NCBI GenBank assembly: GCA_017415165.1
Contig: JAFQIY010000016.1
Coordinates: 1 to 64,000 of the forward strand
Reading direction: 5' to 3'
Source of the DNA: Oscillospiraceae bacterium
GTDB lineage: Bacteria > Bacillota > Clostridia > Oscillospirales > Ruminococcaceae
DNA length: 64,000 bases
The translations under genes and the position numbers were made by a program. Below, piece by piece: positions 1 through 64,000 of this stretch; position 1 is the first letter of the stretch; each line of letters begins with the position of its first letter. The notes beneath the pieces were generated by a model. It was not told where the DNA came from, did not search any database, and saw only the letters and a list, made by a program, of their open reading frames with translations.

Positions 1-606
1 ATAAATACCGTTCCCGATATGCCAGACCACGTTTTTTCAAAGCGATTTGAAAAGAAAATGAAGCAGCTTATACAACAAAGTAAAACTGCTTCAAAATCTA
101 AAATTACAGTAAAAAGAATGTTTATATGTATTACAGCAGCGGTATTGGCTGCTACGATTATGGCATTATCCGTAGGTGCTGTTCGTGATTTCTTCAAAAA
201 CTTTTTTATGCAGATTTTTGATACGCACACAACTGTTCAATCAAATGATATTGAAAATACACCTGGACGTATTATAAATAAATATTCTATCAACGTATCA
301 AATGACTTTGAATTAATTAATACGTTCGAGAGCGAAATATTTAATAAATATGAATATTACGATTCAAATAATCACTATATATTTTTTACTCAAACAGTGA
401 AAACTGTATACAATGTTAATTTTGATAATGAAAATGGCGAGTTAAATTATATTAGTATTGGAAATTCAGATGGTTATATTGTTGATTTAGGTAATAATGA
501 ATATCTTATAACATGGGATGATGGAGAATATGTCTTTGACATCATAGGTAATATTGGTCAAAAGCAACTAATTGAGTTAGCCGAATCTGTGCATAAAGCA
601 GAATAA
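1..606 (+). CDS. Anti-sigma-factor-like membrane protein (DUF4367 type), 5' end outside window
   Basis: The reading frame is open to the first base, so the gene very probably starts upstream; the ATG at 19 has no ribosome-binding site. The visible part has a basic cytoplasmic stretch, one transmembrane segment (about residues 33-53 counted from the ATG at 19, ending SVGAVRDFF) and an extracellular domain rich in Asn, Asp and Tyr. This layout (short cytoplasmic N-terminus, single helix, C-terminal DUF4367-like sensor) is typical of anti-sigma factors encoded after an ECF-type sigma factor, but the sigma partner is not in the window. Secreted protein genes follow on the same strand. The family call is inferred from layout and weak resemblance. 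Confidence 0.55.
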   Translation: MNTVPDMPDHVFSKRFEKKMKQLIQQSKTASKSKITVKRMFICITAAVLAATIMALSVGAVRDFFKNFFMQIFDTHTTVQSNDIENTPGRIINKYSINVSNDFELINTFESEIFNKYEYYDSNNHYIFFTQTVKTVYNVNFDNENGELNYISIGNSDGYIVDLGNNEYLITWDDGEYVFDIIGNIGQKQLIELAESVHKAE

Positions 607-634
607 TGAAAATTTATATATAATTTTGTCCCCT

Positions 635-702
635 AAAACCTCCTATACGGATTATTTAGATAGATGGTTATATTACCATTAAATAATCTGGAAGGAGGTT
701 TT
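635..702 (+). promoter_or_regulatory. Long inverted repeat sequestering the ribosome-binding site of the next gene
   Basis: Three nested complementary blocks form one long hairpin: 635-643 (AAAACCTCC) pairs with 694-702 (GGAGGTTTT), 650-658 (GATTATTTA) with 680-688, and 664-668 with 675-679. The outer strand covers the GGAGG used by the ATG at 706. It could be an RNA thermometer, a protein-bound translational switch, or a processed intercistronic element. Confidence 0.7.
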
Positions 703-705
703 CTT

Positions 706-1107
706 ATGAAGAAGCGTTTGTATGTTTGTCTTATAATGCTTACAGTTGTTTCATTTCTGTTTACAATGACGGTATCTGCTGTCGAACCAAGATATTCCTA
801 TACTAACTATGCTTCAAGCTCGTTGTCTATATCAGATAATGAAGCTACTTGTATAAGTTCAGTTTCAGCAAAAAGCACAGCAACTAAAATAACTGCTACA
901 CAATACCTTGAAAAGAAAAACGGTACTACTTGGTCAACAGTAAGCGGTGGAACATGGAGTGATTCTGCAAACGGAATTTCTCTTAATATGTTTAACAGCA
1001 AAAGCAATCTAAGCAGCGGAACTTATCGATTAAGAACTGTAATTAAAGTTTACAGCGGAACAAATTATGAAAGCTTTGAAAAGATAAGTTCTGAAGTAAC
1101 AAATTGA
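706..1107 (+). CDS. Small secreted protein of unknown function
   Basis: The start at 706 is chosen because GGAAGGAGG lies 7 bases upstream; the in-frame ATG at 664 has no such site and lies inside a hairpin. Residues 1-24 form a signal peptide (KKR, hydrophobic core, cleavage near VSA-VEP). The mature part of about 110 residues is Ser/Thr rich with a beta-sandwich look (ATQYLEKKNGTTW, then alternating hydrophobic residues) and has no cysteine pairs or catalytic motifs that I can name. It resembles short secreted proteins often placed behind sigma/anti-sigma pairs in Clostridia; that link is inference. Base composition matches its AT-rich neighbours. Confidence 0.7.
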   Translation: MKKRLYVCLIMLTVVSFLFTMTVSAVEPRYSYTNYASSSLSISDNEATCISSVSAKSTATKITATQYLEKKNGTTWSTVSGGTWSDSANGISLNMFNSKSNLSSGTYRLRTVIKVYSGTNYESFEKISSEVTN

Positions 1108-1126
1108 ATTTGAAAGGATGGATTGT

Positions 1127-2590
1127 ATGAAATTCAAAAAGATTTTTAGTGCTGTAGTAAGTGCCGCACTGAGTTTGTCGCTTTTGGCAAGTAATGTTAC
1201 AGCATTGGAAGCAAATGCAGAACTCAATCTTGTGAGTGAGTCAGTAACACAGACAATTGATTTGTCACAGTTTACAGGTGATATGTCTTATGTAACTCCG
1301 AATAATGTAGTAGAGGTATCTTTTGATAATAACAATGAAAGCAACATTGTTGATACCGATCTGATAATTTCAGACAACACAAATAGTGCAACTACATTAG
1401 GTATCAGTCCACGAGCAACAGCTAATCCGTTATCAGTGCTTGGTGTCACCAATATATGGGTAGGAAATTCAGGGTACGACTCTGATGGTAGTACTGGATG
1501 GACCGAAGTGTATAGTTCAACTTCACCTCAGACAAGCTTATCTAGCACGGTTAACACAACAGGATTTACACATATCCGTTTCCGAGTGTATCAGTGGGGA
1601 TATACTACATCTGCATACAATCGTTTAGACAGTGCTTCGCCAACAGGTTCATTTAATATGGCAAGTTTAAATTCTTCCGGAAATATAGCTAGTTCAGGCG
1701 AAACTGTTTATGGATTTATAGATGATTATATATTTGCAATTCCTACAGAAAAAACTTCAAGTGTAGCTAAATTTATAGGTTATTACGATCAAGTATCACC
1801 AATGGTAACCAAGGAAGCAAAAGTAAATATTACATGGACTTCCATAACTGCTCCTACTACACCTACTATTGCATACAACGTTCATTCTGATTATGCATAT
1901 GTATCAGGTGTGGATAACACAATGGAGTATAGAGCAAAATTTGATAATGGTGACGGAACATATTCATATTCAGATTGGACTGAGTTTACAGGAACTGCAC
2001 TTTATTTCCCAATTTATGATTATGATTATACTCTGCAGATAAGATACCAAACATCAACTAATGGTAATCCTCCACCAAATTGTGAACTTATAGTACAGAC
2101 ACGTTCAGCAGGACCAAGTTCATATGTTGAATATGACAGCATAAGCGAGATATTAGCAATTTACACAAGTGAAAAGCAAATTGAGGTTGCACTTGGTGAT
2201 GGAGCATCATACGTTGCAATTTCTCCTGCATATTATTTGGTAGATACATTTATTGATGCAATCCCAGAAGGCGGATTTAATCGTATTTATATTCGTTATG
2301 CAGCAACTGCAACAGAACCTGCAAGTAACGCATTAGTGCTTACACTTTACGGAAGAAATCCGAACACCCCTGATGCTGTTTATTATGAAAACGGAGCATT
2401 GTACAATCTTACTTCTGACATGGTATTCAGATTTAACGGTGGAGCTTGGTACAGTACAGAATATTCTGCTGTAAATGTAACTTCCTTTATGAGTTCAACT
2501 GAAACTACATTGTTGGAAATCCGTTATATGCCTACTGATTCAGCTTCTTGTTCGGCAATTCGTGAAATAACACTTTCGATTTTGGCATAA
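1127..2590 (+). CDS. Secreted protein of unknown function, about 487 aa
   Basis: GAAAGG precedes the ATG at 1127; the in-frame ATG at 1118 abuts that site and is unlikely. The N-terminus is a signal peptide (MKFKKIF, Ala/Leu core, cleavage around ANA-E). The rest is rich in Ser, Thr, Tyr and Asn without long hydrophobic stretches, suggesting an extracellular all-beta protein. Around residues 250-330 there are bacterial Ig/fibronectin-like features (TAPTTPTIAYNVHSDYAYVSG, then YSYSDWTEF). No sortase LPxTG motif or SLH repeats are visible at the C-terminus, so it is probably released or held by partners. It follows the 706-1107 gene by 19 bases and is probably co-transcribed with it. Confidence 0.7.
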   Translation: MKFKKIFSAVVSAALSLSLLASNVTALEANAELNLVSESVTQTIDLSQFTGDMSYVTPNNVVEVSFDNNNESNIVDTDLIISDNTNSATTLGISPRATANPLSVLGVTNIWVGNSGYDSDGSTGWTEVYSSTSPQTSLSSTVNTTGFTHIRFRVYQWGYTTSAYNRLDSASPTGSFNMASLNSSGNIASSGETVYGFIDDYIFAIPTEKTSSVAKFIGYYDQVSPMVTKEAKVNITWTSITAPTTPTIAYNVHSDYAYVSGVDNTMEYRAKFDNGDGTYSYSDWTEFTGTALYFPIYDYDYTLQIRYQTSTNGNPPPNCELIVQTRSAGPSSYVEYDSISEILAIYTSEKQIEVALGDGASYVAISPAYYLVDTFIDAIPEGGFNRIYIRYAATATEPASNALVLTLYGRNPNTPDAVYYENGALYNLTSDMVFRFNGGAWYSTEYSAVNVTSFMSSTETTLLEIRYMPTDSASCSAIREITLSILA

Positions 2591-2605
2591 TTTTACGGAG
2601 GTAAT

Positions 2606-3514
2606 ATGTTTACAAAAATCAATAACTGTATTTCTCAAGGTTACAGCGGTTCACTCGACAGCAATGGAAACATTATCGGTTATCGCAATAACTTCCGTAA
2701 GATTGAAGAAACCGCCTTTGATAACAAAAGCTTCAAGGATACGCTGAGCCTTTCGACAAATGCACAGAATATCGGTGTTGCCGACCTTTCAAAGCGTACA
2801 GTTGGCGAGGAGGAGTATTACAAAACAGGCGACACTACGCAGGATATGTATATCCGAATGGGAATGGACTACAAGGCAAGCTGTTTTGATTTCCGCAACG
2901 CAGGTCATTTTGCAAGTCTTACTGCCGAACAGGAGGCAAGCGGCTTTGAGGGAATGAGCAATTCAGACAAGTACAAGGCAATTTACGAAAAATATCAGTA
3001 TTGCTACGGTGAAAGCTTCCTTGATGCGGCGGCGATTGATTACGTTTCTCCCCCGCTTCCTTATGATAAGTGTATATCGGTGATACGTCAATTCAACGAT
3101 GAAGTAAACGAAGCCTGCGGAGGTGCGGCAGAAGCCCAAAAGGCACGCAGAGAAGCACTTTACGGCGATATGAGCGATGTTGAAATCCGTGCGGAAATTA
3201 TGGACAGCTATTCCGAAAACGGGAAAATCACTCAGCGTAATCTGTTCAAGGCGGCAAACGAAATGAGCCTTTGCGGAGTGGACGGAGGTCTGCGTGCAAT
3301 GCTTAATCCTATTGGAAATCCGTTTGCTTACAGGGATTATGGCATTATGAACGACCCGACAATCGCTCGTGAAAATCAGCTTGATATGAGCGTTACAGCT
3401 GATTATATTGAAAAGCTGGAAAAGGTGTATGAAAACAGATTGCTTTCGGGCGGATATGCAAATCCTGATATTGTGGAAGTGTTGGGGCAGATTATGGTAA
3501 CTTTCTGTACATAG
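2606..3514 (+). CDS. Conserved hypothetical protein, about 302 aa
   Basis: A clear GGAGG lies 6 bases before the ATG, 15 bases after the previous stop, so it may be translated from the same message. There is no signal peptide or transmembrane segment. The protein is polar, mostly helical in character, with patches such as EEEYYKTGDTTQDMYIRMG, SNSDKYKAIYEKYQYCYGES and FNDEVNEACGG, and none matches a family I can name. Its GC content is visibly higher than that of the flanking secreted-protein genes, so it may have a different origin. A hairpin follows at 3577-3599. Confidence 0.65.
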   Translation: MFTKINNCISQGYSGSLDSNGNIIGYRNNFRKIEETAFDNKSFKDTLSLSTNAQNIGVADLSKRTVGEEEYYKTGDTTQDMYIRMGMDYKASCFDFRNAGHFASLTAEQEASGFEGMSNSDKYKAIYEKYQYCYGESFLDAAAIDYVSPPLPYDKCISVIRQFNDEVNEACGGAAEAQKARREALYGDMSDVEIRAEIMDSYSENGKITQRNLFKAANEMSLCGVDGGLRAMLNPIGNPFAYRDYGIMNDPTIARENQLDMSVTADYIEKLEKVYENRLLSGGYANPDIVEVLGQIMVTFCT

Positions 3515-3576
3515 TTTATGAAAGTGCAATGTACTATAATATTTAACATCATATGATATGACAATTTTAGTAGGTG

Positions 3577-3599
3577 GGCACAGACAATCTCTGTGCCCA
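3577..3599. terminator. GC-rich hairpin after the hypothetical gene
   Basis: GGGCACAGA and TCTGTGCCC form a 9-bp stem around a 5-base loop. The U-run is poor on either strand, so it may be a weak or factor-assisted terminator. Confidence 0.5.
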
Positions 3600-3656
3600 T
3601 ATTGCAAATTCAAAAAAGCTGAGTGTTTAATTGATTATGGAAAGGAATATGTATTT

Positions 3657-4361
3657 ATGAAACGTAAAATTCAAAAATTTGTAAGCATACTATTGAGTGT
3701 AATAATGTGTTGTTCTGTTTTCTCCTTTAATGTTTCATCAGAGGAATGTTCAGATACAATAGAGATTTACATACAAAAGCTGGAGCGCTTTAATGAAAAA
3801 TATAAAACAAGTTTCGAGTTGGATATTTATAACAAAAGCGTTTCGGACCTAGATGAAATAATAGTTTTTTATTCACAAATGACAGATGATGAATTTGAAG
3901 AATATTTTCTTGATTTAAAACAGCAATATGAAATCTGGTTGGATGCCAATAAAAGTATAGAAATGGTCACAGATAATAATGAAAACTATATGTTATATAC
4001 CATTAAAAGTAATAATAGTTCAAGAAGTTCGCCAACTGTAACTGAAACTCAGCGTTTATACTATAATGCATCTACAAATTCAAATAGTCTAAATATAATA
4101 TCATCTGTAAATTATTCAGGTGGATGGGGTGCATATGTGAGTGTTGATAGATTTAGTTCAACAACATACCAATACCCAGCTTATATAGCAAATGCATGTG
4201 ATGCAACAATAAAATCTTATTCAGGTTATTGTACAGCAGAATGTACTTTTTCATGTAGGGTGTATATAAATGAAACTGCTTATGTAACTAATTCTGATTG
4301 TGATATAATTTGTACATTTACTGCAGGTGGAGGTGATATATATGCATTTACATCGGTATAA
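3657..4361 (+). CDS. Secreted protein of unknown function, about 234 aa
   Basis: The start at 3657 follows GGAAAGGAA with good spacing; a frame extending up to 3558 has no ribosome-binding site. Residues 1-30 are a signal peptide (MKRKIQKF, then a Val/Ile/Leu core, then NVSSEEC). The middle is acidic and helical (DDEFEEYFLDLKQQYE); the C-terminal third is Ser/Tyr/Thr rich with several Cys (CDATIKSYSGYCTAECTFSC), which could form disulfides or bind metal. No known domain is recognised. The next gene begins inside its last codons, implying co-translation. Confidence 0.65.
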   Translation: MKRKIQKFVSILLSVIMCCSVFSFNVSSEECSDTIEIYIQKLERFNEKYKTSFELDIYNKSVSDLDEIIVFYSQMTDDEFEEYFLDLKQQYEIWLDANKSIEMVTDNNENYMLYTIKSNNSSRSSPTVTETQRLYYNASTNSNSLNIISSVNYSGGWGAYVSVDRFSSTTYQYPAYIANACDATIKSYSGYCTAECTFSCRVYINETAYVTNSDCDIICTFTAGGGDIYAFTSV

Positions 4362-4641
4362 AAAGATATTAAATATTCTCATATTATTGTCATTGTATGC
4401 TATATTAATCCTCTGTGCAAATTCTGAATGTTATAACAATGTCAATCTTCAAATATCAAACAACAAGAATTATATATCAAAGTCGTCAAAAGAAAACATA
4501 AGTGAAGATATATTTTTGCATAGTATGCCGTTTGTTATAAAAAAAGATGGCGTGGTTATTGATGGGGGTGTTGTTAATCAAAATAAAGATAGTGAAGACA
4601 CTAAAGAAAAGGATATAATTCTTTCTCCTATGTATGACTAA
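4342..4641 (+). CDS. Small exported or membrane-anchored protein
   Basis: Start at 4342, with GGTGGAGGTGAT upstream inside the previous gene (20-base overlap). About 99 residues: a hydrophobic segment near residues 10-27 (ILNILILLSLYAILILCA) followed by a polar Asn/Ser/Lys-rich tail. The LCANSEC stretch could act as a poorly matching lipobox, so this may be a lipoprotein or single-pass protein. The overlap with the preceding secreted gene suggests they work together. No family recognised. Confidence 0.55.
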   Translation: MHLHRYKKILNILILLSLYAILILCANSECYNNVNLQISNNKNYISKSSKENISEDIFLHSMPFVIKKDGVVIDGGVVNQNKDSEDTKEKDIILSPMYD

Positions 4642-4737
4642 AATAATGATGATTGCCTCCTTAGGCAAAGTTTAGCATGATAAAATCACAAAACCTACAA
4701 TACAAACCAATTTAAATCGTGTAATATGGAATTAGAG

Positions 4738-4833
4738 TTATCTGTATTGCATTTTAATTATCTTCGCCAACTTACTCAAATCCTCACAAGCATCAAAGCA
4801 CATCTGTATATAGCGGTAGTCAGATGTTAGCAT
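4738..4833 (-). pseudogene. C-terminal remnant of a DUF6076 protein
   Basis: Read on the minus strand these 31 codons plus stop give YRYIQMCFDACEDLSKLAKI, matching the C-terminus of the full DUF6076 gene at 14311-15375 (RYTQMCFDACEDLRELARK). A 32-base stretch differs by one base, so this is homology and not chance. Nothing of the rest of the gene is visible upstream. It looks like the leftover end of a second mobile-element copy. Confidence 0.75.
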
Positions 4834-5429
4834 AGTTTAATTTATAGGATAATATATAATCTATTTCCAAAATTAAACAGATTATTTAATCTGTTTAACG
4901 GATAGATACGGTGTATTGTATTGATTTACTAAAAAATATAGGTGCTTTACTTGTAGAATAATGAGGAAATTTATCGTTATTGATATAATAATGAATAATT
5001 GTATCTGCACATAAGAGTAATTTCGTTCTGATTTTTATACACTTTATCGAATATATGTTGAGATTTGTCGGATAAACAGGTATCGTTAATTAAATTATAT
5101 GAATATACGTTACGTTGATTTTTAAAAATTGGTCTTGTTTTGAAAATGTTTTTCGACAAGAATGTCGTTATGTTTTACTATCATAACATAAAGATAAATT
5201 TGAGTAATTGTATTTATATTATGACTAATAAGTTTCAAATATTACTAATCTACGTGTTTATATAGAAATAATCACTTATATATGCATTCAAAATAGATTG
5301 ATGTCAAGATGAAAGTCTTTAAAAACTTATTTAGGTTATAGATTTACAATAATTAATTATAACATAATAATTAATATATTTGTCAATTTGCAATGAAATT
5401 TAATAACAAATTATAATGAGGTGAATAAT
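4834..5429. other. AT-rich non-coding stretch
   Basis: About 600 bases of very AT-rich DNA with stops in all frames and no convincing gene. It separates mobile-element debris from the defence-like genes and probably contains their promoter, but no single promoter stands out among many TATAAT-like strings. No repeat or RNA gene was recognised. Confidence 0.5.
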
Positions 5430-5732
5430 ATGAGCTTACCAACATATGATTGGAAAAATACGAAAGGGACTAGTAATCGTTTTTGCAAATGTGGATCATG
5501 GAAAAACCATTGGCTTAAATTTTCAGGCAAATCATGGCCCGAAAAATGCTCAGTTTTACATTGTTGCAATATAGCAACTTTAGGAGCACATATCATAAAC
5601 AACGATGATAATGTATCTGGTGAATATATTGCACCGTTCTGCGATTCGTGTAACAAATTAGATGATAAATTCGATTTAAAAAGCAATACAATAGTCGTTT
5701 CTGCTAATATTAAGGAAACATGTGAAAAATAG
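5430..5732 (+). CDS. Small Cys-rich zinc-ribbon/HNH-like protein
   Basis: Start at 5430 with GAGGTG 7 bases upstream (a GTG at 5421 is part of that site). About 100 residues with CKCGSWKNHW, CSVLHCCNIATLGAHI and YIAPFCDSCN, spaced like the compact treble-clef fold of HNH-type proteins: a Cys pair, a GAHI turn, then a CxxC/HN-like end. The usual catalytic HH pair is not evident, so nuclease activity is uncertain and zinc binding more likely. Similar small proteins are widespread next to ATPases of unknown function. It is 65 bases upstream of the P-loop ATPase on the same strand and probably forms an operon with it. Confidence 0.6.
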   Translation: MSLPTYDWKNTKGTSNRFCKCGSWKNHWLKFSGKSWPEKCSVLHCCNIATLGAHIINNDDNVSGEYIAPFCDSCNKLDDKFDLKSNTIVVSANIKETCEK

Positions 5733-5797
5733 TTATATTTGATATAAAAAAACAATTGGATATTTAAAAATTATGTGTTTATACGGAGGACATTCAT

Positions 5798-7492
5798 ATG
5801 GATATATGTAATATGAGAAGTATAATTGATAGAAATAATTGTATTCAAATGAAAAATGTGGATGCATATAGGGATACAGAACGTTATTATTTAGGGAAAA
5901 CTGATGCTGCAAAAGAATGGAACGATGACAAGGGAATAGCTAAAAATTTATTTCTTCATACTAAAACATATAGCGATTTTTTGGAAGAAGACTCATTAAT
6001 ATTGTTGGGTCGTACTGGAACAGGGAAAACTGCCATTTTACGTTGTATAGAGGAAGAAGTAAAAAATAAGATAATTACCAATATATCATATGTTGTGCGA
6101 ATACATGTTGATGATATTACAACAATTATTTCTGAATATGAATTGATTGATAATACTGAAATAACCAAAATAGCTATTAAAAAATGTACAGAATGGATTA
6201 TCAATATTTACATTATGAAAGAATTAATCCAAAACATTAATTGTAGTAATGAATTGCAAACTGTAAATAGATTTCTTACTAACATAGGTATTAATAGAAG
6301 AAGTCATAATATCGTAAAAAAAATGAAAAATATTATAAAAATTATGTCTAATGCTCCAGGAAAAGTAGGCGAAGTAGCATCGTTAGTAAAGAAGATTAGT
6401 GAATCTATTGACGAATTACATTCAGAAGAATATTGTGATGCTGTTGAGGAGTTACATAATTTTTTATCTAATAATAATGTTTTAGTCTTAATAGATAGTG
6501 CAAATGAATATAACTTAAATTGTAATGAGACAGTTATTATTGTAAAAGCTTTAATAAGTAACTGTTTTAATTTTTATGATAATTTTAGCAAATGGCATAT
6601 TTATTTGAAGCTTGCTCTCCCTTCTGAGTTATATACACATATTTTGCAAACATTGCCTGGAAAACAGCGTGGAAATACAGTAGTCATTCAGTGGAAATAT
6701 GATAATCTTGTTACATTTATTGCAAAAAGAATATTTTTTTATATGCAAAAATCTCAGTATAATTATTTGTTTTCTTTTTTATCCGAATTTGATTTAAAAC
6801 AATTAGATAATAGGGCTACTGCAGAAGAATTGATATTCAAATTTATGCCTCAAATGTGTCCTACTAGCCTTAACTATGATTTTAAAACAATTGCATATTG
6901 TATACGACATACTTTAAAAAAGCCGAGAGAATTATTATATATCTTTAATGCATTAATTGACAAAATAATACAAAATAATAACATCAATTATTTTTTAGAA
7001 AATGCAATAGAAATAAAGAATGTTATTCATTCTACACAAGAATTGATGATCGGTTCGGCATTGAGTATGTATAATGAATCTTTTCCACAAATTGAGGAAG
7101 CTTGTTCTAGAGTGCTATCAAATAATTATTATTTATTTAGGGGCAGTGAGATTTCCACACGATTAAAAGAAGCAGCTGCACATACACATTTAAATTCAGA
7201 AGATGTTAAAAAAATTTTGTTAGAAAGTGGTCTTATTGGCATTGTAAGTGAACATAATGAAATAAAACCACACAATACTTATCTTGGTAATGAAAAAAGC
7301 ATACATGTAATTACTGCGAGATTTGAATATCAAATAAAAGGTTTTTTAACTTTTAGTAACAATGAATATTATGTTATACATCCAATGTGCTATGAACATT
7401 TTACTTGTTATGTTGATAAAAACACATTAATATATATGGATAGAGCTTCAGATGAACACGATATTATTCATACCATTCTAAAGGAAGTTTAA
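5798..7492 (+). CDS. P-loop ATPase resembling the Sll1717 family
   Basis: 564 residues; ATACGGAGG precedes the ATG. Around residues 25-70 it has YYLGKTDAAKEW followed by the Walker A GRTGTGKT, with a Walker B-like NVLVLIDSANEY near residue 230. The DAA-then-P-loop order resembles the Sll1717-type P-loop ATPases, which often occur in defence islands. The C-terminal half is helical with a possible winged-helix region (HLNSEDVKKILLESGLIGIV). No nuclease or protease domain is visible in it, so if this is a defence system the effector could be the small Cys-rich protein upstream. A strong terminator follows at 7620-7668. The function is inferred from context. Confidence 0.65.
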   Translation: MDICNMRSIIDRNNCIQMKNVDAYRDTERYYLGKTDAAKEWNDDKGIAKNLFLHTKTYSDFLEEDSLILLGRTGTGKTAILRCIEEEVKNKIITNISYVVRIHVDDITTIISEYELIDNTEITKIAIKKCTEWIINIYIMKELIQNINCSNELQTVNRFLTNIGINRRSHNIVKKMKNIIKIMSNAPGKVGEVASLVKKISESIDELHSEEYCDAVEELHNFLSNNNVLVLIDSANEYNLNCNETVIIVKALISNCFNFYDNFSKWHIYLKLALPSELYTHILQTLPGKQRGNTVVIQWKYDNLVTFIAKRIFFYMQKSQYNYLFSFLSEFDLKQLDNRATAEELIFKFMPQMCPTSLNYDFKTIAYCIRHTLKKPRELLYIFNALIDKIIQNNNINYFLENAIEIKNVIHSTQELMIGSALSMYNESFPQIEEACSRVLSNNYYLFRGSEISTRLKEAAAHTHLNSEDVKKILLESGLIGIVSEHNEIKPHNTYLGNEKSIHVITARFEYQIKGFLTFSNNEYYVIHPMCYEHFTCYVDKNTLIYMDRASDEHDIIHTILKEV

Positions 7493-7619
7493 TAAAAATA
7501 TTGAATAATTGAAAAAATGTTTGGTTTATAGTACTATATTTATAAATTAACAAAATACAAGATTAAATTAATATTTTCACATCTATGCATTTGGCATTAA
7601 ATAAACGACTAAAAAATAT

Positions 7620-7668
7620 AAATACATCGTTTTCAAAAGAACAATATACTTTTGAAAACGGTGTATTT
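7620..7668. terminator. Strong hairpin terminator
   Basis: A near-perfect 20-bp inverted repeat (AAATACATCGTTTTCAAAAG with its complement at 7649-7668, one G:U) has A-rich and T-rich flanks and could end transcription from both sides. It separates the ATPase operon from the OLD/UvrD pair. Confidence 0.75.
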
Positions 7669-7817
7669 ATATTATAATTGCTTAAGTAATAATTTATAAT
7701 AAAAATTACGACTCTCTTCAAATTAGTATATATTTGAGATTAAAATTATGTAAAAAAGACTCAGAAGATGAACAAAAGACAAGAAGGACACTGATAATAT
7801 AATACGGAGGAATAAAA

Positions 7818-10052
7818 ATGAAGATTGATAAAATATCTGTTAATAACTATAGGCTTCTAAAAAATACTGTAATAACATGTGATAATGAACTTTCGTTGAT
7901 CGTAGGAAAAAATAATTGTGGTAAGACTTCCTTACTTTCAATTTTAAATAAATGTATAGGTAACAAAACAGAAACAGGAAATTTTGAATATTACGACTTT
8001 AGTATTCCTTTTCAAAAAAAGTTATATAAAATTATTAAATCAGAAATTGAATTTAACGAGAATGAATTAAACGGAATAAGAGTAGATATTTATATATCAT
8101 ATGAAGATGTTGACAATCTTGCTAACCTTAGCAAATTATTATTAGACTTAGACCCTGATAACAAGACTGTGATATTAAGATTTGAATATAGTATAGATGC
8201 GCACGCCATTGATATGATAAAAAAAGATTTCTCTGAATACAAAGAAAAACATTCAAAAATTCCTGAGGATAATTCTTTTACTAAATTTATGCAGAAAAAA
8301 CACAGAAGATACTTTGTGTTTAAGAAGTATAGTGTTTTATATGATTATATTAATCAGAAAATTGATAATAACGTATTTAAACTATTAGATGGTAAAGATG
8401 TAGATATTTCTAGAATTATATCTTTTAATTATATCAGTGCAAGACGAGATGTTTCCAATACGTCAGAAACAGAACTGTCAGCTCTTTCAAATATATACTA
8501 CAACAGAACTAAAGCTAAAGATGATGATACGAGTACTGTATCAGATTTTGAAAATCAGATAGATGAAACAGATATTAAGTTTGACGATATTTATACAAAA
8601 GTATTTAAAGAACTTTTAGACAAAATATCGAAATTTGGCGGTATAAAAAAAGATGATACGAAAATAAAGATAATTTCACAAATGCAATCCGCAAAATTAC
8701 TTAAAGATAACACAACTGTCGTATACAGTGATGAATCAAACTATCTGCCCGAACACTATAATGGACTAGGTTATTTGAATTTAATCAGTATGATTATAAA
8801 AATAGAAACCGTATTAAGTCAAATCAGAAAAGATGGTAAGGAAGATGAAACTCCTGCAGATATAAATATCATTTTTATCGAAGAACCAGAAGCACATACA
8901 CATCCCCAGATGCAGTATGTATTTATAAAAAACATAAAAGGTTTATTGGAAGAAGGCAGAAGCGTAGGTGATTCAAAAGTTCAGTTACAAACATTTATGA
9001 CAACACATTCCTCTCATATTGTATCCGAGTGCAATTTTGATGATTTGAAATATTTCGTTAAAGAAAAGGATTCGGAGGGATGCAATGTAATTTCTAAAAA
9101 TTTAAAGGATCTTGAAATTAGTTATCAACAAGAATATGGAAAAGATAATAATCATTTTAAATTTTTAAAACAGTACCTTACGCTTAATCGCTCAGAGATC
9201 TTTTTTGCTGACAAAATCATCTTGATTGAAGGTGATACAGAACGAATATTACTTCCTGCTATGCTCAAGAAATTAGACCAAGAATACAATTTTGATATAC
9301 CTTTGTTATCTCAAAATATATCTATAATTGAAGTTGGAAATTACTCTGAAATATATTCAAAGTTTATAAATTTCATTAACACAAAAACTTTAATAATTAC
9401 GGATATAGATAGCAATACATATGTAGACGATCTTGATAATAACGGACAACCTAAGAAGAACAAAGATGGGGGAACAATACGAAAGATTGTTCCTTGTCCA
9501 GTTTCTGACAATGCATTTACGTCAAATTCAGCATTAAGATTTTATTTGAATAACAAACTTGCTAAAAATGACAAAAATAACATAAAAACATTAACACAGT
9601 TAACTCTGGCAGATAAAACAATTAAATATTCTGAAGAAAAGAATCAATCTACCGGAGAAATCAATGGTGAATGGTTATCAGATCCAAATGGAAATATATT
9701 AATTGTATATCAAACTTCCGAATCAAATGCGGAAGGTGCAGTTTATAATGCACGCAGTTTTGAAGATGCATTTTTTCATCTGAATAGAAAATTATTTACT
9801 GATTTATCAGGCGATAATGAAGAAGAAAAAATCAAAATATGCGAGAGCTTATATCAAGGTTTAAAAAATGTCAAGGAACTTTTTAACACTGACAATGATA
9901 GTTTTTACTTGGCTCAAAATTGCGTAAACAAAAAGCCTTCGTTGGCAATGGATATTCTATTAAACAGCAAAAGTGACGGCAGTCGAGATTTTATTAATTG
10001 GGAAATACCATCATATATCAAGGAGGGGCTAATATGGCTTCAAAAGAATTGA
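7818..10052 (+). CDS. gajA: OLD-family ATPase/TOPRIM nuclease, Gabija GajA-like
   Basis: 744 residues with ACGGAGG before the ATG. The N-terminal ABC-type ATPase has Walker A GKNNCGKTS (about residue 34), Walker B IIFIEEPEAHTHP (about residue 355) and an H-loop TTHSSH. The C-terminal TOPRIM domain has the conserved Glu in IILIEGDTER (about residue 472) and the DxD in IITDIDSN (about residue 530). OLD nucleases with a UvrD helicase directly downstream are the two-gene Gabija system, in which GajA nicks DNA when nucleotide pools fall during phage infection. This copy is longer than the commonly studied GajA (under 600 residues), with extra sequence between the ATPase motifs and within TOPRIM, so it may be a divergent subtype. 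The gene overlaps its partner by 19 bases. Confidence 0.8.
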   Translation: MKIDKISVNNYRLLKNTVITCDNELSLIVGKNNCGKTSLLSILNKCIGNKTETGNFEYYDFSIPFQKKLYKIIKSEIEFNENELNGIRVDIYISYEDVDNLANLSKLLLDLDPDNKTVILRFEYSIDAHAIDMIKKDFSEYKEKHSKIPEDNSFTKFMQKKHRRYFVFKKYSVLYDYINQKIDNNVFKLLDGKDVDISRIISFNYISARRDVSNTSETELSALSNIYYNRTKAKDDDTSTVSDFENQIDETDIKFDDIYTKVFKELLDKISKFGGIKKDDTKIKIISQMQSAKLLKDNTTVVYSDESNYLPEHYNGLGYLNLISMIIKIETVLSQIRKDGKEDETPADINIIFIEEPEAHTHPQMQYVFIKNIKGLLEEGRSVGDSKVQLQTFMTTHSSHIVSECNFDDLKYFVKEKDSEGCNVISKNLKDLEISYQQEYGKDNNHFKFLKQYLTLNRSEIFFADKIILIEGDTERILLPAMLKKLDQEYNFDIPLLSQNISIIEVGNYSEIYSKFINFINTKTLIITDIDSNTYVDDLDNNGQPKKNKDGGTIRKIVPCPVSDNAFTSNSALRFYLNNKLAKNDKNNIKTLTQLTLADKTIKYSEEKNQSTGEINGEWLSDPNGNILIVYQTSESNAEGAVYNARSFEDAFFHLNRKLFTDLSGDNEEEKIKICESLYQGLKNVKELFNTDNDSFYLAQNCVNKKPSLAMDILLNSKSDGSRDFINWEIPSYIKEGLIWLQKN

Positions 10053-11944
10053 GTGAACTTGAAGAAATTTTTGAACACATAAAAAACAAAAAGAATTTCT
10101 TATTAAGCGGCGGAGCTGGAAGCGGAAAAACTTTTTCGCTGGTTGCCGTAATAAACAAAATAATGTCAACATTTCCAAATGCTAAAATAGCTTGTATAAC
10201 GTATACCAATGCAGCTGCGGATGAAATAAAAAACAGGCTTTCGTACAATAATATTAGAATATCAACTATTCATGATTTTCTTTGGGACATTATTTCTCCA
10301 TTTCAAAAAGAGTTGAAAGAGACATTAATAGAAGGTATTAACGAAAGTGAATCAGCTTTTAAAAATATTCATGTTGACACACCATACTCAAACGAATTTG
10401 CAGATGGTATTAAATATACAGAACATTTGAGCATAGATAAAGGAAACATTTCTCATGATGAAGTTATTGTATTGGCTTGTAAAATGTTCGCAAAATACAT
10501 AAAACTATGTAATATAGTTAATTGTCAATATGATTTTATCTTAGTAGATGAATATCAAGATACATCTCCATATGTAGTAAACATATTACTTGATTCATTA
10601 TCAAAAACTGATAAGAAAAGCATTATCGGTTTTTTTGGAGATTCAATGCAAGCTATTTATGATGACGGCGTTGGTGATATTAATGAATATATACAAAAAG
10701 GGTTTGTAATGGAAGTAAAAAAAGAACAAAACAGACGAAACCCACAATCCGTAATTGACTTAAGTAATATACTTCGTTTAGATGAACTTAAACAAGCACC
10801 TTCTGATGATGAAAAGGCTCCCAATATGGAAAATGGTAAAGTAAAACAAGGAAATGTAAAATTCTTATACGGAAAAATAGAATCAATTGATGATTTAAAA
10901 CAAAGAACATATTTTAATGAATGGGACTTTACCAATCCAGAAGAAACTAAGGAATTGAGACTAACGCATAATTTAATTGCTAATACTGCAGGCTTTTCAA
11001 AACTTATGGAGATTTATGATAAAGATCCTCTGTTGAAACTGAAATCAAATTTTATTGCATATATTAAGAAAAATAGTATAGATGTTGATGATTCGCATAC
11101 TTTCGATTATGTCATGAAATCTATAGATTGGAGATACAGCGGAAATGCTAAAATCAAAGAGCATCGTAACAAAAAATACATTGATGTTTTCTTAGAAGAT
11201 ACTAATAATAGTAGGCTGTATGACATTGTAAAGGACAAGCCTTTTGGCGATGTGAGAAAAATATATTTTGATAAAGATTGTCTAATTGCCGATAAAAAAG
11301 AAGACAATGAAAATAAATCCTCGCTTTCCAAAAGAGATAAGTTAATCAGACATCTTTTTAAAATTCAGAATATTATTACTTTATACGAAAACAAACAGTA
11401 TAACGACTTTTTAAGAAAAACTTCATTTCGCATAACCAACGCATCTGACAAAAAAGTCATTCAAGAGAAGATAAAATGCCTTATTGATATGAAAAGCAAT
11501 ACTATTCAAGAAATTATTGAATACGCAAATGAAAGTAATCTGTGTATAAAAGATGATAATATCAATAATTTTATTGCTTCAAATTTTTATCTTTATTCTA
11601 GAGTAGCTAATGTGCCATACAGTGAATTTATATCTCTGTATAATTATTTAGAAGGATATACCCCATTTTCTACCCAACATAAAATTAAAGGCGAACAGTA
11701 TAAAAATGTTCTTATCATTTTAGATAATGGAGAATGGTCTAAATATAATTTTGAATATCTCTTAAATCCCAATCATCCCAAATGCAATCAAAATGTTTTA
11801 GAGAGAACACAAAAACTGTTTTATGTTTGTTGCACAAGAGCCATGGAAAATTTAGTTGTATTTTGTGCTGCTCCAACTCCTGAAATGATTAATACAGCAC
11901 AAATTTGGTTTGGCAAGGAAAACTGCATACCACTATGCACTTAA
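10034..11944 (+). CDS. gajB: UvrD/Rep-like superfamily 1 helicase, Gabija GajB-like
   Basis: The start at 10034 has AGGAGG within the end of the upstream gene, giving translational coupling. 636 residues with motif I GGAGSGKTFS, Ia TYTNAAADEI, STIHDFLWDI, motif II VDEYQDTSP, motif III GDSMQAIYDD, motif V HKIKGEQYKNV and motif VI YVCCTRAMENL, so all SF1A helicase motifs are intact. It is shorter than housekeeping UvrD/PcrA (about 720 residues) and more AT-rich than the core genes of this window. In Gabija the helicase partner is thought to sense or process DNA ends and activate the OLD nuclease. A terminator follows at once. Confidence 0.8.
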   Translation: MASKELSELEEIFEHIKNKKNFLLSGGAGSGKTFSLVAVINKIMSTFPNAKIACITYTNAAADEIKNRLSYNNIRISTIHDFLWDIISPFQKELKETLIEGINESESAFKNIHVDTPYSNEFADGIKYTEHLSIDKGNISHDEVIVLACKMFAKYIKLCNIVNCQYDFILVDEYQDTSPYVVNILLDSLSKTDKKSIIGFFGDSMQAIYDDGVGDINEYIQKGFVMEVKKEQNRRNPQSVIDLSNILRLDELKQAPSDDEKAPNMENGKVKQGNVKFLYGKIESIDDLKQRTYFNEWDFTNPEETKELRLTHNLIANTAGFSKLMEIYDKDPLLKLKSNFIAYIKKNSIDVDDSHTFDYVMKSIDWRYSGNAKIKEHRNKKYIDVFLEDTNNSRLYDIVKDKPFGDVRKIYFDKDCLIADKKEDNENKSSLSKRDKLIRHLFKIQNIITLYENKQYNDFLRKTSFRITNASDKKVIQEKIKCLIDMKSNTIQEIIEYANESNLCIKDDNINNFIASNFYLYSRVANVPYSEFISLYNYLEGYTPFSTQHKIKGEQYKNVLIILDNGEWSKYNFEYLLNPNHPKCNQNVLERTQKLFYVCCTRAMENLVVFCAAPTPEMINTAQIWFGKENCIPLCT

Positions 11945-11953
11945 TATAACAAT

Positions 11954-11990
11954 AACAGCGGCAGTTCATTTTCTGAACTGCCGCTGTTTT
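11954..11990. terminator. Intrinsic terminator after the helicase gene
   Basis: AACAGCGGCAGTTCA and its complement form a 15-bp GC-rich stem with a short loop, followed by TTTT. The A-rich left side makes it potentially bidirectional. Confidence 0.9.
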
Positions 11991-12050
11991 ATGCATGGAG
12001 ATATAGTTTATAATCGTACAATTTAATAAGTGTGTTTTCATAGTGTTTTG

Positions 12051-13046
12051 GTGGCGGAGATCGTGCAGACGTATCTTTCTTAAATTGTGCTTTTTAAGTA
12101 TCCATTTGAAATGGTCGGAAAAGTAATTCGGCTTTATCAGCTCTCCCGTAGTTTTACGGCAGATATATCCATCAAATTCCGTTGAGTAGGACTTACCGCA
12201 CAGCTTGCGGTATCTGTCCTGCTTTTTCTTTTCCTTGATAAGCATTTCTTCAATGTGAGGAATAAGCGGCATAGTTCTATGGCTTGACTGATTTTTAAGC
12301 TTATCTTCAATAACAAGCTCATATTTGCCCTCATCATTAAGAGCTTCCGTAACTTTGTGCTTAATGGTAATAGTCTTGTTTTCAAAGTCAACAGCGTCCC
12401 ATTTCAAACCGATAACTTCACTTCTGCGAAGTCCGTAAAATGCTGCAATATGTACACAAAGCTCACATTCATCATCCTTGAAAGCTTCAAAAAGCTGCTG
12501 GACTTCATCTTCCGAATAAAAGCTGCCTGTGAAATTTTCCTTTTTCGGACGCTCAACCTTGTCAGACGGATTGTATGGAATAAGCTCCATTTTTACAGCG
12601 TGTTTTAGCGCCTTATGGATATTGGCGTGATAATGAATTACCGTTGAAGCCTTTACTCCGTCTGCAAGACGCTTGTTGTAAAACTCTTGAAGGTGAATGG
12701 GTTTAAGTTCAGTAAGCTTGATTTTAAGCGGCTCAAAATGCTGTTTAATAATTTTAATGCAGTTGCGGTATCCCGAAAAGGTTGCAGCGGCAACACTTGG
12801 CTTTACAAAATCAAGCCACATATCAAGATATTCCGTAAAAAGATAGTCATGTACTGCTTTGTCAGCAGAAACACTTTCCATTTCAAACTGCTTCATAAAA
12901 TCATCAAGCATAGCCTGTGCACGTTTTTTGTTTCCCTTGACAGGAAGCTTTGTGGAACGTGTCACGCTGGTCCATTTTCCGTTTTCGTTTTTAAAATTTA
13001 TACGCATATGATATACGTCTTTTCTGATTATCAGATTTCCGGTCAT
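12051..13046 (-). pseudogene. Truncated tyrosine recombinase (phage/ICE integrase)
   Basis: The start at 13046 follows AAAGGAGT. The N-terminal SAM-like core-binding domain is intact (YLDMWLDFVKPSVAAATFSGY), as is the first catalytic Arg in AFYGLRRSEVIGLKW. The frame stays homologous up to HDLRHQ at 12048-12065 and then runs into unrelated sequence until a stop at 11889, overlapping the helicase gene. The last part of the catalytic domain, including the LGH motif and the nucleophilic Tyr, is missing, so it cannot recombine DNA. The break lies about 60 bases from the helicase terminator, so acquisition or rearrangement of the defence module may have cut the gene. Confidence 0.85.
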
Positions 13047-13161
13047 ATTAACTCCTTTCCTGACCGCCTTTGTGTTGAAATCTGTAAGTATGGATATATT
13101 ATACCACACTCACTTTCAAACTTCAACACTTTAGCGGCGCAAAATCAAATATTTATATTAT

Positions 13162-13407
13162 CTATGCAGAATTAAGCATATACCCGATAACGTCAAGCTT
13201 TGCAATTTTGTAGCATTTACTGCAAGGCAGAACGGGGATAGCTCCTGAACGTACAAGCTCGTATGCCTTTTTAGAGCATATACCCAGCATTTCTGAAAGT
13301 TCCTTTATGTTGACTACATCGGGATAATCTTTGAACATTATTTCGTAAGCTTCTGTGATTGAGATATTTTTCTCTTTAATTGTTCTTTTGATTGTCTCCT
13401 TTTTCAT
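13162..13407 (-). CDS. Excisionase-like small HTH DNA-binding protein
   Basis: The ATG at 13407 follows GGAAGGTGAG; an upstream GTG is part of that site. 81 residues. The C-terminal half (VNIKELSEMLGICSKKAYELVRSGAIPVLPCSK in part) is a MerR/excisionase-type winged helix as seen in HTH_17 proteins. It lies just upstream of the integrase on the same strand, the usual position for an excisionase or element control protein. With the integrase broken, any surviving role would be regulatory. Confidence 0.75.
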   Translation of the reverse strand: MKKETIKRTIKEKNISITEAYEIMFKDYPDVVNIKELSEMLGICSKKAYELVRSGAIPVLPCSKCYKIAKLDVIGYMLNSA

Positions 13408-13416
13408 ATATCTCAC

Positions 13417-13677
13417 CTTCCTTTAAAATCAATTTTGTCTGTAAGCGTAGAATCCGAATAAAATTTTGATAAGTCATTTATCTGAAAACGCTTTATTGTA
13501 TTTTATATATTTTATTATCCATTGGTTTATAGCTATTTTTGCGGGGTATCAGGGGAGTGTCCCTGATAGTGCTGTTATCATCACTGAAAACGAAAAAGTG
13601 GATACTTTTTCTATGCTTGCTATGATAAAAGCAACTGCTTTTACAGTACATTTTCAACCCGTTTAATTCAATCTCGT
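13417..13677. other. Non-coding gap in the element remnant
   Basis: No gene is supported here. There is a short stem-loop (TATCAGGG and CCCTGATA around 13547-13568), which could be a terminator without U-run or an attachment-site relic. Confidence 0.4.
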
Positions 13678-13861
13678 TTAACGCTTTCCTGTAAACAGAT
13701 TTCCGAACTTTTTACCCATACCCGAATTTGCATTTTCTGATAAAACAGTCAGAACTTCTTCAAGCATATTTTTCAATTCTGCAATTTTCAATGATTTATC
13801 CGTAAGCTCGATTATGCGATTTTTTAGATTTTATATCTCGGTACTTTTTTCTGAAATTTCA
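13678..13861 (-). pseudogene. Decayed coiled-coil (mobilisation-type?) gene end
   Basis: Minus-strand translation ending at 13678 gives a plausible protein end (LKIAELKNMLEEVLTVLSE, then KKFGNLFTGKR and stop), with an in-frame stop about 160 bases before it. An ATG overlapping the stop of the upstream excisionase gene starts a frame that closes after 12 codons. All frames are interrupted near 13820, so this looks like a frameshifted gene. The helical tail resembles the ends of mobilisation or relaxase accessory proteins, but that is a guess. Confidence 0.4.
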
Positions 13862-14053
13862 TTTTTCACTACGCTCCCTCTTATCCAGCCATTCAAAAAA
13901 TTTATCACGCTGGATAAACTTCCTGTTTCCGATTTTCACAACAGGCACGTCATTGCGGTTAAGGATATTGTAAGCCATTGTTCGTGTAAACCTCATTGCC
14001 TGAATTTCGTTAGCTGATAACATCATTGGCAAAGTATCTTTGCTGTTCATCAT
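13859..14053 (-). CDS. Excisionase-like HTH protein
   Basis: The start at 14053 (ATGATG) follows AGGAGGTGA; upstream codons in the same frame are not preceded by any such site. 64 residues with LSANEIQAMRFTRTMAYNIL and VPVVKIGNRKFIQRDKFFEWL, the standard HTH_17/excisionase pattern of a short helix-turn-helix and a wing. Proteins of this kind bind element ends and steer integrase. It is the second such gene on this remnant, which suggests either two fused elements or separate excision and regulatory roles. Confidence 0.75.
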   Translation of the reverse strand: MMNSKDTLPMMLSANEIQAMRFTRTMAYNILNRNDVPVVKIGNRKFIQRDKFFEWLDKRERSEK

Positions 14054-14310
14054 GTTCACCTCCTGTGCAGCATATTGTTCTCGGTTGCCCTTGAACTGCT
14101 CACAGTATAGCACCAAAATTTCAGAAAACTTGATTTTGACCGTATATATTTTGCACCATATATCGCAGTAGACCTTTGCGTGCAAAATTGTATACTTCAA
14201 GATATTTCCGTATTTCTTCTTTACAAAACATACTGAAAATGATAGAATAAAATATATAAATATTTTTCATAGAGAACTGTTTGATTTTATATGAAGGGAA
14301 CGTATTTGTT

Positions 14311-15375
14311 ATGATAAATCTCTTTACGTCCTGCGGTGATATTGCTTCTGTGGGAATTATCGTCGATTTTTCGGCAGACATTGAAACTTATGTTGTGGGT
14401 ACGCCTGACGATATTAAAAATTGGGCGTATTGCGGCTGCCCCCAAAAAGCTACTGACGGAGTTATTCTGCATAAGAACAAGGCTGGAAATTTGATAAAAG
14501 ACATAAATCGGCTTATGAAGGTGAAATACGAACTTGATGAAATTGTTGATTTTCGTGATACGTTCTGCAATGCAGATATGCTTTGTGACGGTTCTTGCAA
14601 TTCTGTTCTTGATGAGCTCTCACAGTTTTACGATTATTCCGAGTATGCCAACATTGTGAAAAACTATATTATTTACTTTTTGTACAGCAAGTTCAAAATG
14701 CGACAGAGGGAGTTCAATAAAAAAATCGGGTTGTCCGTAAAGGGCAACCACGACCGTGCTGAAAAATATATTGAATTGTTTAAAGCTGACAGCGAGAAAA
14801 TTCTCCGCCCGTTCTTGTCTGCAAGAGCCGATAAATCATTTAATTTGACTTCCGCTGTGCAAAGTCAAACGGAGGTTTTTGATAGCAGCACATACAAACA
14901 TAATGCTACTACGCTTTATGTTGCCAATAATTCATTTACCACTCTGCTTGATATTTACGCTGACATCATTTCCGCTTCGGGCAGAATTATCTCCAACTGC
15001 GAAAACTGCGGACAGCTTATGATTACAAATCGTGCCAATGCTTCGCTTACCTGTGGCAGAACTACTTGCAAGAAAGAGCGTTTGTACAAGGCTAATGACG
15101 ATTACAAGAAACGTGCTATGAGCGATCCTATCAAAGAAGTATACCTTAATTTTGACAACAAATGCAGAAGCTACCGCAAGAAGCTTTCCGCATATCCCGA
15201 ATTGCTTGAAAAATACAACCTTGCCTTTAATAAAAAGCGTGAGAAAATCCGTGCTGTCAAGCGTGGGCTTACTTCAAAAAGCAGTGTTAAGGATATTGAC
15301 CGTTACACGCAGATGTGCTTTGACGCTTGTGAGGATTTGAGGGAGTTGGCGAGGAAACTGAAAAAACAGCACTAA
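14311..15375 (+). CDS. DUF6076 family protein with zinc ribbon
   Basis: The start at 14311 is the first ATG after GAAGGG (long spacing); a TTG at 14281 is also possible. About 354 residues. A four-Cys zinc ribbon lies in the C-terminal half (NCENCGQLMIT, then LTCGRTTCKKER), followed by a basic helical tail. The family is common on integrative elements of gut Firmicutes beside excisionase and integrase genes, as here; its activity is unknown. It is divergent from the excisionase at 13859-14053. The C-terminus has a nearly identical fragment at 4738-4833. Confidence 0.7.
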   Translation: MINLFTSCGDIASVGIIVDFSADIETYVVGTPDDIKNWAYCGCPQKATDGVILHKNKAGNLIKDINRLMKVKYELDEIVDFRDTFCNADMLCDGSCNSVLDELSQFYDYSEYANIVKNYIIYFLYSKFKMRQREFNKKIGLSVKGNHDRAEKYIELFKADSEKILRPFLSARADKSFNLTSAVQSQTEVFDSSTYKHNATTLYVANNSFTTLLDIYADIISASGRIISNCENCGQLMITNRANASLTCGRTTCKKERLYKANDDYKKRAMSDPIKEVYLNFDNKCRSYRKKLSAYPELLEKYNLAFNKKREKIRAVKRGLTSKSSVKDIDRYTQMCFDACEDLRELARKLKKQH

Positions 15376-15387
15376 TTGATTTGAGAG

Positions 15388-15879
15388 TCAGTTCCCTTTC
15401 TTTTTCCATGGGATACACCGATTCACGCTCTTTTTGTACTCAATATATTCTTCACCGCATACATCTTCAAGCCATTTCTCCTCCGTATTTATCACAAGCA
15501 CGGTCATAAAACTCCAGTAAAAGAAAAATAATGGATAGAAAAACACATTGCCTGAAATAAACAGTGCACCTGTACAAAAAAGCATAAATGCGGAATAAAT
15601 CGGGTTACGAACAATGCCATAAACACCTGTTGTAACAAGCTTGTTCTGCATTATTCCATTATCGACCTTTGCACGAAAAACTGCACTGTACCAAAGATAT
15701 ACGCCGAAAACTATCAGCAGTATTCCTATTATCAGTGACGGGATTTTCAGTATAGCAATTTTGCCTGCTTCCGAAAACTCTTGCTGTCCCAGAATTACTG
15801 CGGCAACTGTAACGGCTATGCTTACACCACCGTAAATCGGACCTATTCCGTACATTGGGAGATGTTCTTTATTATTCAT
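15388..15879 (-). CDS. Isoprenylcysteine carboxyl methyltransferase (ICMT/PEMT) family membrane protein
   Basis: Start at 15879 after a GGTGAT site. 163 residues with four to five transmembrane helices and the family hallmark LVTTGVYGIVRNPIYSAF followed by EEKWLEDVCGEEYIEYKKSV, where the RNP and E/Y residues form the SAM and substrate site. Bacterial members methylate unknown lipids or small molecules. It is the last gene of the TetR-led operon and begins near the end of the hydrolase gene (15896). The substrate cannot be read from sequence. Confidence 0.85.
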   Translation of the reverse strand: MNNKEHLPMYGIGPIYGGVSIAVTVAAVILGQQEFSEAGKIAILKIPSLIIGILLIVFGVYLWYSAVFRAKVDNGIMQNKLVTTGVYGIVRNPIYSAFMLFCTGALFISGNVFFYPLFFFYWSFMTVLVINTEEKWLEDVCGEEYIEYKKSVNRCIPWKKKGN

Positions 15880-15895
15880 AGTATTATCACCATAC

Positions 15896-16492
15896 CTATC
15901 TCTTTTTAAAAGTATAATCGCACATACTTCCACCTCTGCCTATTTGTTCCGTATATAAAAACTGTGCTCTCGGGAGTTCGCTATACAGAATATCATCTAC
16001 CTTGCAGAACACAGCCGTCATTTCGGGCATACCGTATTTGCTGAATATCTGATGATAAATACAGCTGTGCGTTATCATTGAAAAGGTATCCTTAGGACAT
16101 TCGGGAAACTCCACATTCCAGCCGTAACCAAGTGTATTCCTGAATTTTATCGGCATGGATATTTTTAAGAAGCCTACAAACCAACTGTTGCCTGCAAGCT
16201 TTTGCATAGCATCAATCTGCGGCTCTATAAATTTGTACATTGCCGTTGCAACAATATCCTCTGCCTCTTTGCGTGTTTTGCCGTTTTCCTCAAGCATTAT
16301 TATCATTGCAAGAGATGTTATCAGATTACACAGATGACCGTAGTTTTTTGAATCGGCATATTCCGCATTTTCTTTGATTAAATGCGACATTACACTTGTC
16401 AATTGAAGCTGTTCCTTTTTATTCAATTCGTTATAATAATCCTTGAATCTGCTTTTGTAAATCATTTTTTGAGGTTGATAAGTTTTCTTCAT
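15896..16492 (-). CDS. L-2-amino-thiazoline-4-carboxylate hydrolase (ATC hydrolase) family protein
   Basis: The start at 16492 follows AGGAGAA. 198 residues ending with the family signature GRGGSMCDYTFKK, which carries the conserved Cys. The founding enzyme opens the thiazoline ring of ATC on the way to cysteine, but most Clostridial homologues are uncharacterised and occur with TetR regulators, as here. It lies 20 bases downstream of a membrane protein gene in the same operon. Confidence 0.8.
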   Translation of the reverse strand: MKKTYQPQKMIYKSRFKDYYNELNKKEQLQLTSVMSHLIKENAEYADSKNYGHLCNLITSLAMIIMLEENGKTRKEAEDIVATAMYKFIEPQIDAMQKLAGNSWFVGFLKISMPIKFRNTLGYGWNVEFPECPKDTFSMITHSCIYHQIFSKYGMPEMTAVFCKVDDILYSELPRAQFLYTEQIGRGGSMCDYTFKKR

Positions 16493-16512
16493 AGCTTTCT
16501 CCTGATTGTTTT

Positions 16513-16884
16513 TTACATCAAATTTAAAAGTGCAATAACCGAATATCCCAACATTCCGAGAGCAATTCCACAACAATATGGAAAATCAAAGAAAATACGG
16601 TTATTCAGCTTTTTCAGAACTGCCGCAAAAATCTGAACAGGCAATGGAGTTATCAGAAGCCACAAAGGTGATACTGTCAGAAAACCATTTGCCATTGCTA
16701 TAATGAGAATTATCGGTACGATGAAGCAAAACACTGCAAAGGGTATGTAAAATGGAATCGCCGCCGCTTTTCTCATACGCTGAATTATTCTTTCCGTAAC
16801 CTCTGTGTCAAGGTCAACCGCCTTGTAAATCAGCGGCTTTATACAGGCACAGAAGTGTGTTAAAAATCCGCATACCGCACCCAA
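16513..16884 (-). CDS. Small multi-pass membrane protein, start uncertain
   Basis: The frame is open directly after the hydrolase stop at 16966 and ends at 16513. The only usual start codon is TTG at 16884, which has no ribosome-binding site, so the gene may use a rare start or have lost its N-terminus. Three or four hydrophobic segments are clear (IPFYIPFAVFCFIVPIILII, LWLLITPLPVQIFAAV, GIALGMLGYSVIALL). Its place inside the operon suggests it is or was expressed. Family not recognised. Confidence 0.5.
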   Translation of the reverse strand: MGAVCGFLTHFCACIKPLIYKAVDLDTEVTERIIQRMRKAAAIPFYIPFAVFCFIVPIILIIAMANGFLTVSPLWLLITPLPVQIFAAVLKKLNNRIFFDFPYCCGIALGMLGYSVIALLNLM

Positions 16885-16965
16885 ATACGCAAGTGCTCCG
16901 AGAACTATTGCAAGTCCTTTGTTGTGTTCGTAAAACTGTCCTGTAAGGAAGAATATGCAGTATAT

Positions 16966-17817
16966 TTATTCACGTTCTTTGATGTAACCGACAACAGAAG
17001 CCGCATAATTTTCAACATCCATCAGCGCGCCAAGATGACCGCCGTCCTTTTCTTTAACGACCTTAGGTTTGGTCATAACATCAATAAGCTGCTGTTTGGT
17101 TTCAGCAGAAAATGTTTCATCGTCCTCATTGATTACAAGCATAACCCTGTTGGAAAGGAATTCAAAATCCTTTTTGCTGATGTTAAGATGATTGCCGCAG
17201 TCGATGAGCATATCAATCATATGGAGCTCGTACTCCTTTGTGAGCATTTTGAACAGCACATCTGCCATGCCCTCAAAGGTTTCTTTGTGTTTGGGCGGAA
17301 GCTTATCCATCTTTTTGCGTATAGTCTTCATCATAGCCTTTTTTGCAAGACCGAAGGGCACTATTTTTATCAGACGGCGGCTCTTGCTCTGACGCTTTTT
17401 CATTCCGTCAAAGTATTCCTTTGAGCCGCCTGAATTCTGAACAGCGGCGGTGTTGGAAAGAACAAGTCCGCCAACGATTTCGGGGTGCCTTTTTGTAATG
17501 ATCTGTGCCGCCGCACCTCCGAGAGACTGTCCTACAAGCCATACCTTCAAATCAAGTTCTTTCATAAGCACTGCAACAGCGTCAGCAAACTCTGCCATTG
17601 TCGGATAACACATAAGATAGTCAAAGGTTATTACGGAAAAATCCTTCGCAAAGCGGTCGAAGTGCATAAAGAACAGGTCGGAAAGTCCGATGCCGCCTGT
17701 AAGAAGAACGATGGTGGATTTTGCATTTTTATTTTTATAGTAGCGGTACACAAAATCCTTGCCGTTTATTTTCTTTGTCTGCTGAGGATAGGTTTTATGG
17801 AATTGTTCAAGCGTCAT
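16966..17817 (-). CDS. Alpha/beta-fold hydrolase
   Basis: 283 residues; AGGAGAT lies upstream. The nucleophile elbow GQSLGG is at about residue 116, with an oxyanion region LLTGGIGLSD and a strand VITFDYL before it; the acid is probably in VINEDDETF and the His in DGGHLG near the C-terminus. The lid is basic and helical (KKRQSKSRRLIK). It is the first structural gene after the TetR regulator (13-base gap). Substrate unknown; it could be an esterase or an acyl-transfer enzyme. Confidence 0.85.
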   Translation of the reverse strand: MTLEQFHKTYPQQTKKINGKDFVYRYYKNKNAKSTIVLLTGGIGLSDLFFMHFDRFAKDFSVITFDYLMCYPTMAEFADAVAVLMKELDLKVWLVGQSLGGAAAQIITKRHPEIVGGLVLSNTAAVQNSGGSKEYFDGMKKRQSKSRRLIKIVPFGLAKKAMMKTIRKKMDKLPPKHKETFEGMADVLFKMLTKEYELHMIDMLIDCGNHLNISKKDFEFLSNRVMLVINEDDETFSAETKQQLIDVMTKPKVVKEKDGGHLGALMDVENYAASVVGYIKERE

Positions 17818-17830
17818 AATAAAATCTCCT

Positions 17831-18403
17831 TTACTGACCGAAAATATAATCTGTGATTGCTTTTGCCATTACCGCAGCAGTTTCGTTGTAGCTGTCCTGT
17901 AATAAAAAATCTCTTTCAGCGGCGGCAGAAGCTGCGATATTCATAAGGTTTATAACAACCTCTGCCTTTACGTCTTTGCTGTCGGTACAGACGGAAATAA
18001 GCTGTCGGGCAAGCTGAATACTGTTTTCGTCTGCCTCGTCCTGCTTGTCGGGAAGCCTGCGGAAGATTATTTTCATTTCTTCTGGAGTAAAATAATCATA
18101 CACAGTTTTTGACGTTGTATAACGTTCATAAAATAATCTGTAAACATTCTCTCTTGTTGGGTTTTCCATAGCGTTGATTATTGCAAGGCGGTTTTTGTCA
18201 CGGATTTTAAGCATTACCTCATAGAAAAATGCTTCCTTTGATGTGAAGAAATTGTAGAATGTACCCTTTGCAATTCCCGTTTCTGCGGCAATATCCGCAA
18301 CAGAAATGTTCTTATAGCTATTCTTTTCAAGCGCCTTTCTTCCGTTTTCAAGCAGCGCTTCACGGATATTCTCTCTGTCCGTTTCTGAAAATACTTTTGG
18401 CAT
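17831..18403 (-). CDS. TetR/AcrR family transcriptional regulator
   Basis: 190 residues. The N-terminal HTH is canonical (NISVADIAAETGIAKGTFYNFFTSKEAFFYEVM); the C-terminal ligand domain is diverged. It heads the minus-strand operon running to 15388 and probably controls it. Its promoter (18448-18476) is overlapped by a palindrome suited to autoregulation and by a copy of the GTTAGC-N4-GCTAAC site, so two regulators may act here. Confidence 0.9.
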   Translation of the reverse strand: MPKVFSETDRENIREALLENGRKALEKNSYKNISVADIAAETGIAKGTFYNFFTSKEAFFYEVMLKIRDKNRLAIINAMENPTRENVYRLFYERYTTSKTVYDYFTPEEMKIIFRRLPDKQDEADENSIQLARQLISVCTDSKDVKAEVVINLMNIAASAAAERDFLLQDSYNETAAVMAKAITDYIFGQ

Positions 18404-18422
18404 ACTTAACTCCTTAAAACTT

Positions 18423-18476
18423 AATGACTTTTGTTGCTGTTGTAGTCATTTTATCACAAAACGGCAAGTTAGTCAA
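18423..18476 (-). promoter_or_regulatory. TetR-gene promoter with candidate autoregulatory palindrome
   Basis: On the minus strand TTGACT (18476-18471) and TAAAAT (18453-18448) are 17 bases apart. An inverted repeat AATGACT/AGTCATT at 18423-18429 and 18444-18450 covers the -10 and start region, the position expected for a TetR self-operator. Confidence 0.65.
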
Positions 18477-18483
18477 TGCTAAC
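18468..18483. promoter_or_regulatory. GTTAGC-type palindrome, copy 1
   Basis: GTTAGTCAATGCTAAC matches the GTTAGC-N4-GCTAAC consensus with one mismatch. It overlaps the -35 box of the TetR promoter. Confidence 0.7.
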
Positions 18484-18699
18484 GCTTGCTAAAAAACAGA
18501 ACTGTAAGCAGTCTGATTGCTGTTGAAACTGTACAAAAAATTTTATGCTTAGAAAATCTGCACTCCACACAAACGTAAGAAAAGCACTTTGTTTCAAGTC
18601 AGCGACATTTTCTGAAAAAAGTCAATAGAATTACGAAAAATAGTGTTTTCTTGTTTTCAAAACTCAAAAACCGATTGGAGTATATTAAACAAATTGGAG

Positions 18700-18758
18700 T
18701 TGAAATTTGATTATCTTTCTGATATAATAAGTCACAGCTTTGAAGAAAGCTGTTTTTT
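18700..18758 (+). promoter_or_regulatory. Promoter plus start-proximal hairpin of the AraC/ABC/ECF operon
   Basis: TTGAAA (18700-18705) and TATAAT (18723-18728) have a 17-base spacer. Directly after the expected start point, ACAGCTTT/AAAGCTGT (18734-18753) forms a hairpin followed by a T-run to 18758. It resembles an intrinsic terminator but lies almost at +1, so it may instead protect the 5' end or trap early complexes. Confidence 0.65.
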
Positions 18759-18768
18759 ACAAGATCGA

Positions 18769-18784
18769 GTTAGCCAAAGCTAAC
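18769..18784. promoter_or_regulatory. GTTAGC-type palindrome, copy 2
   Basis: GTTAGCCAAAGCTAAC is a perfect 6+4+6 palindrome between the leader hairpin and the AraC start codon, a position suited to roadblock repression of the operon. Confidence 0.8.
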
Positions 18785-18792
18785 CGAGTGAG

Positions 18793-19773
18793 GTGATTAC
18801 CATAGAAAATTATGTCTGGGAGTTGTTCCGCACAGCACAGCTTGGCAGCAATGTCCGTGAAATAGTTGAAACGGCGGATTGCAAAATACTGCGTGTTGAT
18901 GACGAATCAGGCGAAGGAACAATGACAATGTACAGCGTTTTTGACGGCGTATATCTTATGTTCAACGATTTTCATATGCGGCAATGCTACAGCGGATTTT
19001 CCTGTGAAGAAAGCGTGCTCTGCATTGACCATTGCCGTGAGGGACGAATCGAACACCGTACCGACAAGGATATGCTTTACTATATGGAAGCAGGTGATAT
19101 GCGTATTGACAGACGTGTGCACCATACAGGGAGTATGAATTTTCCACTGTGTCATTATCACGGCCTTACAATAGGCTTTCAGCTTGAACGTGCTGAAATC
19201 TCTTTTAAAACAGCAATGCCGTCAGTTTCGATTGACCTGAAGCTTATAGCGGAAAAATTCGGCAATGGCGAAAAGCCATTTGTAATACGCAAAAACGAAG
19301 CTATTGAACGCATTTTTTCTGACTTGTACAACGTTCCCTCGGAAATTCTCAGGGATTATTTCAGAATAAAAATTACCGAGCTTCTTATTCAGCTTGGTGC
19401 GATGAAAGTTATGGAACATAACGAGGAAAAGCCATATTTTTATTCGGGGCAGATTGAAAAAATCAAAGCTATGCACGAGCTTATGGTTTCCGACCTGTCT
19501 AAAAGCTACACCCTTGATGAACTGTCAGCAGAATTTGGTATGTCACTGTCAATGCTGAAAAGCTGTTTCAAGGGAGTTTACGGCAGCCCTGTTTACAGCT
19601 ATATGCGTGAGTACAGAATGAACTATGCCGCCTCTCTTTTAGTACAGGACAGCCATATAAAAATCAACGAAATAGCGGCACTTGTTGGATATGACAATCC
19701 AAGCAAGTTCTCTGCCGCATTCCGTGACACAATGGGAGTTACTCCCCTTGAATACAGAAAAAGATTAAGATAG
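18793..19773 (+). CDS. AraC family regulator of the ABC/ECF operon
   Basis: The only usual start near the leader is GTG 18793, inside a GAGGTG site, so the exact start is uncertain. 326 residues: an N-terminal sensor domain unlike the arabinose cupin, and two C-terminal HTH units (YTLDELSAEFGMSLSMLKSCF and INEIAALVGYDNPSKFSAAF) ending with the family signature GVTPLEYRK. AraC proteins of this shape are found with siderophore-type ABC pairs (YbtA-like arrangement) and usually activate them when the metallophore is present. A GTTAGC palindrome precedes it, suggesting metal-dependent control as well. Confidence 0.85.
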   Translation: MITIENYVWELFRTAQLGSNVREIVETADCKILRVDDESGEGTMTMYSVFDGVYLMFNDFHMRQCYSGFSCEESVLCIDHCREGRIEHRTDKDMLYYMEAGDMRIDRRVHHTGSMNFPLCHYHGLTIGFQLERAEISFKTAMPSVSIDLKLIAEKFGNGEKPFVIRKNEAIERIFSDLYNVPSEILRDYFRIKITELLIQLGAMKVMEHNEEKPYFYSGQIEKIKAMHELMVSDLSKSYTLDELSAEFGMSLSMLKSCFKGVYGSPVYSYMREYRMNYAASLLVQDSHIKINEIAALVGYDNPSKFSAAFRDTMGVTPLEYRKRLR

Positions 19774-19784
19774 GAGTGAACGAC

Positions 19785-21548
19785 TTGAACAAAGAAAAAC
19801 AACGCTCACCTTTCTCGTGGATATGGGAATTTGCAGGCGAGCATAAACCTGTGTACGGGTTAAGCGTCGCTTTTGCGATTGCAGGTGTGCTATGCGGAAT
19901 TCTCCCGTATTTCCTCATAGGGGATATTGTAAAAAATCTTCTTGACGGCTGCAGGGGTATTGATGTGTACGCAAAAAGCATTGTCATAATTGCATTGCTA
20001 TGGGCAGGAAGATGTTTGTTCCACAGCATTTCAACATCCCTTTCCCATAAGGCAACCTTTACGGTGCTGGGAAACATCCGCAAACGCTGCTGTGAAAAAT
20101 TAAGCAGAGTACCTCTGGGATATGTGCTTGATACGCCGTCAGGCTCGCTTAAAAATATTATAGTTGAGCGTGTTGATACAATTGAAACCACAATGGCACA
20201 TATCGTCCCTGAATTTACATCAAATATGCTTGTACCGCTAGGTCTGCTTGTGTATCTTTTTAATCTTGACTGGCGAATGGCACTGGCTTCACTTGTAACA
20301 ATTCCGATTGCTCTGGTTTTCTTCGGCGGTATGATGAAGGGCTATGAGGTCAACTATCAGAATGCCATTAACAAGACCAAGGCACTCAATGATACAGCGG
20401 TGGAATACATCGGCGGTATTGAGGTTATCAAGGCTTTCGGAAAGGCACAAAGCTCATACGAAAAGTTTGTTGTTGCCGCAAAAGAGGGTGCAGATTGCTA
20501 CATAGAGTGGATGCGTGGCTGTAACCTTTACTTCAACATTTCTCTTTCGGTTTTTCCTGCAACAATGCTTTCTATACTGCCGATAGGCGGTCTGCTTTAC
20601 AAGGGCGGCTCCCTTGAAGCCGATGTTTTTGTGCAGGTAATAATTCTTTCGGTTGGTCTTATCGCTTCACTTATGTCGGTAATGAGCTATAAGGACGATC
20701 TAGCAAGGCTTGATACCATTATCGGCGAGGTCACGGGGATCATCACACAGTCTGAACTCCCACGCCCTGAGAAGACAAAGACACTGCCCCAAAATTACGG
20801 CATTACCCTTGAAAATGTAACCTTCGGCTATCACGAAAAAGAAGTGCTTCACGGCATTGATATGGAAATCGGAGAAGGCACTGTAAACGCTTTTGTAGGA
20901 CCTTCGGGCAGCGGTAAATCCACGATAGCAAAGCTCATAGCGTCACTGTGGGACGTGAAAAGCGGAAATATAAAGATCGGCGATGTTGATATTCGTGAAA
21001 TAAGCTCCGAGGATTACAACAAAATGATTGCCTACGTTTCTCAGGATAATTTTCTTTTTGACCAAAGCGTTATGGAAAATATCCGAATGGGCAGACAGGG
21101 TGCTACTGATGACGAGGTTGTCGAAGCGGCGAAAAAATGCGGCTGTCACGATTTTATTATGCAGCTTGAAAAGGGCTATGACACAGTAGTCGGCGGTGCA
21201 GGCGGTCATCTTTCGGGCGGTGAAAGACAGCGTATTTCCATTGCAAGAGCAATGCTTAAAAATGCGCCGATTGTAATTCTTGACGAAGCAACGGCTTACA
21301 CTGACCCTGAAAACGAAGCACTTATTCAAGCCTCTGTTGCAAGACTTGTCAAGGGTAAAACTCTTATCGTTATTGCTCACAGACTTTCAACTATTACTGA
21401 CAGCGACAGGATTTTTGTAATTAAAGACGGCAAGGTAAATTCAAGCGGTACGCACGACGAGTTATTGAAACAGAACGGACTTTATGCGGATATGTGGGAC
21501 GCACATATTTCCGTTAAGGACACGGTTGGAGGTGAGAAAAATGTTTAA
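19785..21548 (+). CDS. Half-size ABC transporter, permease fused to ATPase (IrtA/YbtP-like)
   Basis: TTG 19785 is preferred because AGGAG lies 8 bases upstream; GTG 19776 is part of that site. About 587 residues: six transmembrane helices in the first 310, then an ATPase with GPSGSGKST, Q-loop, signature LSGGERQRIS and Walker B IVILDEATAYTD. It pairs with the next gene, which it overlaps by 8 bases, forming a heterodimer. Exporter-fold pairs beside AraC regulators and ECF modules are known to import ferric siderophores (YbtPQ, IrtAB), so uptake of an iron chelate is the favoured role; export is possible. Confidence 0.85.
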   Translation: MNKEKQRSPFSWIWEFAGEHKPVYGLSVAFAIAGVLCGILPYFLIGDIVKNLLDGCRGIDVYAKSIVIIALLWAGRCLFHSISTSLSHKATFTVLGNIRKRCCEKLSRVPLGYVLDTPSGSLKNIIVERVDTIETTMAHIVPEFTSNMLVPLGLLVYLFNLDWRMALASLVTIPIALVFFGGMMKGYEVNYQNAINKTKALNDTAVEYIGGIEVIKAFGKAQSSYEKFVVAAKEGADCYIEWMRGCNLYFNISLSVFPATMLSILPIGGLLYKGGSLEADVFVQVIILSVGLIASLMSVMSYKDDLARLDTIIGEVTGIITQSELPRPEKTKTLPQNYGITLENVTFGYHEKEVLHGIDMEIGEGTVNAFVGPSGSGKSTIAKLIASLWDVKSGNIKIGDVDIREISSEDYNKMIAYVSQDNFLFDQSVMENIRMGRQGATDDEVVEAAKKCGCHDFIMQLEKGYDTVVGGAGGHLSGGERQRISIARAMLKNAPIVILDEATAYTDPENEALIQASVARLVKGKTLIVIAHRLSTITDSDRIFVIKDGKVNSSGTHDELLKQNGLYADMWDAHISVKDTVGGEKNV

Positions 21549-23274
21549 TACATTAAAACGTTTCTTTTCTTTCTGCCGTGAGGATAACAGAAAGAAATTC
21601 TACAAATCCATTTTTCTCGGTGTTGTAAAAGCAATTTTTGAAGCTATGAAAATTCCTGCAATTGCTTTAATGATGAGCGGTGTGCTTGATAAAAATGTTA
21701 CAATGCTTCACATTCTCGGCAGTCTTGGAATAATGCTTGTAAGCGTTTCGGGCAATGCTGTTATAAGCTACAGATCCGTTATGCTTCAAACCGAAGGAGG
21801 CTACGGAACATGCGCCGATAAGCGTATTGAAATTGCAGAGCACCTTAAATATCTCCCTATGGGTTACTTCAACAAAAACAGTCTTGGCTACATAACCTCT
21901 GTCGCAACAAATACAATGGAAGCTCTTGCAGACGTTGCTACAAGAGTTGTAATGTTTGTTACACAGGGCATTTTGACGACGGCGTTTGTTGTAATGATGG
22001 TGTGCTTTTTTGATATACGCATAGGACTTGTTTCAATAGCAGGCGTTATCCTTTATTTTATCGTAAACACATTTTTGCAGAAGCGTGGACAGATAATGGC
22101 TCCTATAAAGGACAACTCCGACAGCAAGCTTGTTTCAAAAATTCTTGAATATCTCCACGGCATTTCCGAGGTAAGAGCCTACAATCTGACAGGCGAAAAA
22201 AGCAAGGAACTTAACGAGGCGATACGTGAAAACAGCAAGGTCTGCACCGATATGGAATTTAAATTTATTCCGCTTATGTTTTTGCAGAATATCACCATCA
22301 AGCTTCTCGGTACGCTGATATCTTTTCTTTCGGTGTACTTTTACCTGAACGATACAATGGTGCTTCTTAATGCAATTGTAATGGTTATTGCTTCGTTCAT
22401 TCTTTTCTCTGCCCTTGAAACGGCAGGCAACTATTCAGCTTTGATTCGTAGTGTTGACCAGGCTGTAGCAAAGGCACAGGCTATCCTTGAACTGCCTGAA
22501 ATGGATATTGACGGCAAAGATATTACTCCGAAGAATTTTGACATTACACTTGAAAATGTGGACTTTTCCTATGAAAACAGAAAGATAATTGACAATGTTT
22601 CCCTGCGTATTCCCGAAAAGACAACAACTGCAATAGTTGGTCCTTCGGGCGGCGGCAAAACGACCCTTTGTCACCTGATTTCACGCTTCTGGGACGTTAA
22701 CAGCGGACGTATTCTTTTCGGCGGCACAGACGTAAAGGAGTACAGTATGGACAGCCTGATGAAAAATTTCAGCTTCGTGTTCCAAAATGTATATCTTTTC
22801 AGTGACACCATTGCAAACAATATCCGTTTCGGTCAGCCTGAAGCCCCTATGGAAAAGGTTATTGAAGCGGCGAAAAAGGCTTGTTGTCACGATTTCATTA
22901 TGAGTCTGCCGAATGGTTATGATACGGTTATCGGCGAGGGCGGTGCAAGCTTGTCAGGCGGTGAAAAGCAAAGAATTTCCATTGCAAGAGCAATAATGAA
23001 AAATGCTCCTGTCATAATTCTTGATGAGGCAACCGCAAATGTTGACCCTGAAAATGAAAAGGAGCTTGTATCAGCTATTGATGAGCTTACAAAGGAAAAG
23101 ACGATTATAATGATAGCACATCGACTTAAAACCGTACGCAATGCTGACAACATCATTGTTGTTGACAAGGGAAGGATTGCTGAACAAGGCACTCACGAAC
23201 AGCTTATGAAAACAGACGGAATTTATAAGTCATTTGTTCAGTCCAGAGAAAATGCGATTGGATGGAAAATTTAA
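21541..23274 (+). CDS. Half-size ABC transporter, partner subunit (IrtB/YbtQ-like)
   Basis: The start at 21541 has GGAGGTGAG upstream and overlaps the previous stop. 577 residues with an N-terminal six-helix domain and a C-terminal ATPase: Walker A GPSGGGKTT, signature LSGGEKQRIS, Walker B VIILDEATANVD, switch His in IMIAHRLKT. Both catalytic Glu residues of the pair are present, so both sites may hydrolyse ATP. The ECF S component follows after 20 bases. Confidence 0.85.
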   Translation: MFNTLKRFFSFCREDNRKKFYKSIFLGVVKAIFEAMKIPAIALMMSGVLDKNVTMLHILGSLGIMLVSVSGNAVISYRSVMLQTEGGYGTCADKRIEIAEHLKYLPMGYFNKNSLGYITSVATNTMEALADVATRVVMFVTQGILTTAFVVMMVCFFDIRIGLVSIAGVILYFIVNTFLQKRGQIMAPIKDNSDSKLVSKILEYLHGISEVRAYNLTGEKSKELNEAIRENSKVCTDMEFKFIPLMFLQNITIKLLGTLISFLSVYFYLNDTMVLLNAIVMVIASFILFSALETAGNYSALIRSVDQAVAKAQAILELPEMDIDGKDITPKNFDITLENVDFSYENRKIIDNVSLRIPEKTTTAIVGPSGGGKTTLCHLISRFWDVNSGRILFGGTDVKEYSMDSLMKNFSFVFQNVYLFSDTIANNIRFGQPEAPMEKVIEAAKKACCHDFIMSLPNGYDTVIGEGGASLSGGEKQRISIARAIMKNAPVIILDEATANVDPENEKELVSAIDELTKEKTIIMIAHRLKTVRNADNIIVVDKGRIAEQGTHEQLMKTDGIYKSFVQSRENAIGWKI

Positions 23275-23294
23275 TTTAAGAAAGAGGTAATATT

Positions 23295-23879
23295 ATGAAT
23301 AATGATAACAAGATCAAAGGTAAAGACCTGATAAACATCGGTATCTATGCGGCGATTTATTGCGTAATTATGACCTGCATTGCAATGCTTGGCTACATTC
23401 CGATTATGATGCCGTTACTGGCAGTATTCTGCCCTCTCATTGGCGGCATTCCTATGATGCTTTTCTACACCAAAACAAAGAAATTCGGTATGATTACGAT
23501 TATGTCAGTTATTATCGGAATTTATCTCTGGGTAACAGGTATGGGTATTTACCCTGCAATCTTCGGCGTTGTATTCGGCTTTCTTGCAGACCTTGTTGCA
23601 AAAAGCGGCGGCTACAAAAGCTTTGCAAAAACTGTACTCAGCTACGGTGTAATGTGCCTTATGATTTTCGGCAACTATCTGCCGCTTTTCATTGACCGTG
23701 AGGGCTATTTCGCTTCAAGAGAAAAATTCGGACAGGAATATGTTGACACACTCGGCGGTATTATGCAGAACTGGATGATTCCTGTTCTTATCATTGCATC
23801 CTTCGTGTTTGGCGTATTGGGTGCACTTCTTGGCAAAGCACTTCTTAAAAAGCACTTTATCAAGGCAGGTATTGTTTAA
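23295..23879 (+). CDS. ECF transporter S component, MptD/Trep_Strep family
   Basis: GAAAGAGGTAAT precedes the ATG. 194 residues with five to six helices, including PIMMPLLAVFCPLIGGIPMMLF and a C-terminal GVLGALLGKALLKKHF. The family (TIGR02185-like) gives substrate specificity to ECF importers, commonly with the T and double-A subunits that follow here. Its ligand is not established; the location behind a siderophore-type ABC pair suggests a heme, metal chelate or cofactor. The stop overlaps the next start codon. Confidence 0.8.
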   Translation: MNNDNKIKGKDLINIGIYAAIYCVIMTCIAMLGYIPIMMPLLAVFCPLIGGIPMMLFYTKTKKFGMITIMSVIIGIYLWVTGMGIYPAIFGVVFGFLADLVAKSGGYKSFAKTVLSYGVMCLMIFGNYLPLFIDREGYFASREKFGQEYVDTLGGIMQNWMIPVLIIASFVFGVLGALLGKALLKKHFIKAGIV

Positions 23880-24613
23880 TGGGACGCAGTATCTTACAGG
23901 CAAGCGTTACCGACAGAGGACTTGTGCTTGACCCGAGAACGAAAATTCTTCTGCTTTTAAATATGGCGATTTTTGTTCTCGGTTCGGCAGGGGGCGGGAG
24001 GGTTCAGGCTCTCACGCCCTTGTTCTGTGCTATGCCTGCGGTGCTTCTGCTGTCGGCGAAAAAATGGAGGACAGCAATTACATATATAATTCTTTTCAGC
24101 GTTTCTTATGTGGGGTACGCTGTTTTCGGTGATATTACAACGGGCTTTCTCCACTATTTTCTTCTCAGCTGCTGCGGTATTCTTGCAAGATTTTTGCCGA
24201 GCATTATGATGGGCGGTTATCTCGTTTCAACAACCACTGTAAGCGAATTTACAGCGGCAATGCTCAAAATGAAGCTGAGTGAGAAAATCATCATTCCCCT
24301 TTCGGTAATGTTCCGCTTTTTCCCTACCGTTTTCGATGAAGCCGCTTCTATAAATGCGGCAATGAAAATGCGTGGGATACACCTAGGCGGCAAGAATGCA
24401 GGAAAAATTCTGGAGTACCGCATTGTACCGCTTATGACCTGCTGTGTAAAAATCGGCGAGGAGCTTTCAGCAGCGGCTCTGACAAGAGGATTGGGCGGAG
24501 AGGTTCGCCGTACAAATATATGCAATATCGGCTTCAAGGTTCAGGATTTTATTTTTATTACGGTAAGCATTGTTCCTTATGTGCTGTGGATACTTGATAT
24601 TGTCGGAATATAA
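23879..24613 (+). CDS. ECF transporter transmembrane component EcfT
   Basis: 244 residues; the ATG overlaps the preceding stop (TAATG). Several hydrophobic helices are followed by the coupling region with the EcfT Ala-Arg-Gly type motifs: INAAMKMRGIHLGG and AALTRGLGGEVRR, which contact the ATPases. It couples the S component at 23295 to the ATPase at 24626. Confidence 0.85.
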   Translation: MGRSILQASVTDRGLVLDPRTKILLLLNMAIFVLGSAGGGRVQALTPLFCAMPAVLLLSAKKWRTAITYIILFSVSYVGYAVFGDITTGFLHYFLLSCCGILARFLPSIMMGGYLVSTTTVSEFTAAMLKMKLSEKIIIPLSVMFRFFPTVFDEAASINAAMKMRGIHLGGKNAGKILEYRIVPLMTCCVKIGEELSAAALTRGLGGEVRRTNICNIGFKVQDFIFITVSIVPYVLWILDIVGI

Positions 24614-24625
24614 CGGAGGTAAGCT

Positions 24626-26032
24626 ATGATTGAAATAAAAAATGTAAGCTTCCGTCACGAAAACGCTGACGAAGGCTCAATTCACGATATTACTCTGACA
24701 ATTCCCGACGGACAGTGCGTGCTTCTCTGCGGCGAATCAGGCAGCGGAAAGACCACGATAACAAGGCTTATCAATGGACTTATCCCACACTATTATGAAG
24801 GCGAAATGCATGGCGAGGTCATTGCAAATGGACTTAATGTTACAAAGTCGGAGCTTTACGAAACCGCTAAAAAAGTTGGAAGCGTATTTCAAAATCCGAG
24901 AAGTCAGTTTTTCTGTGTTGATACAACCAGCGAGCTTGCATTCGGCTGTGAAAATATGGGTTTACCCGAAGCGGACATACTTTCGAGAATTGACAAAGTT
25001 ACAGCTGAAATGAACATTAAATCTCTTATGGGACAAAATATTTTTGAGCTGTCAGGCGGCGAAAAACAGAAGATAGCCTGCGGTTCTGTTTCGGCACTTC
25101 AGCCTGAAATAATGGTGCTTGATGAGCCTACCTCAAACCTTGACCTGAACGCTATTGAAGAACTGAAAGAAACCGTGCAGAAATGGAAACAAAGCGGCAA
25201 GACCATTATTATTGCCGAACATCGCCTTTACTGGCTCCGTGAAATATGCGACAGGGTCATTTGCACTCAAAACGGCAGAATTGAATTTGATATGACAATG
25301 GAAGAATTTAAGTCACTTTCCGATGAAGAAAGAAATGCTTATGGTCTGCGTCCTCTTTTTGCAGAAAATGCAGTTCAGACTGTCGGTAACTTCAGCGGAA
25401 CAGATATATTGACATTGAATAATTTCAGCTTTTCCTACGACAAAAAAGAGGTGCTTAATATCCCGAAGCTTGAAATCCCCGTGGGCAGCATCGTTGCCGT
25501 AACAGGACACAACGGTGCAGGCAAATCCACCTTTTCACGCTGTCTGTGCGGACTTGAAAAACGGTTTAAGGGAACGGTATTGCTGAACGGTGAAACGCTG
25601 AAATCAAGGCAGCTGCTGAAAAAGTGCTATATGGTAATGCAGGATGTTAATCATCAGCTTTTCTGTGAAACCGTCGAGGAAGAAGTTCAGCTTGGAATGA
25701 ATGAAGAAAATGCAGGCAAGGTGCAGAAAATCCTTGAGGAACTTGATTTGGACGGTTTTGCACAGCGTCACCCTATGAGCCTTTCGGGAGGACAGAAACA
25801 GCGCACAGCAATTGCTTCGGCAATGCTTGCAGATAAAGAAATCCTGCTTTTTGACGAGCCTACAAGCGGACTTGATTTTAAGCATATGGAGCAGACAGCC
25901 AAGCTTCTGTCCTCTCTGAAAAATAAAAAAACTGTTTTTGTTGCCACTCATGACCCTGAGCTGATTTCAAGGTGTTGTACACATATTCTAAGAATAGAAA
26001 ACGGTGTAATTGATGAATTTACTTCACGATGA
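24626..26032 (+). CDS. ECF transporter ATPase with two fused ATPase domains (EcfA1-EcfA2)
   Basis: ACGGAGG precedes the ATG. 468 residues containing two complete ABC ATPases in tandem: domain 1 with GESGSGKTT, LSGGEKQK and MVLDEPTSNLD; domain 2 with GHNGAGKST, LSGGQKQR and LLFDEPTSGLD. Fusion of the two A subunits is a known variant. It is the last gene of the operon starting at the AraC regulator; a hairpin terminator lies 100 bases further. Confidence 0.9.
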   Translation: MIEIKNVSFRHENADEGSIHDITLTIPDGQCVLLCGESGSGKTTITRLINGLIPHYYEGEMHGEVIANGLNVTKSELYETAKKVGSVFQNPRSQFFCVDTTSELAFGCENMGLPEADILSRIDKVTAEMNIKSLMGQNIFELSGGEKQKIACGSVSALQPEIMVLDEPTSNLDLNAIEELKETVQKWKQSGKTIIIAEHRLYWLREICDRVICTQNGRIEFDMTMEEFKSLSDEERNAYGLRPLFAENAVQTVGNFSGTDILTLNNFSFSYDKKEVLNIPKLEIPVGSIVAVTGHNGAGKSTFSRCLCGLEKRFKGTVLLNGETLKSRQLLKKCYMVMQDVNHQLFCETVEEEVQLGMNEENAGKVQKILEELDLDGFAQRHPMSLSGGQKQRTAIASAMLADKEILLFDEPTSGLDFKHMEQTAKLLSSLKNKKTVFVATHDPELISRCCTHILRIENGVIDEFTSR

Positions 26033-26132
26033 AACTTGTTTTGTATGGTGAAGCAGTTCCCTGTTTTAATTTTGAGTGTTGAAATTATTTGCAGGATAAA
26101 TTATAATCGAAGATAAGTAAAATAGTACAGAT

Positions 26133-26169
26133 AAAAACGTGGTTGTCCATAAAGAACAGCCACGTTTTT
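26133..26169. terminator. Bidirectional hairpin terminator
   Basis: AAAAACGTGG and CCACGTTTTT with further pairing in the arms make a hairpin with A- and T-runs on both sides, between the ECF operon and the convergent genes at 26258 and beyond. Confidence 0.8.
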
Positions 26170-26257
26170 GGCAATCTGAAATTCATCAGTCTTTTCACTT
26201 TTGTCTTTATTATAATCTCATCGTGACAATAACTGCCGTCAGACAAGTCTGAGTGTC

Positions 26258-26539
26258 TTATCCAAAACAGCATTTTTCAATCTCCTCAACCCATTTTTCA
26301 GGATAGCATATCAGCAATTCTTCGTGCCGTAAATCGTGTGCAACAATGTGTGGATTTTTAAAATGCTCCTTGTAACGCTCAAAATATTTTTCACCCATTT
26401 TCTGTGCATAGAAAATGTGAATTTTGGTGCTGTCAGCACTGATTTGTTCCTCAAGGGGAGTTATTAGGTCGGAGTAAAACTGATTTTCGGCACTTGCCTT
26501 TTTAATAAAAGGATAGCCGCCCTTGCCGATACCAAGCAT
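26258..26539 (-). pseudogene. Probable C-terminal remnant of an alpha/beta hydrolase
   Basis: 93 codons. The sequence starts MLGIGKGGYPFIKKAS and ends with HDLRHEELLICYPEKWVEEI, a helix-rich tail with a His placed like the catalytic His of a small alpha/beta hydrolase, but there is no nucleophile elbow and no N-terminal sheet. It may be a decayed gene or a small real protein; GGGAG lies 13 bases before the ATG. It follows the CPBP protease gene by one base. Confidence 0.45.
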
Positions 26540-26540
26540 T

Positions 26541-27257
26541 TCATAGTGTTTTCTCCCTTTCTTTTTTCTTGAAAACAATCAGCCACACGACTGTTCCGAC
26601 TAAAGTTACGATATACACCAACGGATCAGGTGCAAAGTCCATAACAGCGTGTATGAGAACAGGGACAAAAATTGTGCCGCTCATCTCAAACAGGAAAATA
26701 AACAGCAGTCCTCCAATCAGACCAAAGCCAAGGTAACTGAACATTGATGAGAACATTTCGCCAAGCCCGTCGCCGTTCAGAACTGACGGCACAACTGCGT
26801 GCATAATTCCGAAAAATACACCACTGACAAGAATTGCTGCAGCTTTTCCGCAGGGCTTTAATTGCAGGTACAACAGACCTCTTGTCCATAATTCTTCAAA
26901 GCCTGCAACGAAAATTATGTAGAAGAAAAGCTTGTACCAACCTGCAACTGAAAAATCACCGTGAAGAACAAAACACAGCAGATAGATTGCAAGCAATACT
27001 ATGCACAGAACAGGCTGTTTGAAGCTTATTCCCAGTTTATCTGGTGTTTTGCGGAAGGCAATCAGTATGGCGATTACAGGGACAAGTGTTGAAATGCAAT
27101 CGCTTATAAGACGCTGAAAAATATTTGAGCTATCCAGTTCTGACAATGCCACATAACCAAGCATACAGCTTAATTTTGTTGTAAAAAAGAAATATACAAC
27201 GCTTAAAATTCCTGTTATGATATATTTAACTAAAGTTGTTTTCTTTGGGTTTTCCAT
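26541..27257 (-). CDS. CPBP family intramembrane metalloprotease
   Basis: Start at 27257 after AGAGGTG. About 238 residues with eight hydrophobic segments. The catalytic motifs are FEELWTRG (EExxxR), FGIMHAV and VLIHAVMD, as in CAAX prenyl protease/Abi (PF02517) proteins, which cleave membrane peptides or protect against bacteriocins. It begins 18 bases downstream of the DUF454 gene and is probably the tail of the CydDC-like operon. Confidence 0.85.
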   Translation of the reverse strand: MENPKKTTLVKYIITGILSVVYFFFTTKLSCMLGYVALSELDSSNIFQRLISDCISTLVPVIAILIAFRKTPDKLGISFKQPVLCIVLLAIYLLCFVLHGDFSVAGWYKLFFYIIFVAGFEELWTRGLLYLQLKPCGKAAAILVSGVFFGIMHAVVPSVLNGDGLGEMFSSMFSYLGFGLIGGLLFIFLFEMSGTIFVPVLIHAVMDFAPDPLVYIVTLVGTVVWLIVFKKKEREKTL

Positions 27258-27274
27258 TGTGCACCTCTGCATTT

Positions 27275-27655
27275 TTATTCCGTCGGTCGGTACGTTTTAA
27301 CTCCAAATGCAAAATAAATAATATGGAACAGCCATACACAGCCAAGTATGATACAAGGCACATAAATCGCTTTTGAGAACATCATCACAAATCCGATTGA
27401 CATAAGCACTGTAACAGTAATCATAACCTTGATTTTTGTTTTCTTAGTCATACCCTGACCTTTGACATAGGTTTCAAGGTTATTTTTGTATAGTTTTGTG
27501 CCCTTGAACCATCTGTCCAATTTTTCAGAACTTTTTGCAAAGCACACCGCCGCCAGCATCAGAAACGGAAACGCAGGCAGCATAGGCACAACCGCACCTA
27601 CTGCACCCAAGCCAACTCCGATACAGCCAACAATTATCAGTAAAATCTTCTTCAT
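27275..27655 (-). CDS. DUF454 (YbaN-like) inner membrane protein
   Basis: 126 residues with three to four helices and the family pattern GCIGVGLGAVGAVVPMLPAFPFL, then FAKSSEKLDRWFKGTKLYKNN. Members are often next to heme, cytochrome or iron genes but have no proven function. The ATG overlaps the preceding stop by four bases, so it is co-translated with the YgbA-like gene in the same operon. Confidence 0.85.
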   Translation of the reverse strand: MKKILLIIVGCIGVGLGAVGAVVPMLPAFPFLMLAAVCFAKSSEKLDRWFKGTKLYKNNLETYVKGQGMTKKTKIKVMITVTVLMSIGFVMMFSKAIYVPCIILGCVWLFHIIYFAFGVKTYRPTE

Positions 27656-27993
27656 TGTTCATTCTCCAATCTTCGCTTTTCTTTTTTGTTTTCAATAACG
27701 TGACGTACTGCCATTATCGGATGATATAAAATCATTCTCGGTCCCGAAAAACGCATTACCTCACGGATTTTCTCTCGCATATCAGGTTTGTAGCAATGCA
27801 CCTTACAATTAGAACAAAAGGTCTTGCTTTCCATAAAGGGACACTTGTCACTGCGCATTGCGGCGTACTCGGAAAGTGCCTTGCAGTCGGGACAAAGCTC
27901 ATTCTTTGTCCCGTGTTTTTTCCTGCAATAAAGCTTTATCATAAGTGCAACCGTCTTTTTCTCCCGCTGACGTTTTGTTTCAACAGCACTCAT
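27652..27993 (-). CDS. Nitrous-oxide-stimulated promoter family protein (YgbA-like)
   Basis: Start at 27993 with GGGAGG upstream, overlapping the ABC gene end by 14 bases. 113 residues, strongly basic, with a Cys-rich block CPDCKALSEYAAMRSDKCPF and FCSNCKVHCYKPDMREKIR, then HPIMAVRHV. The Cys pairs suggest a zinc or iron-sulfur site. The family is PF11756; the E. coli relative YgbA is nitric-oxide regulated. Its position among predicted metal-responsive genes supports a role in iron or redox stress. Confidence 0.8.
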   Translation of the reverse strand: MSAVETKRQREKKTVALMIKLYCRKKHGTKNELCPDCKALSEYAAMRSDKCPFMESKTFCSNCKVHCYKPDMREKIREVMRFSGPRMILYHPIMAVRHVIENKKEKRRLENEQ

Positions 27994-29659
27994 AAATCCG
28001 TCCTCCCTCAACCCTGTAAACGCGGTCAGCAACCGCCATTGTTGATTCACGGTGAGAAACAAGAATAATGCTCTTGCTTTGCTTCTGCTGTTTAAGCGCT
28101 TTAAGAATAATACCCTCGTTTATGCTGTCAACGTTGCTTGTAGGCTCGTCAAGAAGGATTAAATCGCTTCCCCTTAAAAATGCACGGGCAAGTCCAAGCC
28201 TTTGTTTTTCGCCTGCGGAAAGATTATCGCCAAGTGCACCGACTTTTGTTTTGTATCCATCGGGAAGTGACATAATAAAATCGTGCACAGAAGCCATTCT
28301 GCAAGCCGCTTCAATTTCTGTCTGCGTTGCATTCGGCTTAGCAATACGGAGATTGTCCTCAATGGTTTCATCAAAAAGATATGTGACCTGACTTACCATC
28401 GTTACGTTATCAAGCAGGCTTGCTTCATCAATTTTATCAATGTCAGTTCCGTTGTAGCAGATAGTGCCTTTGTCCTTCTGCCAGAAGCGGAGAAGAAGTT
28501 TCAGCAAAGTGGATTTACCGCATCCGCTTTCGCCCACGATACCTATAATTTCGCCCTTTTCTGCGTGCAGACAAATATCGGAAAGCACCTGTGTTTCACT
28601 GTCGTAAGAGAATGACAAGTCGGTCACTTCAAGATTGTCAAAAATAAATTTCTCACCATTTTTCACAGGCTCAACCGCAGGCTTTTCATTAAGCAGATTA
28701 AGCACTCTGTCACCGCTTGCAAAGGTCTGTGTAAGATTGCCCGGAAGTGCTGAAATTGCAATAACAGGACCAAATGAGCCAAATACGGCTGTTACTCCGA
28801 TAATCATTTTACCGAGAGAAAGCATATCCTTTGTAACAAGAATTACACCAACCGCAAGTACGGCAAAAATAATCAGCGAAACGGTAAACTCCGTTGCGGC
28901 GGAAGCTTTTGTAATGCCGTTCTTCATCTTCTTTGTTTCAGCAAGAAGAATATCGGAACGGCGATTCACCTCTGACTTGCGGTTTTCGCCTGCGTTATTC
29001 AGAACGATATCCTTGATGCCTTTTATGCTGTCAAGAAAATATGCGTTGAAGTTTGCAAACTCGGCACGGTATTTTACTCCCGACTCTTTAAGCTTACCCG
29101 AAGAAATCAACGGTACGATTATTCCTACAAGAATATATCCGAGAAGTGCCACGAAAGCAAGATACCAATGTGAAACCGTACCAACAAAAATGAACACTGC
29201 CAGCGATACGATTACCGCAATACAAATCGGAGAAATCGTGTGTGCGTAGAAAACCTCCAGTGTTTCAATATCCGAGGTTATCATTGCAATTATTGAGCCT
29301 TTCTGCTTGCTTTCAAGCTTTGCGGGACAGAGTGTGCGGAGTGCACCGAAAATTTTATCACGAAGCACCGCAAGCAGACGGAAAGCGATGTAGTGGTTGC
29401 CGTACTGTTCAAGATAGCGGAGCAGTCCACGCATTACTCCGCAGCCGATTGCAAGGGCGATAATCCAGCCATAAGAAAGCGTGATTGCTTCACCCATAGC
29501 CTTTGCAATTCCGACTGCACCGAAAAGTGTAACACCCATTGCACAGACAAATCCGAGAGAGCCGTTTATGACAGCAAGCACCATTATGTAGGCAAGTGAG
29601 CCGAGAAGCATAATCAGGCTTGCCATAATTTTTGCTCCGCTTCGTCTTGTGTTACTCAT
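27980..29659 (-). CDS. Half-size ABC transporter, CydC-like
   Basis: 559 residues; GGAGGTGAG precedes the ATG, which overlaps the partner stop by four bases. Six helices (about 1-320) are followed by Walker A GESGCGKST, a signature near LSAGEKQRL (Ala in place of the first Gly) and Walker B LILLDEPTSNVD. With the next gene upstream it forms a heterodimer like CydDC, which exports thiols and binds heme, but Clostridial pairs behind DtxR-like repressors may handle metal chelates instead. Confidence 0.8.
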   Translation of the reverse strand: MSNTRRSGAKIMASLIMLLGSLAYIMVLAVINGSLGFVCAMGVTLFGAVGIAKAMGEAITLSYGWIIALAIGCGVMRGLLRYLEQYGNHYIAFRLLAVLRDKIFGALRTLCPAKLESKQKGSIIAMITSDIETLEVFYAHTISPICIAVIVSLAVFIFVGTVSHWYLAFVALLGYILVGIIVPLISSGKLKESGVKYRAEFANFNAYFLDSIKGIKDIVLNNAGENRKSEVNRRSDILLAETKKMKNGITKASAATEFTVSLIIFAVLAVGVILVTKDMLSLGKMIIGVTAVFGSFGPVIAISALPGNLTQTFASGDRVLNLLNEKPAVEPVKNGEKFIFDNLEVTDLSFSYDSETQVLSDICLHAEKGEIIGIVGESGCGKSTLLKLLLRFWQKDKGTICYNGTDIDKIDEASLLDNVTMVSQVTYLFDETIEDNLRIAKPNATQTEIEAACRMASVHDFIMSLPDGYKTKVGALGDNLSAGEKQRLGLARAFLRGSDLILLDEPTSNVDSINEGIILKALKQQKQSKSIILVSHRESTMAVADRVYRVEGGRIYECC

Positions 29660-31383
29660 TCGCTCACCTCCGCATAACCGTTTTCAAGCCGCTTTTGTGC
29701 GGTGTACAATGCGGCATAACCGCCGTTTCTGCTCATTAAATCGGCGTGTGTACCACTTTCCTTGACTTCACCGTTTTCCATAAAATAAATGCAATCGGCA
29801 GGAACAACGTTTTCAAGTCTGTGCGAAATAACGATAACGCTTTTTCTTTCGGACAGCGCCTTGATATTACGCATTATGATTGCTTCGCTTTCGATGTCGA
29901 TGTTGCTTGTTGCCTCGTCAAAAATATAAATTTCCTTGTCAGCAACAAGGTTTACAGCAAGGGCAAGTCGTTGCTTCTGACCGCCCGAAATGTTGTTTGC
30001 GTCCTCGGTGATTTCTTTGTCAAGTCCGCCGTTGTCTATGATAAACTGTTTAAGATTTACCTTTTCAAGTGCCGCAAAAATTTCCTCATCGGTAGCATCA
30101 TTTTTCGCCAGCTTAAAATTTTCACGGACAGTTGTGTTGAAAATGTATGTGTTGTAGCTGACAACCGCAAGCTTTGAGTAATAAGCTTCACGGGACAGGC
30201 TTTCAAGACTTTTTCCGCCAACTGTGATTGTCCCCTTTTTCGGACGGAGTGCACCGAAAAGCAGGTTTACGATCGTTGACTTGCCGCAGCCACTCTCGCC
30301 TACGATTGCTGTCATATTATTTTTTTGGAATGTTACGCTTACATTTTTCAGTACATCACGTTCGCCGTCATAGCTGAAGGTAACTTTGTTAAGCTTCAGT
30401 TCGATGTCGGTAACATTTCCAGTACCCCATACAGGGTCAAGCTGATTTAACAGGGAAAGTATCCTCCTTCCTGCACTTGCACCATTCATTGCAACGTGAA
30501 AGGCTGAGCCGAACGCACGAAGCGGAAGGAAGAAATCCACCGCAACAAGTATCAGGATCAATGCTGCAACAGGAGATAAGCTTCTGTTTACAACGCCCGT
30601 TACTGCAAAGGCAATTCCTATACCTGCACCACCGTAAGCAACCATATCCATTATAGTTGTGCTTGCCAGCTGCATAACAAGAACCTTCATTGTGATTTTG
30701 CGGAACTCCTCTGCATTCTCATTCATCTTAACATGCTGAGCAGCGTCTGCACGGAAGATTTTCAGCTCACGAAGTCCCTGAACACTGTCGAGAAAGCTGT
30801 CACCCATAGAAGTGTATTTACCCCAGTATTTTGCAAAAATTTTCTTCGCATATTTTGATACAGCTATGATTGAAACGGGGATAAGCGGTACACAGCAAAG
30901 CAGTACGAGAGCAACTCTCCAGTCAATTCCAACAGTTACTCCGAAAAGTATAATCGGTGCAAGCATAGCATAGAAAAACTGGGGAATGTATGAGGAATAA
31001 TAAAGGTCAAGCTGTTCAATCCCCTCCATTGCAATCTGTGTAAGCCCTGCAATGCTCATTCCGTCAGTGCTTCGTACACCAAGCTTTACAATCTTGTTGT
31101 AGGTCTGTTCACGCAAATCCTTTTTGGCTTTTCGTCCGAGCAAATCTTTCAGATTGCCTGTGATACGGCTTGCGGTGTATCGTACAATAATTCCGACAAT
31201 ACCGCATATTGCAGGAGTTATATATGCCGACAGTTCAGCTTCCTTTGAAAGCAGATAAATGATCTGACAGATGCTTGCTGTAACTGTAAGATTTGTAAAC
31301 AGCCCCAGCACCATAAATCCTACTGTATAAAATATATATTTCTTGTTGCCGCCCAGAAGCTTCATCAATTCCTTATCAATCAT
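29656..31383 (-). CDS. Half-size ABC transporter, CydD-like
   Basis: 575 residues, GGAGAAAG upstream. The membrane domain has six helices; the ATPase has GESGCGKST, signature ISGGQKQRL and Walker B IYIFDEATSNID. The start overlaps the end of the repressor gene by eight bases, so repressor and transporter are translated together. It forms the heterodimer with the 27980-29659 protein. Confidence 0.8.
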   Translation of the reverse strand: MIDKELMKLLGGNKKYIFYTVGFMVLGLFTNLTVTASICQIIYLLSKEAELSAYITPAICGIVGIIVRYTASRITGNLKDLLGRKAKKDLREQTYNKIVKLGVRSTDGMSIAGLTQIAMEGIEQLDLYYSSYIPQFFYAMLAPIILFGVTVGIDWRVALVLLCCVPLIPVSIIAVSKYAKKIFAKYWGKYTSMGDSFLDSVQGLRELKIFRADAAQHVKMNENAEEFRKITMKVLVMQLASTTIMDMVAYGGAGIGIAFAVTGVVNRSLSPVAALILILVAVDFFLPLRAFGSAFHVAMNGASAGRRILSLLNQLDPVWGTGNVTDIELKLNKVTFSYDGERDVLKNVSVTFQKNNMTAIVGESGCGKSTIVNLLFGALRPKKGTITVGGKSLESLSREAYYSKLAVVSYNTYIFNTTVRENFKLAKNDATDEEIFAALEKVNLKQFIIDNGGLDKEITEDANNISGGQKQRLALAVNLVADKEIYIFDEATSNIDIESEAIIMRNIKALSERKSVIVISHRLENVVPADCIYFMENGEVKESGTHADLMSRNGGYAALYTAQKRLENGYAEVSE

Positions 31384-31756
31384 TAACTTTCTCCTCTGCT
31401 TTTGCCATAAATTCAGCTATTGCCAATCTCGTTTCATCACTGAAAGCACAGACCGCACCGATTGCGTCGTTGTATGCAGTTTCAGCGGACACCCTGCAAT
31501 ACTTCTGCAAATGATTATTCAGCCAGCCGATAAGTACGTTGTACTTTTCAAGTTGTTCATATCCGTGCTCCGTCATAACGACCTTATTTTTATCGTCACG
31601 CTTTATGTAGCCGTGATTTTCAAGACGTTCAACCGCCCTGTAGACGCTGACCTTTGTTACATTCATTTTTGCGGCAATGGAGATGAGTTTTATACCAACT
31701 TTGCCGTCATATAATTCGTTTATAGCCGTAAGATATTTGAGCTCTGCTGCTGTCAT
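31376..31756 (-). CDS. DtxR/MntR-like metal-dependent repressor with altered metal site
   Basis: 126 residues with GAGGGA before the ATG. The N-terminal winged helix (LISIAAKMNVTKVSVYRAVERL, in part) and the dimerisation helix (ETAYNDAIGAVCAFS) align with MntR. In that helix MntR has VEGIEHHLS, whose two Glu and His bind manganese; here the same places read AIGAVCAFS, so Ile, Val and Cys replace them. A nearby HLQKYC could supply other ligands. The protein may sense a different metal, heme or redox state. It heads the operon with two GTTAGC palindromes upstream and is the best candidate to bind all such sites nearby. Confidence 0.8.
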   Translation of the reverse strand: MTAAELKYLTAINELYDGKVGIKLISIAAKMNVTKVSVYRAVERLENHGYIKRDDKNKVVMTEHGYEQLEKYNVLIGWLNNHLQKYCRVSAETAYNDAIGAVCAFSDETRLAIAEFMAKAEEKVND

Positions 31757-31774
31757 TATTATCCCTCAATTCCT

Positions 31775-31790
31775 GTTAGCTATAGCTAAC
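31775..31790. promoter_or_regulatory. GTTAGC-type palindrome, copy 3
   Basis: GTTAGCTATAGCTAAC, a perfect palindrome just upstream of the repressor gene's ribosome-binding site; suited to autoregulation. Confidence 0.85.
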
Positions 31791-31834
31791 TTATGCATAA
31801 ACCAAATACGGCGCGAAGCCGCATTTATAGATTG

Positions 31835-31850
31835 GTTAGTTATAGCTAAC
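31835..31850. promoter_or_regulatory. GTTAGC-type palindrome, copy 4
   Basis: GTTAGTTATAGCTAAC, one mismatch, in the same leader and 60 bases from copy 3; the two share the flank TATAGCTAACTTATG. A GC-rich hairpin (CGGC/GCCG, 31809-31822) lies between the two copies. Confidence 0.8.
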
Positions 31851-31861
31851 TTATGTTTATT

Positions 31862-31919
31862 AAAAAATGGTGTATTTTTACACCAAATAAATTATAGCAT
31901 AATTTTCCCTTTTTGTCAA
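31862..31919 (-). promoter_or_regulatory. Promoter and start-proximal hairpin of the repressor/CydDC-like operon
   Basis: On the minus strand TTGACA (31919-31914) and TATAAT (31896-31891) are separated by 17 bases. Next comes GGTGTA/TACACC (about 31884-31869) with a T-run after it. This is the same order of promoter, hairpin with U-run, GTTAGC operator and start codon as in the AraC operon leader at 18700-18793. Confidence 0.7.
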
Positions 31920-31950
31920 TAAAAAGTTAGCCGCTGATTAACCTGATAAC

Positions 31951-31985
31951 AAAAACGCTGAACATTTTCTGTCCAGCGTTTTTTG
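31951..31985 (-). terminator. Terminator of the ABC/FtsX operon
   Basis: AAAACGCTG.../CAGCGTTTT forms a hairpin with T-runs on both sides, 10 bases after the FtsX gene on the minus strand. Confidence 0.8.
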
Positions 31986-31995
31986 AAATTGAAAA

Positions 31996-34248
31996 TTACT
32001 CAACGTTTTTGAGAGCCATATCCATAGGGATTTTTCTGAGCTTATGGAACTGTGCAAAAGCTATGACAGCATAAGCGATGATACCCGAAGCAATAACCTT
32101 CACAAACACTGTTTCAGGAACATCATAAGCTATCCAGCCTGAAAATTCCGAGAACATTACTTCGCAGACATACTTCATAAGTACGTTTACAAGTGGCATT
32201 GTCAGCAGGAAGGAAAGCACTACAACGATACTTGTTGAAACAACGTAAAGTCCACCGATTTCTGCATTATTGTAGCCGAGAATTTTTGTCATTGAGATAG
32301 ACTGTGCATTCTTTTCAATAACAATTTTTGAAAGCAGGTATATAATCAGCATAAACATAATAAGTCCGAACAGGTAGAACATATCAAAAATTGCCCCCAT
32401 CGAATGTGTAAGCTGACGTCCCATCTTGTTCATATCATCTTCTGTAATGATCGTTGCAACATACATATCGTCAATGTCATCAAGCTTTTCATCGGTAAGA
32501 TAGCCGTTGAAGTAATCGGCTTCATTATCAAAGGTTTCGTTGAAGAAATCTCTGTCCATATAAACAGCGATTGATGTTGGGTTGTCATAAATACCCTCAA
32601 CCCTGAAGTTATATTCTGTTGTGCCGTATTCCTCCTTTAAGGTAATTGTATCGCCTGTACTTACTCTGAACTTCTGCGAGTACGCATCGGAAATAAACAC
32701 ACCGTTTTCAGTAGCAACATCAATATACCTGCTGTCAGACGCAAGACCGTAAATTGTTACACTTTCACTTTTTAATCTGCCCTCAATTGTTGACAAGCTT
32801 CCTGCACAATATTTTTCAGCGTTCTCATTTTCTGTTTCAACAGGTGCTTTGAGAATATACTGATACTTGCAGATAATGTTTTCGGAAATAAGCTGGCTGT
32901 TTTTGTCAAGAAGCTGTGGAAATCCCATTCCAAGAACCAGAATAATATTGGCAAGGAAAATTCCTATAACGATTGTTATGTAGTTGGGTATATTCTGAAG
33001 AATAATTCTTGTTCTGAAGCGGTGCATGATACCGATTTTTGTATTAAGCTTCAGAGCCTTTTTACGCTGTTTTGTTTTAAGGTCACGACGAATGAATTTC
33101 AGCGGTGAAAGTCTGAGCTTGTGTGCAAGAATTGCGTAATTTATTATAAGCATAATTGCAACAGGAACAACCGTTGTTTTTATAAATGCGTCAATGCTTG
33201 GAGTTGTAACATAAACAGGTATGCTGTAATTCGTGTAATAAATATTTACCGCAACACCTTCAAACAAAGTATAACCGATAATGTTGCCGATAAGCGCAGA
33301 AACAATCACAACCAGCATAGGCATTGCGATGTAGTGACGGATAAGCTCACCCCTTGTATATCCCGAAGCACGAAGTGTACCGATAACTGTTGCTTCTTTT
33401 GCAATCGTATTATTGGTGGTGATAGCCATTATGAATGCAAGGATTGCAACAACAATATACAAAAATGTGGTGAATACTATACGGTCGCCGCCTGTGTCAT
33501 CGCCTACAAACTGAATTGCCTGATTTGCATACATCGGAATATATCCTGTTACAATGGCATTTTCAGAAATCACTTCAAGCAGGTCCTCGGACATTTTCTT
33601 TGCTTCAATATCATCAGCGGGCGGATTGTTGTACTTCCAGGAATAATTGTAATGGAAGCTGTTTTCACCCATTGAGTCAAAGCCTTCATCTGTCATAATT
33701 GCAACGCCGAATTTGATTGCGTCAAACATCATATCAGACGGACTTGCATACAATGCGCTGTAATCAGAAAGAGCCACAAGTGCTGTAATTTTCAGCTCTT
33801 TTCCGCCAACGGTAAGAGTATCGCCGACACTTAGTGAATTGTTAACGGCGTACATTCTGTCAATGGCAATTTCATTTTCACTTGCAGGCATTTCACCCTC
33901 GTGAACACAGATTTTGTCGATTTCCTCACGGTTCTTGTAAATGCGGAGGGTGCTGTCAACCTCTTTCGTTTCACGTTCTATGTAGAAATTATTGTAAAGC
34001 TTTATTTCGCCGTCTTTTTCTATTGTTTCAATTACAGGCTCGTCAGCTTCGGCATAAAGTTCAAAGTTTCCGTCCTCAATGTTGTACTTCTCGAAGCTTT
34101 CGTTGTAAATCTTCATCAGGCTTCCCGAAGCCACAAGAAATCCCGAAACAAAACCGATTACGATTATCATAAAAATGAAAATGATAGCATATTTTCCTGC
34201 CTCGCTTTTAAGCTCACGGGGCAGCCTTTTGATAAGTGGATTTTTCAT
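31996..34248 (-). CDS. FtsX-like permease of a MacB-type ABC transporter
   Basis: 750 residues. One helix near the N-terminus (YAIIFIFMIIVIGFVSGFLV), a large extracytoplasmic domain, then three helices around 260-380 with an FtsX domain, a second extracytoplasmic domain, and a final FtsX domain near the C-terminus (FYLFGLIMFMLIIYLLSKIV). The two-FtsX-domain layout is typical of Gram-positive MacB/BceB-like systems that remove or sense peptides and lipids at the membrane surface. It works with the ATPase at 34292-34990. Expression appears to be controlled by a Mn2+ riboswitch and a GTTAGC operator, unusual for this family. Confidence 0.85.
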   Translation of the reverse strand: MKNPLIKRLPRELKSEAGKYAIIFIFMIIVIGFVSGFLVASGSLMKIYNESFEKYNIEDGNFELYAEADEPVIETIEKDGEIKLYNNFYIERETKEVDSTLRIYKNREEIDKICVHEGEMPASENEIAIDRMYAVNNSLSVGDTLTVGGKELKITALVALSDYSALYASPSDMMFDAIKFGVAIMTDEGFDSMGENSFHYNYSWKYNNPPADDIEAKKMSEDLLEVISENAIVTGYIPMYANQAIQFVGDDTGGDRIVFTTFLYIVVAILAFIMAITTNNTIAKEATVIGTLRASGYTRGELIRHYIAMPMLVVIVSALIGNIIGYTLFEGVAVNIYYTNYSIPVYVTTPSIDAFIKTTVVPVAIMLIINYAILAHKLRLSPLKFIRRDLKTKQRKKALKLNTKIGIMHRFRTRIILQNIPNYITIVIGIFLANIILVLGMGFPQLLDKNSQLISENIICKYQYILKAPVETENENAEKYCAGSLSTIEGRLKSESVTIYGLASDSRYIDVATENGVFISDAYSQKFRVSTGDTITLKEEYGTTEYNFRVEGIYDNPTSIAVYMDRDFFNETFDNEADYFNGYLTDEKLDDIDDMYVATIITEDDMNKMGRQLTHSMGAIFDMFYLFGLIMFMLIIYLLSKIVIEKNAQSISMTKILGYNNAEIGGLYVVSTSIVVVLSFLLTMPLVNVLMKYVCEVMFSEFSGWIAYDVPETVFVKVIASGIIAYAVIAFAQFHKLRKIPMDMALKNVE

Positions 34249-34266
34249 TTATCTTCCTCCATTCCT

Positions 34267-34295
34267 GTAAAAGTTTTGCGAAGCAAAACTTTTAC
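34267..34295. promoter_or_regulatory. Perfect intercistronic hairpin
   Basis: GTAAAAGTTTTGC and its complement form a 13-bp stem with a 3-base loop, overlapping the ATPase stop codon and preceding the permease gene. It has little U-run on the minus strand and may tune the ratio of the two proteins or mark a processing site. Confidence 0.65.
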
Positions 34296-34990
34296 CAGTC
34301 AAGATCCATAGCTGCAATTTTTTCTTCGTTCAGATAATTCTTTCTTATCATACCGTCACGAAGTTTGATAACTCTGTCAGCCATATTCTTGATAGCGTCA
34401 TTATGAGTAACCATCACAACCGTGTTGCCGTACTTTTTGTTGATGTCCTCGATAAGCTTCAAGATTTCCTTTGAGGTTTTGTAATCGAGAGCACCTGTCG
34501 GCTCGTCGCAAAGAAGAATATCAGGATTTTTTACTATGGCACGTCCGATTGCTGTACGCTGCTGCTGACCGCCTGAAAGCTGATTAGGGAGCTTGTGGCG
34601 GTGCTCATAAAGGCCAAGTGTGCGGAGGATATCGTCAACATCGAGAGGATTATCGCTTAAATATGCACCAACCTCGATGTTTTCCTTGATGTTCAGATTC
34701 GGGATAAGATTATACATCTGGAATATGTAGCCAAGGTGCTTTCTGCGGTAGAGGGACAACGCCTTTTCATTCATATCCGCAGTTTTTTCGCCGTTGATGG
34801 AAATGTAGCCGCTGTCTGCGTTGTCAATGCCGCCGATGATGTTGAGCAGTGTGGATTTGCCTGAGCCTGACGGGCCTAAAAGAACGCATATCTCGCCCTT
34901 TTCAATGCTGAGCTCAATGCCTTTGAGGACCTCAATCCTGCTTTCACCCTCACCGAAGCTTTTTCTGATACCATTGATTTCAAGAAACAT
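34292..34990 (-). CDS. MacB/LolD-type ABC transporter ATPase
   Basis: 232 residues: Walker A GPSGSGKST, Q-loop IFQMYNL, signature LSGGQQQRT, Walker B ILLCDEPTGALD and switch His MVTHNDA. The sequence is typical of ATPases partnering FtsX-like permeases. It is the first gene after the riboswitch at 35026-35217, and the ATG lies 35 bases after the terminator hairpin. Confidence 0.9.
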   Translation of the reverse strand: MFLEINGIRKSFGEGESRIEVLKGIELSIEKGEICVLLGPSGSGKSTLLNIIGGIDNADSGYISINGEKTADMNEKALSLYRRKHLGYIFQMYNLIPNLNIKENIEVGAYLSDNPLDVDDILRTLGLYEHRHKLPNQLSGGQQQRTAIGRAIVKNPDILLCDEPTGALDYKTSKEILKLIEDINKKYGNTVVMVTHNDAIKNMADRVIKLRDGMIRKNYLNEEKIAAMDLDW

Positions 34991-35025
34991 AATAGCTGCC
35001 TTCTTTCTGATTTGTTATTGACAAC

Positions 35026-35217
35026 AAAAAAACGAGTACCGCTCCTGCTGTACTCGTCAAATAAAAAAGACGCACGTACAGCATCAATGCTAATTTCAGC
35101 GTTGCTAAAATTAACACCGGCAATACGTGAGTCTCGTTATTTAAGGCAAACCAGACTTGCGAAAAACGCTCGTCAGTATGTTGATTTGTCACACTTTCGT
35201 GCCACTACTCCCTCACC
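35026..35217 (-). ncRNA. yybP-ykoY-type Mn2+ riboswitch with terminator/antiterminator
   Basis: On the minus strand the RNA begins GTGAGGGAGTAG (about 35217-35206) and closes with CGAGACTCAC (about 35136-35127); GTGAG and CTCAC form P1, and GGGAGUAG and GAGAC are the conserved loops of the yybP-ykoY aptamer. Downstream lie a terminator (ACGAGTAC/GTACTCGT with T7, 35057-35026) and an antiterminator partner: TGCTGTAC (35083-35076) can pair with GTACAGCA (35053-35046), which includes one side of the terminator stem. Mn2+ binding is expected to favour read-through into the ABC/FtsX operon. Confidence 0.85.
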
Positions 35218-35228
35218 GTTTTAAGTTG

Positions 35229-35265
35229 GTAAGCATATGCTAACATATTTTTGATTTTTTGTCAA
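35229..35265 (-). promoter_or_regulatory. Promoter overlapped by GTTAGC-type palindrome, copy 5
   Basis: TTGACA (35265-35260) and TAGCAT (35242-35237) are 17 bases apart on the minus strand. The palindrome GTAAGC-ATAT-GCTAAC at 35229-35244 (one mismatch) covers the -10 box, so a bound repressor would block initiation of the riboswitch transcript. Confidence 0.75.
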
Positions 35266-35359
35266 CGGTTTAAATTTATTTTTGGAAAAATGCTGTCACA
35301 TGGCTTGATTTTTAAAGTGAGTATTGTTGAAATCTTCCATATATTATGCAGTAAAAAAA

Positions 35360-35417
35360 GTTAGCCATAGGGTAACCTATGTTTTTTATTGACACCCTCT
35401 CAGAAACAGGCTATAAT
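35360..35417 (+). promoter_or_regulatory. DUF6110/P1B-ATPase promoter with upstream GTTAGC-type site, copy 6
   Basis: TTGACA (35389-35394), a 17-base spacer and TATAAT (35412-35417) make a strong sigma-A promoter. GTTAGCC-ATA-GGGTAAC at 35360-35376 is an imperfect copy of the palindrome, ending 12 bases upstream of -35. An upstream site fits activation better than repression. Confidence 0.7.
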
Positions 35418-35463
35418 TGAAATAACGGCATATGACCGTATCAAATTCAGAGGAGGAAATCTT

Positions 35464-35706
35464 ATGAACAACATCTTTAAAAATGAAAAACTCTGGTGTG
35501 CTGTTGCAGGTGCGGCAGGCGTAATCATCGGCAAGAAGGTACTTTGCTCTCAGAAAACAAGACAGCTTGCAGTAACAGGTCTTGCAAAGGGTATGAAGCT
35601 TACTCACGATGCAAAGACAGCGTTCCAGAATATGAAGGACGAGGCTGAGGACCTTTGCTACGAAGCTAAGGAACAGGCAGGCCTTGCTGAGGAAAGTGCT
35701 GAATAA
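35464..35706 (+). CDS. DUF6110 family small protein
   Basis: Start at 35464 after AGAGGAGG. 80 residues: an N-terminal hydrophobic stretch with Gly zipper character (AVAGAAGVIIGKKVL) and an acidic helical tail (NMKDEAEDLCYEAKEQAG). The family is regularly found directly before P1B-type metal ATPases in Firmicutes; here the stop and the ATPase start share bases (TAATG). It may be a small membrane partner or metal chaperone of the pump. Confidence 0.75.
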   Translation: MNNIFKNEKLWCAVAGAAGVIIGKKVLCSQKTRQLAVTGLAKGMKLTHDAKTAFQNMKDEAEDLCYEAKEQAGLAEESAE

Positions 35707-37796
35707 TGCGTTATCAGATCGTATTTGATAAACCCGGCAGGATGAGAGTCCGTTTCGGGGGGTATGCGTTTGACAAATCGCTGGAAAGCTGTATCCAAAA
35801 GTTAGCCATAGCTAACATTTTCGTTCTTTCCGCAGAAGTCCATTCGGCAAACGGCGGTCTGCTGATAATTTATCAGAAGGAACATCGCAGTGATGTTATA
35901 AACTTTGTGGAGAGCCTGAATTTCCGCAGTCTTACACCTCTTGATGAGGACAGCATCACTAATGAAATTGACGAGAATTTCAAAAAGGGACTTGTGAAGC
36001 TTGGAGTCAATCATCTTGTAAGAAAGCTGCTTGTCCCTGCACCGCTCCGTCCGTTTTTTGTTGCGTACAGAGCCGCAAAGTATATTCTGAAAGGCCTGCA
36101 GTGTCTTATGGAGGGCAGGCTTACGGTAGAAGTTCTTGACGCGGCTTCAATCACAGCCTGTCTTGCACAGCGCAATTTCAGCACGGCACGGACTATAATG
36201 CTTCTGCTGTCCGTATCGTCGCTGCTTGAAGAATACACCCACGCAAGAACGAAAGCGGTGCTTACATCAAGTCTTGCAATAAAGGCGGACAAGGTGTGGC
36301 TTGCAAACGGAAACGAGGACGTGCTTATTCCTATAAAGGAATTGCAGGTCGGAGATAAAATCCGTGTCAGAACAGGGTGCGTTATTCCTGTTGACGGTGA
36401 AATAACCGAGGGCGAGGCTTACATAAACGAAGCTTCAATGACAGGAGAGCCCCTTGCAGTTATGAAGTCCGTGAACGCAACGGTTTTCGCAGGTACGGTG
36501 CTTGAAGAAGGCTCGATAGTTGTCAGGGTAAGAGCGGTAAGCTCCGAAACTAAGATACAGAAAATCATTGAGCTTATCGACAGCTCGGAAAATCTCAAAG
36601 CAGGTATTCAGAGCCGTGCAGAACGTCTTGCAGACGGAATTGTGCCATTCAGCTTCCTGGGATTCGGACTCACGCTTCTGCTTACAAGGAACATCACAAA
36701 GGCGGTTTCACTGCTTATGGTGGACTATTCCTGCGCAATAAAGCTGTCCACTCCCATTTCGGTTATTTCAGCAATTCGTGAAGCCGCTGACCGAAGCATT
36801 ACGGTAAAGGGCGGAAAATATCTTGAAGCCTTTGCGGCGGCTGATACCATTGTTTTCGACAAGACGGGCACTCTCACAAACGCTGAGCCTGTGCTTGAAA
36901 AGGTAATTCCTTTTGAGAATTACACCGAGGAAGAAGTGCTGAAAACAGCGGCTTGCATTGAGGAACATTTCCCTCACAGTATGGCAAGAGCAATTGTAAA
37001 GGGTGCTGAACAGCGTGGAGTTCTTCACGCAGAGGAACACGCCGAGGTGAACTACATAGTTGCTCACGGAATTGCAACAACGCTTCACGGTGAACGTGCA
37101 ATAATCGGCAGCCGTCATTTTGTCTGTGAGGATGAGGGCGTAACGATCACAGAAGAACAGCAGGCTTTCATCAACGAAAAAGCAGGTGCTTCATCTGTAA
37201 TTTACCTTGCCGTGGGAGGAAAGCTTGCAGGTGTTCTTTGCATAAACGATCCGCCTCGGAAGGAAGCGGCAAGGGCTGTAAAGCTGATGAAAAAGTGCGG
37301 CATAGAAAATGTTGTGATGCTTACGGGCGACAGCAATTCCGCAGCTGAAATAATTGCAAAGCAGCTTGGCATAACCGAGTTCCACGCACAGGTTCTTCCC
37401 GAGGAAAAGCACCGTCACATCGAACAGCTTAAAGCTGACGGACATTGCGTGATAATGGTTGGTGACGGCATAAACGACGCTCCTGCACTTGCGGCAGCTG
37501 ACGTTTCGGTTGCAATGAGCGACGCTTCTGACATTGCAAAGGAAACCGCTGACATAACCCTCAGAGGTGCAGGTCTTACAGAGCTTGCCGTAATGAGAAA
37601 GCTCAGCGAACAGCTTATGGAGAGGATAAATGCAAATTACCGCTTCATCGTTGGTTTTAACACAGCACTGCTTCTGCTTGGCTTCGGTGGTGTGATTTCA
37701 CCGTCTCTGTCGGCACTTCTTCATAACGGCTCGACTATGACGATATGTATGAAAAGTATGACTCCGCTTCTGAAAGCTGAGGATGTAACTGAATAA
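35706..37796 (+). CDS. Heavy-metal-translocating P1B-type ATPase with unusual YSC motif
   Basis: 696 residues. The N-terminal 80 residues form an HMA-like fold (PGRMRVRFG) without the CxxC metal pair. The actuator has TGEP, the phosphorylation site DKTGTLT is near residue 385, an HP-like element reads EHFPHSMARA, and the hinge is GDGINDAPAL. In the helix before the P domain, the place of the usual CPC/SPC reads DYSCAIKLSTP, so the motif is Y-S-C without proline. This points to a non-copper, non-zinc substrate; iron or manganese export is a reasonable guess given the operators and neighbours. A perfect GTTAGC palindrome lies inside the gene at 35801-35816. Confidence 0.85.
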   Translation: MRYQIVFDKPGRMRVRFGGYAFDKSLESCIQKLAIANIFVLSAEVHSANGGLLIIYQKEHRSDVINFVESLNFRSLTPLDEDSITNEIDENFKKGLVKLGVNHLVRKLLVPAPLRPFFVAYRAAKYILKGLQCLMEGRLTVEVLDAASITACLAQRNFSTARTIMLLLSVSSLLEEYTHARTKAVLTSSLAIKADKVWLANGNEDVLIPIKELQVGDKIRVRTGCVIPVDGEITEGEAYINEASMTGEPLAVMKSVNATVFAGTVLEEGSIVVRVRAVSSETKIQKIIELIDSSENLKAGIQSRAERLADGIVPFSFLGFGLTLLLTRNITKAVSLLMVDYSCAIKLSTPISVISAIREAADRSITVKGGKYLEAFAAADTIVFDKTGTLTNAEPVLEKVIPFENYTEEEVLKTAACIEEHFPHSMARAIVKGAEQRGVLHAEEHAEVNYIVAHGIATTLHGERAIIGSRHFVCEDEGVTITEEQQAFINEKAGASSVIYLAVGGKLAGVLCINDPPRKEAARAVKLMKKCGIENVVMLTGDSNSAAEIIAKQLGITEFHAQVLPEEKHRHIEQLKADGHCVIMVGDGINDAPALAAADVSVAMSDASDIAKETADITLRGAGLTELAVMRKLSEQLMERINANYRFIVGFNTALLLLGFGGVISPSLSALLHNGSTMTICMKSMTPLLKAEDVTE
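35801..35816. promoter_or_regulatory. GTTAGC-type palindrome inside the P1B ATPase gene, copy 7
   Basis: GTTAGCCATAGCTAAC, a perfect copy about 95 bases into the coding region; its first 11 bases equal the site at 35360. It could act as a roadblock or second binding site for looping. Confidence 0.7.
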
Positions 37797-37799
37797 AGT

Positions 37800-37836
37800 A
37801 AAACGCTGAACAGTTTTTCTGTCCGGCGTTTTTTAT
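37800..37836 (+). terminator. Terminator after the P1B ATPase gene
   Basis: AAACGCTGAACAG.../CTGTCCGGCGTTTTTT forms a hairpin followed by six T residues. It resembles the terminator at 31951-31985. Confidence 0.85.
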
Positions 37837-37932
37837 ATGTTATCACTCGGATTTTCTCCCGAAACATCACAGGAATGCTATGCTTTTTTAATTGCAGCTC
37901 CTGCATTTTTAAAAATAATTTTTCAAAGACTA

Positions 37933-37963
37933 TTGACCACTACCCCACGTAATAGTGTATACT
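37933..37963 (+). promoter_or_regulatory. MerR-type promoter with 19-base spacer
   Basis: TTGACC (37933-37938) and TATACT (37958-37963) are 19 bases apart, the over-long spacing that MerR proteins correct by twisting DNA. The spacer is bounded by the inverted repeat CACTA/TAGTG. The gene it drives is a MerR-family regulator, so autoregulation is likely. Confidence 0.75.
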
Positions 37964-37985
37964 TATGTATGAAAGGGTGATACAT

Positions 37986-39437
37986 ATGAAATTATCGGTA
38001 GGTGAAATCGCAAGGATTGCAGGAGTAAGCGTGCGCACTATTCAATATTATGACAGGATTGGTTTGCTGAAGCCTGTTGAAATAAATCAGCAGAATGGTT
38101 ACAGATACTACGATGAAAGCTCTGTTAATCAACTCAAAGGTATTCTTTATTATAAAGGACTCGATTTTCCTCTGAAAGAGATACCTGCTTTGATTTCAAG
38201 CAATGGTCTCAACTCATCGTCAAGACTTCTGGAACAGCGGAAAAGTCTTATTGAAAAGAAAAAGCATATTGAACAACAGCTAAATTCGCTGGACGATGAA
38301 TTGTCCGAAAGCAAAAAGATTGAACCGTGGTTTGACAAGATACTTGCAGATTACAATTACAGCGGCTTTTCTTATAAACACGATGAAAATGAAACTTTTG
38401 CTGTATGGGGCAAGGCTGATTATGAGAAAAACATTCCATTCGGTATGAATTGCAGGTTTGTGATAGGATTTGCGTATTTTCATTTTCTTGCGTTTTGTAT
38501 TCTGTTGCTTGAAGATAAAGGTATGTTGAATGCTGATGATTACTTGTACAAGCTTTCTCCTGATGATGATATAAATTCGTTGGTACATCAATGGGAAAAG
38601 AATTTCGGCAAAGGTACCGGCGAAATTCTCGACGAGTATATTTTCACTCCGCTTGGTATGGACAACACAAGCTGGTGCGGCGTGACCGATGTTATCGGTT
38701 ACTATGAAGGCAAGCCTATTGAAATAAATTACACGGACGGAATTGTTACTACAGCGGAGGATTTGATTAAGTGGTGCGATGTGCTTGCTGAAAGGAAAAT
38801 GCTGTCTGAAAATGGGTACAAGAAATTCTTTTCACAGGGCGAATATTTCTGCGGCTTATATCACAATGGCAACAACTACAGCATTGAAGCAACGGTAAAC
38901 GAAATTACTTTTGAATTTAATGTTGATACTGAAAACAGACAATATTATTTTTCGGTAAGAAATAAGATGCCTGTTCCTGATAACAAGGACAGGGTTATGT
39001 ACTTCCCTGTTGTCAGCTGTGATGATGGATATGTCAAGCTTGAAGTATGGACGATGCAAAGCGGCACAGAGGTCAAGGTTAATTCTGTTAAGGTGTTTGA
39101 CGAAAATGCAGAAGAATTGTACTGTGATGAGGGTTTTCTGATTGATGTGCGGAATGATGGTGAAGAATGCCACGCTGAACAAATTGCTGACAGCGGATAT
39201 TACTACGAACTGGATTTGGCGAAAATTCTCGGTGACAGCTTTGACCGCACGAAAAAGTATGTTATTGAGGCACGGGCTGAATGTCCCCCTCAGGAATATA
39301 CCTGTGCACAGCTTGGGACGGTTTATAAGCGTGATAAAGAATGGCACTCTATGTATTACAATGTTTTTTATCATCACATATCTGCGTATGATTTGTTTAT
39401 GGAGCAATTGATACGAGACTATGAGACAAAGAAATGA
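37986..39437 (+). CDS. MerR regulator fused to a degenerate beta-lactamase-like domain
   Basis: Start at 37986 after GAAAGGG. 483 residues. Residues 1-70 are a MerR HTH (VGEIARIAGVSVRTIQYYDR) followed by a dimerisation coiled coil (about 80-108). The middle resembles class C beta-lactamase/DD-peptidase proteins (ILDEYIFTPLGMDNTSWCG, then TTAEDLIKWCDVLAE), but the site that should read SxxK is FVIGFAYFHF, without Ser or Lys. The domain is therefore probably a ligand sensor without enzyme activity. The C-terminal 170 residues are a beta-rich domain of unknown kind. The ligand could be a cell-wall fragment or an antibiotic-like compound. Confidence 0.75.
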   Translation: MKLSVGEIARIAGVSVRTIQYYDRIGLLKPVEINQQNGYRYYDESSVNQLKGILYYKGLDFPLKEIPALISSNGLNSSSRLLEQRKSLIEKKKHIEQQLNSLDDELSESKKIEPWFDKILADYNYSGFSYKHDENETFAVWGKADYEKNIPFGMNCRFVIGFAYFHFLAFCILLLEDKGMLNADDYLYKLSPDDDINSLVHQWEKNFGKGTGEILDEYIFTPLGMDNTSWCGVTDVIGYYEGKPIEINYTDGIVTTAEDLIKWCDVLAERKMLSENGYKKFFSQGEYFCGLYHNGNNYSIEATVNEITFEFNVDTENRQYYFSVRNKMPVPDNKDRVMYFPVVSCDDGYVKLEVWTMQSGTEVKVNSVKVFDENAEELYCDEGFLIDVRNDGEECHAEQIADSGYYYELDLAKILGDSFDRTKKYVIEARAECPPQEYTCAQLGTVYKRDKEWHSMYYNVFYHHISAYDLFMEQLIRDYETKK

Positions 39438-39444
39438 TACTATA

Positions 39445-39477
39445 AAACAAGGCACATCACTACGATGTGCCTTGTTT
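39445..39477. terminator. Bidirectional terminator
   Basis: AAACAAGGCACATC and GATGTGCCTTGTTT make a 14-bp stem with a 5-base loop, between convergent genes. Confidence 0.9.
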
Positions 39478-39485
39478 CATTTCAA

Positions 39486-40316
39486 CTAATAATTCAATTC
39501 CCTTTTCAGATAATAATAATACCACGCCAATTCATTTGCTAAACCTTCGATATTAAAATGCATAATGTTTTTTATGTCAATCAACATTTCACTTTCAGAT
39601 TGCAATATACTTTTTCCGCAATAATGATAATCTTGCACATTTAATTCCGATATATCAGTAATGCAAAATCTATATTCAAATCCATAAATAGCACTCTCAA
39701 ACATAACAATGGCTTCAAGTTCTGTCAACTGAGAAATATCGGGCATACCACTGTCATTTGAAATGTATGCCCGTACTACAGGACGATGATAAACAGAAGC
39801 TTTTTCTTTTTCTTCAACAATATCTACAACCTGCAGCATAAGCCATCTGTCTTTCAGAAATTTAACGCTGTCATATTGTAACCTGTCTGCTGCTAATTGA
39901 ATTCTATAAATATCACCCTTTTCCCATAAAGACGGATAAATCTTTGGGGATTTTTTTATCTTAACTTTAGACGGCATAGGTGAATCCAATTTATATTTAA
40001 TCCTTTTTATATTTTCAAAAAAGTCAAATTTGAAATCACAATTCTCATATACGTCAGCAGTAACCAGCTTGTCAATTTCTTTAATTGCTCTTTTTTTTAC
40101 GTTTTTTAAAAGCAGTCCCATATCCCATTGAACATCTGCCAATGCAATCCATACAATAGGACAATCATCATTGTCCTGCAAGGATTCTTGAAAATCAGAT
40201 ATGACATTAGCAGTAGCCTCACTGCAGCTTATACCGCTATATATCATATCACTGAATGAAGTTTTTACATCATAAGCAACATCATTGTCATATAAATCAC
40301 AGCCAATTACGCCCAT
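39486..40316 (-). CDS. Hypothetical protein with DUF4259-like N-terminus
   Basis: 276 residues; GGAG lies 11 bases before the ATG. The first 90 residues (MGVIGCDLYDNDVAYDV, then CPIVWIALADVQWDMGLL) resemble the DUF4259 pattern, in which a bacterial cytosolic protein begins with MG, an aromatic or hydrophobic residue and DND. The rest has an SH3-like look (EKGDIYRIQL) and an aromatic C-terminus. Proteins of this build are sometimes immunity proteins for polymorphic toxins, but no toxin gene is beside it. More AT-rich than its neighbours. Confidence 0.6.
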   Translation of the reverse strand: MGVIGCDLYDNDVAYDVKTSFSDMIYSGISCSEATANVISDFQESLQDNDDCPIVWIALADVQWDMGLLLKNVKKRAIKEIDKLVTADVYENCDFKFDFFENIKRIKYKLDSPMPSKVKIKKSPKIYPSLWEKGDIYRIQLAADRLQYDSVKFLKDRWLMLQVVDIVEEKEKASVYHRPVVRAYISNDSGMPDISQLTELEAIVMFESAIYGFEYRFCITDISELNVQDYHYCGKSILQSESEMLIDIKNIMHFNIEGLANELAWYYYYLKRELNY

Positions 40317-40354
40317 AGCCGATTACACTCCATTAAACATATAAAATTTTTGCA

Positions 40355-40798
40355 TCAATCTATATATCTTTCAAGTATTTCAACCGCTGTCTTAACTAAT
40401 TCACCGCAGGGACGCTTTTTATAATACTCGTCGGTACGCTTTTCGGGGACGTGCGTACCCTCTGGTTTTGAAAGTCCTAAAAGTTCACGGCAGATAATGC
40501 TTCCGTTTTCCTTTCTGAACTCCTCAGCAAGTTTTTGGATTACTGCATAATTCTGCTTTTTCTCCTCGAAGGCTTTCGGGTCGGAATATCCGAAAATCAT
40601 ATTTGCCGCCATAAACATTCCCGATACCGCACCGCATACCTCTCTCATTCTTCCCATTCCTCCGCCGAAGCCTGAGGCAATCATTGCTGAGGTTTCCTCG
40701 CTTAGACCTGTGATATCGGTAAAGGCAATCAGTGTTGCCTGTGCGCAGTTGTAGCCGCTTTCAAAAAGCGCTTTTGCTTTATCTCCTCTTTCGCTCAT
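40355..40798 (-). CDS. CGCAxxGCC family redox-active protein
   Basis: 147 residues, AAGGAG upstream. It contains the family features GYNCAQATLIAF, a Gly-rich FGGGMGRMREVCGAVSG, then ICRELLG and CGELVKTAVEIL. Members of C_GCAxxG_C_C are thought to use the conserved Cys as a metal or redox centre and are widespread in anaerobes. It is divergent from the MATE exporter gene with 128 bases between. Confidence 0.9.
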   Translation of the reverse strand: MSERGDKAKALFESGYNCAQATLIAFTDITGLSEETSAMIASGFGGGMGRMREVCGAVSGMFMAANMIFGYSDPKAFEEKKQNYAVIQKLAEEFRKENGSIICRELLGLSKPEGTHVPEKRTDEYYKKRPCGELVKTAVEILERYID

Positions 40799-40870
40799 TT
40801 ATATCAGCTCCTTATGTATTAAGTATACAGCAAAACCCTTTTTAAATCAAGCTTTTTGGCATTTTTGCCG

Positions 40871-40899
40871 TTGACAATTATGAACACTGAGCGTATAAT
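40871..40899 (+). promoter_or_regulatory. Sigma-A promoter of the MATE gene
   Basis: TTGACA at 40871-40876 and TATAAT at 40894-40899 with a 17-base spacer; AGAGAGG lies before the start codon. Confidence 0.85.
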
Positions 40900-40926
40900 A
40901 GTTTTGTGTAAAGAGAGGAATTTATT

Positions 40927-42291
40927 ATGGCTAAAAATTATAACATAGATATGACAAGCGGTCCTATTCTGCCGAAGCTTCTGAAGCTTACCTTGCCGCT
41001 TATGCTTTCAAGCGTTTTACAGCTGTTGTTCAATGCGGCGGATATCATTGTTGTAGGCAACTTTGCAAGCGAAAACTCACTTGCGGCGGTTGGCTCGACT
41101 TCATCGCTGGTTAACCTTATGACAAATCTTTTTCTTGGACTTTCAACGGGTGCGAATGTGCTGACGTCCCGTTATATGGGTTCGGGAAACAATGAAAAGG
41201 TCAGCAGGACTGTTCACACATCAATTTTTCTTGCGATATTCAGCGGCTTGCTTCTGACGGTTATCGGAATTATTTTCGCTGACAAGCTGCTGTTGCTGAT
41301 GAAAAATCCGCCCGAAGTTCTTGAGCTTTCAACGCTTTATCTGCGAATTTATTTCGTGGGTATGATTGCGATGATGATTTACAATTTCGGCAGCTCAATT
41401 CTCCGCTCAAAGGGTGACACGAAACGTCCGCTTTATTTTCTTGCGTTTGCGGGCGTGGTAAATGTCGTGCTGAATATGATTTTTGTAATCTTTTTCAAGA
41501 TGGACGTTGCAGGTGTTGCACTTGCTACGGTTATTTCACAGTGCATTTCCGCTTTTCTCATTCTCCGCTGTCTGATAAACGAAACGGACGCTTTTCAGTT
41601 TCAGTTCAAGCAACTCAGACTTGACAGAAACATTGCTTCAAAGCTGTTGAAAATCGGTATTCCTGCAGGATTTCAGGGCGTTGTATTCTCGCTTTCAAAC
41701 GTTGTAATTCAGTCATCAATCAACAGCTTCGGACCGATTACAATGGCGGGAAGTGCGGCGGCGGCAAGCATTGAAGGCTTTGTATGGGTTTCAATGAACG
41801 CATTTTCTCAGGGTGCGCTGACCTTCACAAGTCAGAATGTGGGTGCGAAAAAATACAGCCGTATAAACAGAATTGCGTTTATCGCCTGCACCTGCGGCGC
41901 TGCTGCGGGACTTATTCTCGGCAATCTTGCTTACATATTCGGTGAACCGCTGATTGGGATTTATGACAACCGTCCTGAGGTTATTGCGTCAGGTATGACA
42001 AGAATGAGTCTTGTATGCTGTTTCTATTTTACCTGCGGACTTATGGACTGCATTGTCGGGTCAATCCGTGGTATGGGTTACGCTGTCACACCAACAATTG
42101 TTTCACTGCTTGGTGCGTGCGGTATACGTTTGCTGTGGATTTTCACCGGCTTCCAGCTTCCCCAGTTCCACACGGAATTTATGCTGTTTATGTCCTACCC
42201 TGTTTCGTGGGTAATCACGTTCCTTGCGCATTTTGTTTGCTTCATCTTTATGAGAAAGAAATTTCCGAAAGAGGATGCTGTTAACGTATGA
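40927..42291 (+). CDS. MATE family efflux transporter
   Basis: 454 residues, twelve hydrophobic helices in two homologous halves. The start is typical of the family (DMTSGPILPKLLKLTLPLML) and an internal ILRSKGDTKRPLYFL loop marks the first half. It uses Na+ or H+ gradients to export cationic drugs or metabolites; the substrate is not predictable. A terminator follows at once. Confidence 0.9.
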   Translation: MAKNYNIDMTSGPILPKLLKLTLPLMLSSVLQLLFNAADIIVVGNFASENSLAAVGSTSSLVNLMTNLFLGLSTGANVLTSRYMGSGNNEKVSRTVHTSIFLAIFSGLLLTVIGIIFADKLLLLMKNPPEVLELSTLYLRIYFVGMIAMMIYNFGSSILRSKGDTKRPLYFLAFAGVVNVVLNMIFVIFFKMDVAGVALATVISQCISAFLILRCLINETDAFQFQFKQLRLDRNIASKLLKIGIPAGFQGVVFSLSNVVIQSSINSFGPITMAGSAAAASIEGFVWVSMNAFSQGALTFTSQNVGAKKYSRINRIAFIACTCGAAAGLILGNLAYIFGEPLIGIYDNRPEVIASGMTRMSLVCCFYFTCGLMDCIVGSIRGMGYAVTPTIVSLLGACGIRLLWIFTGFQLPQFHTEFMLFMSYPVSWVITFLAHFVCFIFMRKKFPKEDAVNV

Positions 42292-42294
42292 TAA

Positions 42295-42328
42295 AAATTC
42301 CTCCGAAAAACTCGGAGGAATTTTTTTA
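42295..42328. terminator. Terminator between MATE and GH127 genes
   Basis: AAATTCCTCCGA and TCGGAGGAATTTTTTT form a GC-containing stem with a 4-5-base loop and a T7 tail; it serves convergent genes. Confidence 0.9.
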
Positions 42329-44239
42329 TCTCATTTCATTCATCCAGACTCTCATCTGATTTTCACCGCGGTTGCCCCAGGTATAATACGGTACTGCAAC
42401 TGCTGTATATTCCTTTTCAATTGGTGCATCGCTGCTGTAAAGTGTGTTGCTGTCCTCACGGCGCACTGCTTCTGCTGTCAGCTGAACAGTACCGCTGAGA
42501 AGGTTATTATCAAAGCTACCGATATTGACCTTGCCGCCTCTTTTCAGTGAAACGGAAAGTACATCGTTCTCGTTGTCTGCACCCTCAAAGCAGTAAACCA
42601 ATGGTCCTCGGCAAAGTGCTGTTTTGCCGCTTAATTCGGGAACCTTTGTTGAAGCGTAAACAAATCGTGGCGTACCGTCAAGGATAAGCTTTACGCTGTC
42701 GCCGTCCTCTACGGAAATGTACACATAACCTTTTTCTGCTGACATTGATTTTGTTTCACCGTTCAGTTCAACTGTGTAATTCTTGCTCCAGGCAGGAATT
42801 CTTACTGCAATCGTTCCGCCCTTTTCAATTTTGTAGGTAACTGTAAAATCGTATGGGTACGCAGTTTTACAGGCAAGCTTCATACCGTTTCTGAATTCAA
42901 CGGTACCGCCTGCAAAAAGATGACAAAAGGCTGTGGTGTCGTTTTCGCCGTAAGCGTACTGACCGAAAGAGGAAATAAGGCGTGCCGCATTAGGAGGACA
43001 GCAAGCGCAGGTATACCATTTCGGACGCTCGGTAAGGTCGTGCCTGTGTGTCGGGGAAACACCCGAAATTCCCGGGATGATTTCAAGCGGATTAACATAG
43101 AAAAAGCGTTTTCCGTCAAGCTGCATACCTGCAAGGACGGTGTTGTAGAAAGCTGTTTCCATTATGTCTGCATACTCGCTGTTCACTTCGTTTTCAAGCA
43201 TTCTTGATGCGAAAAACATAAGTCCGATTGAGGCACAGGTTTCTGCATAGGCTGTATCGCTCGGCAAATCGTAGTCCACGCTGAAGGCTTCACCAATGAC
43301 AGTTGAGCCTATTCCGCCTGTTATATACATTCTTTTCTGTGTGATACTGTTCCAGAGAGTTTTGCAGGCATCAAAAAGGCTTTTATCATTTGTTTCGGAT
43401 GCAAGGTCTGCCATTCCTGTATAGAGGTATACCGCACGGACGGAATGACCTGTTGCATCTGTCTGCTCACGGACGGGCTTGCCGCTTTGCTGATAATCGT
43501 AATCGGAACGATTATTGCCCCACACTGTCCAGTCGTATTTTTCCTTTTCTTTTTCATAAAAATGCTTGTCAACACCTCTGACATTTATAAAATGCTCAGC
43601 AAGCTCAAGGCAATGCTTATTGCCTGTACAGCGGTACATTTTCATCAACGCAAGCTCAACCTCAGGGTGTCCAGGATAGCCCTCGTGCCCCTCAGCAATG
43701 AAATGGTTATAGATGTGCTCGGCATTTCTCAGCATAACATCAAGGAGCACTCTTTTTCCTGTAACCTCATAGTAGGCGCAGGCTGCTTCCATCATATGCC
43801 CTGAGCAGTAAAGCTCGTGACCCTCAGAAAGATTAGTCCAGCGCTTATCTTTATCCTTGATTGTAAAATATGTATTGAGGTATCCGTCGGTATCCTGTGC
43901 GGCTTCAATTTTTTCAATCAGCTCATCGACTGTTTTTTCAAGCTCTGCGTCAGGAAAATCTGCGAGAGAGTACGCTGCTGCTTCAATCCATTTTGCGGCG
44001 TCACTATCCTGAAAAACCATACCATAAAAGCCGTCTCCCACATCTTCACCTTTTACGGCTTTGCCTGCATTGACAAAATTCTGTACAACGTGGCTTTTCT
44101 CCGTATCGGGGGCTTCGTCACACAAAACAGTATACTGATATGGGATAACCGTGTCCTTGATAAGCTTCTGATACTTTCCGATAAAGTCTTCGGATTTATA
44201 TGCCGCAGGGGAAATTCTGCTCTGAATTTTCATATTCAT
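42326..44239 (-). CDS. Glycoside hydrolase family 127 (beta-L-arabinofuranosidase-like)
   Basis: 637 residues; AAAGGCGG upstream. The alpha-barrel domain carries the zinc-thiolate active site of GH127: YAETCASIG supplies Glu and Cys, and CACCPPNAARL supplies two more Cys including the proposed nucleophile. SEGHELYCSGHMMEAA and TGGIGS are other family blocks. The C-terminal 170 residues are a beta-sandwich. No signal peptide, so it acts in the cytoplasm on imported arabino-oligosaccharides. Divergent AraC gene at 44341 is its likely regulator. Confidence 0.92.
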   Translation of the reverse strand: MNMKIQSRISPAAYKSEDFIGKYQKLIKDTVIPYQYTVLCDEAPDTEKSHVVQNFVNAGKAVKGEDVGDGFYGMVFQDSDAAKWIEAAAYSLADFPDAELEKTVDELIEKIEAAQDTDGYLNTYFTIKDKDKRWTNLSEGHELYCSGHMMEAACAYYEVTGKRVLLDVMLRNAEHIYNHFIAEGHEGYPGHPEVELALMKMYRCTGNKHCLELAEHFINVRGVDKHFYEKEKEKYDWTVWGNNRSDYDYQQSGKPVREQTDATGHSVRAVYLYTGMADLASETNDKSLFDACKTLWNSITQKRMYITGGIGSTVIGEAFSVDYDLPSDTAYAETCASIGLMFFASRMLENEVNSEYADIMETAFYNTVLAGMQLDGKRFFYVNPLEIIPGISGVSPTHRHDLTERPKWYTCACCPPNAARLISSFGQYAYGENDTTAFCHLFAGGTVEFRNGMKLACKTAYPYDFTVTYKIEKGGTIAVRIPAWSKNYTVELNGETKSMSAEKGYVYISVEDGDSVKLILDGTPRFVYASTKVPELSGKTALCRGPLVYCFEGADNENDVLSVSLKRGGKVNIGSFDNNLLSGTVQLTAEAVRREDSNTLYSSDAPIEKEYTAVAVPYYTWGNRGENQMRVWMNEMR

Positions 44240-44340
44240 ACCGCCTTTCAGTTGCTATTGACAAATCGTTATATATGTATTATAATCTTTTTCAAAGCAG
44301 TTATAAATAGATTATTTACGCATTTATATGGAGGATTATC

Positions 44341-45183
44341 TTGAACAACATTGTTTTCAACAATATCTCTATGCCAATACTCAACGGATGTGACCTTTGC
44401 GCTGCTTCGGAAAGCTTTTTCCACGCTGACAGGACATTGGATTTTAATGTGCTTATCTATGTAATTGAGGGCACGATTTACGTCACTGAGGACGGTGCTG
44501 ATTATGCTGTTAATTCGGGAGAAATGCTTTTTCTGAAAAATGGATTGCGCCACTTCGGCAAACACGAGATTTCAAAAGGGACAAGATGGTATTTCGTGCA
44601 CTTCTATTTTGATGAGCAATCGGGTATTGAAGAATTTCTGCCTAATACCAATCCAATACAGCAATATGAGCCTGTAAAATTCAGCAAAGCGCTTCCGAAA
44701 TTTCTTACGGGGATGAAAGGAAGTGCTGTTGAAAAAAAGCTTTCTGAACTTATAAAATATTTTCATTCTGATGATAAAATGAAAAAATGGAATATTAATC
44801 TGATGCTTCACTCATTGCTGAGTGAAATTGCAATGTACAGCGAAACTTCTGAGCACTCTGTCACCATTTCCGAAAAAATATCCTTGCACCTCAATGAGCA
44901 CTACGCTGAGCCGTTTTCTGCCAAAGCACTTGAAAAAAATTTCTTTCTCAGCTACAAATATATGGCTTCGGTATTCAAAAAAGAAACGGGATTGACTATG
45001 CAGCAATATCACACTTCACTGCGGATGAACGAGGCTTGCAGATTGTTGAAATCCACACTTATGCCTGTCGGCGAAATAAGCGAGACTGTGGGATATCAGG
45101 ATATGCTCTATTTCAGCAGATGTTTTCACAGGTTTTCAGGGGTGAGTCCAACAGAATACCGCAGAAGTGTTCCTAAATATTAA
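44341..45183 (+). CDS. AraC family regulator beside the GH127 gene
   Basis: TTG start at 44341, chosen because GGAGG lies six bases upstream and no ATG fits. 280 residues: an N-terminal cupin-like sugar sensor (EGTIYVTEDGADYAVNSGEM) and two HTH motifs at the C-terminus ending with GVSPTEYRRS. The protein probably activates the divergent arabinofuranosidase gene in the presence of an arabinose-containing sugar. Confidence 0.88.
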   Translation: MNNIVFNNISMPILNGCDLCAASESFFHADRTLDFNVLIYVIEGTIYVTEDGADYAVNSGEMLFLKNGLRHFGKHEISKGTRWYFVHFYFDEQSGIEEFLPNTNPIQQYEPVKFSKALPKFLTGMKGSAVEKKLSELIKYFHSDDKMKKWNINLMLHSLLSEIAMYSETSEHSVTISEKISLHLNEHYAEPFSAKALEKNFFLSYKYMASVFKKETGLTMQQYHTSLRMNEACRLLKSTLMPVGEISETVGYQDMLYFSRCFHRFSGVSPTEYRRSVPKY

Positions 45184-45184
45184 A

Positions 45185-45212
45185 AGCACCTTTGGCTTTC
45201 AAAGGTGCTTAC
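45185..45212. terminator. Terminator shared by AraC gene and Ter operon end
   Basis: AGCACCTTTG and CAAAGGTGCT form a 10-bp stem with a 5-base loop; it overlaps the stop of the last Ter operon gene. Confidence 0.8.
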
Positions 45213-45958
45213 AGACTTAAAACGTATTCAAGAATAAACTCAGCAAAGTTTTCATCTCCGCAGATTTTCACATCTGCGGATTTTATTTTGTCCGCAGTTT
45301 CCCTATCGGGTACAAGTGCAGTATCTGCAAAATCAAGCATAGGATAGTCGATTGAACTGTCCCCTGCGGCAATTACCTTTTCATAGCCGAATGTTTCACA
45401 GTAGCGTTTCAGCGAAATTCCCTTATTTGCAATTGGCGTAAACCAATACATTTTACGTCCTGAAACTTCAAGATTGAGGGTTGTTTCTTTTACAAGCTTT
45501 TCAGCAAGTTCTTCAATTCCGTCACGGTTTTCACGTGCGGCAAAAAGGAACATTCCGTCAACGATTTTTACGGTACGGAACAAGCCGCTTTCCTCATATT
45601 TCCTGCAAAGCTGTTCCATTTCGGGAAGATATTTTTCTGTTTCCGCATCAGCTGTTTCCTGCCACTTTTCATCGGGTACACCGTTTTTCAGCAGGATTGT
45701 TCCGTTGCAGACAAGTGCGGTATTCACTTTGCTCGGAAGCTGTATACGGGAAAACTGTGCTATTGAACGGGTTGTCACGGGAAGAAAATCCACCTTATCG
45801 CTTTCAAGCAATTTGTCAAGCAGTTCAATCGCTTTCAGTGACATAAAGCTGATTTCCCGTCCGTCATAGATTTCGACGTTGGTGTCGTTTTCCTTATAAA
45901 GCCGTGACGAATGGATAAGGGTGTTGTCCATATCGCAGGCAAATAAAATCTTTTTCAT
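45209..45958 (-). CDS. HAD-superfamily phosphatase of the Ter operon
   Basis: 249 residues. Motif I FACDMDNTLI, motif II PVTTRS, and motifs III/IV around ANKGISLKRY and AAGDSSIDYPML are those of Cof-type HAD phosphatases. It ends the Ter operon, starting one base after the StiP gene stop. In Ter loci such a phosphatase is proposed to act in the last step of making a nucleoside-like metabolite. The exact substrate is unknown. Confidence 0.85.
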   Translation of the reverse strand: MKKILFACDMDNTLIHSSRLYKENDTNVEIYDGREISFMSLKAIELLDKLLESDKVDFLPVTTRSIAQFSRIQLPSKVNTALVCNGTILLKNGVPDEKWQETADAETEKYLPEMEQLCRKYEESGLFRTVKIVDGMFLFAARENRDGIEELAEKLVKETTLNLEVSGRKMYWFTPIANKGISLKRYCETFGYEKVIAAGDSSIDYPMLDFADTALVPDRETADKIKSADVKICGDENFAEFILEYVLSL

Positions 45959-45959
45959 A

Positions 45960-47009
45960 TCAGGTATCGGCGAGTTTACGGATTATTCCGCAGGCTTTAT
46001 AGCTTTTCAGCGGGTACTCCGCAACCTCTACGCCTTTCTCCTTTGCTAACTGGTAGATGTGTCCGAGATGTTCGTTGTCGTTAAGGCTGTGCACAAGAAT
46101 TTTCCACGGGACTCTGCGAAGCAGGACTCTTGTTGTCTCGCCAATTCCCGGCTTAACGAGATTGATGTCGGCTACTGAAAACTCCTCGGCAATTTTCTTT
46201 ACTTCTTCCACTCCGCTTGTGGTTGACTCGTGCTCAAAAGCATTGTCACTATCGAAGTCAAAGTGCTCCTCAACAGAATTGATAAAGCTATAGGTCAAAT
46301 CCTTGTCCTTGAAGTTTTCGTAGTACATTGCGCCGTGAAAATCGCTTTCCCCGATTATATCGGCACGGAGAAATGTACGGCTGATAAGTCCCGACACGGT
46401 TGAATTAAGGCAGGAGCTTGCGATGAGAAAATCCTCGGTTGTGCCGTACTTGCCGGAAACGAGTGCAGGGTCGGACAGGACTGCAAGCTTAGGGTCGATT
46501 TCGGGGTAATCAAGCATTGCTTTATCAAGGGTGGTCTGAATTGCGCCCTTGCCTACCCAGCCGTCAACAAACTGAATTTGCTGTGGTTTGTGACGTGCAA
46601 GAATATATTTCATTGCATTATGGTCGATGCCCTTACCACGGATTATCGAGATAGTGTAATGCGGAATATTCACGCTGTACTTGCGGTCAAGGTAATGCTT
46701 TATCAGCACGCCGATTGACGTACCTGCTCTTGCGAGGGAAACAAGGACAGCTTCGCTCCCCTTTTCTGCGTAAATCTTTTCTGCAACGGATGCAACGGCT
46801 TTTGCGGTTACTGCGGAATAAACCTTGACTGCTTCACGGTAGGCGTCCATATATTTTTCAGTCGGCTCATACTCAATGGGAAGCATTTCACAATAATGAG
46901 TGCCGCTCTGTATAAGCTTTTCACGCTCCTCGGTGCTTTGAGGTGTAACCATTCCCGTGATATCCTTCAGAAGAATTGTCACATCCTCAGGCTTATATGA
47001 ACTTCTCAT
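45960..47009 (-). CDS. StiP-family protein of the Ter biosynthetic module
   Basis: 349 residues from ATG 47009 (GGTGAT upstream); ATG 47021 is also in frame but lies too close to its AAGGA site. Blocks VLVSLARAGTSIGVL and QFVDGWVGKGAI resemble phosphoribosyltransferase-type binding loops, and a C-terminal PELOTA-like part ends YKACGIIRKLA. The family is called a cysteine protease (StiP), but in Ter operons it is viewed as part of a metabolite-making set. It overlaps the CitE-like gene. Confidence 0.75.
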   Translation of the reverse strand: MRSSYKPEDVTILLKDITGMVTPQSTEEREKLIQSGTHYCEMLPIEYEPTEKYMDAYREAVKVYSAVTAKAVASVAEKIYAEKGSEAVLVSLARAGTSIGVLIKHYLDRKYSVNIPHYTISIIRGKGIDHNAMKYILARHKPQQIQFVDGWVGKGAIQTTLDKAMLDYPEIDPKLAVLSDPALVSGKYGTTEDFLIASSCLNSTVSGLISRTFLRADIIGESDFHGAMYYENFKDKDLTYSFINSVEEHFDFDSDNAFEHESTTSGVEEVKKIAEEFSVADINLVKPGIGETTRVLLRRVPWKILVHSLNDNEHLGHIYQLAKEKGVEVAEYPLKSYKACGIIRKLADT

Positions 47010-47010
47010 T

Positions 47011-47985
47011 TCAATCACCATTTTCCTTTATGCCGTACACTCTGCCGAGTGTCTGTATGCGCTCTGCCCATCTTGTGTGGCACTTGACCTCATTCATACG
47101 GTTACCGCCGCTGCTTTTTTCCACAGCTGCAACCTCAGGCTGCCAGTCAAGGATTTTCAAAGCGTCCTCATAGTCTGCACGGCTTACTTTAAGGCTGTCA
47201 AAGATAATCGGCAGCTGTGTAGGGTGAATTGCTGTCTTGCCGATAAAGCCGTTAAGCTTGTCAAGTTCAAGTTCACGCTTCAGACCTGTGCACCACTCGT
47301 CATCGGTGTTACTGCCGAAATATTCCCACACGGGACCTGAAACGACGTACTCCGCCGCAAAGACATTGATTACGTCGATAAGTATATCACGGATTACGCC
47401 GATATCGTAAATTGTCTGACTTGCAGTACGGCGCAGACCGTAGATGTTGCTGAAATCATTTCCGCCCACACGGATATTGAGGACGTACTGTTTATAACTG
47501 TCAAGCAATGATTTTATTCCGCAAAGGTTATCGGTACGGACATTCTTATCGGAAATTGCTCTACTTTCAAGGATAGGCATTGCGTAAAGCTTCTGTTTGC
47601 GGTTTTCATTGAAGCGGCTTATTGATTTCAGATATTTGCTGCCGTTGAAGATATCGAATTTCGGGAAGATGTAACCTGTAAGCACCTTTTCGTATCCGCC
47701 GAGCAGGCTGTGCATACGTTCAAGCTGTTCGGGACTGCGGACTCTTACAAACAGGTACGGCAAATCCGTATCTGATGATGAAAGCCTGCGAAGTGTTTCG
47801 CACAGAGTCATTTCCGCCTGTTCCATTGCAGTATCGAGAATTGCGTCCTCAAGGCAGAAAGAAACCGCAGTCAGGCAAGGATACTCCTTATTTATAATTT
47901 TATCTGCCATTGCTGAATTTGTGGCAGGTGTGTAAAGCAGTCCTCCCAGACTATACGGGAGGATATCAGAATTATATTTGTTCAT
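47011..47985 (-). CDS. HpcH/HpaI aldolase or CitE-like lyase of the Ter module
   Basis: Start at 47985 after AGAGGA; an ATG at 48009 overlaps the upstream gene but lacks a good site. About 324 residues. SFCLEDAI, VRVRSPEQLERM and YIFPKFDI fit the TIM-barrel of CitE-type C-C lyases that use Mg2+ and CoA or keto-acid substrates; IGKTAIHPTQ is the usual C-terminal block. It is always paired with phosphoribosyltransferases in Ter operons, where it may add or remove a small carbon unit. Confidence 0.8.
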   Translation of the reverse strand: MNKYNSDILPYSLGGLLYTPATNSAMADKIINKEYPCLTAVSFCLEDAILDTAMEQAEMTLCETLRRLSSSDTDLPYLFVRVRSPEQLERMHSLLGGYEKVLTGYIFPKFDIFNGSKYLKSISRFNENRKQKLYAMPILESRAISDKNVRTDNLCGIKSLLDSYKQYVLNIRVGGNDFSNIYGLRRTASQTIYDIGVIRDILIDVINVFAAEYVVSGPVWEYFGSNTDDEWCTGLKRELELDKLNGFIGKTAIHPTQLPIIFDSLKVSRADYEDALKILDWQPEVAAVEKSSGGNRMNEVKCHTRWAERIQTLGRVYGIKENGD

Positions 47986-47996
47986 TTGAATTCCTC

Positions 47997-49100
47997 TTAA
48001 TTTGTCCATCTGATAATATAAACCCGGCTGTTTCCGCCTGCCGAAAGAGCATTGAGCAAGGTATTGAGTGCATTGTCCGTCATATTTTCTGCATCTGTCA
48101 CAAGCAGTACAGCGTCGTACTTTTCAATGTTATAGATAAAGGTTGTTCGTTCCTCGTCGTAAAGACTTTTCAGGGTGTAACGCGTGTGAAGCGGATAGCC
48201 CTCGTCATTGCTTACTGCGATAGGACTTCTTGTTGTTGCGTGATTTTTTACGTTGTAACCATCATCTGCAAGTCGTGCACCTACATACATTGCGGGGTAC
48301 ATTGTTTCCTCTGTACCGAGTACAAGCAGGTTACTGCAACAATTGTCAAGCTTATCCTTAATCTGCTGATAAAGGTTTTCACAAGCCTGCTTATATGTAT
48401 TTCCGTCGGTGAGACGTCTTGCGTTGACGTGTCCCGCAAGTGTAATTGTTTCTGCATTGATGTCCGATTTATTGGTATCGGCATTTACATAAGTGCCGTT
48501 GATTTCGTATTTATCGGCAACCTCATCATACTCGCTGTTGCGTGTTTTTACAAGATAATGGACGGTTATTCCTCTTTCGGTGTAAACTCTTGCGGAGTCC
48601 TCGTCCATACCGTTGATGAGTGCTGCTACTGAGAATTTTATTTTTGCTGTGTACAGCTTTTCGATAATGTTGATGATATTGAGGATAGTATTTCCTGTTG
48701 TAACCTCGTCCTCAACGAAAACAATTCTGTCGATATCGTTTATTACTGCGTCGACGTCATTTTTTACAAGCTTTTGTTCGGTTGCGTGGCTGTGCTGTTC
48801 GGAAAAGAAAAGATATTCTGCCCCTGTGATATTTTCACGGGTTGTCTGTATGTAGCGTGCGCCTGTTTCTGCGGCAACGGCTGAACCTATTGCAGTTGCG
48901 GTTTCGGCAAAGCCTACAAGCAGGATTTTTTCTTCTGCATAAGCCTGCTTGACCTGCTGTGCAAGTTCATTGAACATTGCCAGTGATTTTCTCGGGTCAA
49001 CGGGAAAATGCTTGCCCTGAAGCTTGTTTACGACAAGATACTTACGTTTTGTATTATTTTCACGCTTTGCTACTGTTACCAAATCTTTTTCCGTATACAT
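47997..49100 (-). CDS. Phosphoribosyltransferase with TRSP domain, Ter module
   Basis: 367 residues, GGAGAAA upstream. The PRPP-binding loop is clear (RIVFVEDEVTTGNTIL, with acidic pair ED and TTGN). The C-terminal part (NLLVLGTEETMYPAMYVG, then TRSPIAVSN) carries the TRSP signature that names the TRSP domain. Together they are expected to attach a ribose-phosphate to a base-like acceptor, in line with the nucleoside-metabolite hypothesis for Ter systems. Confidence 0.85.
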   Translation of the reverse strand: MYTEKDLVTVAKRENNTKRKYLVVNKLQGKHFPVDPRKSLAMFNELAQQVKQAYAEEKILLVGFAETATAIGSAVAAETGARYIQTTRENITGAEYLFFSEQHSHATEQKLVKNDVDAVINDIDRIVFVEDEVTTGNTILNIINIIEKLYTAKIKFSVAALINGMDEDSARVYTERGITVHYLVKTRNSEYDEVADKYEINGTYVNADTNKSDINAETITLAGHVNARRLTDGNTYKQACENLYQQIKDKLDNCCSNLLVLGTEETMYPAMYVGARLADDGYNVKNHATTRSPIAVSNDEGYPLHTRYTLKSLYDEERTTFIYNIEKYDAVLLVTDAENMTDNALNTLLNALSAGGNSRVYIIRWTN

Positions 49101-49177
49101 ATTTTACTTTTTTCTCCAATTCTGAAATATAGGCAAACCACCGCACACAATGTACGGCGGTTTGTTCTGTTATATGA

Positions 49178-51865
49178 TTATGCTTTCTTTGCTTCTGTTT
49201 TTTCGCCTGTTACAGCGTTTGTGATTGCTTTTCTGACAAGGTCAACAGGTATCATTGTTACAGCGAGAAGGATTGCTGCAACCCAGCCTGTTACTCCGAA
49301 AGGTACACAGCTGAACATCTTGCCGATGAATTCAAATGCACCGAGAGGAATAAGTGCCGCATTAACGATAACTGCCTGAATTGCAACGATTGCAAGGAAC
49401 ACGCGGAGGAAATCCTTGTTTTCATTAAGACCCTTGAAGATGCCGAAGCCGTCATCACGGACATTGAAGCCGTTGAAAAGTGCTGCCCAGATAAAGAGCA
49501 CGAAATAACCTGTGAGGTGCTGTTCGTCTGTTTCGAAAAGTCCTCTGAAGAAAGGCACTTTAAGGTAAACAAAGCTGAGCACAACAAGCCACAGACCCAT
49601 AATAACAATTCGGGTCATCATCTTCTTGCTGACGATGCTTTCGTCACGGCGGCGAGGCTTTTCGTCCATATACTTCTTGAGTGCAGGCTCGTTACCGAGC
49701 ATCATTGCTCCGAGACCGTCCATTACGAGGTTAACAAAGAGAAGGTGTGTAACCTTGAGAGGTTCTTCCACACCGAAGAATGGTGCAAAAGCACTTACGA
49801 TTACGGCTGTAACATTGATTACAAGCTGGAAAATACAGAATTTAAGAATGTTATGGTAAATTGTTCTGCCGTACCAGATAGCGTCCTTGATGGACTTGAA
49901 GTTATCATCGAGGACAACGATTTTACCTGCTTCCTTAGCGGCTTCCGTACCGCTGCCCATTGCGAAGCCGACGTCTGCACGCTTGAGTGCGGGAGAGTCG
50001 TTTACGCCGTCGCCTGTCATACCTACAACGAGGTTCATTTCCTGACAAAGACGTACCATTCTTGACTTATCTGTAGGAAGTGCACGAGCAATAACACGGA
50101 GGTTAGGAATAATCTTCTTAACCTCGTCATCGGACATTTCGTTAAGCTGTGCGGAAGAAATTGCAACATCGGAATTTGTTCTGAGGAGACCTGTATCCTT
50201 AGCGATTGCAACAGCTGTTTCAAGGCGGTCACCTGTAATCATTACAACCTGAATTCCTGCCTTCTGTACTTCCTCAATAGCTTCCTTTGCTTCCTGACGT
50301 ACGTCGTCACGGATACCAACAAGACCGATGATTACAACGTCGTCGTTGATTGTGCTTTCGGTCATTGCGCTTTCGGAGTAACCGAATGCAAGTACACGCA
50401 TTGCCTTTGCAGCAAGCTCGTCAATCTTTCGGTTAAGCACTGCACTGTCAATGTCGTGGATTTTTCCGTCGCCGTCCATATACTTCTTAGCCTTTGCAAG
50501 AAGTCTTTCGGGAGCACCCTTGTAGAATGTCTTGCCGACACCGTCAATACGGCTCTGGCTGAACTTGTTTGTGGAGTTGAAGTTCTGGCTTTCGGTAATC
50601 TTGTATTCGTCTCTTGTCTGGAGGAGGTTGAATGTATCCTCACCGATGAACTTCATAAGAGCCTGGTCGGTAGCGTTACCGCCTATAACTCTGTGTTCGG
50701 AGTCAAACATAGACTGGGTATTCTTACCGATTGCAACATCAATAAGTCCCTTTACGTCACCGTGCTTGCTGAGTTCGGGAATATCAATGGAATTGCCGTC
50801 TGCTGTGAAGAAGTCAACAACTTCAAGCATACCCTTTGTGATTGTACCTGTCTTATCGCTGAAAAGGATATTGAGTGAACCTGCTGTTTCGATACCCTCT
50901 GCCTTACGGACGAGAACGTTATGGTCAAGCATCTTGCTTGTGTTCTGCATAAGAACGAGAGAAATCATAAGAGGAAGTCCCTCAGGTACGGCACAGACGA
51001 TAATTACAACTGCAAGAGTTACAGCTTCTACAATCTTTTCGATGATTACATTGACAGGCTGTGCGAAGAATTCGCCTACGCCGCCTGCGTTGCTGATAAA
51101 GAAGATAATGTACAGAACAGCAATTACGATAGCGCCGATATATCCGAATGTGGAAATCTGCTTTGCAAGCTTTGCAAGCTTTACCTTGAGAGGTGAGTCA
51201 GGCTCGTCCTCCTGCATTTCCTCAGCCATTTTACCCATCATTGTTTTCAGACCGACTTTTCTTACATCAAGTACACCCTCGCCGTCAAATACAACCGCAC
51301 CTCTGAAAAGGGAGTGCTTGTCAACAAATGTATCACCTGTGATATCGTCGGGAAGCTCAAAGCTCGGGTCAGCTTCGGTTTTCTTACATTCCTCAGCTTC
51401 ACCGTTAAGTGCGGAGTTGTCAACGTTGAGGTGTCCTGAAACGAGGATACCGTCGGCAGGAATTTTATCGCCTGACTGGAGGATAATCTTATCCCCCACA
51501 ACAACATCGTCAACCTCAATGATTGTTACAAGACCGTTTCTGATTGCCTTACAGGTATCCTTCTTGGTGCTGTCCTTGAGTTCACGATACTTTGTATCGC
51601 TTGCTACACCTGTTTTTGCGGAAACGAATGCAACGATAAGGATAGCAACGATTGTTCCCACAGGCTCGTAGATTTCTGCATAGCCCAGGCAGAACATCAC
51701 AATCATAATTGCCGCAATTACCAGGAGAATTTTAATCATCGGGTCACCGAAAGTTTCCTTGAATTCCTGCCAGAACGTGGTGGGCTCGGAATCAGGAATT
51801 TCATTTGAGCCGTATTTTTCACGGGAAGCTTCGACTTCGGAGTTGTTAAGACCTTTGTAGTTCAT
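49178..51865 (-). CDS. P2-type cation-transporting ATPase (Ca2+/Mn2+ class) in the Ter operon
   Basis: 895 residues with ten helices. CAVPEGLPLMI in M4 is the P2B (plasma-membrane Ca2+-ATPase-like) motif; the phosphorylated Asp is in SDKTGTITKG at about residue 337; TGDGVNDSPALK is the hinge. The substrate may be Ca2+ or Mn2+: several P-type ATPases behind yybP-ykoY riboswitches export Mn2+, and TerD proteins bind Ca2+. It lies between the terD genes and the biosynthetic module, transcribed in the same direction. Confidence 0.88.
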   Translation of the reverse strand: MNYKGLNNSEVEASREKYGSNEIPDSEPTTFWQEFKETFGDPMIKILLVIAAIMIVMFCLGYAEIYEPVGTIVAILIVAFVSAKTGVASDTKYRELKDSTKKDTCKAIRNGLVTIIEVDDVVVGDKIILQSGDKIPADGILVSGHLNVDNSALNGEAEECKKTEADPSFELPDDITGDTFVDKHSLFRGAVVFDGEGVLDVRKVGLKTMMGKMAEEMQEDEPDSPLKVKLAKLAKQISTFGYIGAIVIAVLYIIFFISNAGGVGEFFAQPVNVIIEKIVEAVTLAVVIIVCAVPEGLPLMISLVLMQNTSKMLDHNVLVRKAEGIETAGSLNILFSDKTGTITKGMLEVVDFFTADGNSIDIPELSKHGDVKGLIDVAIGKNTQSMFDSEHRVIGGNATDQALMKFIGEDTFNLLQTRDEYKITESQNFNSTNKFSQSRIDGVGKTFYKGAPERLLAKAKKYMDGDGKIHDIDSAVLNRKIDELAAKAMRVLAFGYSESAMTESTINDDVVIIGLVGIRDDVRQEAKEAIEEVQKAGIQVVMITGDRLETAVAIAKDTGLLRTNSDVAISSAQLNEMSDDEVKKIIPNLRVIARALPTDKSRMVRLCQEMNLVVGMTGDGVNDSPALKRADVGFAMGSGTEAAKEAGKIVVLDDNFKSIKDAIWYGRTIYHNILKFCIFQLVINVTAVIVSAFAPFFGVEEPLKVTHLLFVNLVMDGLGAMMLGNEPALKKYMDEKPRRRDESIVSKKMMTRIVIMGLWLVVLSFVYLKVPFFRGLFETDEQHLTGYFVLFIWAALFNGFNVRDDGFGIFKGLNENKDFLRVFLAIVAIQAVIVNAALIPLGAFEFIGKMFSCVPFGVTGWVAAILLAVTMIPVDLVRKAITNAVTGEKTEAKKA

Positions 51866-51977
51866 AGTTTTAAATACATCCTTTCAAGTTTTGCAGCGTA
51901 CACCCCGAATTACTGCTTTTAATTAATTTGCACATAATAAGGAGAAACCGCAAGCAGTTCCCCCTTATGCTCAATGA
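51866..51977 (-). other. Intercistronic spacer with imperfect hairpin
   Basis: Near 51939-51966 the halves AAGGAGAAACCGC and GCAGTTCCCCCTT pair imperfectly. It has no U-run for the minus strand, so it may modulate the message level of the ATPase and later genes without ending it. Confidence 0.4.
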
Positions 51978-52565
51978 TTACATATAATTTTTAATCATTT
52001 CGCCGAGACCCGGGTCGTTTGTACCCTGACCTACAGCGCTGAACTTCCATTCCCCGTTATGTCTGTATACTTCGCCGAAAATCATTGCTGTCTTGCCTGA
52101 GTAATCCTCTGTAAGGTTGTACTTGTACATTTCTGTACCCTTGTTTGCGTCAACAAGTCTGATGAAAGCGTTCTTGATAAGACCGAAATGCTGCTTTCTT
52201 GCAACAGACTCATAGATATTTACTACGATAACAATTCTGTCGTAGCACTCAGGGAGACTGTTGAGCTCTACCATAATCTGCTCGTCGTCGCCGTCACCTG
52301 CACCTGTGAGGTTATCACCCATATGCATTATAGCACCTGAGCTGTGACGGAGGTTGCCGAAATATACAAGGTCCTTCTTAGCCATAAGCTTGCCGTTCTG
52401 GAGAAGAATTGCGGAAGCGTCACAGTCGATTGGCTGCGGCTTAGGTGCAAAAAGACCTCTGCTCTGCTTTACTTCATCCCAGCCAAGACCGATAAGGAGC
52501 TTGGAAAGACCTGCCTGCTCCTTTGAAAGGCTTACCTTCTGACCCTTCTGAAGACTGATAGACAT
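51978..52565 (-). CDS. TerD-family protein, diverged copy
   Basis: 195 residues, AAAGGATG upstream. It has the family start (LQKGQKVSLSK), LLIGLGWD, and the Ca2+-binding acidic loop [10 protein letters not shown]. It differs from the other two copies by an extra segment after GLGWD (EVKQSRGLFAPKPQPID) and has CDASAILL where they have DLDTAAF-type strands, like the TerE/TerZ-type paralogues. TerD proteins form membrane-associated Ca2+-dependent complexes. Confidence 0.92.
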   Translation of the reverse strand: MSISLQKGQKVSLSKEQAGLSKLLIGLGWDEVKQSRGLFAPKPQPIDCDASAILLQNGKLMAKKDLVYFGNLRHSSGAIMHMGDNLTGAGDGDDEQIMVELNSLPECYDRIVIVVNIYESVARKQHFGLIKNAFIRLVDANKGTEMYKYNLTEDYSGKTAMIFGEVYRHNGEWKFSAVGQGTNDPGLGEMIKNYM

Positions 52566-52595
52566 ATTTAATCATCCTTTCTGTTTTTCGCAGAA

Positions 52596-53177
52596 TTATT
52601 CTGCATCAATTCCGTAATTTGCGCAAAGTGCTGCAAGACCGCCCTGATAGCCGCCGCCGATTGCATTGAACTTCCACTCGCCGTTGTACTTATAGAGTTC
52701 ACCGAATACAACAGCTGTCTCGATGGAGAAATCCTCACCAAGGTCGTAACGGAGAATTTCTTCGCCGTTGTTTTCGTTGTAGATACGGATAAATGCGTTG
52801 TTGACCTGACCGAAATTCTGACGGCGTTCCTCTGCTTCGTAAATTGTTACTGAGAAAGCAATTCTGGAGATATTATCAGGAATTGCAGCAAGGTTAATTC
52901 TTATCTGCTCGTCGTCGCCGTCGCCTGCACCTGTCTTGTTATCGCCGAGGTGCTGAACGGAACCTGATGTGTGGTTGAGGTTGCCAAAGAAGATAAATTC
53001 CTTTTCTGTAGGACATCTTCCGCTGTCATCAAGCATAAATGCTGCTGTGTCAAGGTCGAATGCACCGCCGTTGTCAAACTGGTTGATATCCCAGCCAAGA
53101 CCTACAACTACGTTTGCAAGACCCGGATTTTCCTTTGTCAGACTTACCTTCTGACCTTTGTTGAGAGATACTGGCAT
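52596..53177 (-). CDS. terD: TerD-family protein
   Basis: 193 residues with AAGGAGG upstream. KGQKVSLTK, VVVGLGWDIN, AFDLDTAAFML and [12 protein letters not shown] show an intact TerD fold with the double acidic Ca2+ site. It is about equally like the copy at 53197 and more distant from the copy at 51978. Middle of three tandem copies; spacing to neighbours is 20-30 bases. Confidence 0.94.
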   Translation of the reverse strand: MPVSLNKGQKVSLTKENPGLANVVVGLGWDINQFDNGGAFDLDTAAFMLDDSGRCPTEKEFIFFGNLNHTSGSVQHLGDNKTGAGDGDDEQIRINLAAIPDNISRIAFSVTIYEAEERRQNFGQVNNAFIRIYNENNGEEILRYDLGEDFSIETAVVFGELYKYNGEWKFNAIGGGYQGGLAALCANYGIDAE

Positions 53178-53196
53178 AATATATTCCTCCTTAAAT

Positions 53197-53778
53197 TTAA
53201 GCTACATCAATACCGTAATGTGCGCAGAGTGCTGCAAGACCGCCCTGGAAACCGCTGCCGATTGCGTTGAACTTCCACTCGCCGTTATGACGGTAGATTT
53301 CGCCTACAACGATAGCTGTTTCGATAGAGAAATCTTCACCAAGGTCGTATCTTACAAGCTCTGTATTTGTTGCTTCATCAACAATACGGATAAATGCGTT
53401 GTTGACCTGACCGAAGTTCTGACGTCTTGTATCACAATCGTAAATTGTTACGGTAAAAGCAATCTTTGAAACATTTGCAGGAATTTTGCTCAGGTCAATG
53501 AGAATTTGTTCGTCATCGCCGTCACCCTCACCTGTGAGGTTATCTCCGAGGTGCTTTACGGACTCTGAACCGTGGACAAGGTTGCCATAGAAAACAAATT
53601 CCTTTTCTGTAGGGCACTTGCCGTTTTCGCCGAGCATAAATGCTTCTGCGTCAAGGTCGAAAGCCACGCCTGAGTCGTATACATTTACGTCCCAACCAAG
53701 ACCTACCATTACATTTTTAAGGCTTGGATTTCCCTTTGTGAGGTCAACCTTCTGACCTTTTGCTAAACTGATTGACAT
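53197..53778 (-). CDS. terD: TerD-family protein
   Basis: 193 residues with AGGAGG upstream. [42 protein letters not shown]. Ends [15 protein letters not shown], nearly the same tail as the 52596 copy, indicating a recent tandem duplication. First terD gene to be translated after TelA. Confidence 0.94.
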
Positions 53779-53796
53779 AACTTTTTCCTCCTGTAC

Positions 53797-54882
53797 TCAA
53801 TTGAATTTAATTCCGTCAAACCTCGTCATTGCCCTGACAAGTGCTGTCTGATAGTCAATGCGCTGTTTAGCGGCGTTATTCTGTAACTGTTTGAACTCGT
53901 CGATACTGCCGACGATTGCGCTGTGAAGCTCTGCAAGCTTCGTTTTCTTCCCCTGTGGAGCAGCCTTGAGCTTCTGTTCAAGCTGTTCACGGTGGACGTT
54001 ATCCTTTGCGTTGGCGAGAATTTCCTCCTCCATACGCTTGTTAAGTGCTGCCATTGCTTTATCTTCAAGCGTCTGACGCTTCAATGAAACCGCCTGTGAT
54101 AGTGACTGATTAAAAATCGGAAGCGTTACCAGAAAAGCTGTATTGATTTTATTCATCAGGTTGGAGTTGCTCAATTCCATAGCCTTTATCATTGGCACGG
54201 ACTGGATTGCTATACTTTCTGCAATCCGCAAATCATTGGTACGGTTTTGCAGCAGCATAAGCGCATTTTCAAGGTTTTCCATTTCGGGAAACATCGACTT
54301 ATCGCCTGTTTTAGCGAACTCGTCCTTTAATTCATTAAGGTAATCCTCAATTTCTCGGCAGCCCTGCTCCCCTGCGGCGATATATTTCACAAGCTCACGG
54401 TAATAAGCCGTATTCGCTTCAAACATACGGTTAAGGCTGCGGTTTGAGTTGCCGATTTCCGCTTCATACTGTTTAAGGCGGATAAAGATTTTATCCGTTT
54501 CCTCGCCTATGATACGGTACTTCTCGTAAATTTTGTCAGCCTGTTTTTCGTTGCTGCCAAGAAGCTTGCCGATGAAGCCTTTTGCTTCTGCCTGAATTTC
54601 ATCAATGTTGATTTTTGACATCAGCTTTGCAAGCTCGGTCATTACCTCGTTTGACTCGGAAATCTGAGCCATACTGACATTTTTCAGTACGGCGTCCGAT
54701 GCCTGTGCAACCTGCTCCGCTGCCTGCCTGCCGAAAGAGGTTATCGTGTTCAGGTCAGCGACGTCAAGGGTGCTTACCACAGCGTCAAGCTCGTCCGTAC
54801 CAACAAGGCTTTCGGTTATAAGCTGTCTTTCGGCAGCTATATCATAGGGACGGAATTCTTCAAGTTCGAATTCACTTGCCAT
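53797..54882 (-). CDS. telA: TelA-like toxic-anion resistance protein
   Basis: 361 residues; the ATG overlaps the YceG stop codon (TGATG). It is almost all helical, with long amphipathic stretches (ISKINIDEIQAEAKGFIGKL-type) and family blocks LKQYEAEIGNSNRSLNRMFE and FNQSLSQAVSLKRQTLEDKA (PF05816). TelA is a membrane-associated partner of TerD proteins and is needed in many Ter systems. Slightly shorter than the 380-400-residue norm. Confidence 0.9.
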   Translation of the reverse strand: MASEFELEEFRPYDIAAERQLITESLVGTDELDAVVSTLDVADLNTITSFGRQAAEQVAQASDAVLKNVSMAQISESNEVMTELAKLMSKINIDEIQAEAKGFIGKLLGSNEKQADKIYEKYRIIGEETDKIFIRLKQYEAEIGNSNRSLNRMFEANTAYYRELVKYIAAGEQGCREIEDYLNELKDEFAKTGDKSMFPEMENLENALMLLQNRTNDLRIAESIAIQSVPMIKAMELSNSNLMNKINTAFLVTLPIFNQSLSQAVSLKRQTLEDKAMAALNKRMEEEILANAKDNVHREQLEQKLKAAPQGKKTKLAELHSAIVGSIDEFKQLQNNAAKQRIDYQTALVRAMTRFDGIKFN

Positions 54883-57227
54883 CAGATACCCCTCCCGAAA
54901 ATAAGGTCTTTGAGGATTGAGCGTTTAATGGTACTGAAATCGGGAATTCCAAGGTCGTACATATAATCGCCGACCTGATGCTCACAGAATGGCGTGAATG
55001 TGTAGTTATTCTCAACGCTTCGGTAGCCTGTCGGCACAAAGAATACCACATCAAAGCCTATGAGGTTGAGAAGCGCCATTGAAATTGAGTCCTCAACGGG
55101 GATTGGCGTTTCGGTTGTATTGATATATATGATTTTCGGATTTTTTCTTGTAAAGTCGAAGTCCTGCATTTTACGGAGCAGACGCTGGTCGAAGTTCAGT
55201 GCTTCGGCAACAATTGTATACTCCATACCGTTGCGGAATGTTCCTGCGATAAGTCCGCTGTCGAGGAGCATCTGAATTTTATCCAGAATATGCTCCTGCA
55301 TTTCCTCACGGAGATGTCCGTATTTATAACAGGAGTGGGACTTGATTGCATCACACTGAAGCTGTCCGTTTTTAAGGAAGGACGGAGCATACTTCTTAAT
55401 CGGATTTTCTGCATTCTTATCTATAAAGGAAGGATTTTTCACGATAATGGTGTTGTCAGTCATAAGTGCTTTTATTGAGCCCCAATAGCTGCTCAGGTCT
55501 TTGTTATGGACACCTGACACCTTGGCAAAGATAACGGGGATATCCGCTTCTGCCTTGTCTGTATCGAAGTTGGGACGGAATTTCAGTTCCTGGTCCCAGA
55601 GTATAGCAATTTCGTCATAGGTTGTTTCAAGAACTCTTGCGGCAGCTTTTCGGTACTGGTTTCTGCGGAACATTCCCGAGCCGCTTTGATACATCATCGT
55701 GTCAAGCTGACGTGCGGCATTTGCTGCTGCGGTACTTGTATGCATATTCGCCTTTGAGCAAGGGTACTCCGCAAGTTCTACGGACTCATCATAGTTTATT
55801 TCGCAGATTGTGCCGTCTTCAAGCTTACATTTGCTTTCGAGATTTGGAACAAGAATAAGCACATCAACAGGCAGCTTCACAAGCATTTTCACAAATGCAG
55901 CTTCATTGCCGTTTTTACAGCCGCCAAGGTAGATGAAACAGCTTATTGCATCTGCGGCACGTCCCTTGAAAAGCTGTGACTGATATCGCTTAATCCAGCA
56001 AAGCAGATAAACCGCCTTGCTTGTTTCCTTGTTGATATTCTGACTTTTTGCGTACTCAGCACGCATTGTTTCGCAGAATGCGTTTACCATAGCTTTCTGC
56101 AGCGCAATATCGGAAGGAAAGCTGATATTTGCGGAGAGTGCGGAAATCATTCGCTCTGCGGAGTCATAATTTCCTCGGCGGATTGCTGCAATCTCGTCAT
56201 TTGTAGGAATAGCAATTGTATTGTTGATAATAAGCAGGTTACGCTTATTGTTCTTCACATCCTCCTGAAGCTTATACAGGTCGTTGATGTAGGCATTTTT
56301 TTCTTCTGCACCGTTGATACGATAGAAGCAGTTATAAATTGCACCGCTTTCCGTGCCGCGCTTTGAAGCAGGTGTCTTTATATCGTCAAACGGCTGTTTT
56401 TTTATCCAGCTGTTTGTACAGCGTTTCACTGTCTGCTGTGATGAAGCAGGTACAGCTGTCGGAGCTGGGGAATTGCGCAGTGTAACGTTAAGTGCTGAAT
56501 TGAAATTCTGGGTAAAGCTTGTCGGTCTGCTCGCCTGAGGTGCAGACTGATTTCTCAAATCCTCGCGGATTTTCTTTACAGAGTATCCCTGCGGAAACGC
56601 TGTAAGTCCCTGAATGTTAAGCACGGCAGAAACTGTTGAATTCGGGTCCTGTTTAAGGTACTCCGCATCTCCTGCATACTGGAGAAGAATTACGTCACAG
56701 CCGCACTCGCACAGCACATCAAGGAGCATAAGCTCGTATTTGCTGACGTTTGCTTCGTAAAGAATTTTCGGTACACTGTCTGCACCGAGACTTCCCACAA
56801 TCTGCTGGAATTTGTAATAGAGCCAGCACATAAACTTGATATACGCATTTTTCAGCATATTCTCATTTTTGCCCGAAGCGGCAAGGCTGTCAAGTACCTT
56901 GCATATTGAGCCTGAAACGGAGTCAACCTGATATTCATTCATTCTCGGCAGCCATTTTTTAAGGCTTGCCGCAATGAATTCCTTGTCCCTGCGGAAATCC
57001 ATACCCATCATTTCGTTGTAATAGGCAAGGTTTTTTTCATCGGGATTTGGAATATTACCCTCGATTACTGCACCGCATTTTATTGCTGCCTCGTAGTATT
57101 TTTTCAGAAAGCTGTCAATATCACTGTTAAAGCCGTTTATTCTGTAAAAGTAAACGCATTTTCCATTTCTGTCATTGGCAGGCTTGAAAAAGTCGCTGAG
57201 GTTATTCAGTTTTCCGCGAACAAACAT
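54882..57227 (-). CDS. yceG: YceG-like Ter operon protein
   Basis: 781 residues, AGGTGA upstream. It appears to contain two related parts: each begins with a VYFYRINGF / YNCFYRINGA type strand and includes conserved helices (FMCWLYYKFQ / LLCWIKRYQ) and an LDVLCECGCDVILLQ strand. The YceG family (PF14266) is a putative component of the Ter-linked biosynthetic module; B. subtilis YceG has about 540 residues, so this copy is extended. The N-terminal part of the 57828-59222 protein is homologous to its first domain. Confidence 0.8.
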   Translation of the reverse strand: MFVRGKLNNLSDFFKPANDRNGKCVYFYRINGFNSDIDSFLKKYYEAAIKCGAVIEGNIPNPDEKNLAYYNEMMGMDFRRDKEFIAASLKKWLPRMNEYQVDSVSGSICKVLDSLAASGKNENMLKNAYIKFMCWLYYKFQQIVGSLGADSVPKILYEANVSKYELMLLDVLCECGCDVILLQYAGDAEYLKQDPNSTVSAVLNIQGLTAFPQGYSVKKIREDLRNQSAPQASRPTSFTQNFNSALNVTLRNSPAPTAVPASSQQTVKRCTNSWIKKQPFDDIKTPASKRGTESGAIYNCFYRINGAEEKNAYINDLYKLQEDVKNNKRNLLIINNTIAIPTNDEIAAIRRGNYDSAERMISALSANISFPSDIALQKAMVNAFCETMRAEYAKSQNINKETSKAVYLLCWIKRYQSQLFKGRAADAISCFIYLGGCKNGNEAAFVKMLVKLPVDVLILVPNLESKCKLEDGTICEINYDESVELAEYPCSKANMHTSTAAANAARQLDTMMYQSGSGMFRRNQYRKAAARVLETTYDEIAILWDQELKFRPNFDTDKAEADIPVIFAKVSGVHNKDLSSYWGSIKALMTDNTIIVKNPSFIDKNAENPIKKYAPSFLKNGQLQCDAIKSHSCYKYGHLREEMQEHILDKIQMLLDSGLIAGTFRNGMEYTIVAEALNFDQRLLRKMQDFDFTRKNPKIIYINTTETPIPVEDSISMALLNLIGFDVVFFVPTGYRSVENNYTFTPFCEHQVGDYMYDLGIPDFSTIKRSILKDLIFGRGI

Positions 57228-57238
57228 AACGTCACCTT

Positions 57239-57814
57239 TTATTTCTTTTTATTGAGTGCATATCCTGTCACTGAGCCTACCGCTCCGCCGAGGATATGTG
57301 TGAAATTCGAAACATTATCAGATATGAACAAGCCAAGATAAAGCTGTTCGCCTATATAAATCAAAGCTACAAGAATAAATGTGAGAGGAATTTCACCGTT
57401 TCTGAAGCCTGTTATTGACGAGAGGAGAATAAGTGCGAAAACTACTCCGCTTGCTCCGAGAAGCTGGACGTGCGGAAAAAGAAGCACATTTGCAACACCT
57501 GTCACAACCGCTGTTATAAAAATTATACAGCCGATATTCCACGAGCCGTACTTTTCTTCAAGAAGCGGTCCTACAACAAGTATCAGCATTATGTTGCCCA
57601 TAAAATGCGAAATATCAGCGTGCCCGAAAACGTGCCCTACAAAACGCACATATGTCAGCGGACTGAGCAATGAGGATTTATACACGCTAAACAGCAGGTC
57701 GTTGGTTCTGCCGTTTGTGATATAGCTAAGGATAAGTGCCGCAAGGCATATACAGGTAAAGCCGATTATCACGGGAGAATTGAATGTTATTTTAAGCTTT
57801 GACTTTCCGCTCAT
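57239..57814 (-). CDS. Rhomboid family intramembrane serine protease
   Basis: 191 residues, six helices. HFMGNIML, the catalytic LGASGVVFALIL (GxSG) and HILGGAVG (catalytic His in helix six) are all intact. It lies between the YceG gene (11 bases) and the trypsin-like gene (13 bases). Rhomboids are not a core part of Ter loci; it may cleave a membrane component of the complex or release a signal. Confidence 0.88.
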   Translation of the reverse strand: MSGKSKLKITFNSPVIIGFTCICLAALILSYITNGRTNDLLFSVYKSSLLSPLTYVRFVGHVFGHADISHFMGNIMLILVVGPLLEEKYGSWNIGCIIFITAVVTGVANVLLFPHVQLLGASGVVFALILLSSITGFRNGEIPLTFILVALIYIGEQLYLGLFISDNVSNFTHILGGAVGSVTGYALNKKK

Positions 57815-57827
57815 TTTATCACTCCTG

Positions 57828-59222
57828 TCAGTTTTTCAGTCCCATAAGGAATGTATTTATATATTCGTAGCTGACCGCAAGGTTAAGGTTCTGACCTGCG
57901 TCAAAGCCTGCGGTGCTTATGCCGATTACCTCACCGTTCATATTAAGAATTGCACCGCCCGAACTTCCGTGGGAGATAGGTGCGGTAAACTGTATCATTT
58001 CCACGCTGTCGATAAGTCGGAAGCCTGAGATTATTCCGTCCGAAACGGAATTGAAAAGTCCGAGAGGACTTCCTATCGCAACGACCTTCTGACCTCTCAC
58101 AGGCTTTTTGCCGCTGTAGATTGGAATCGGGTCAAGCCGTCTGTCAATTCTTATTACGGCAAGGTCAATTACAGGATTGTACTTGATTATTTCGTCGGTA
58201 CGGTAAACCTCATCATCGTCCTCAATGCGGACGGAATAGAAGCTGCCGCCTCTTGCGACGTGGTTGTTTGTAAGGATATATCCCTTTTCGGAAATCATAA
58301 TTCCTGAGCCTGTGCCGATAACATCGCCCCTTGAATTATGTACTGCAATCATTACTATCGAGGAAGCAAGACCTGCAAGCTCCTCCATAGATTTTTCTCT
58401 TGTTACTGTGTGCTGTGCGACAGTATTTGCAAAATTTGCTGCCGCAGGGATTTTTTCTGCACGTCTCGGAATTTCCACACGGATATTTTCCGTTCTGTTC
58501 ACAGGCTGCACGGCACTGATTTCCTGCCGCGGTTCGGATTTAGTAAGATTATATTCGGGTACAGGGTCACTGCTGAACATTCCAAGTGAAAATTTTACGG
58601 AAAAGCCGTACTTGTCAAGGTCGGCACCGATATCCTCTCTGCTTTGTAACAGCAGCACGTCAAAGCCGCACAGCGTAAGCATATAGAAAAACAGGTATTC
58701 CTGAGGCTTCGTGACATTGTCAGCGCAAATCTTAACTGTTTCTTTGCCGCCATATCCATTGCTGAATTCCGGCACGGTTTTATCAAACCAGTAAAGAAGC
58801 TTTACTGCAAAATTGTCTTTCATCGACTGGCTTGCATTTTGTTTGGTATTGCTGAACGCATCAAGGGTTTTATGCAGCGCCGAAGCAAGTGCTTCAGCAA
58901 GCGGAATTCCTGCTGTACGCTTGATTTCAGCGGTTTTTCCACTGCTGTTTTTCCATTGGCTAAGACAGGTATTGTAGTAATCTGCATCATCTGCCGACGC
59001 AAGCCTTGGCAATGAAGAAACACGGTTATATGAAATTCTGCCGTCAGAGAGTAAGCTGTCCATTTTTCTGATACCTTCCGCAAATGACGGATTTACGCCG
59101 ATTGCCCGTACAAAATACACATCCTTGCAGCCGTTGTTCAAGCCGCCGCGTACATTGCAGAAGCCCTCAACCGAAGAAATATTCATAACATTATGTCTTA
59201 CAGACCTGACGTAATTACTCAT
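57828..59222 (-). CDS. YceG-like domain fused to a trypsin-like (S1C) serine protease
   Basis: 464 residues. Residues about 1-215 resemble the first domain of the neighbouring YceG protein (KDVYFVRAIGVN; LCGFDVLLLQ). Residues about 285-464 are a trypsin fold with the triad His in LTNNHVARGG, Asp in IDLAVIRID and Ser in HGSSGGAIL. There is no signal peptide, transmembrane helix or PDZ domain, so the protease is cytoplasmic. First gene of the Ter operon; weak ribosome-binding site (GGTGTT). The protease may be triggered by the Ter metabolite or by TerD/TelA complex. Confidence 0.85.
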   Translation of the reverse strand: MSNYVRSVRHNVMNISSVEGFCNVRGGLNNGCKDVYFVRAIGVNPSFAEGIRKMDSLLSDGRISYNRVSSLPRLASADDADYYNTCLSQWKNSSGKTAEIKRTAGIPLAEALASALHKTLDAFSNTKQNASQSMKDNFAVKLLYWFDKTVPEFSNGYGGKETVKICADNVTKPQEYLFFYMLTLCGFDVLLLQSREDIGADLDKYGFSVKFSLGMFSSDPVPEYNLTKSEPRQEISAVQPVNRTENIRVEIPRRAEKIPAAANFANTVAQHTVTREKSMEELAGLASSIVMIAVHNSRGDVIGTGSGIMISEKGYILTNNHVARGGSFYSVRIEDDDEVYRTDEIIKYNPVIDLAVIRIDRRLDPIPIYSGKKPVRGQKVVAIGSPLGLFNSVSDGIISGFRLIDSVEMIQFTAPISHGSSGGAILNMNGEVIGISTAGFDAGQNLNLAVSYEYINTFLMGLKN

Positions 59223-59352
59223 ATAACACCAGACATTTCATTAAATAATTGTAAAAAGCACTAAAATTCACCCATTTTACATACTACAATTATACATCAT
59301 TAGTTTTTCACTGTCAACACATTTCACGTTTTTGCGCACGCGTCCGAAAAAC

Positions 59353-59538
59353 AAAAAAACGAGTGCAGACAAGCTACACTCGGATTCTGATTATCGTTTG
59401 ATTTTATCGTACAGAAACTCAATGTATAGCCATTCAGATATACAATGAGTCTCGCAATTTAAAGCAAGCCAGAACAGGAAAATTCCTGAACGAGTAACTG
59501 TTGACTTGCTGCGTCTTAACGCCTGCTACTCCCTCATA
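59353..59538 (-). ncRNA. yybP-ykoY-type Mn2+ riboswitch controlling the Ter operon
   Basis: On the minus strand the leader reads ATGAGGGAGTAG (59537-59526), then two internal arms, then GCGAGACTCAT (about 59455-59445); ATGAG/CTCAT closes P1 and GGGAGUAG plus GAGAC are the two conserved manganese-binding loops. An intrinsic terminator (CGAGTGTAG/CTGCACTCG and T7, 59382-59353) follows. The same core is found at 35026-35217. Mn2+ should relieve termination and switch on the whole operon down to 45209. Confidence 0.87.
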
Positions 59539-59546
59539 ATGTATGC

Positions 59547-59575
59547 ATTATAGCATATTATTCCGAATTTGTCAA
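59547..59575 (-). promoter_or_regulatory. Promoter of the riboswitch/Ter operon
   Basis: TTGACA (59575-59570) and TATAAT (59552-59547), both perfect, with a 17-base spacer. Transcription would begin about 8 bases before the aptamer. Confidence 0.88.
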
Positions 59576-59632
59576 GAGCAAATTATACAGATTGTTCTAC
59601 AGCAAAATTTGTCCTAAAAACAGCGGATTTGC

Positions 59633-59662
59633 TTGACAATGTGTGCATAAAACTGATATAAT
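59633..59662 (+). promoter_or_regulatory. Promoter of the sodium-dependent transporter gene
   Basis: TTGACA at 59633-59638 and TATAAT at 59657-59662, 18-base spacer, divergent from the riboswitch promoter about 60 bases away. Confidence 0.8.
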
Positions 59663-59705
59663 AAAGTAATTGTGCAAATTATGTCAAAAAGGGGCTTTAA
59701 TATTT

Positions 59706-61073
59706 ATGAGTACAAAAGCAAACAAGTCCGAGGGCAAGGGCGGTTTCAGCTCAAAGCTCGGATTTATTCTTGCGGCGGCAGGGTCTGCTGTAGGTCTCGG
59801 AAACATATGGCGTTTCCCGTATCTTGCAGCTAAATACGGCGGCGGTATATTCCTGCTGGTTTACATTATTCTCACTGTAACCTTCGGCTTTACGCTGATG
59901 ATTACTGAAATTGCAATCGGAAGAAAAACAGGCAAGAGCGTTATCGGTGCTTATGCTGACATCAATAAGAAATTCAAACCGCTTGGCTGGCTGGCGGCGG
60001 CTGTACCTGCTATAATTCTTCCCTACTACTGCGTAATCGGCGGCTGGGTAATGAAATATGTCACAGTGTACATCACAGGCGCAGGCGCTGAGGCTGCTGC
60101 GGACAAAGGCGCTTACTTCGGCAATTTTATCGGTCAGACGGCACAGCCTACAATATTTTTTGTCATCTACATACTGCTGACATCTGTCGTTGTAATGCTT
60201 GGCGTTGAAAAGGGTATTGAAAAGGTAAGCAAGCTGCTTATGCCTGTGCTTGTTCTTATTTCGCTGTTTATCGCTATTTACTCTGTTACTATGGACGGTG
60301 CGTGGGACGGCTTCATTTATTACATCAAGCCTAATTTCAGCAATTTCTCAATCAAGACGGTTGTTGCGGCTATGGGACAGCTTTTCTACTCGATGTCGCT
60401 GGCAATGGGCATTATGATTACATACGGCTCTTATATGAGAAAAGAGGACAACCTTGAACAGTCCGTACGACAGATTGAAATTTTCGACACGGGCATTGCG
60501 TTTCTTGCAGGTATGATGGTTGTACCACCTGTTTTCGCATTTGCAGGCGGTGACCCATCCAAAATCAACAGCGGTCCCGGCCTTATGTTCCAGACGCTTC
60601 CTCAGGTTTTCGGCACAATGAAAGGCGGAAACATCATCGGTCTTGTATTCTTCGTGCTGGTGCTTCTTGCGGCGCTTACCTCATCTATTTCCCTTATGGA
60701 GACCATTGTTTCGGTAGTTATGGAAAAGTTCAAAATCAAGCGTATTCCTGCCTGCCTTATTGTAATTGCATTTTCCTTTGCACTGGGACTTGTTTCCGTA
60801 TTTGGCTTCAACATCTGGAAGGGTGTACAGCCTTTCGGTCAGGACGACCTGCTCACATTCTTCGACTTCCTCAGCAACAACATTATGATGCCGATTGTTG
60901 CGCTCCTTACCTGTATTCTTATCGGTTACGTTGCAAAGACAGCTTATGTTGAGGACGAGGTACAGATGAACTCCCCATTCAAGTCAAAAGGTATGTACCG
61001 CATTATGATTAAGTTTGTTGCACCTGTATTTATGGTGGTAATTTTCCTTTCTTCCGTTTTCGGATATGTATAA
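59706..61073 (+). CDS. Neurotransmitter:sodium symporter (NSS/SNF) family transporter
   Basis: Start at 59706 after AAAGGGG. 455 residues with eleven to twelve helices. The Na+ and substrate site is clear in helix 1 (LAAAGSAVGLGNIWRFPYLA). Bacterial members such as LeuT, MhsT and Tyt1 import amino acids with Na+; the substrate here is unknown. Divergent from the Ter operon. Confidence 0.92.
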   Translation: MSTKANKSEGKGGFSSKLGFILAAAGSAVGLGNIWRFPYLAAKYGGGIFLLVYIILTVTFGFTLMITEIAIGRKTGKSVIGAYADINKKFKPLGWLAAAVPAIILPYYCVIGGWVMKYVTVYITGAGAEAAADKGAYFGNFIGQTAQPTIFFVIYILLTSVVVMLGVEKGIEKVSKLLMPVLVLISLFIAIYSVTMDGAWDGFIYYIKPNFSNFSIKTVVAAMGQLFYSMSLAMGIMITYGSYMRKEDNLEQSVRQIEIFDTGIAFLAGMMVVPPVFAFAGGDPSKINSGPGLMFQTLPQVFGTMKGGNIIGLVFFVLVLLAALTSSISLMETIVSVVMEKFKIKRIPACLIVIAFSFALGLVSVFGFNIWKGVQPFGQDDLLTFFDFLSNNIMMPIVALLTCILIGYVAKTAYVEDEVQMNSPFKSKGMYRIMIKFVAPVFMVVIFLSSVFGYV

Positions 61074-61176
61074 TATTGAGCCGCTTCCTTTGTGGAGGCG
61101 GCTTCGTGTATAGTGTGGAGTTTGGAGAGTGGAGTGTGAAGTTGCTGAAACAGCAAAAATTATGGAGAAAAATGTT

Positions 61177-61365
61177 ATGAATAAAAAAAGGACAGTTCTG
61201 TTTTTTCTTGTCGGAATGTTGACAGGCACTATTATTATGTCCATATTATTTCCAACTGTTATACTGCCTCATATCAGTTATAAAAACGGATATGACAACG
61301 GATATAATGCAGGTTATATGGACGGAATAAAAAAATCGGCTGAATACTATTCTGAAGAGGAATAA
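61177..61365 (+). CDS. Small single-pass membrane protein
   Basis: 62 residues from the ATG at 61177 (GGAGA upstream). One N-terminal helix (VLFFLVGMLTGTIIMSILF) and a Gly/Tyr/Asn tail with a repeated GYDNGYNAGYMDG pattern. No family recognised; the tail may fold as a Tyr-Gly-rich surface patch. Confidence 0.6.
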   Translation: MNKKRTVLFFLVGMLTGTIIMSILFPTVILPHISYKNGYDNGYNAGYMDGIKKSAEYYSEEE

Positions 61366-61505
61366 ACCGCCTATTTTCCGTATGTAAAAGCATTTTGACA
61401 CGGAAATTTCGGTTTGTAAAAGCAATTTGGTAGACAGATGATGTTTTTTCTTTTATTATGAAATTGTTCCAACACGGAACAATATTATTTGAGGTGATAC
61501 AGATT

Positions 61506-62150
61506 ATGGAAATCGGAGCAATTATCAAAAAGGCAAGAAATGAAGCGTCCCTTACACAGGAACAGGCGGCCGAATCCCTGGGCGTAAGCAGGCAGACCAT
61601 TTCTAACTGGGAAAACGGTAAATCCTATCCCGACATTATAAGCGTCATTAAGATGAGCGACCTTTATTCCGTAAGTCTTGATTACCTCTTGAAGGAGGAA
61701 ACATCTATGAAACAAACTTACAAGGAATATCTCGAAGAAAGCACAAACACCGTCAGAAGCAATGACAGGAAGTCTAAGCTGACGCTTACGCTGGTTACAC
61801 TGGGAATATGGGTGCTGTCAGTTGTTGCATTCTGGCTTGTGCAAAGCGGCACTGTTGCAAGCGGTTACAGTCTTGCGGTAATGTGGGGCGTACTGCCTGT
61901 TACATTCTTTGCAGCTTCATTCGTTATGGGCGTTCGTGATTATTTCGGCAAGTTCAAATGGCTTGCACCTATTTGCTTTGGTCTTATGCACGCTTTAGGC
62001 GGTTATGTTACAATGGTTACCGTTGGCAATGAAATGTATAAACAGGTTATTTGGCCTGACTTTACAAAGTTTCCTATTGGTATGGCTGTTGCTATTGCGG
62101 GAATGGCGATTGGTATTGCTGTAAAAAACAAGAACAGGGAAAATGTGTAA
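61506..62150 (+). CDS. XRE-family regulator fused to a membrane domain
   Basis: Start at 61506 after GAGGTGAT. 214 residues. Residues 1-65 form an HTH_3 domain (SLTQEQAAESLGVSRQTISNW); after a linker there are four hydrophobic helices, starting LVTLGIWVLSVVAFWLV. This one-component, membrane-bound layout is common in Clostridia and probably senses membrane or envelope state. No cognate operon beyond the gene itself is apparent. Confidence 0.82.
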   Translation: MEIGAIIKKARNEASLTQEQAAESLGVSRQTISNWENGKSYPDIISVIKMSDLYSVSLDYLLKEETSMKQTYKEYLEESTNTVRSNDRKSKLTLTLVTLGIWVLSVVAFWLVQSGTVASGYSLAVMWGVLPVTFFAASFVMGVRDYFGKFKWLAPICFGLMHALGGYVTMVTVGNEMYKQVIWPDFTKFPIGMAVAIAGMAIGIAVKNKNRENV

Positions 62151-62158
62151 ATCTTATA

Positions 62159-62187
62159 TTGACAAATATATGCAGATATGTTAAAAT
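62159..62187 (+). promoter_or_regulatory. Promoter of the GNAT gene leader
   Basis: TTGACA (62159-62164), 17 bases, TAAAAT (62182-62187). Confidence 0.7.
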
Positions 62188-62367
62188 CAAAGCGTGGATT
62201 GAAATTCTTTCCACGCTTAAATTTATTAACAAGGAGATTTTTGTTTGAAAAATTACACCAATAAGGCGATAGTGCTGTAACCGGGAGGTTACTCACAAAG
62301 CAACTTCCTGGAACTTCGGATATTTTATTATTTGAACTATTTTGAAATTTTCAGGAGGAAACTACTA
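62188..62367 (+). promoter_or_regulatory. Structured leader with short upstream open frame
   Basis: The leader starts with a hairpin (AAGCGTGGA/TCCACGCTT, about 62190-62218), then AAGGAG and a TTG-initiated 11-codon frame (MKNYTNKAIVL, 62245-62280), then a 10-bp hairpin with G:U pairs (62281-62290 with 62302-62311) directly after its stop codon. The main gene's AGGAGG follows. This is the layout of a translation-coupled or attenuation leader. Confidence 0.55.
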
Positions 62368-63021
62368 ATGAACAACAATTTTATTATCCGCAGCGAAACA
62401 CCTGACGACTACCGTGCAGTTGAAAATCTTACCCGTGAAGCTTTCTGGAACGTTTACAAGGAGGGCGCTGACGAGCATTATTTCGTGCACGTTATGAGAA
62501 GCCACGAGGACTTCATTCCTGAGCTTGCTTTCGTTATCGAAAAGGACGGGCAGATTATCGGAAATGTTATGTACACCAAAGCTAAGCTTATTGATGAAAA
62601 GGGCGAGGAAAAGGTAATTCTTTCTTTTGGTCCTTTGTGTGTACACCCTGATTTTCAGCGTAATCACTACGGCAGGACGCTTCTTGAACACAGCTTTGAA
62701 AAAGCCAAGGAATTGGGCTACGATGTTATCGCTATTTTCGGCAATCCTGCAAACTATGTGGGATGTGGCTTCAGAAGCTGCAGAAGATACAACGTGTGTC
62801 TTGACGGGGATTACTTTCCAACTCCTTTGCTTGTGAATGAGCTTAAAGAGGGTGCGCTGGACGGCAGAAGATGGTACTACCACGAAAGCTCTGCAAGTGC
62901 TCCTTGCGGTGATGCTGAGGCTGTTGAGAAATTTGACTCTGCCTTCCCGCCTAAGAAAAAGGAATGGAAGCCGAGTCAGGAAGAATTCTACATTTACAGT
63001 CATTCGTCGGTTAACAGCTAA
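62368..63021 (+). CDS. GNAT family N-acetyltransferase
   Basis: Start at 62368 after AGGAGG. 217 residues; the acetyl-CoA site lies in GPLCVHPDFQRNHYGRTLL with the R/QxxGxG/A-like loop, and a C-terminal block VGCGFRSCRRYNV resembles the YhbS-type acyltransferases. Substrate unknown. Preceded by a long, structured leader and followed by a strong terminator. Confidence 0.88.
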   Translation: MNNNFIIRSETPDDYRAVENLTREAFWNVYKEGADEHYFVHVMRSHEDFIPELAFVIEKDGQIIGNVMYTKAKLIDEKGEEKVILSFGPLCVHPDFQRNHYGRTLLEHSFEKAKELGYDVIAIFGNPANYVGCGFRSCRRYNVCLDGDYFPTPLLVNELKEGALDGRRWYYHESSASAPCGDAEAVEKFDSAFPPKKKEWKPSQEEFYIYSHSSVNS

Positions 63022-63023
63022 AA

Positions 63024-63064
63024 ACGAACAGACCTTGGATTTTACTCCAAGGTCTGTTTTTCGT
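63024..63064. terminator. Bidirectional terminator
   Basis: ACAGACCTTGGA and TCCAAGGTCTGT form a 12-bp stem with A- and T-runs outside, between convergent genes. Confidence 0.92.
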
Positions 63065-63066
63065 TA

Positions 63067-63888
63067 TCACGCCTTTTCAACAGGCACCCATATTGCACCT
63101 TCAGTCGGTGAGATGTAAAACTCAAGATTGTAGTTGCCGCTGAGCTTGTATTCCTTGCAGTTGGGAATCCACTCGCTCCATATCTGAGTATTCACGTCCT
63201 GCAAAGCTTTCGGACATTCACCGTGGTACGGGAAAACTGCCCACGTTCCTGCGGGGATGACTCTTGTTGTGCAGCCCTCAGGAATATCGTTCCAAGGAAA
63301 ATACAGGTCTGCGATGAGGTAATCAAAGCTCTTTCCGTCGCTGTCAAGGCAGGCGCCGAACATTCCCTTTATGATTTCGCCTCCGCCTGTCTGATAATGC
63401 TCAGCCCAGAATTTCGGGATTTCTGTGTAAGAAGTTTCGGTATTGAACAGCTTTGATTTGCCCATAATTGTAAATGCTTCTTTTTCAACGATTTTGTATT
63501 CCATAGTAGTACCGCCCTCCAACGTAAGCTTTATTCGTAATGGTGCAAAAGCTTTCAGCTCCGCACCTTTTTCCTTTGCAGCCGAGGGAGAAATGCCGTG
63601 GAATTTTGTGAATGCACGGGTAAAGCTGTCGGGTGAGTCGTAACCGTATTTCAACGCAACGTCGATAACCTTTGCACCGTCTGCGGAAAGCTCCTGCGCC
63701 GCAAGGGTCAGTCTGCGGTTACGGATGTACTCTCCAACCGTGAAACCGCACAGACAACTGAAAATCTTCTGAAAATAGAATGCCGAAACGTACGCTTTCG
63801 ACGCTATATCCTCGATTTCCAGTTCTTCTGTAAGGTTATCCTCGATATACTGTATCGCACTCTGTATGCCTTCTGCCCAACCGTTCAT
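63067..63888 (-). CDS. AraC regulator with GyrI-like effector domain
   Basis: 273 residues. N-terminal AraC HTH pair (IEDIASKAYVSAFYFQKIF; VIDVALKYGYDSPDSFTRAF), then a GyrI-like/BmrR-type small-molecule-binding domain (from about residue 125: MEYKIVEKEAFTIMGKS, and WIPNCKEYKLSGNYNLEFY in part). Family members (Rob, SoxS-like, EffR-type) respond to drugs or metabolites. It has a possible -10 at 63923-63928 (TATAAT on the minus strand). Confidence 0.9.
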   Translation of the reverse strand: MNGWAEGIQSAIQYIEDNLTEELEIEDIASKAYVSAFYFQKIFSCLCGFTVGEYIRNRRLTLAAQELSADGAKVIDVALKYGYDSPDSFTRAFTKFHGISPSAAKEKGAELKAFAPLRIKLTLEGGTTMEYKIVEKEAFTIMGKSKLFNTETSYTEIPKFWAEHYQTGGGEIIKGMFGACLDSDGKSFDYLIADLYFPWNDIPEGCTTRVIPAGTWAVFPYHGECPKALQDVNTQIWSEWIPNCKEYKLSGNYNLEFYISPTEGAIWVPVEKA

Positions 63889-64000
63889 TTCTCCTACTTC
63901 CTTTCTCCTTGACTGTATCTTTATTATACAGGCTTACACGGATTATTGCCCGACTTTTTGTGTTTCACTTTGCAGGGTTATGCAAACAAGCCTTTCAGCG
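63889..64000. other. Upstream region of the last AraC gene
   Basis: Contains the ribosome-binding site (GGAAGTAGGAG) and a TATAAT at 63928-63923 for the minus strand gene; the -35 is not clear. Nothing else is seen to the window end. Confidence 0.5.

What the first reader, a model, noticed from the sequence alone, without database searches (positions are those of the whole stretch)
45209..59575. Whole Ter stress operon placed behind a Mn2+ riboswitch
A perfect promoter, a yybP-ykoY core and a T7 terminator precede a 12-gene Ter operon that includes a P2-type ATPase, three TerD, TelA, YceG and the metabolite module. It implies that manganese excess, not tellurite, is the natural signal, and links the Ter metabolite to metal stress.
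Basis: partly seen in the sequence, partly recalled or inferred. Interest (0 to 1): 0.85.

Follow-up and report, generated by a model that had tools for sequence, protein, structure and literature searches.

The report
Manganese riboswitch upstream of Ter operon
A bacterium carries what looks like a manganese-sensing RNA switch in front of its Ter stress genes, but a second promoter kept in a sister species lies past the switch, and no other Ter operon examined has the switch, so manganese looks like an added local input rather than the general Ter signal.

Summary
The leader is real. A consensus promoter (59575-59547), a manganese (yybP-ykoY type) aptamer (59540-59439) and a terminator with a U7 run (59382-59353) precede a 12-gene Ter operon on the minus strand. 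Rfam's own model misses it, even at E<=10. A covariance model built from 14 relatives, window excluded, finds it at E 4.9e-18. Relatives mostly precede mntP (70 of 117 loci). The aligned relatives leave no room for helix P4.

First, a second perfect promoter, P2 (59317-59289), lies between the terminator and the first gene; 1 of 100 aligned riboswitches has this. Second, a congener has the same 12 genes, the same P2 and the same flank, but no riboswitch: the DNA matches on both sides of 59318-59623. Third, the pairing was found nowhere else: 0 hits in 34 family stretches and in 80 database loci, some of them cut by contig ends.

The Ter aptamer also has an enlarged L3 metal-binding loop. Best reading: a lineage-specific, manganese-gated extra promoter (ON switch inferred) upstream of the conserved Ter promoter. 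"Manganese, not tellurite, is the natural signal" is not supported. Response to Mn2+ is untested.

The parts
59547..59575 (-). Promoter P1, TTGACA-17-TATAAT; a start 7 nt after the -10 would fall at the 5' edge of the aptamer (inference)
59439..59540 (-). Manganese (yybP-ykoY type) aptamer: P1.1, L1 GGGAGUAG, P1.2, P2, P3.1; no room for P4
   Evidence: R1 69.2 bits, E 4.9e-18, held out; covariation of relatives
59492..59502 (-). Loop L3: discriminator adenosine equivalent at 59499 kept; GU inserted after it (59498-59497)
59414..59453 (-). H1 hairpin (-15.5 kcal/mol): its 5' arm holds the 3' strand of switch helix P1.1
59372..59431 (-). Proposed antiterminator: 59431-59412 pairs with 59389-59372 (-14.6 kcal/mol as hairpin); excludes both H1 and the terminator
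   Evidence: inference
59353..59382 (-). Intrinsic terminator T2 (9-bp stem, U7), -12.6 kcal/mol
59289..59317 (-). Promoter P2, TTGACA-17-TATAAT, downstream of the terminator; conserved in congener G201 (L267)
59250..59281 (-). Inverted repeat TGTAAAA...TTTTACA in the P2 leader, conserved in L267; possible operator
   Evidence: role is inference
59318..59623 (-). Riboswitch module without counterpart in the congener's syntenic locus
57828..59222 (-). First gene: YceG-like N-terminal part + trypsin-like (HtrA-type) protease domain
57239..57814 (-). Rhomboid protease
54882..57227 (-). YceG (PF14266)
53797..54882 (-). TelA (PF05816)
53197..53778 (-). TerD 1
52596..53177 (-). TerD 2
51978..52565 (-). 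TerD 3
49178..51865 (-). P2-type ATPase, PMCA (IIB, calcium) type: TIGR01517 569 bits over cut-off 507
49134..49164 (-). 14-bp hairpin between ATPase and metabolite module, weak U tail; possible attenuator
   Evidence: role is inference
47997..49100 (-). PRTase_2 + TRSP
47011..48009 (-). C-C bond lyase (PF15617)
45960..47021 (-). StiP + PELOTA
45209..45958 (-). HAD hydrolase
45184..45210 (-). Terminator-like hairpin at the operon's end

Best explanation
A manganese-riboswitch expression cassette (promoter P1, three-way-junction yybP-ykoY type aptamer, terminator T2) sits upstream of an intact Ter operon that keeps its own conserved promoter P2. Without Mn2+, transcripts from P1 should fold H1 and stop at T2, and Ter expression comes from P2. 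With excess Mn2+ the aptamer should hold helix P1.1, H1 is broken, the antiterminator can form, and P1 transcripts run through P2 into the Ter genes. Manganese would thus add to Ter expression in this lineage; it is not the sole or general Ter signal. Shown: aptamer homology, promoter and terminator sequences, P2 and its conservation in one congener, absence of the module there. Inferred: Mn2+ binding, ON direction, antitermination, one long transcript, size of the effect.
For: Held-out covariance hit E 4.9e-18. Structure of 14 relatives with 11 of 24 pairs changed on both sides, 0 of 500 shuffles as high. The family's usual targets are metal exporters: of 117 loci, 70 MntP-like, 20 P-type ATPases, 4 CaCA-like by seed match. 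L1 is kept, and the discriminator adenosine is kept in 100 of 100 aligned aptamers, the window's included. Alternative pairings H1, antiterminator and T2 are of similar strength; 2 of 1000 shuffles of the second strand pair as well. P2 is conserved and the module is absent in the congener. 1 of 100 riboswitches, this one, has a promoter of 11/12 or better within 230 nt downstream.
Against: No expression or binding data. Rfam RF00080 gives no hit to this element. L3 is about 2-3 nt longer than in most of the 99 others (7-9 nt), so metal binding could be lost or changed. With the aptamer helices forced, the lowest-energy fold still keeps T2, so antitermination is not predicted at equilibrium without the metal. 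In several relatives T2 is more stable than the antiterminator. The ON direction rests on the L. lactis work; one review passage calls these riboswitches OFF switches (PMC11477304). The pairing is seen in one genome. P2 may swamp any effect of P1.
Confidence: 0.66

Rival explanations
1. Orphaned leader: the riboswitch once served a metal exporter whose gene was lost here, leaving P1, the aptamer and T2 upstream of Ter by accident; T2 stops most transcripts and the switch has little effect on Ter.
For: The locus is variable: in the congener a 643-aa sensor/GGDEF gene lies at the same point. L3 is abnormal, as expected of decay. P2 makes the switch dispensable. The own mntP has no R1 match and none is visible in the 511 nt before it that I read.
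Against: P1 is still 12/12; P1.1, L1, P1.2, P2 helix, P3.1 and T2 are intact; the 35 nt between T2 and the P2 promoter leave no room for an exporter gene.
Confidence: 0.22
2. One reading: the whole Ter operon answers to manganese through the riboswitch, and manganese is the natural Ter signal.
For: Riboswitch homology; genes of a Klebsiella ter operon are induced by Mn(II) among other metals.
Against: P2 bypass, absence in the congener, absence in the other Ter loci scanned.
Confidence: 0.06
3. The leader is a stand-alone small RNA like Rfam SSRC10, not a switch.
For: SSRC10 is the best Rfam match to the leader, 23.7 bits, E 0.033, under its cut-off of 56.
Against: SSRC10 also matches, below cut-off, R1-type leaders in front of genes that look like OAD_beta (4 of 11 loci), and homologues precede metal exporters: SSRC10 is more likely a relative of this aptamer.
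Confidence: 0.04

Closest known systems
yybP-ykoY manganese riboswitch (Rfam RF00080)
   Same: L1 GGGAGUAG; L3 with the Mn2+-sensing adenosine; P1.1 switch helix whose 3' strand feeds the alternative fold; metal exporters as usual targets of the homologues; terminator-type platform
   Different: No P4 (junction of three helices in our model); no Rfam match; in the Ter copy L3 is enlarged; target is a Ter operon with its own promoter
Riboswitch-controlled TerC genes
   Same: Link of a 'tellurite' gene name to the same riboswitch class (PMC8779313, passages seen)
   Different: TerC is a membrane metal-transport protein, a different family from TerD/TelA/YceG (recalled); none of the 12 genes matched a TerC family
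Ter/TelA stress operons of Firmicutes (Anantharaman et al. 2012, recalled and seen only as a citation)
   Same: Gene content. Of the 80 nearest YceG loci, 79 have TelA, 78 a TerD, 68 a P-type ATPase (53 of them at 60% identity or more), 46 StiP
   Different: R1 found no manganese riboswitch in those 80 loci
Mn2+ riboswitch in front of P-type ATPases (L. lactis yoaB, C. difficile CD2503; PMC11477304, passages)
   Same: A P2-type ATPase lies downstream
   Different: Here the ATPase is the eighth gene; of 20 riboswitch-linked ATPases, 17 match the L039 type better than the Ter type

Membership tests
yybP-ykoY manganese riboswitch | Match to Rfam RF00080 over its cut-off | tested here: not met
   No match; 7 of 15 homologues 17.7-27.5 bits against 45; one homologue in front of a GDT1 gene 35.0 bits
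yybP-ykoY manganese riboswitch | Conserved P1.1, L1, P1.2, P2, P3.1 with covariation | tested here: met
yybP-ykoY manganese riboswitch | Mn2+-sensing adenosine in L3, in the L3 setting of the solved structures | tested here: inconclusive
   Adenosine kept in 100 of 100. The L3 letters of the X. oryzae structure (PMC6754395, passages) recur exactly in 8 of 16 rows of A2 and 34 of 100 of A5; the Ter copy inserts GU after the adenosine
yybP-ykoY manganese riboswitch | Fourth helix P4 | tested here: not met
   6 nt between P3.1 and P1.2 in all 16 rows of A2
yybP-ykoY manganese riboswitch | Binds Mn2+ and turns genes on | not testable with these tools
   needs bench work
yybP-ykoY manganese riboswitch | Family controls metal-export genes | tested here: met
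   94 of 117 homologous loci with MntP, P-type ATPase or CaCA by seed match, three of the four CaCA matches weak (48-55 bits); GDT1, Na_Ca_ex, Mntp confirmed by Pfam in one example each
Ter/TelA operon | TerD, TelA and YceG together | tested here: met
Ter/TelA operon | Confers tellurite or other stress resistance | not testable with these tools
   needs bench work
SSRC10 sRNA (RF02617) | Match over cut-off | tested here: not met
   23.7 bits against 56

The most novel reading that the evidence does not exclude
A compact, P4-less manganese-riboswitch cassette was recruited upstream of a complete Ter operon, giving it a metal-gated second promoter; the enlarged L3 marks a change of metal affinity or selectivity suited to Ter. 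Manganese (or a related metal) overload would then raise Ter proteins, the calcium-type ATPase and the metabolite enzymes together in this lineage.
Probability: 0.2. Interest if true: 0.72.

Novelty: new variant of a known kind. Interest (0 to 1): 0.47.

Why it matters
What switches Ter operons on outside laboratory tellurite is, as far as I recall, an open question. Here the switch, its terminator and a riboswitch-free sister locus with the same genes and the same second promoter give a natural comparison: upstream of the operon the two loci differ chiefly by the riboswitch module, so the share of manganese in Ter control can be measured directly. The own genome and several homologous leaders are missed by Rfam's model or fall below its cut-off, so manganese regulons in these bacteria are likely under-annotated.

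Tried and rejected
Rfam alone: rejected as the test, because its 177-position model also scores clear homologues in front of mntP below cut-off. A search for the same pairing elsewhere: R1 on 34 stretches from the 28 family genomes with YceG, the own genome's other YceG locus among them (778 bases); on 80 genome-contig loci (736 bases); unfiltered on L124 and L267 (no match below E 0.18); RF00080 in 35 of the 80 genomes. None lies at a Ter operon. Several stretches are cut by contig ends: 66 of the 80 loci hold 2500 nt or more upstream of YceG, 9 under 1000, so a switch beyond the cut would be missed. The one RF00080 match (below cut-off) is an mntP leader elsewhere in that genome and scores 87.5 bits with R1. 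So R1 also works outside the window's family.

In 396 family genomes, 27 have YceG at E<=1e-60 and 150 have R1 at E<=1e-8. Comparing the printed places by eye, only the window's contig has both. The R1 list was cut by the tool near 4e-11; the one YceG genome whose R1 place was not printed, G278, has it on another contig. With weaker R1 matches, G180 has both on one contig, but 91 kb apart (E 3.1e-4).

Rows dropped: of the 15 aptamer loci, L043 was left out of A3 as a near copy of L042; loci that matched only the promoter part were not used. The 117 loci are 30 best matches and 80 more plus 7 congener matches; the eight weakest matches were not fetched. A5 took 98 of these loci and the window; left out were L075, L160 and L161 (near copies) and L332-L347 (limit of sources). 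In one search, 21 of 117 loci had no seed match in the right place; three of them (L086, L088, L162) show MntP or ATPase, whole or cut, and were missed by my position filter or by a contig end. One search looked at the other 18 and printed a gene for 15; 10 look like the OAD beta subunit, one of them (L344) confirmed by Pfam. L333's ABC match is 1.8 kb away and not counted as a target.

A tree of aptamers puts the Ter copy nearer to leaders of other genera than to congeners' mntP leaders (best identity 0.71 against at most 0.62), but supports on its path are 0.0-0.78, so horizontal origin is only a lead. The statement that the ATPase exports Mn2+ was not adopted: curated models favour the calcium PMCA type, and sequence cannot settle the metal.
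Full report
WHAT IS THERE. The minus strand from 59575 carries a 12/12 promoter (P1, 59575-59547), a structured leader, and a stem-loop with a U7 run (T2, 59382-59353) before 12 genes that end at 45209. Pfam names the genes: YceG-like plus Trypsin_2, rhomboid, YceG, TelA, three TerD, a P2-type ATPase, PRTase_2/TRSP, C-C bond lyase, StiP/PELOTA and a HAD hydrolase.

IS THE LEADER A MANGANESE RIBOSWITCH? Rfam gives no RF00080 match in the window, in the leader at E<=10 or in the whole genome at E<=10 (the same search rings in 9 of 14 control genomes, over the cut-off in 2). A blastn search of 197 family genomes, however, finds the aptamer part of the leader in other species. I used 15 such loci. 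By their printed translations the genes after them are MntP in most, an exchanger in L034 and a P-type ATPase in L039 (names by resemblance there, supported by seed matches and by Pfam on single examples). Seven of the 15 have RF00080 matches below the cut-off at the right place. From 14 of them, without the window, I built a 24-pair model. 97.0% of cells pair against 91.4% in shuffles, 11 pairs change on both sides, 0 of 500 shuffles reach any of the five measures, and slid structures pair in 24.5-43.5% of cells. This held-out model finds the leader at 69.2 bits, E 4.9e-18, and a second copy in the window at 35219-35122 (-), E 2.6e-15. These are the only two in the genome at E<=0.01.

ANATOMY. 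All 16 aligned sequences keep GGGAGTAG and TCAACA. In the L. lactis and X. oryzae structures the Mn2+ ion is held by an invariant adenosine in L3 (PMC6754395, passages). That adenosine is kept in 100 of 100 aligned aptamers. The X. oryzae loop letters recur exactly in 8 of 16 rows of A2 and 34 of 100 of A5. The Ter copy reads AACA-GU-UACUC: the adenosine (59499) is kept but two bases follow it that the others lack. L3 has 8 nt in 89 of 100, 9 in 7, 7 in 3; the window's Ter copy is the exception (the aligner scores 6 and moves the rest into the next loop, by hand it is 10-11). The second window copy is AACATACT. Between P3.1 and P1.2 there are only 6 nt in the 16 rows of A2, so the P4 helix of the described four-way junction (PMC11087558, introduction read) has no room. 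That probably explains the low Rfam scores.

EXPRESSION PLATFORM. The 3' strand of P1.1 is also in the 5' arm of hairpin H1 (-15.5 kcal/mol). H1's 3' arm can instead pair with the 5' arm of T2 and the bases before it (antiterminator, -14.6; T2 alone -12.6). As a duplex the antiterminator scores -16.8, with 2 of 1000 shuffles as low. Comparable H1, antiterminator and T2 elements appear in several mntP leaders, though in several of these T2 is the strongest. This fits an ON switch: Mn2+ holds P1.1, frees H1's 3' arm, and blocks T2. Against it: forcing the aptamer helices costs 6.8 kcal/mol and the best fold still contains T2. The ON direction is taken from the L. lactis studies (PMC11087558 introduction; PMC9190785 passages); a review passage says OFF (PMC11477304). 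The step is inferred, not shown.

THE BYPASS. A second perfect promoter, P2, lies at 59317-59289, after T2; 66 nt separate its -10 box from the start codon. The intergenic region has three 12/12 promoters (one for the divergent SNF transporter) against a shuffle mean of 0.0015. Of 100 riboswitches aligned, only this one has a promoter of 11/12 or better within 230 nt downstream; 77 have one of 10/12 or better just upstream.

THE SISTER LOCUS. In the genus, TelA at high identity occurs in 2 of 21 genomes, the window's and G201 (89%); the others have 36-39% matches or none. G201 has all 12 genes in order, 74-98% identical. DNA homology covers window 57803-59317 (76%) and 59624-60799 (89%). What lies between, 59318-59623, is the riboswitch module, and it has no counterpart; G201 has a 643-aa sugar-sensor/GGDEF gene there. 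R1 without filters finds nothing convincing in that locus (best E 1.3), nor anything at E<=0.01 in the G201 genome. P2, its 17-nt spacer and a TGTAAAA...TTTTACA repeat after it are conserved. P2 thus looks like the older Ter promoter, and the riboswitch is a gain in this lineage or a loss in G201; two genomes cannot say which.

HOW WIDESPREAD. YceG occurs in 28 of 197 family genomes. R1 finds nothing in 34 stretches from these, nor in the 80 nearest YceG loci of a named collection, although 78 of those have a TerD and 68 a P-type ATPase, and one of those genomes has this riboswitch type at mntP. Some stretches are cut short. In 396 genomes, 27 with strong YceG and 150 with R1, only the window has both close together (my comparison of the printed lists; G180 has a weak R1 match 91 kb from YceG). 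In the genus, 8 of 21 genomes have R1; translations at the seven other loci look like MntP (one confirmed). The own mntP directly follows a gene that looks like a flavin reductase (recalled resemblance), and no riboswitch is visible in the 511 nt read before it.

TARGETS OF THE FAMILY. Of 117 loci: 70 MntP, 20 P-type ATPase, 4 CaCA, 2 ABC (one too far to count), 21 unassigned by seeds. Among the unassigned, translations show about 10 oxaloacetate decarboxylase beta-like genes, two TetR-like, an exchanger and a GDT1 (one of each confirmed).

LITERATURE. I searched the open library for riboswitch, yybP-ykoY, TerD, TelA, tellurite and manganese terms and for variants of the class. I saw capped listings with titles and abstract starts, and passages of a few papers: the known TerC link and induction of Klebsiella ter genes by Te(IV), Zn(II) and Mn(II). 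None of the listed titles and abstract starts mentions a manganese riboswitch before a TerD/TelA operon. Dambach et al. 2015, one likely place, is not held; Anantharaman et al. 2012, another, I did not try to fetch. Novelty of the pairing is therefore provisional.

VERDICT. Observation confirmed and made firmer; interpretation cut back. The most likely reading is a manganese-gated extra promoter for Ter in one lineage, with a fair chance that it is a relic.

Noticed in passing
window 35219-35122 (-), genes 34990-34292 and 34248-31996: A second manganese riboswitch with normal L3 precedes an ABC ATPase and an FtsX permease, an unusual target. Another genus (G181, L292) has the same pairing with the ATPase 96% identical and a near-identical aptamer (tree distance 0.03), which suggests recent transfer.
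   Followed up: partly
L312, L325, L328, L329, L335, L336, L339, L340, L344, L345: Lower-scoring relatives of this aptamer precede genes that look like the oxaloacetate decarboxylase beta subunit (one, L344, confirmed by Pfam). Possibly a variant with another ligand.
   Followed up: partly
L312, L328, L329, L340 and window 59537-59409: Rfam SSRC10 (Streptococcus sRNA 10) matches these leaders below its cut-off; SSRC10 may itself be a member of the riboswitch family.
   Followed up: no
window 35389-37796 (+): Divergent from the second riboswitch: a small protein and a heavy-metal P1B-type ATPase.
   Followed up: no
L267 15526-17457 (-): In the congener a LacI-type sensor domain fused to GGDEF lies where the riboswitch module sits in the window.
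   Followed up: partly
window 59281-59250: Inverted repeat TGTAAAA/TTTTACA just after P2, conserved in the congener: a candidate operator of the native Ter regulator.
   Followed up: no
G000:C18:4682-5137 (L244): The genome's mntP shows no riboswitch, unlike mntP of several congeners; it directly follows a gene that looks like a flavin reductase.
   Followed up: partly
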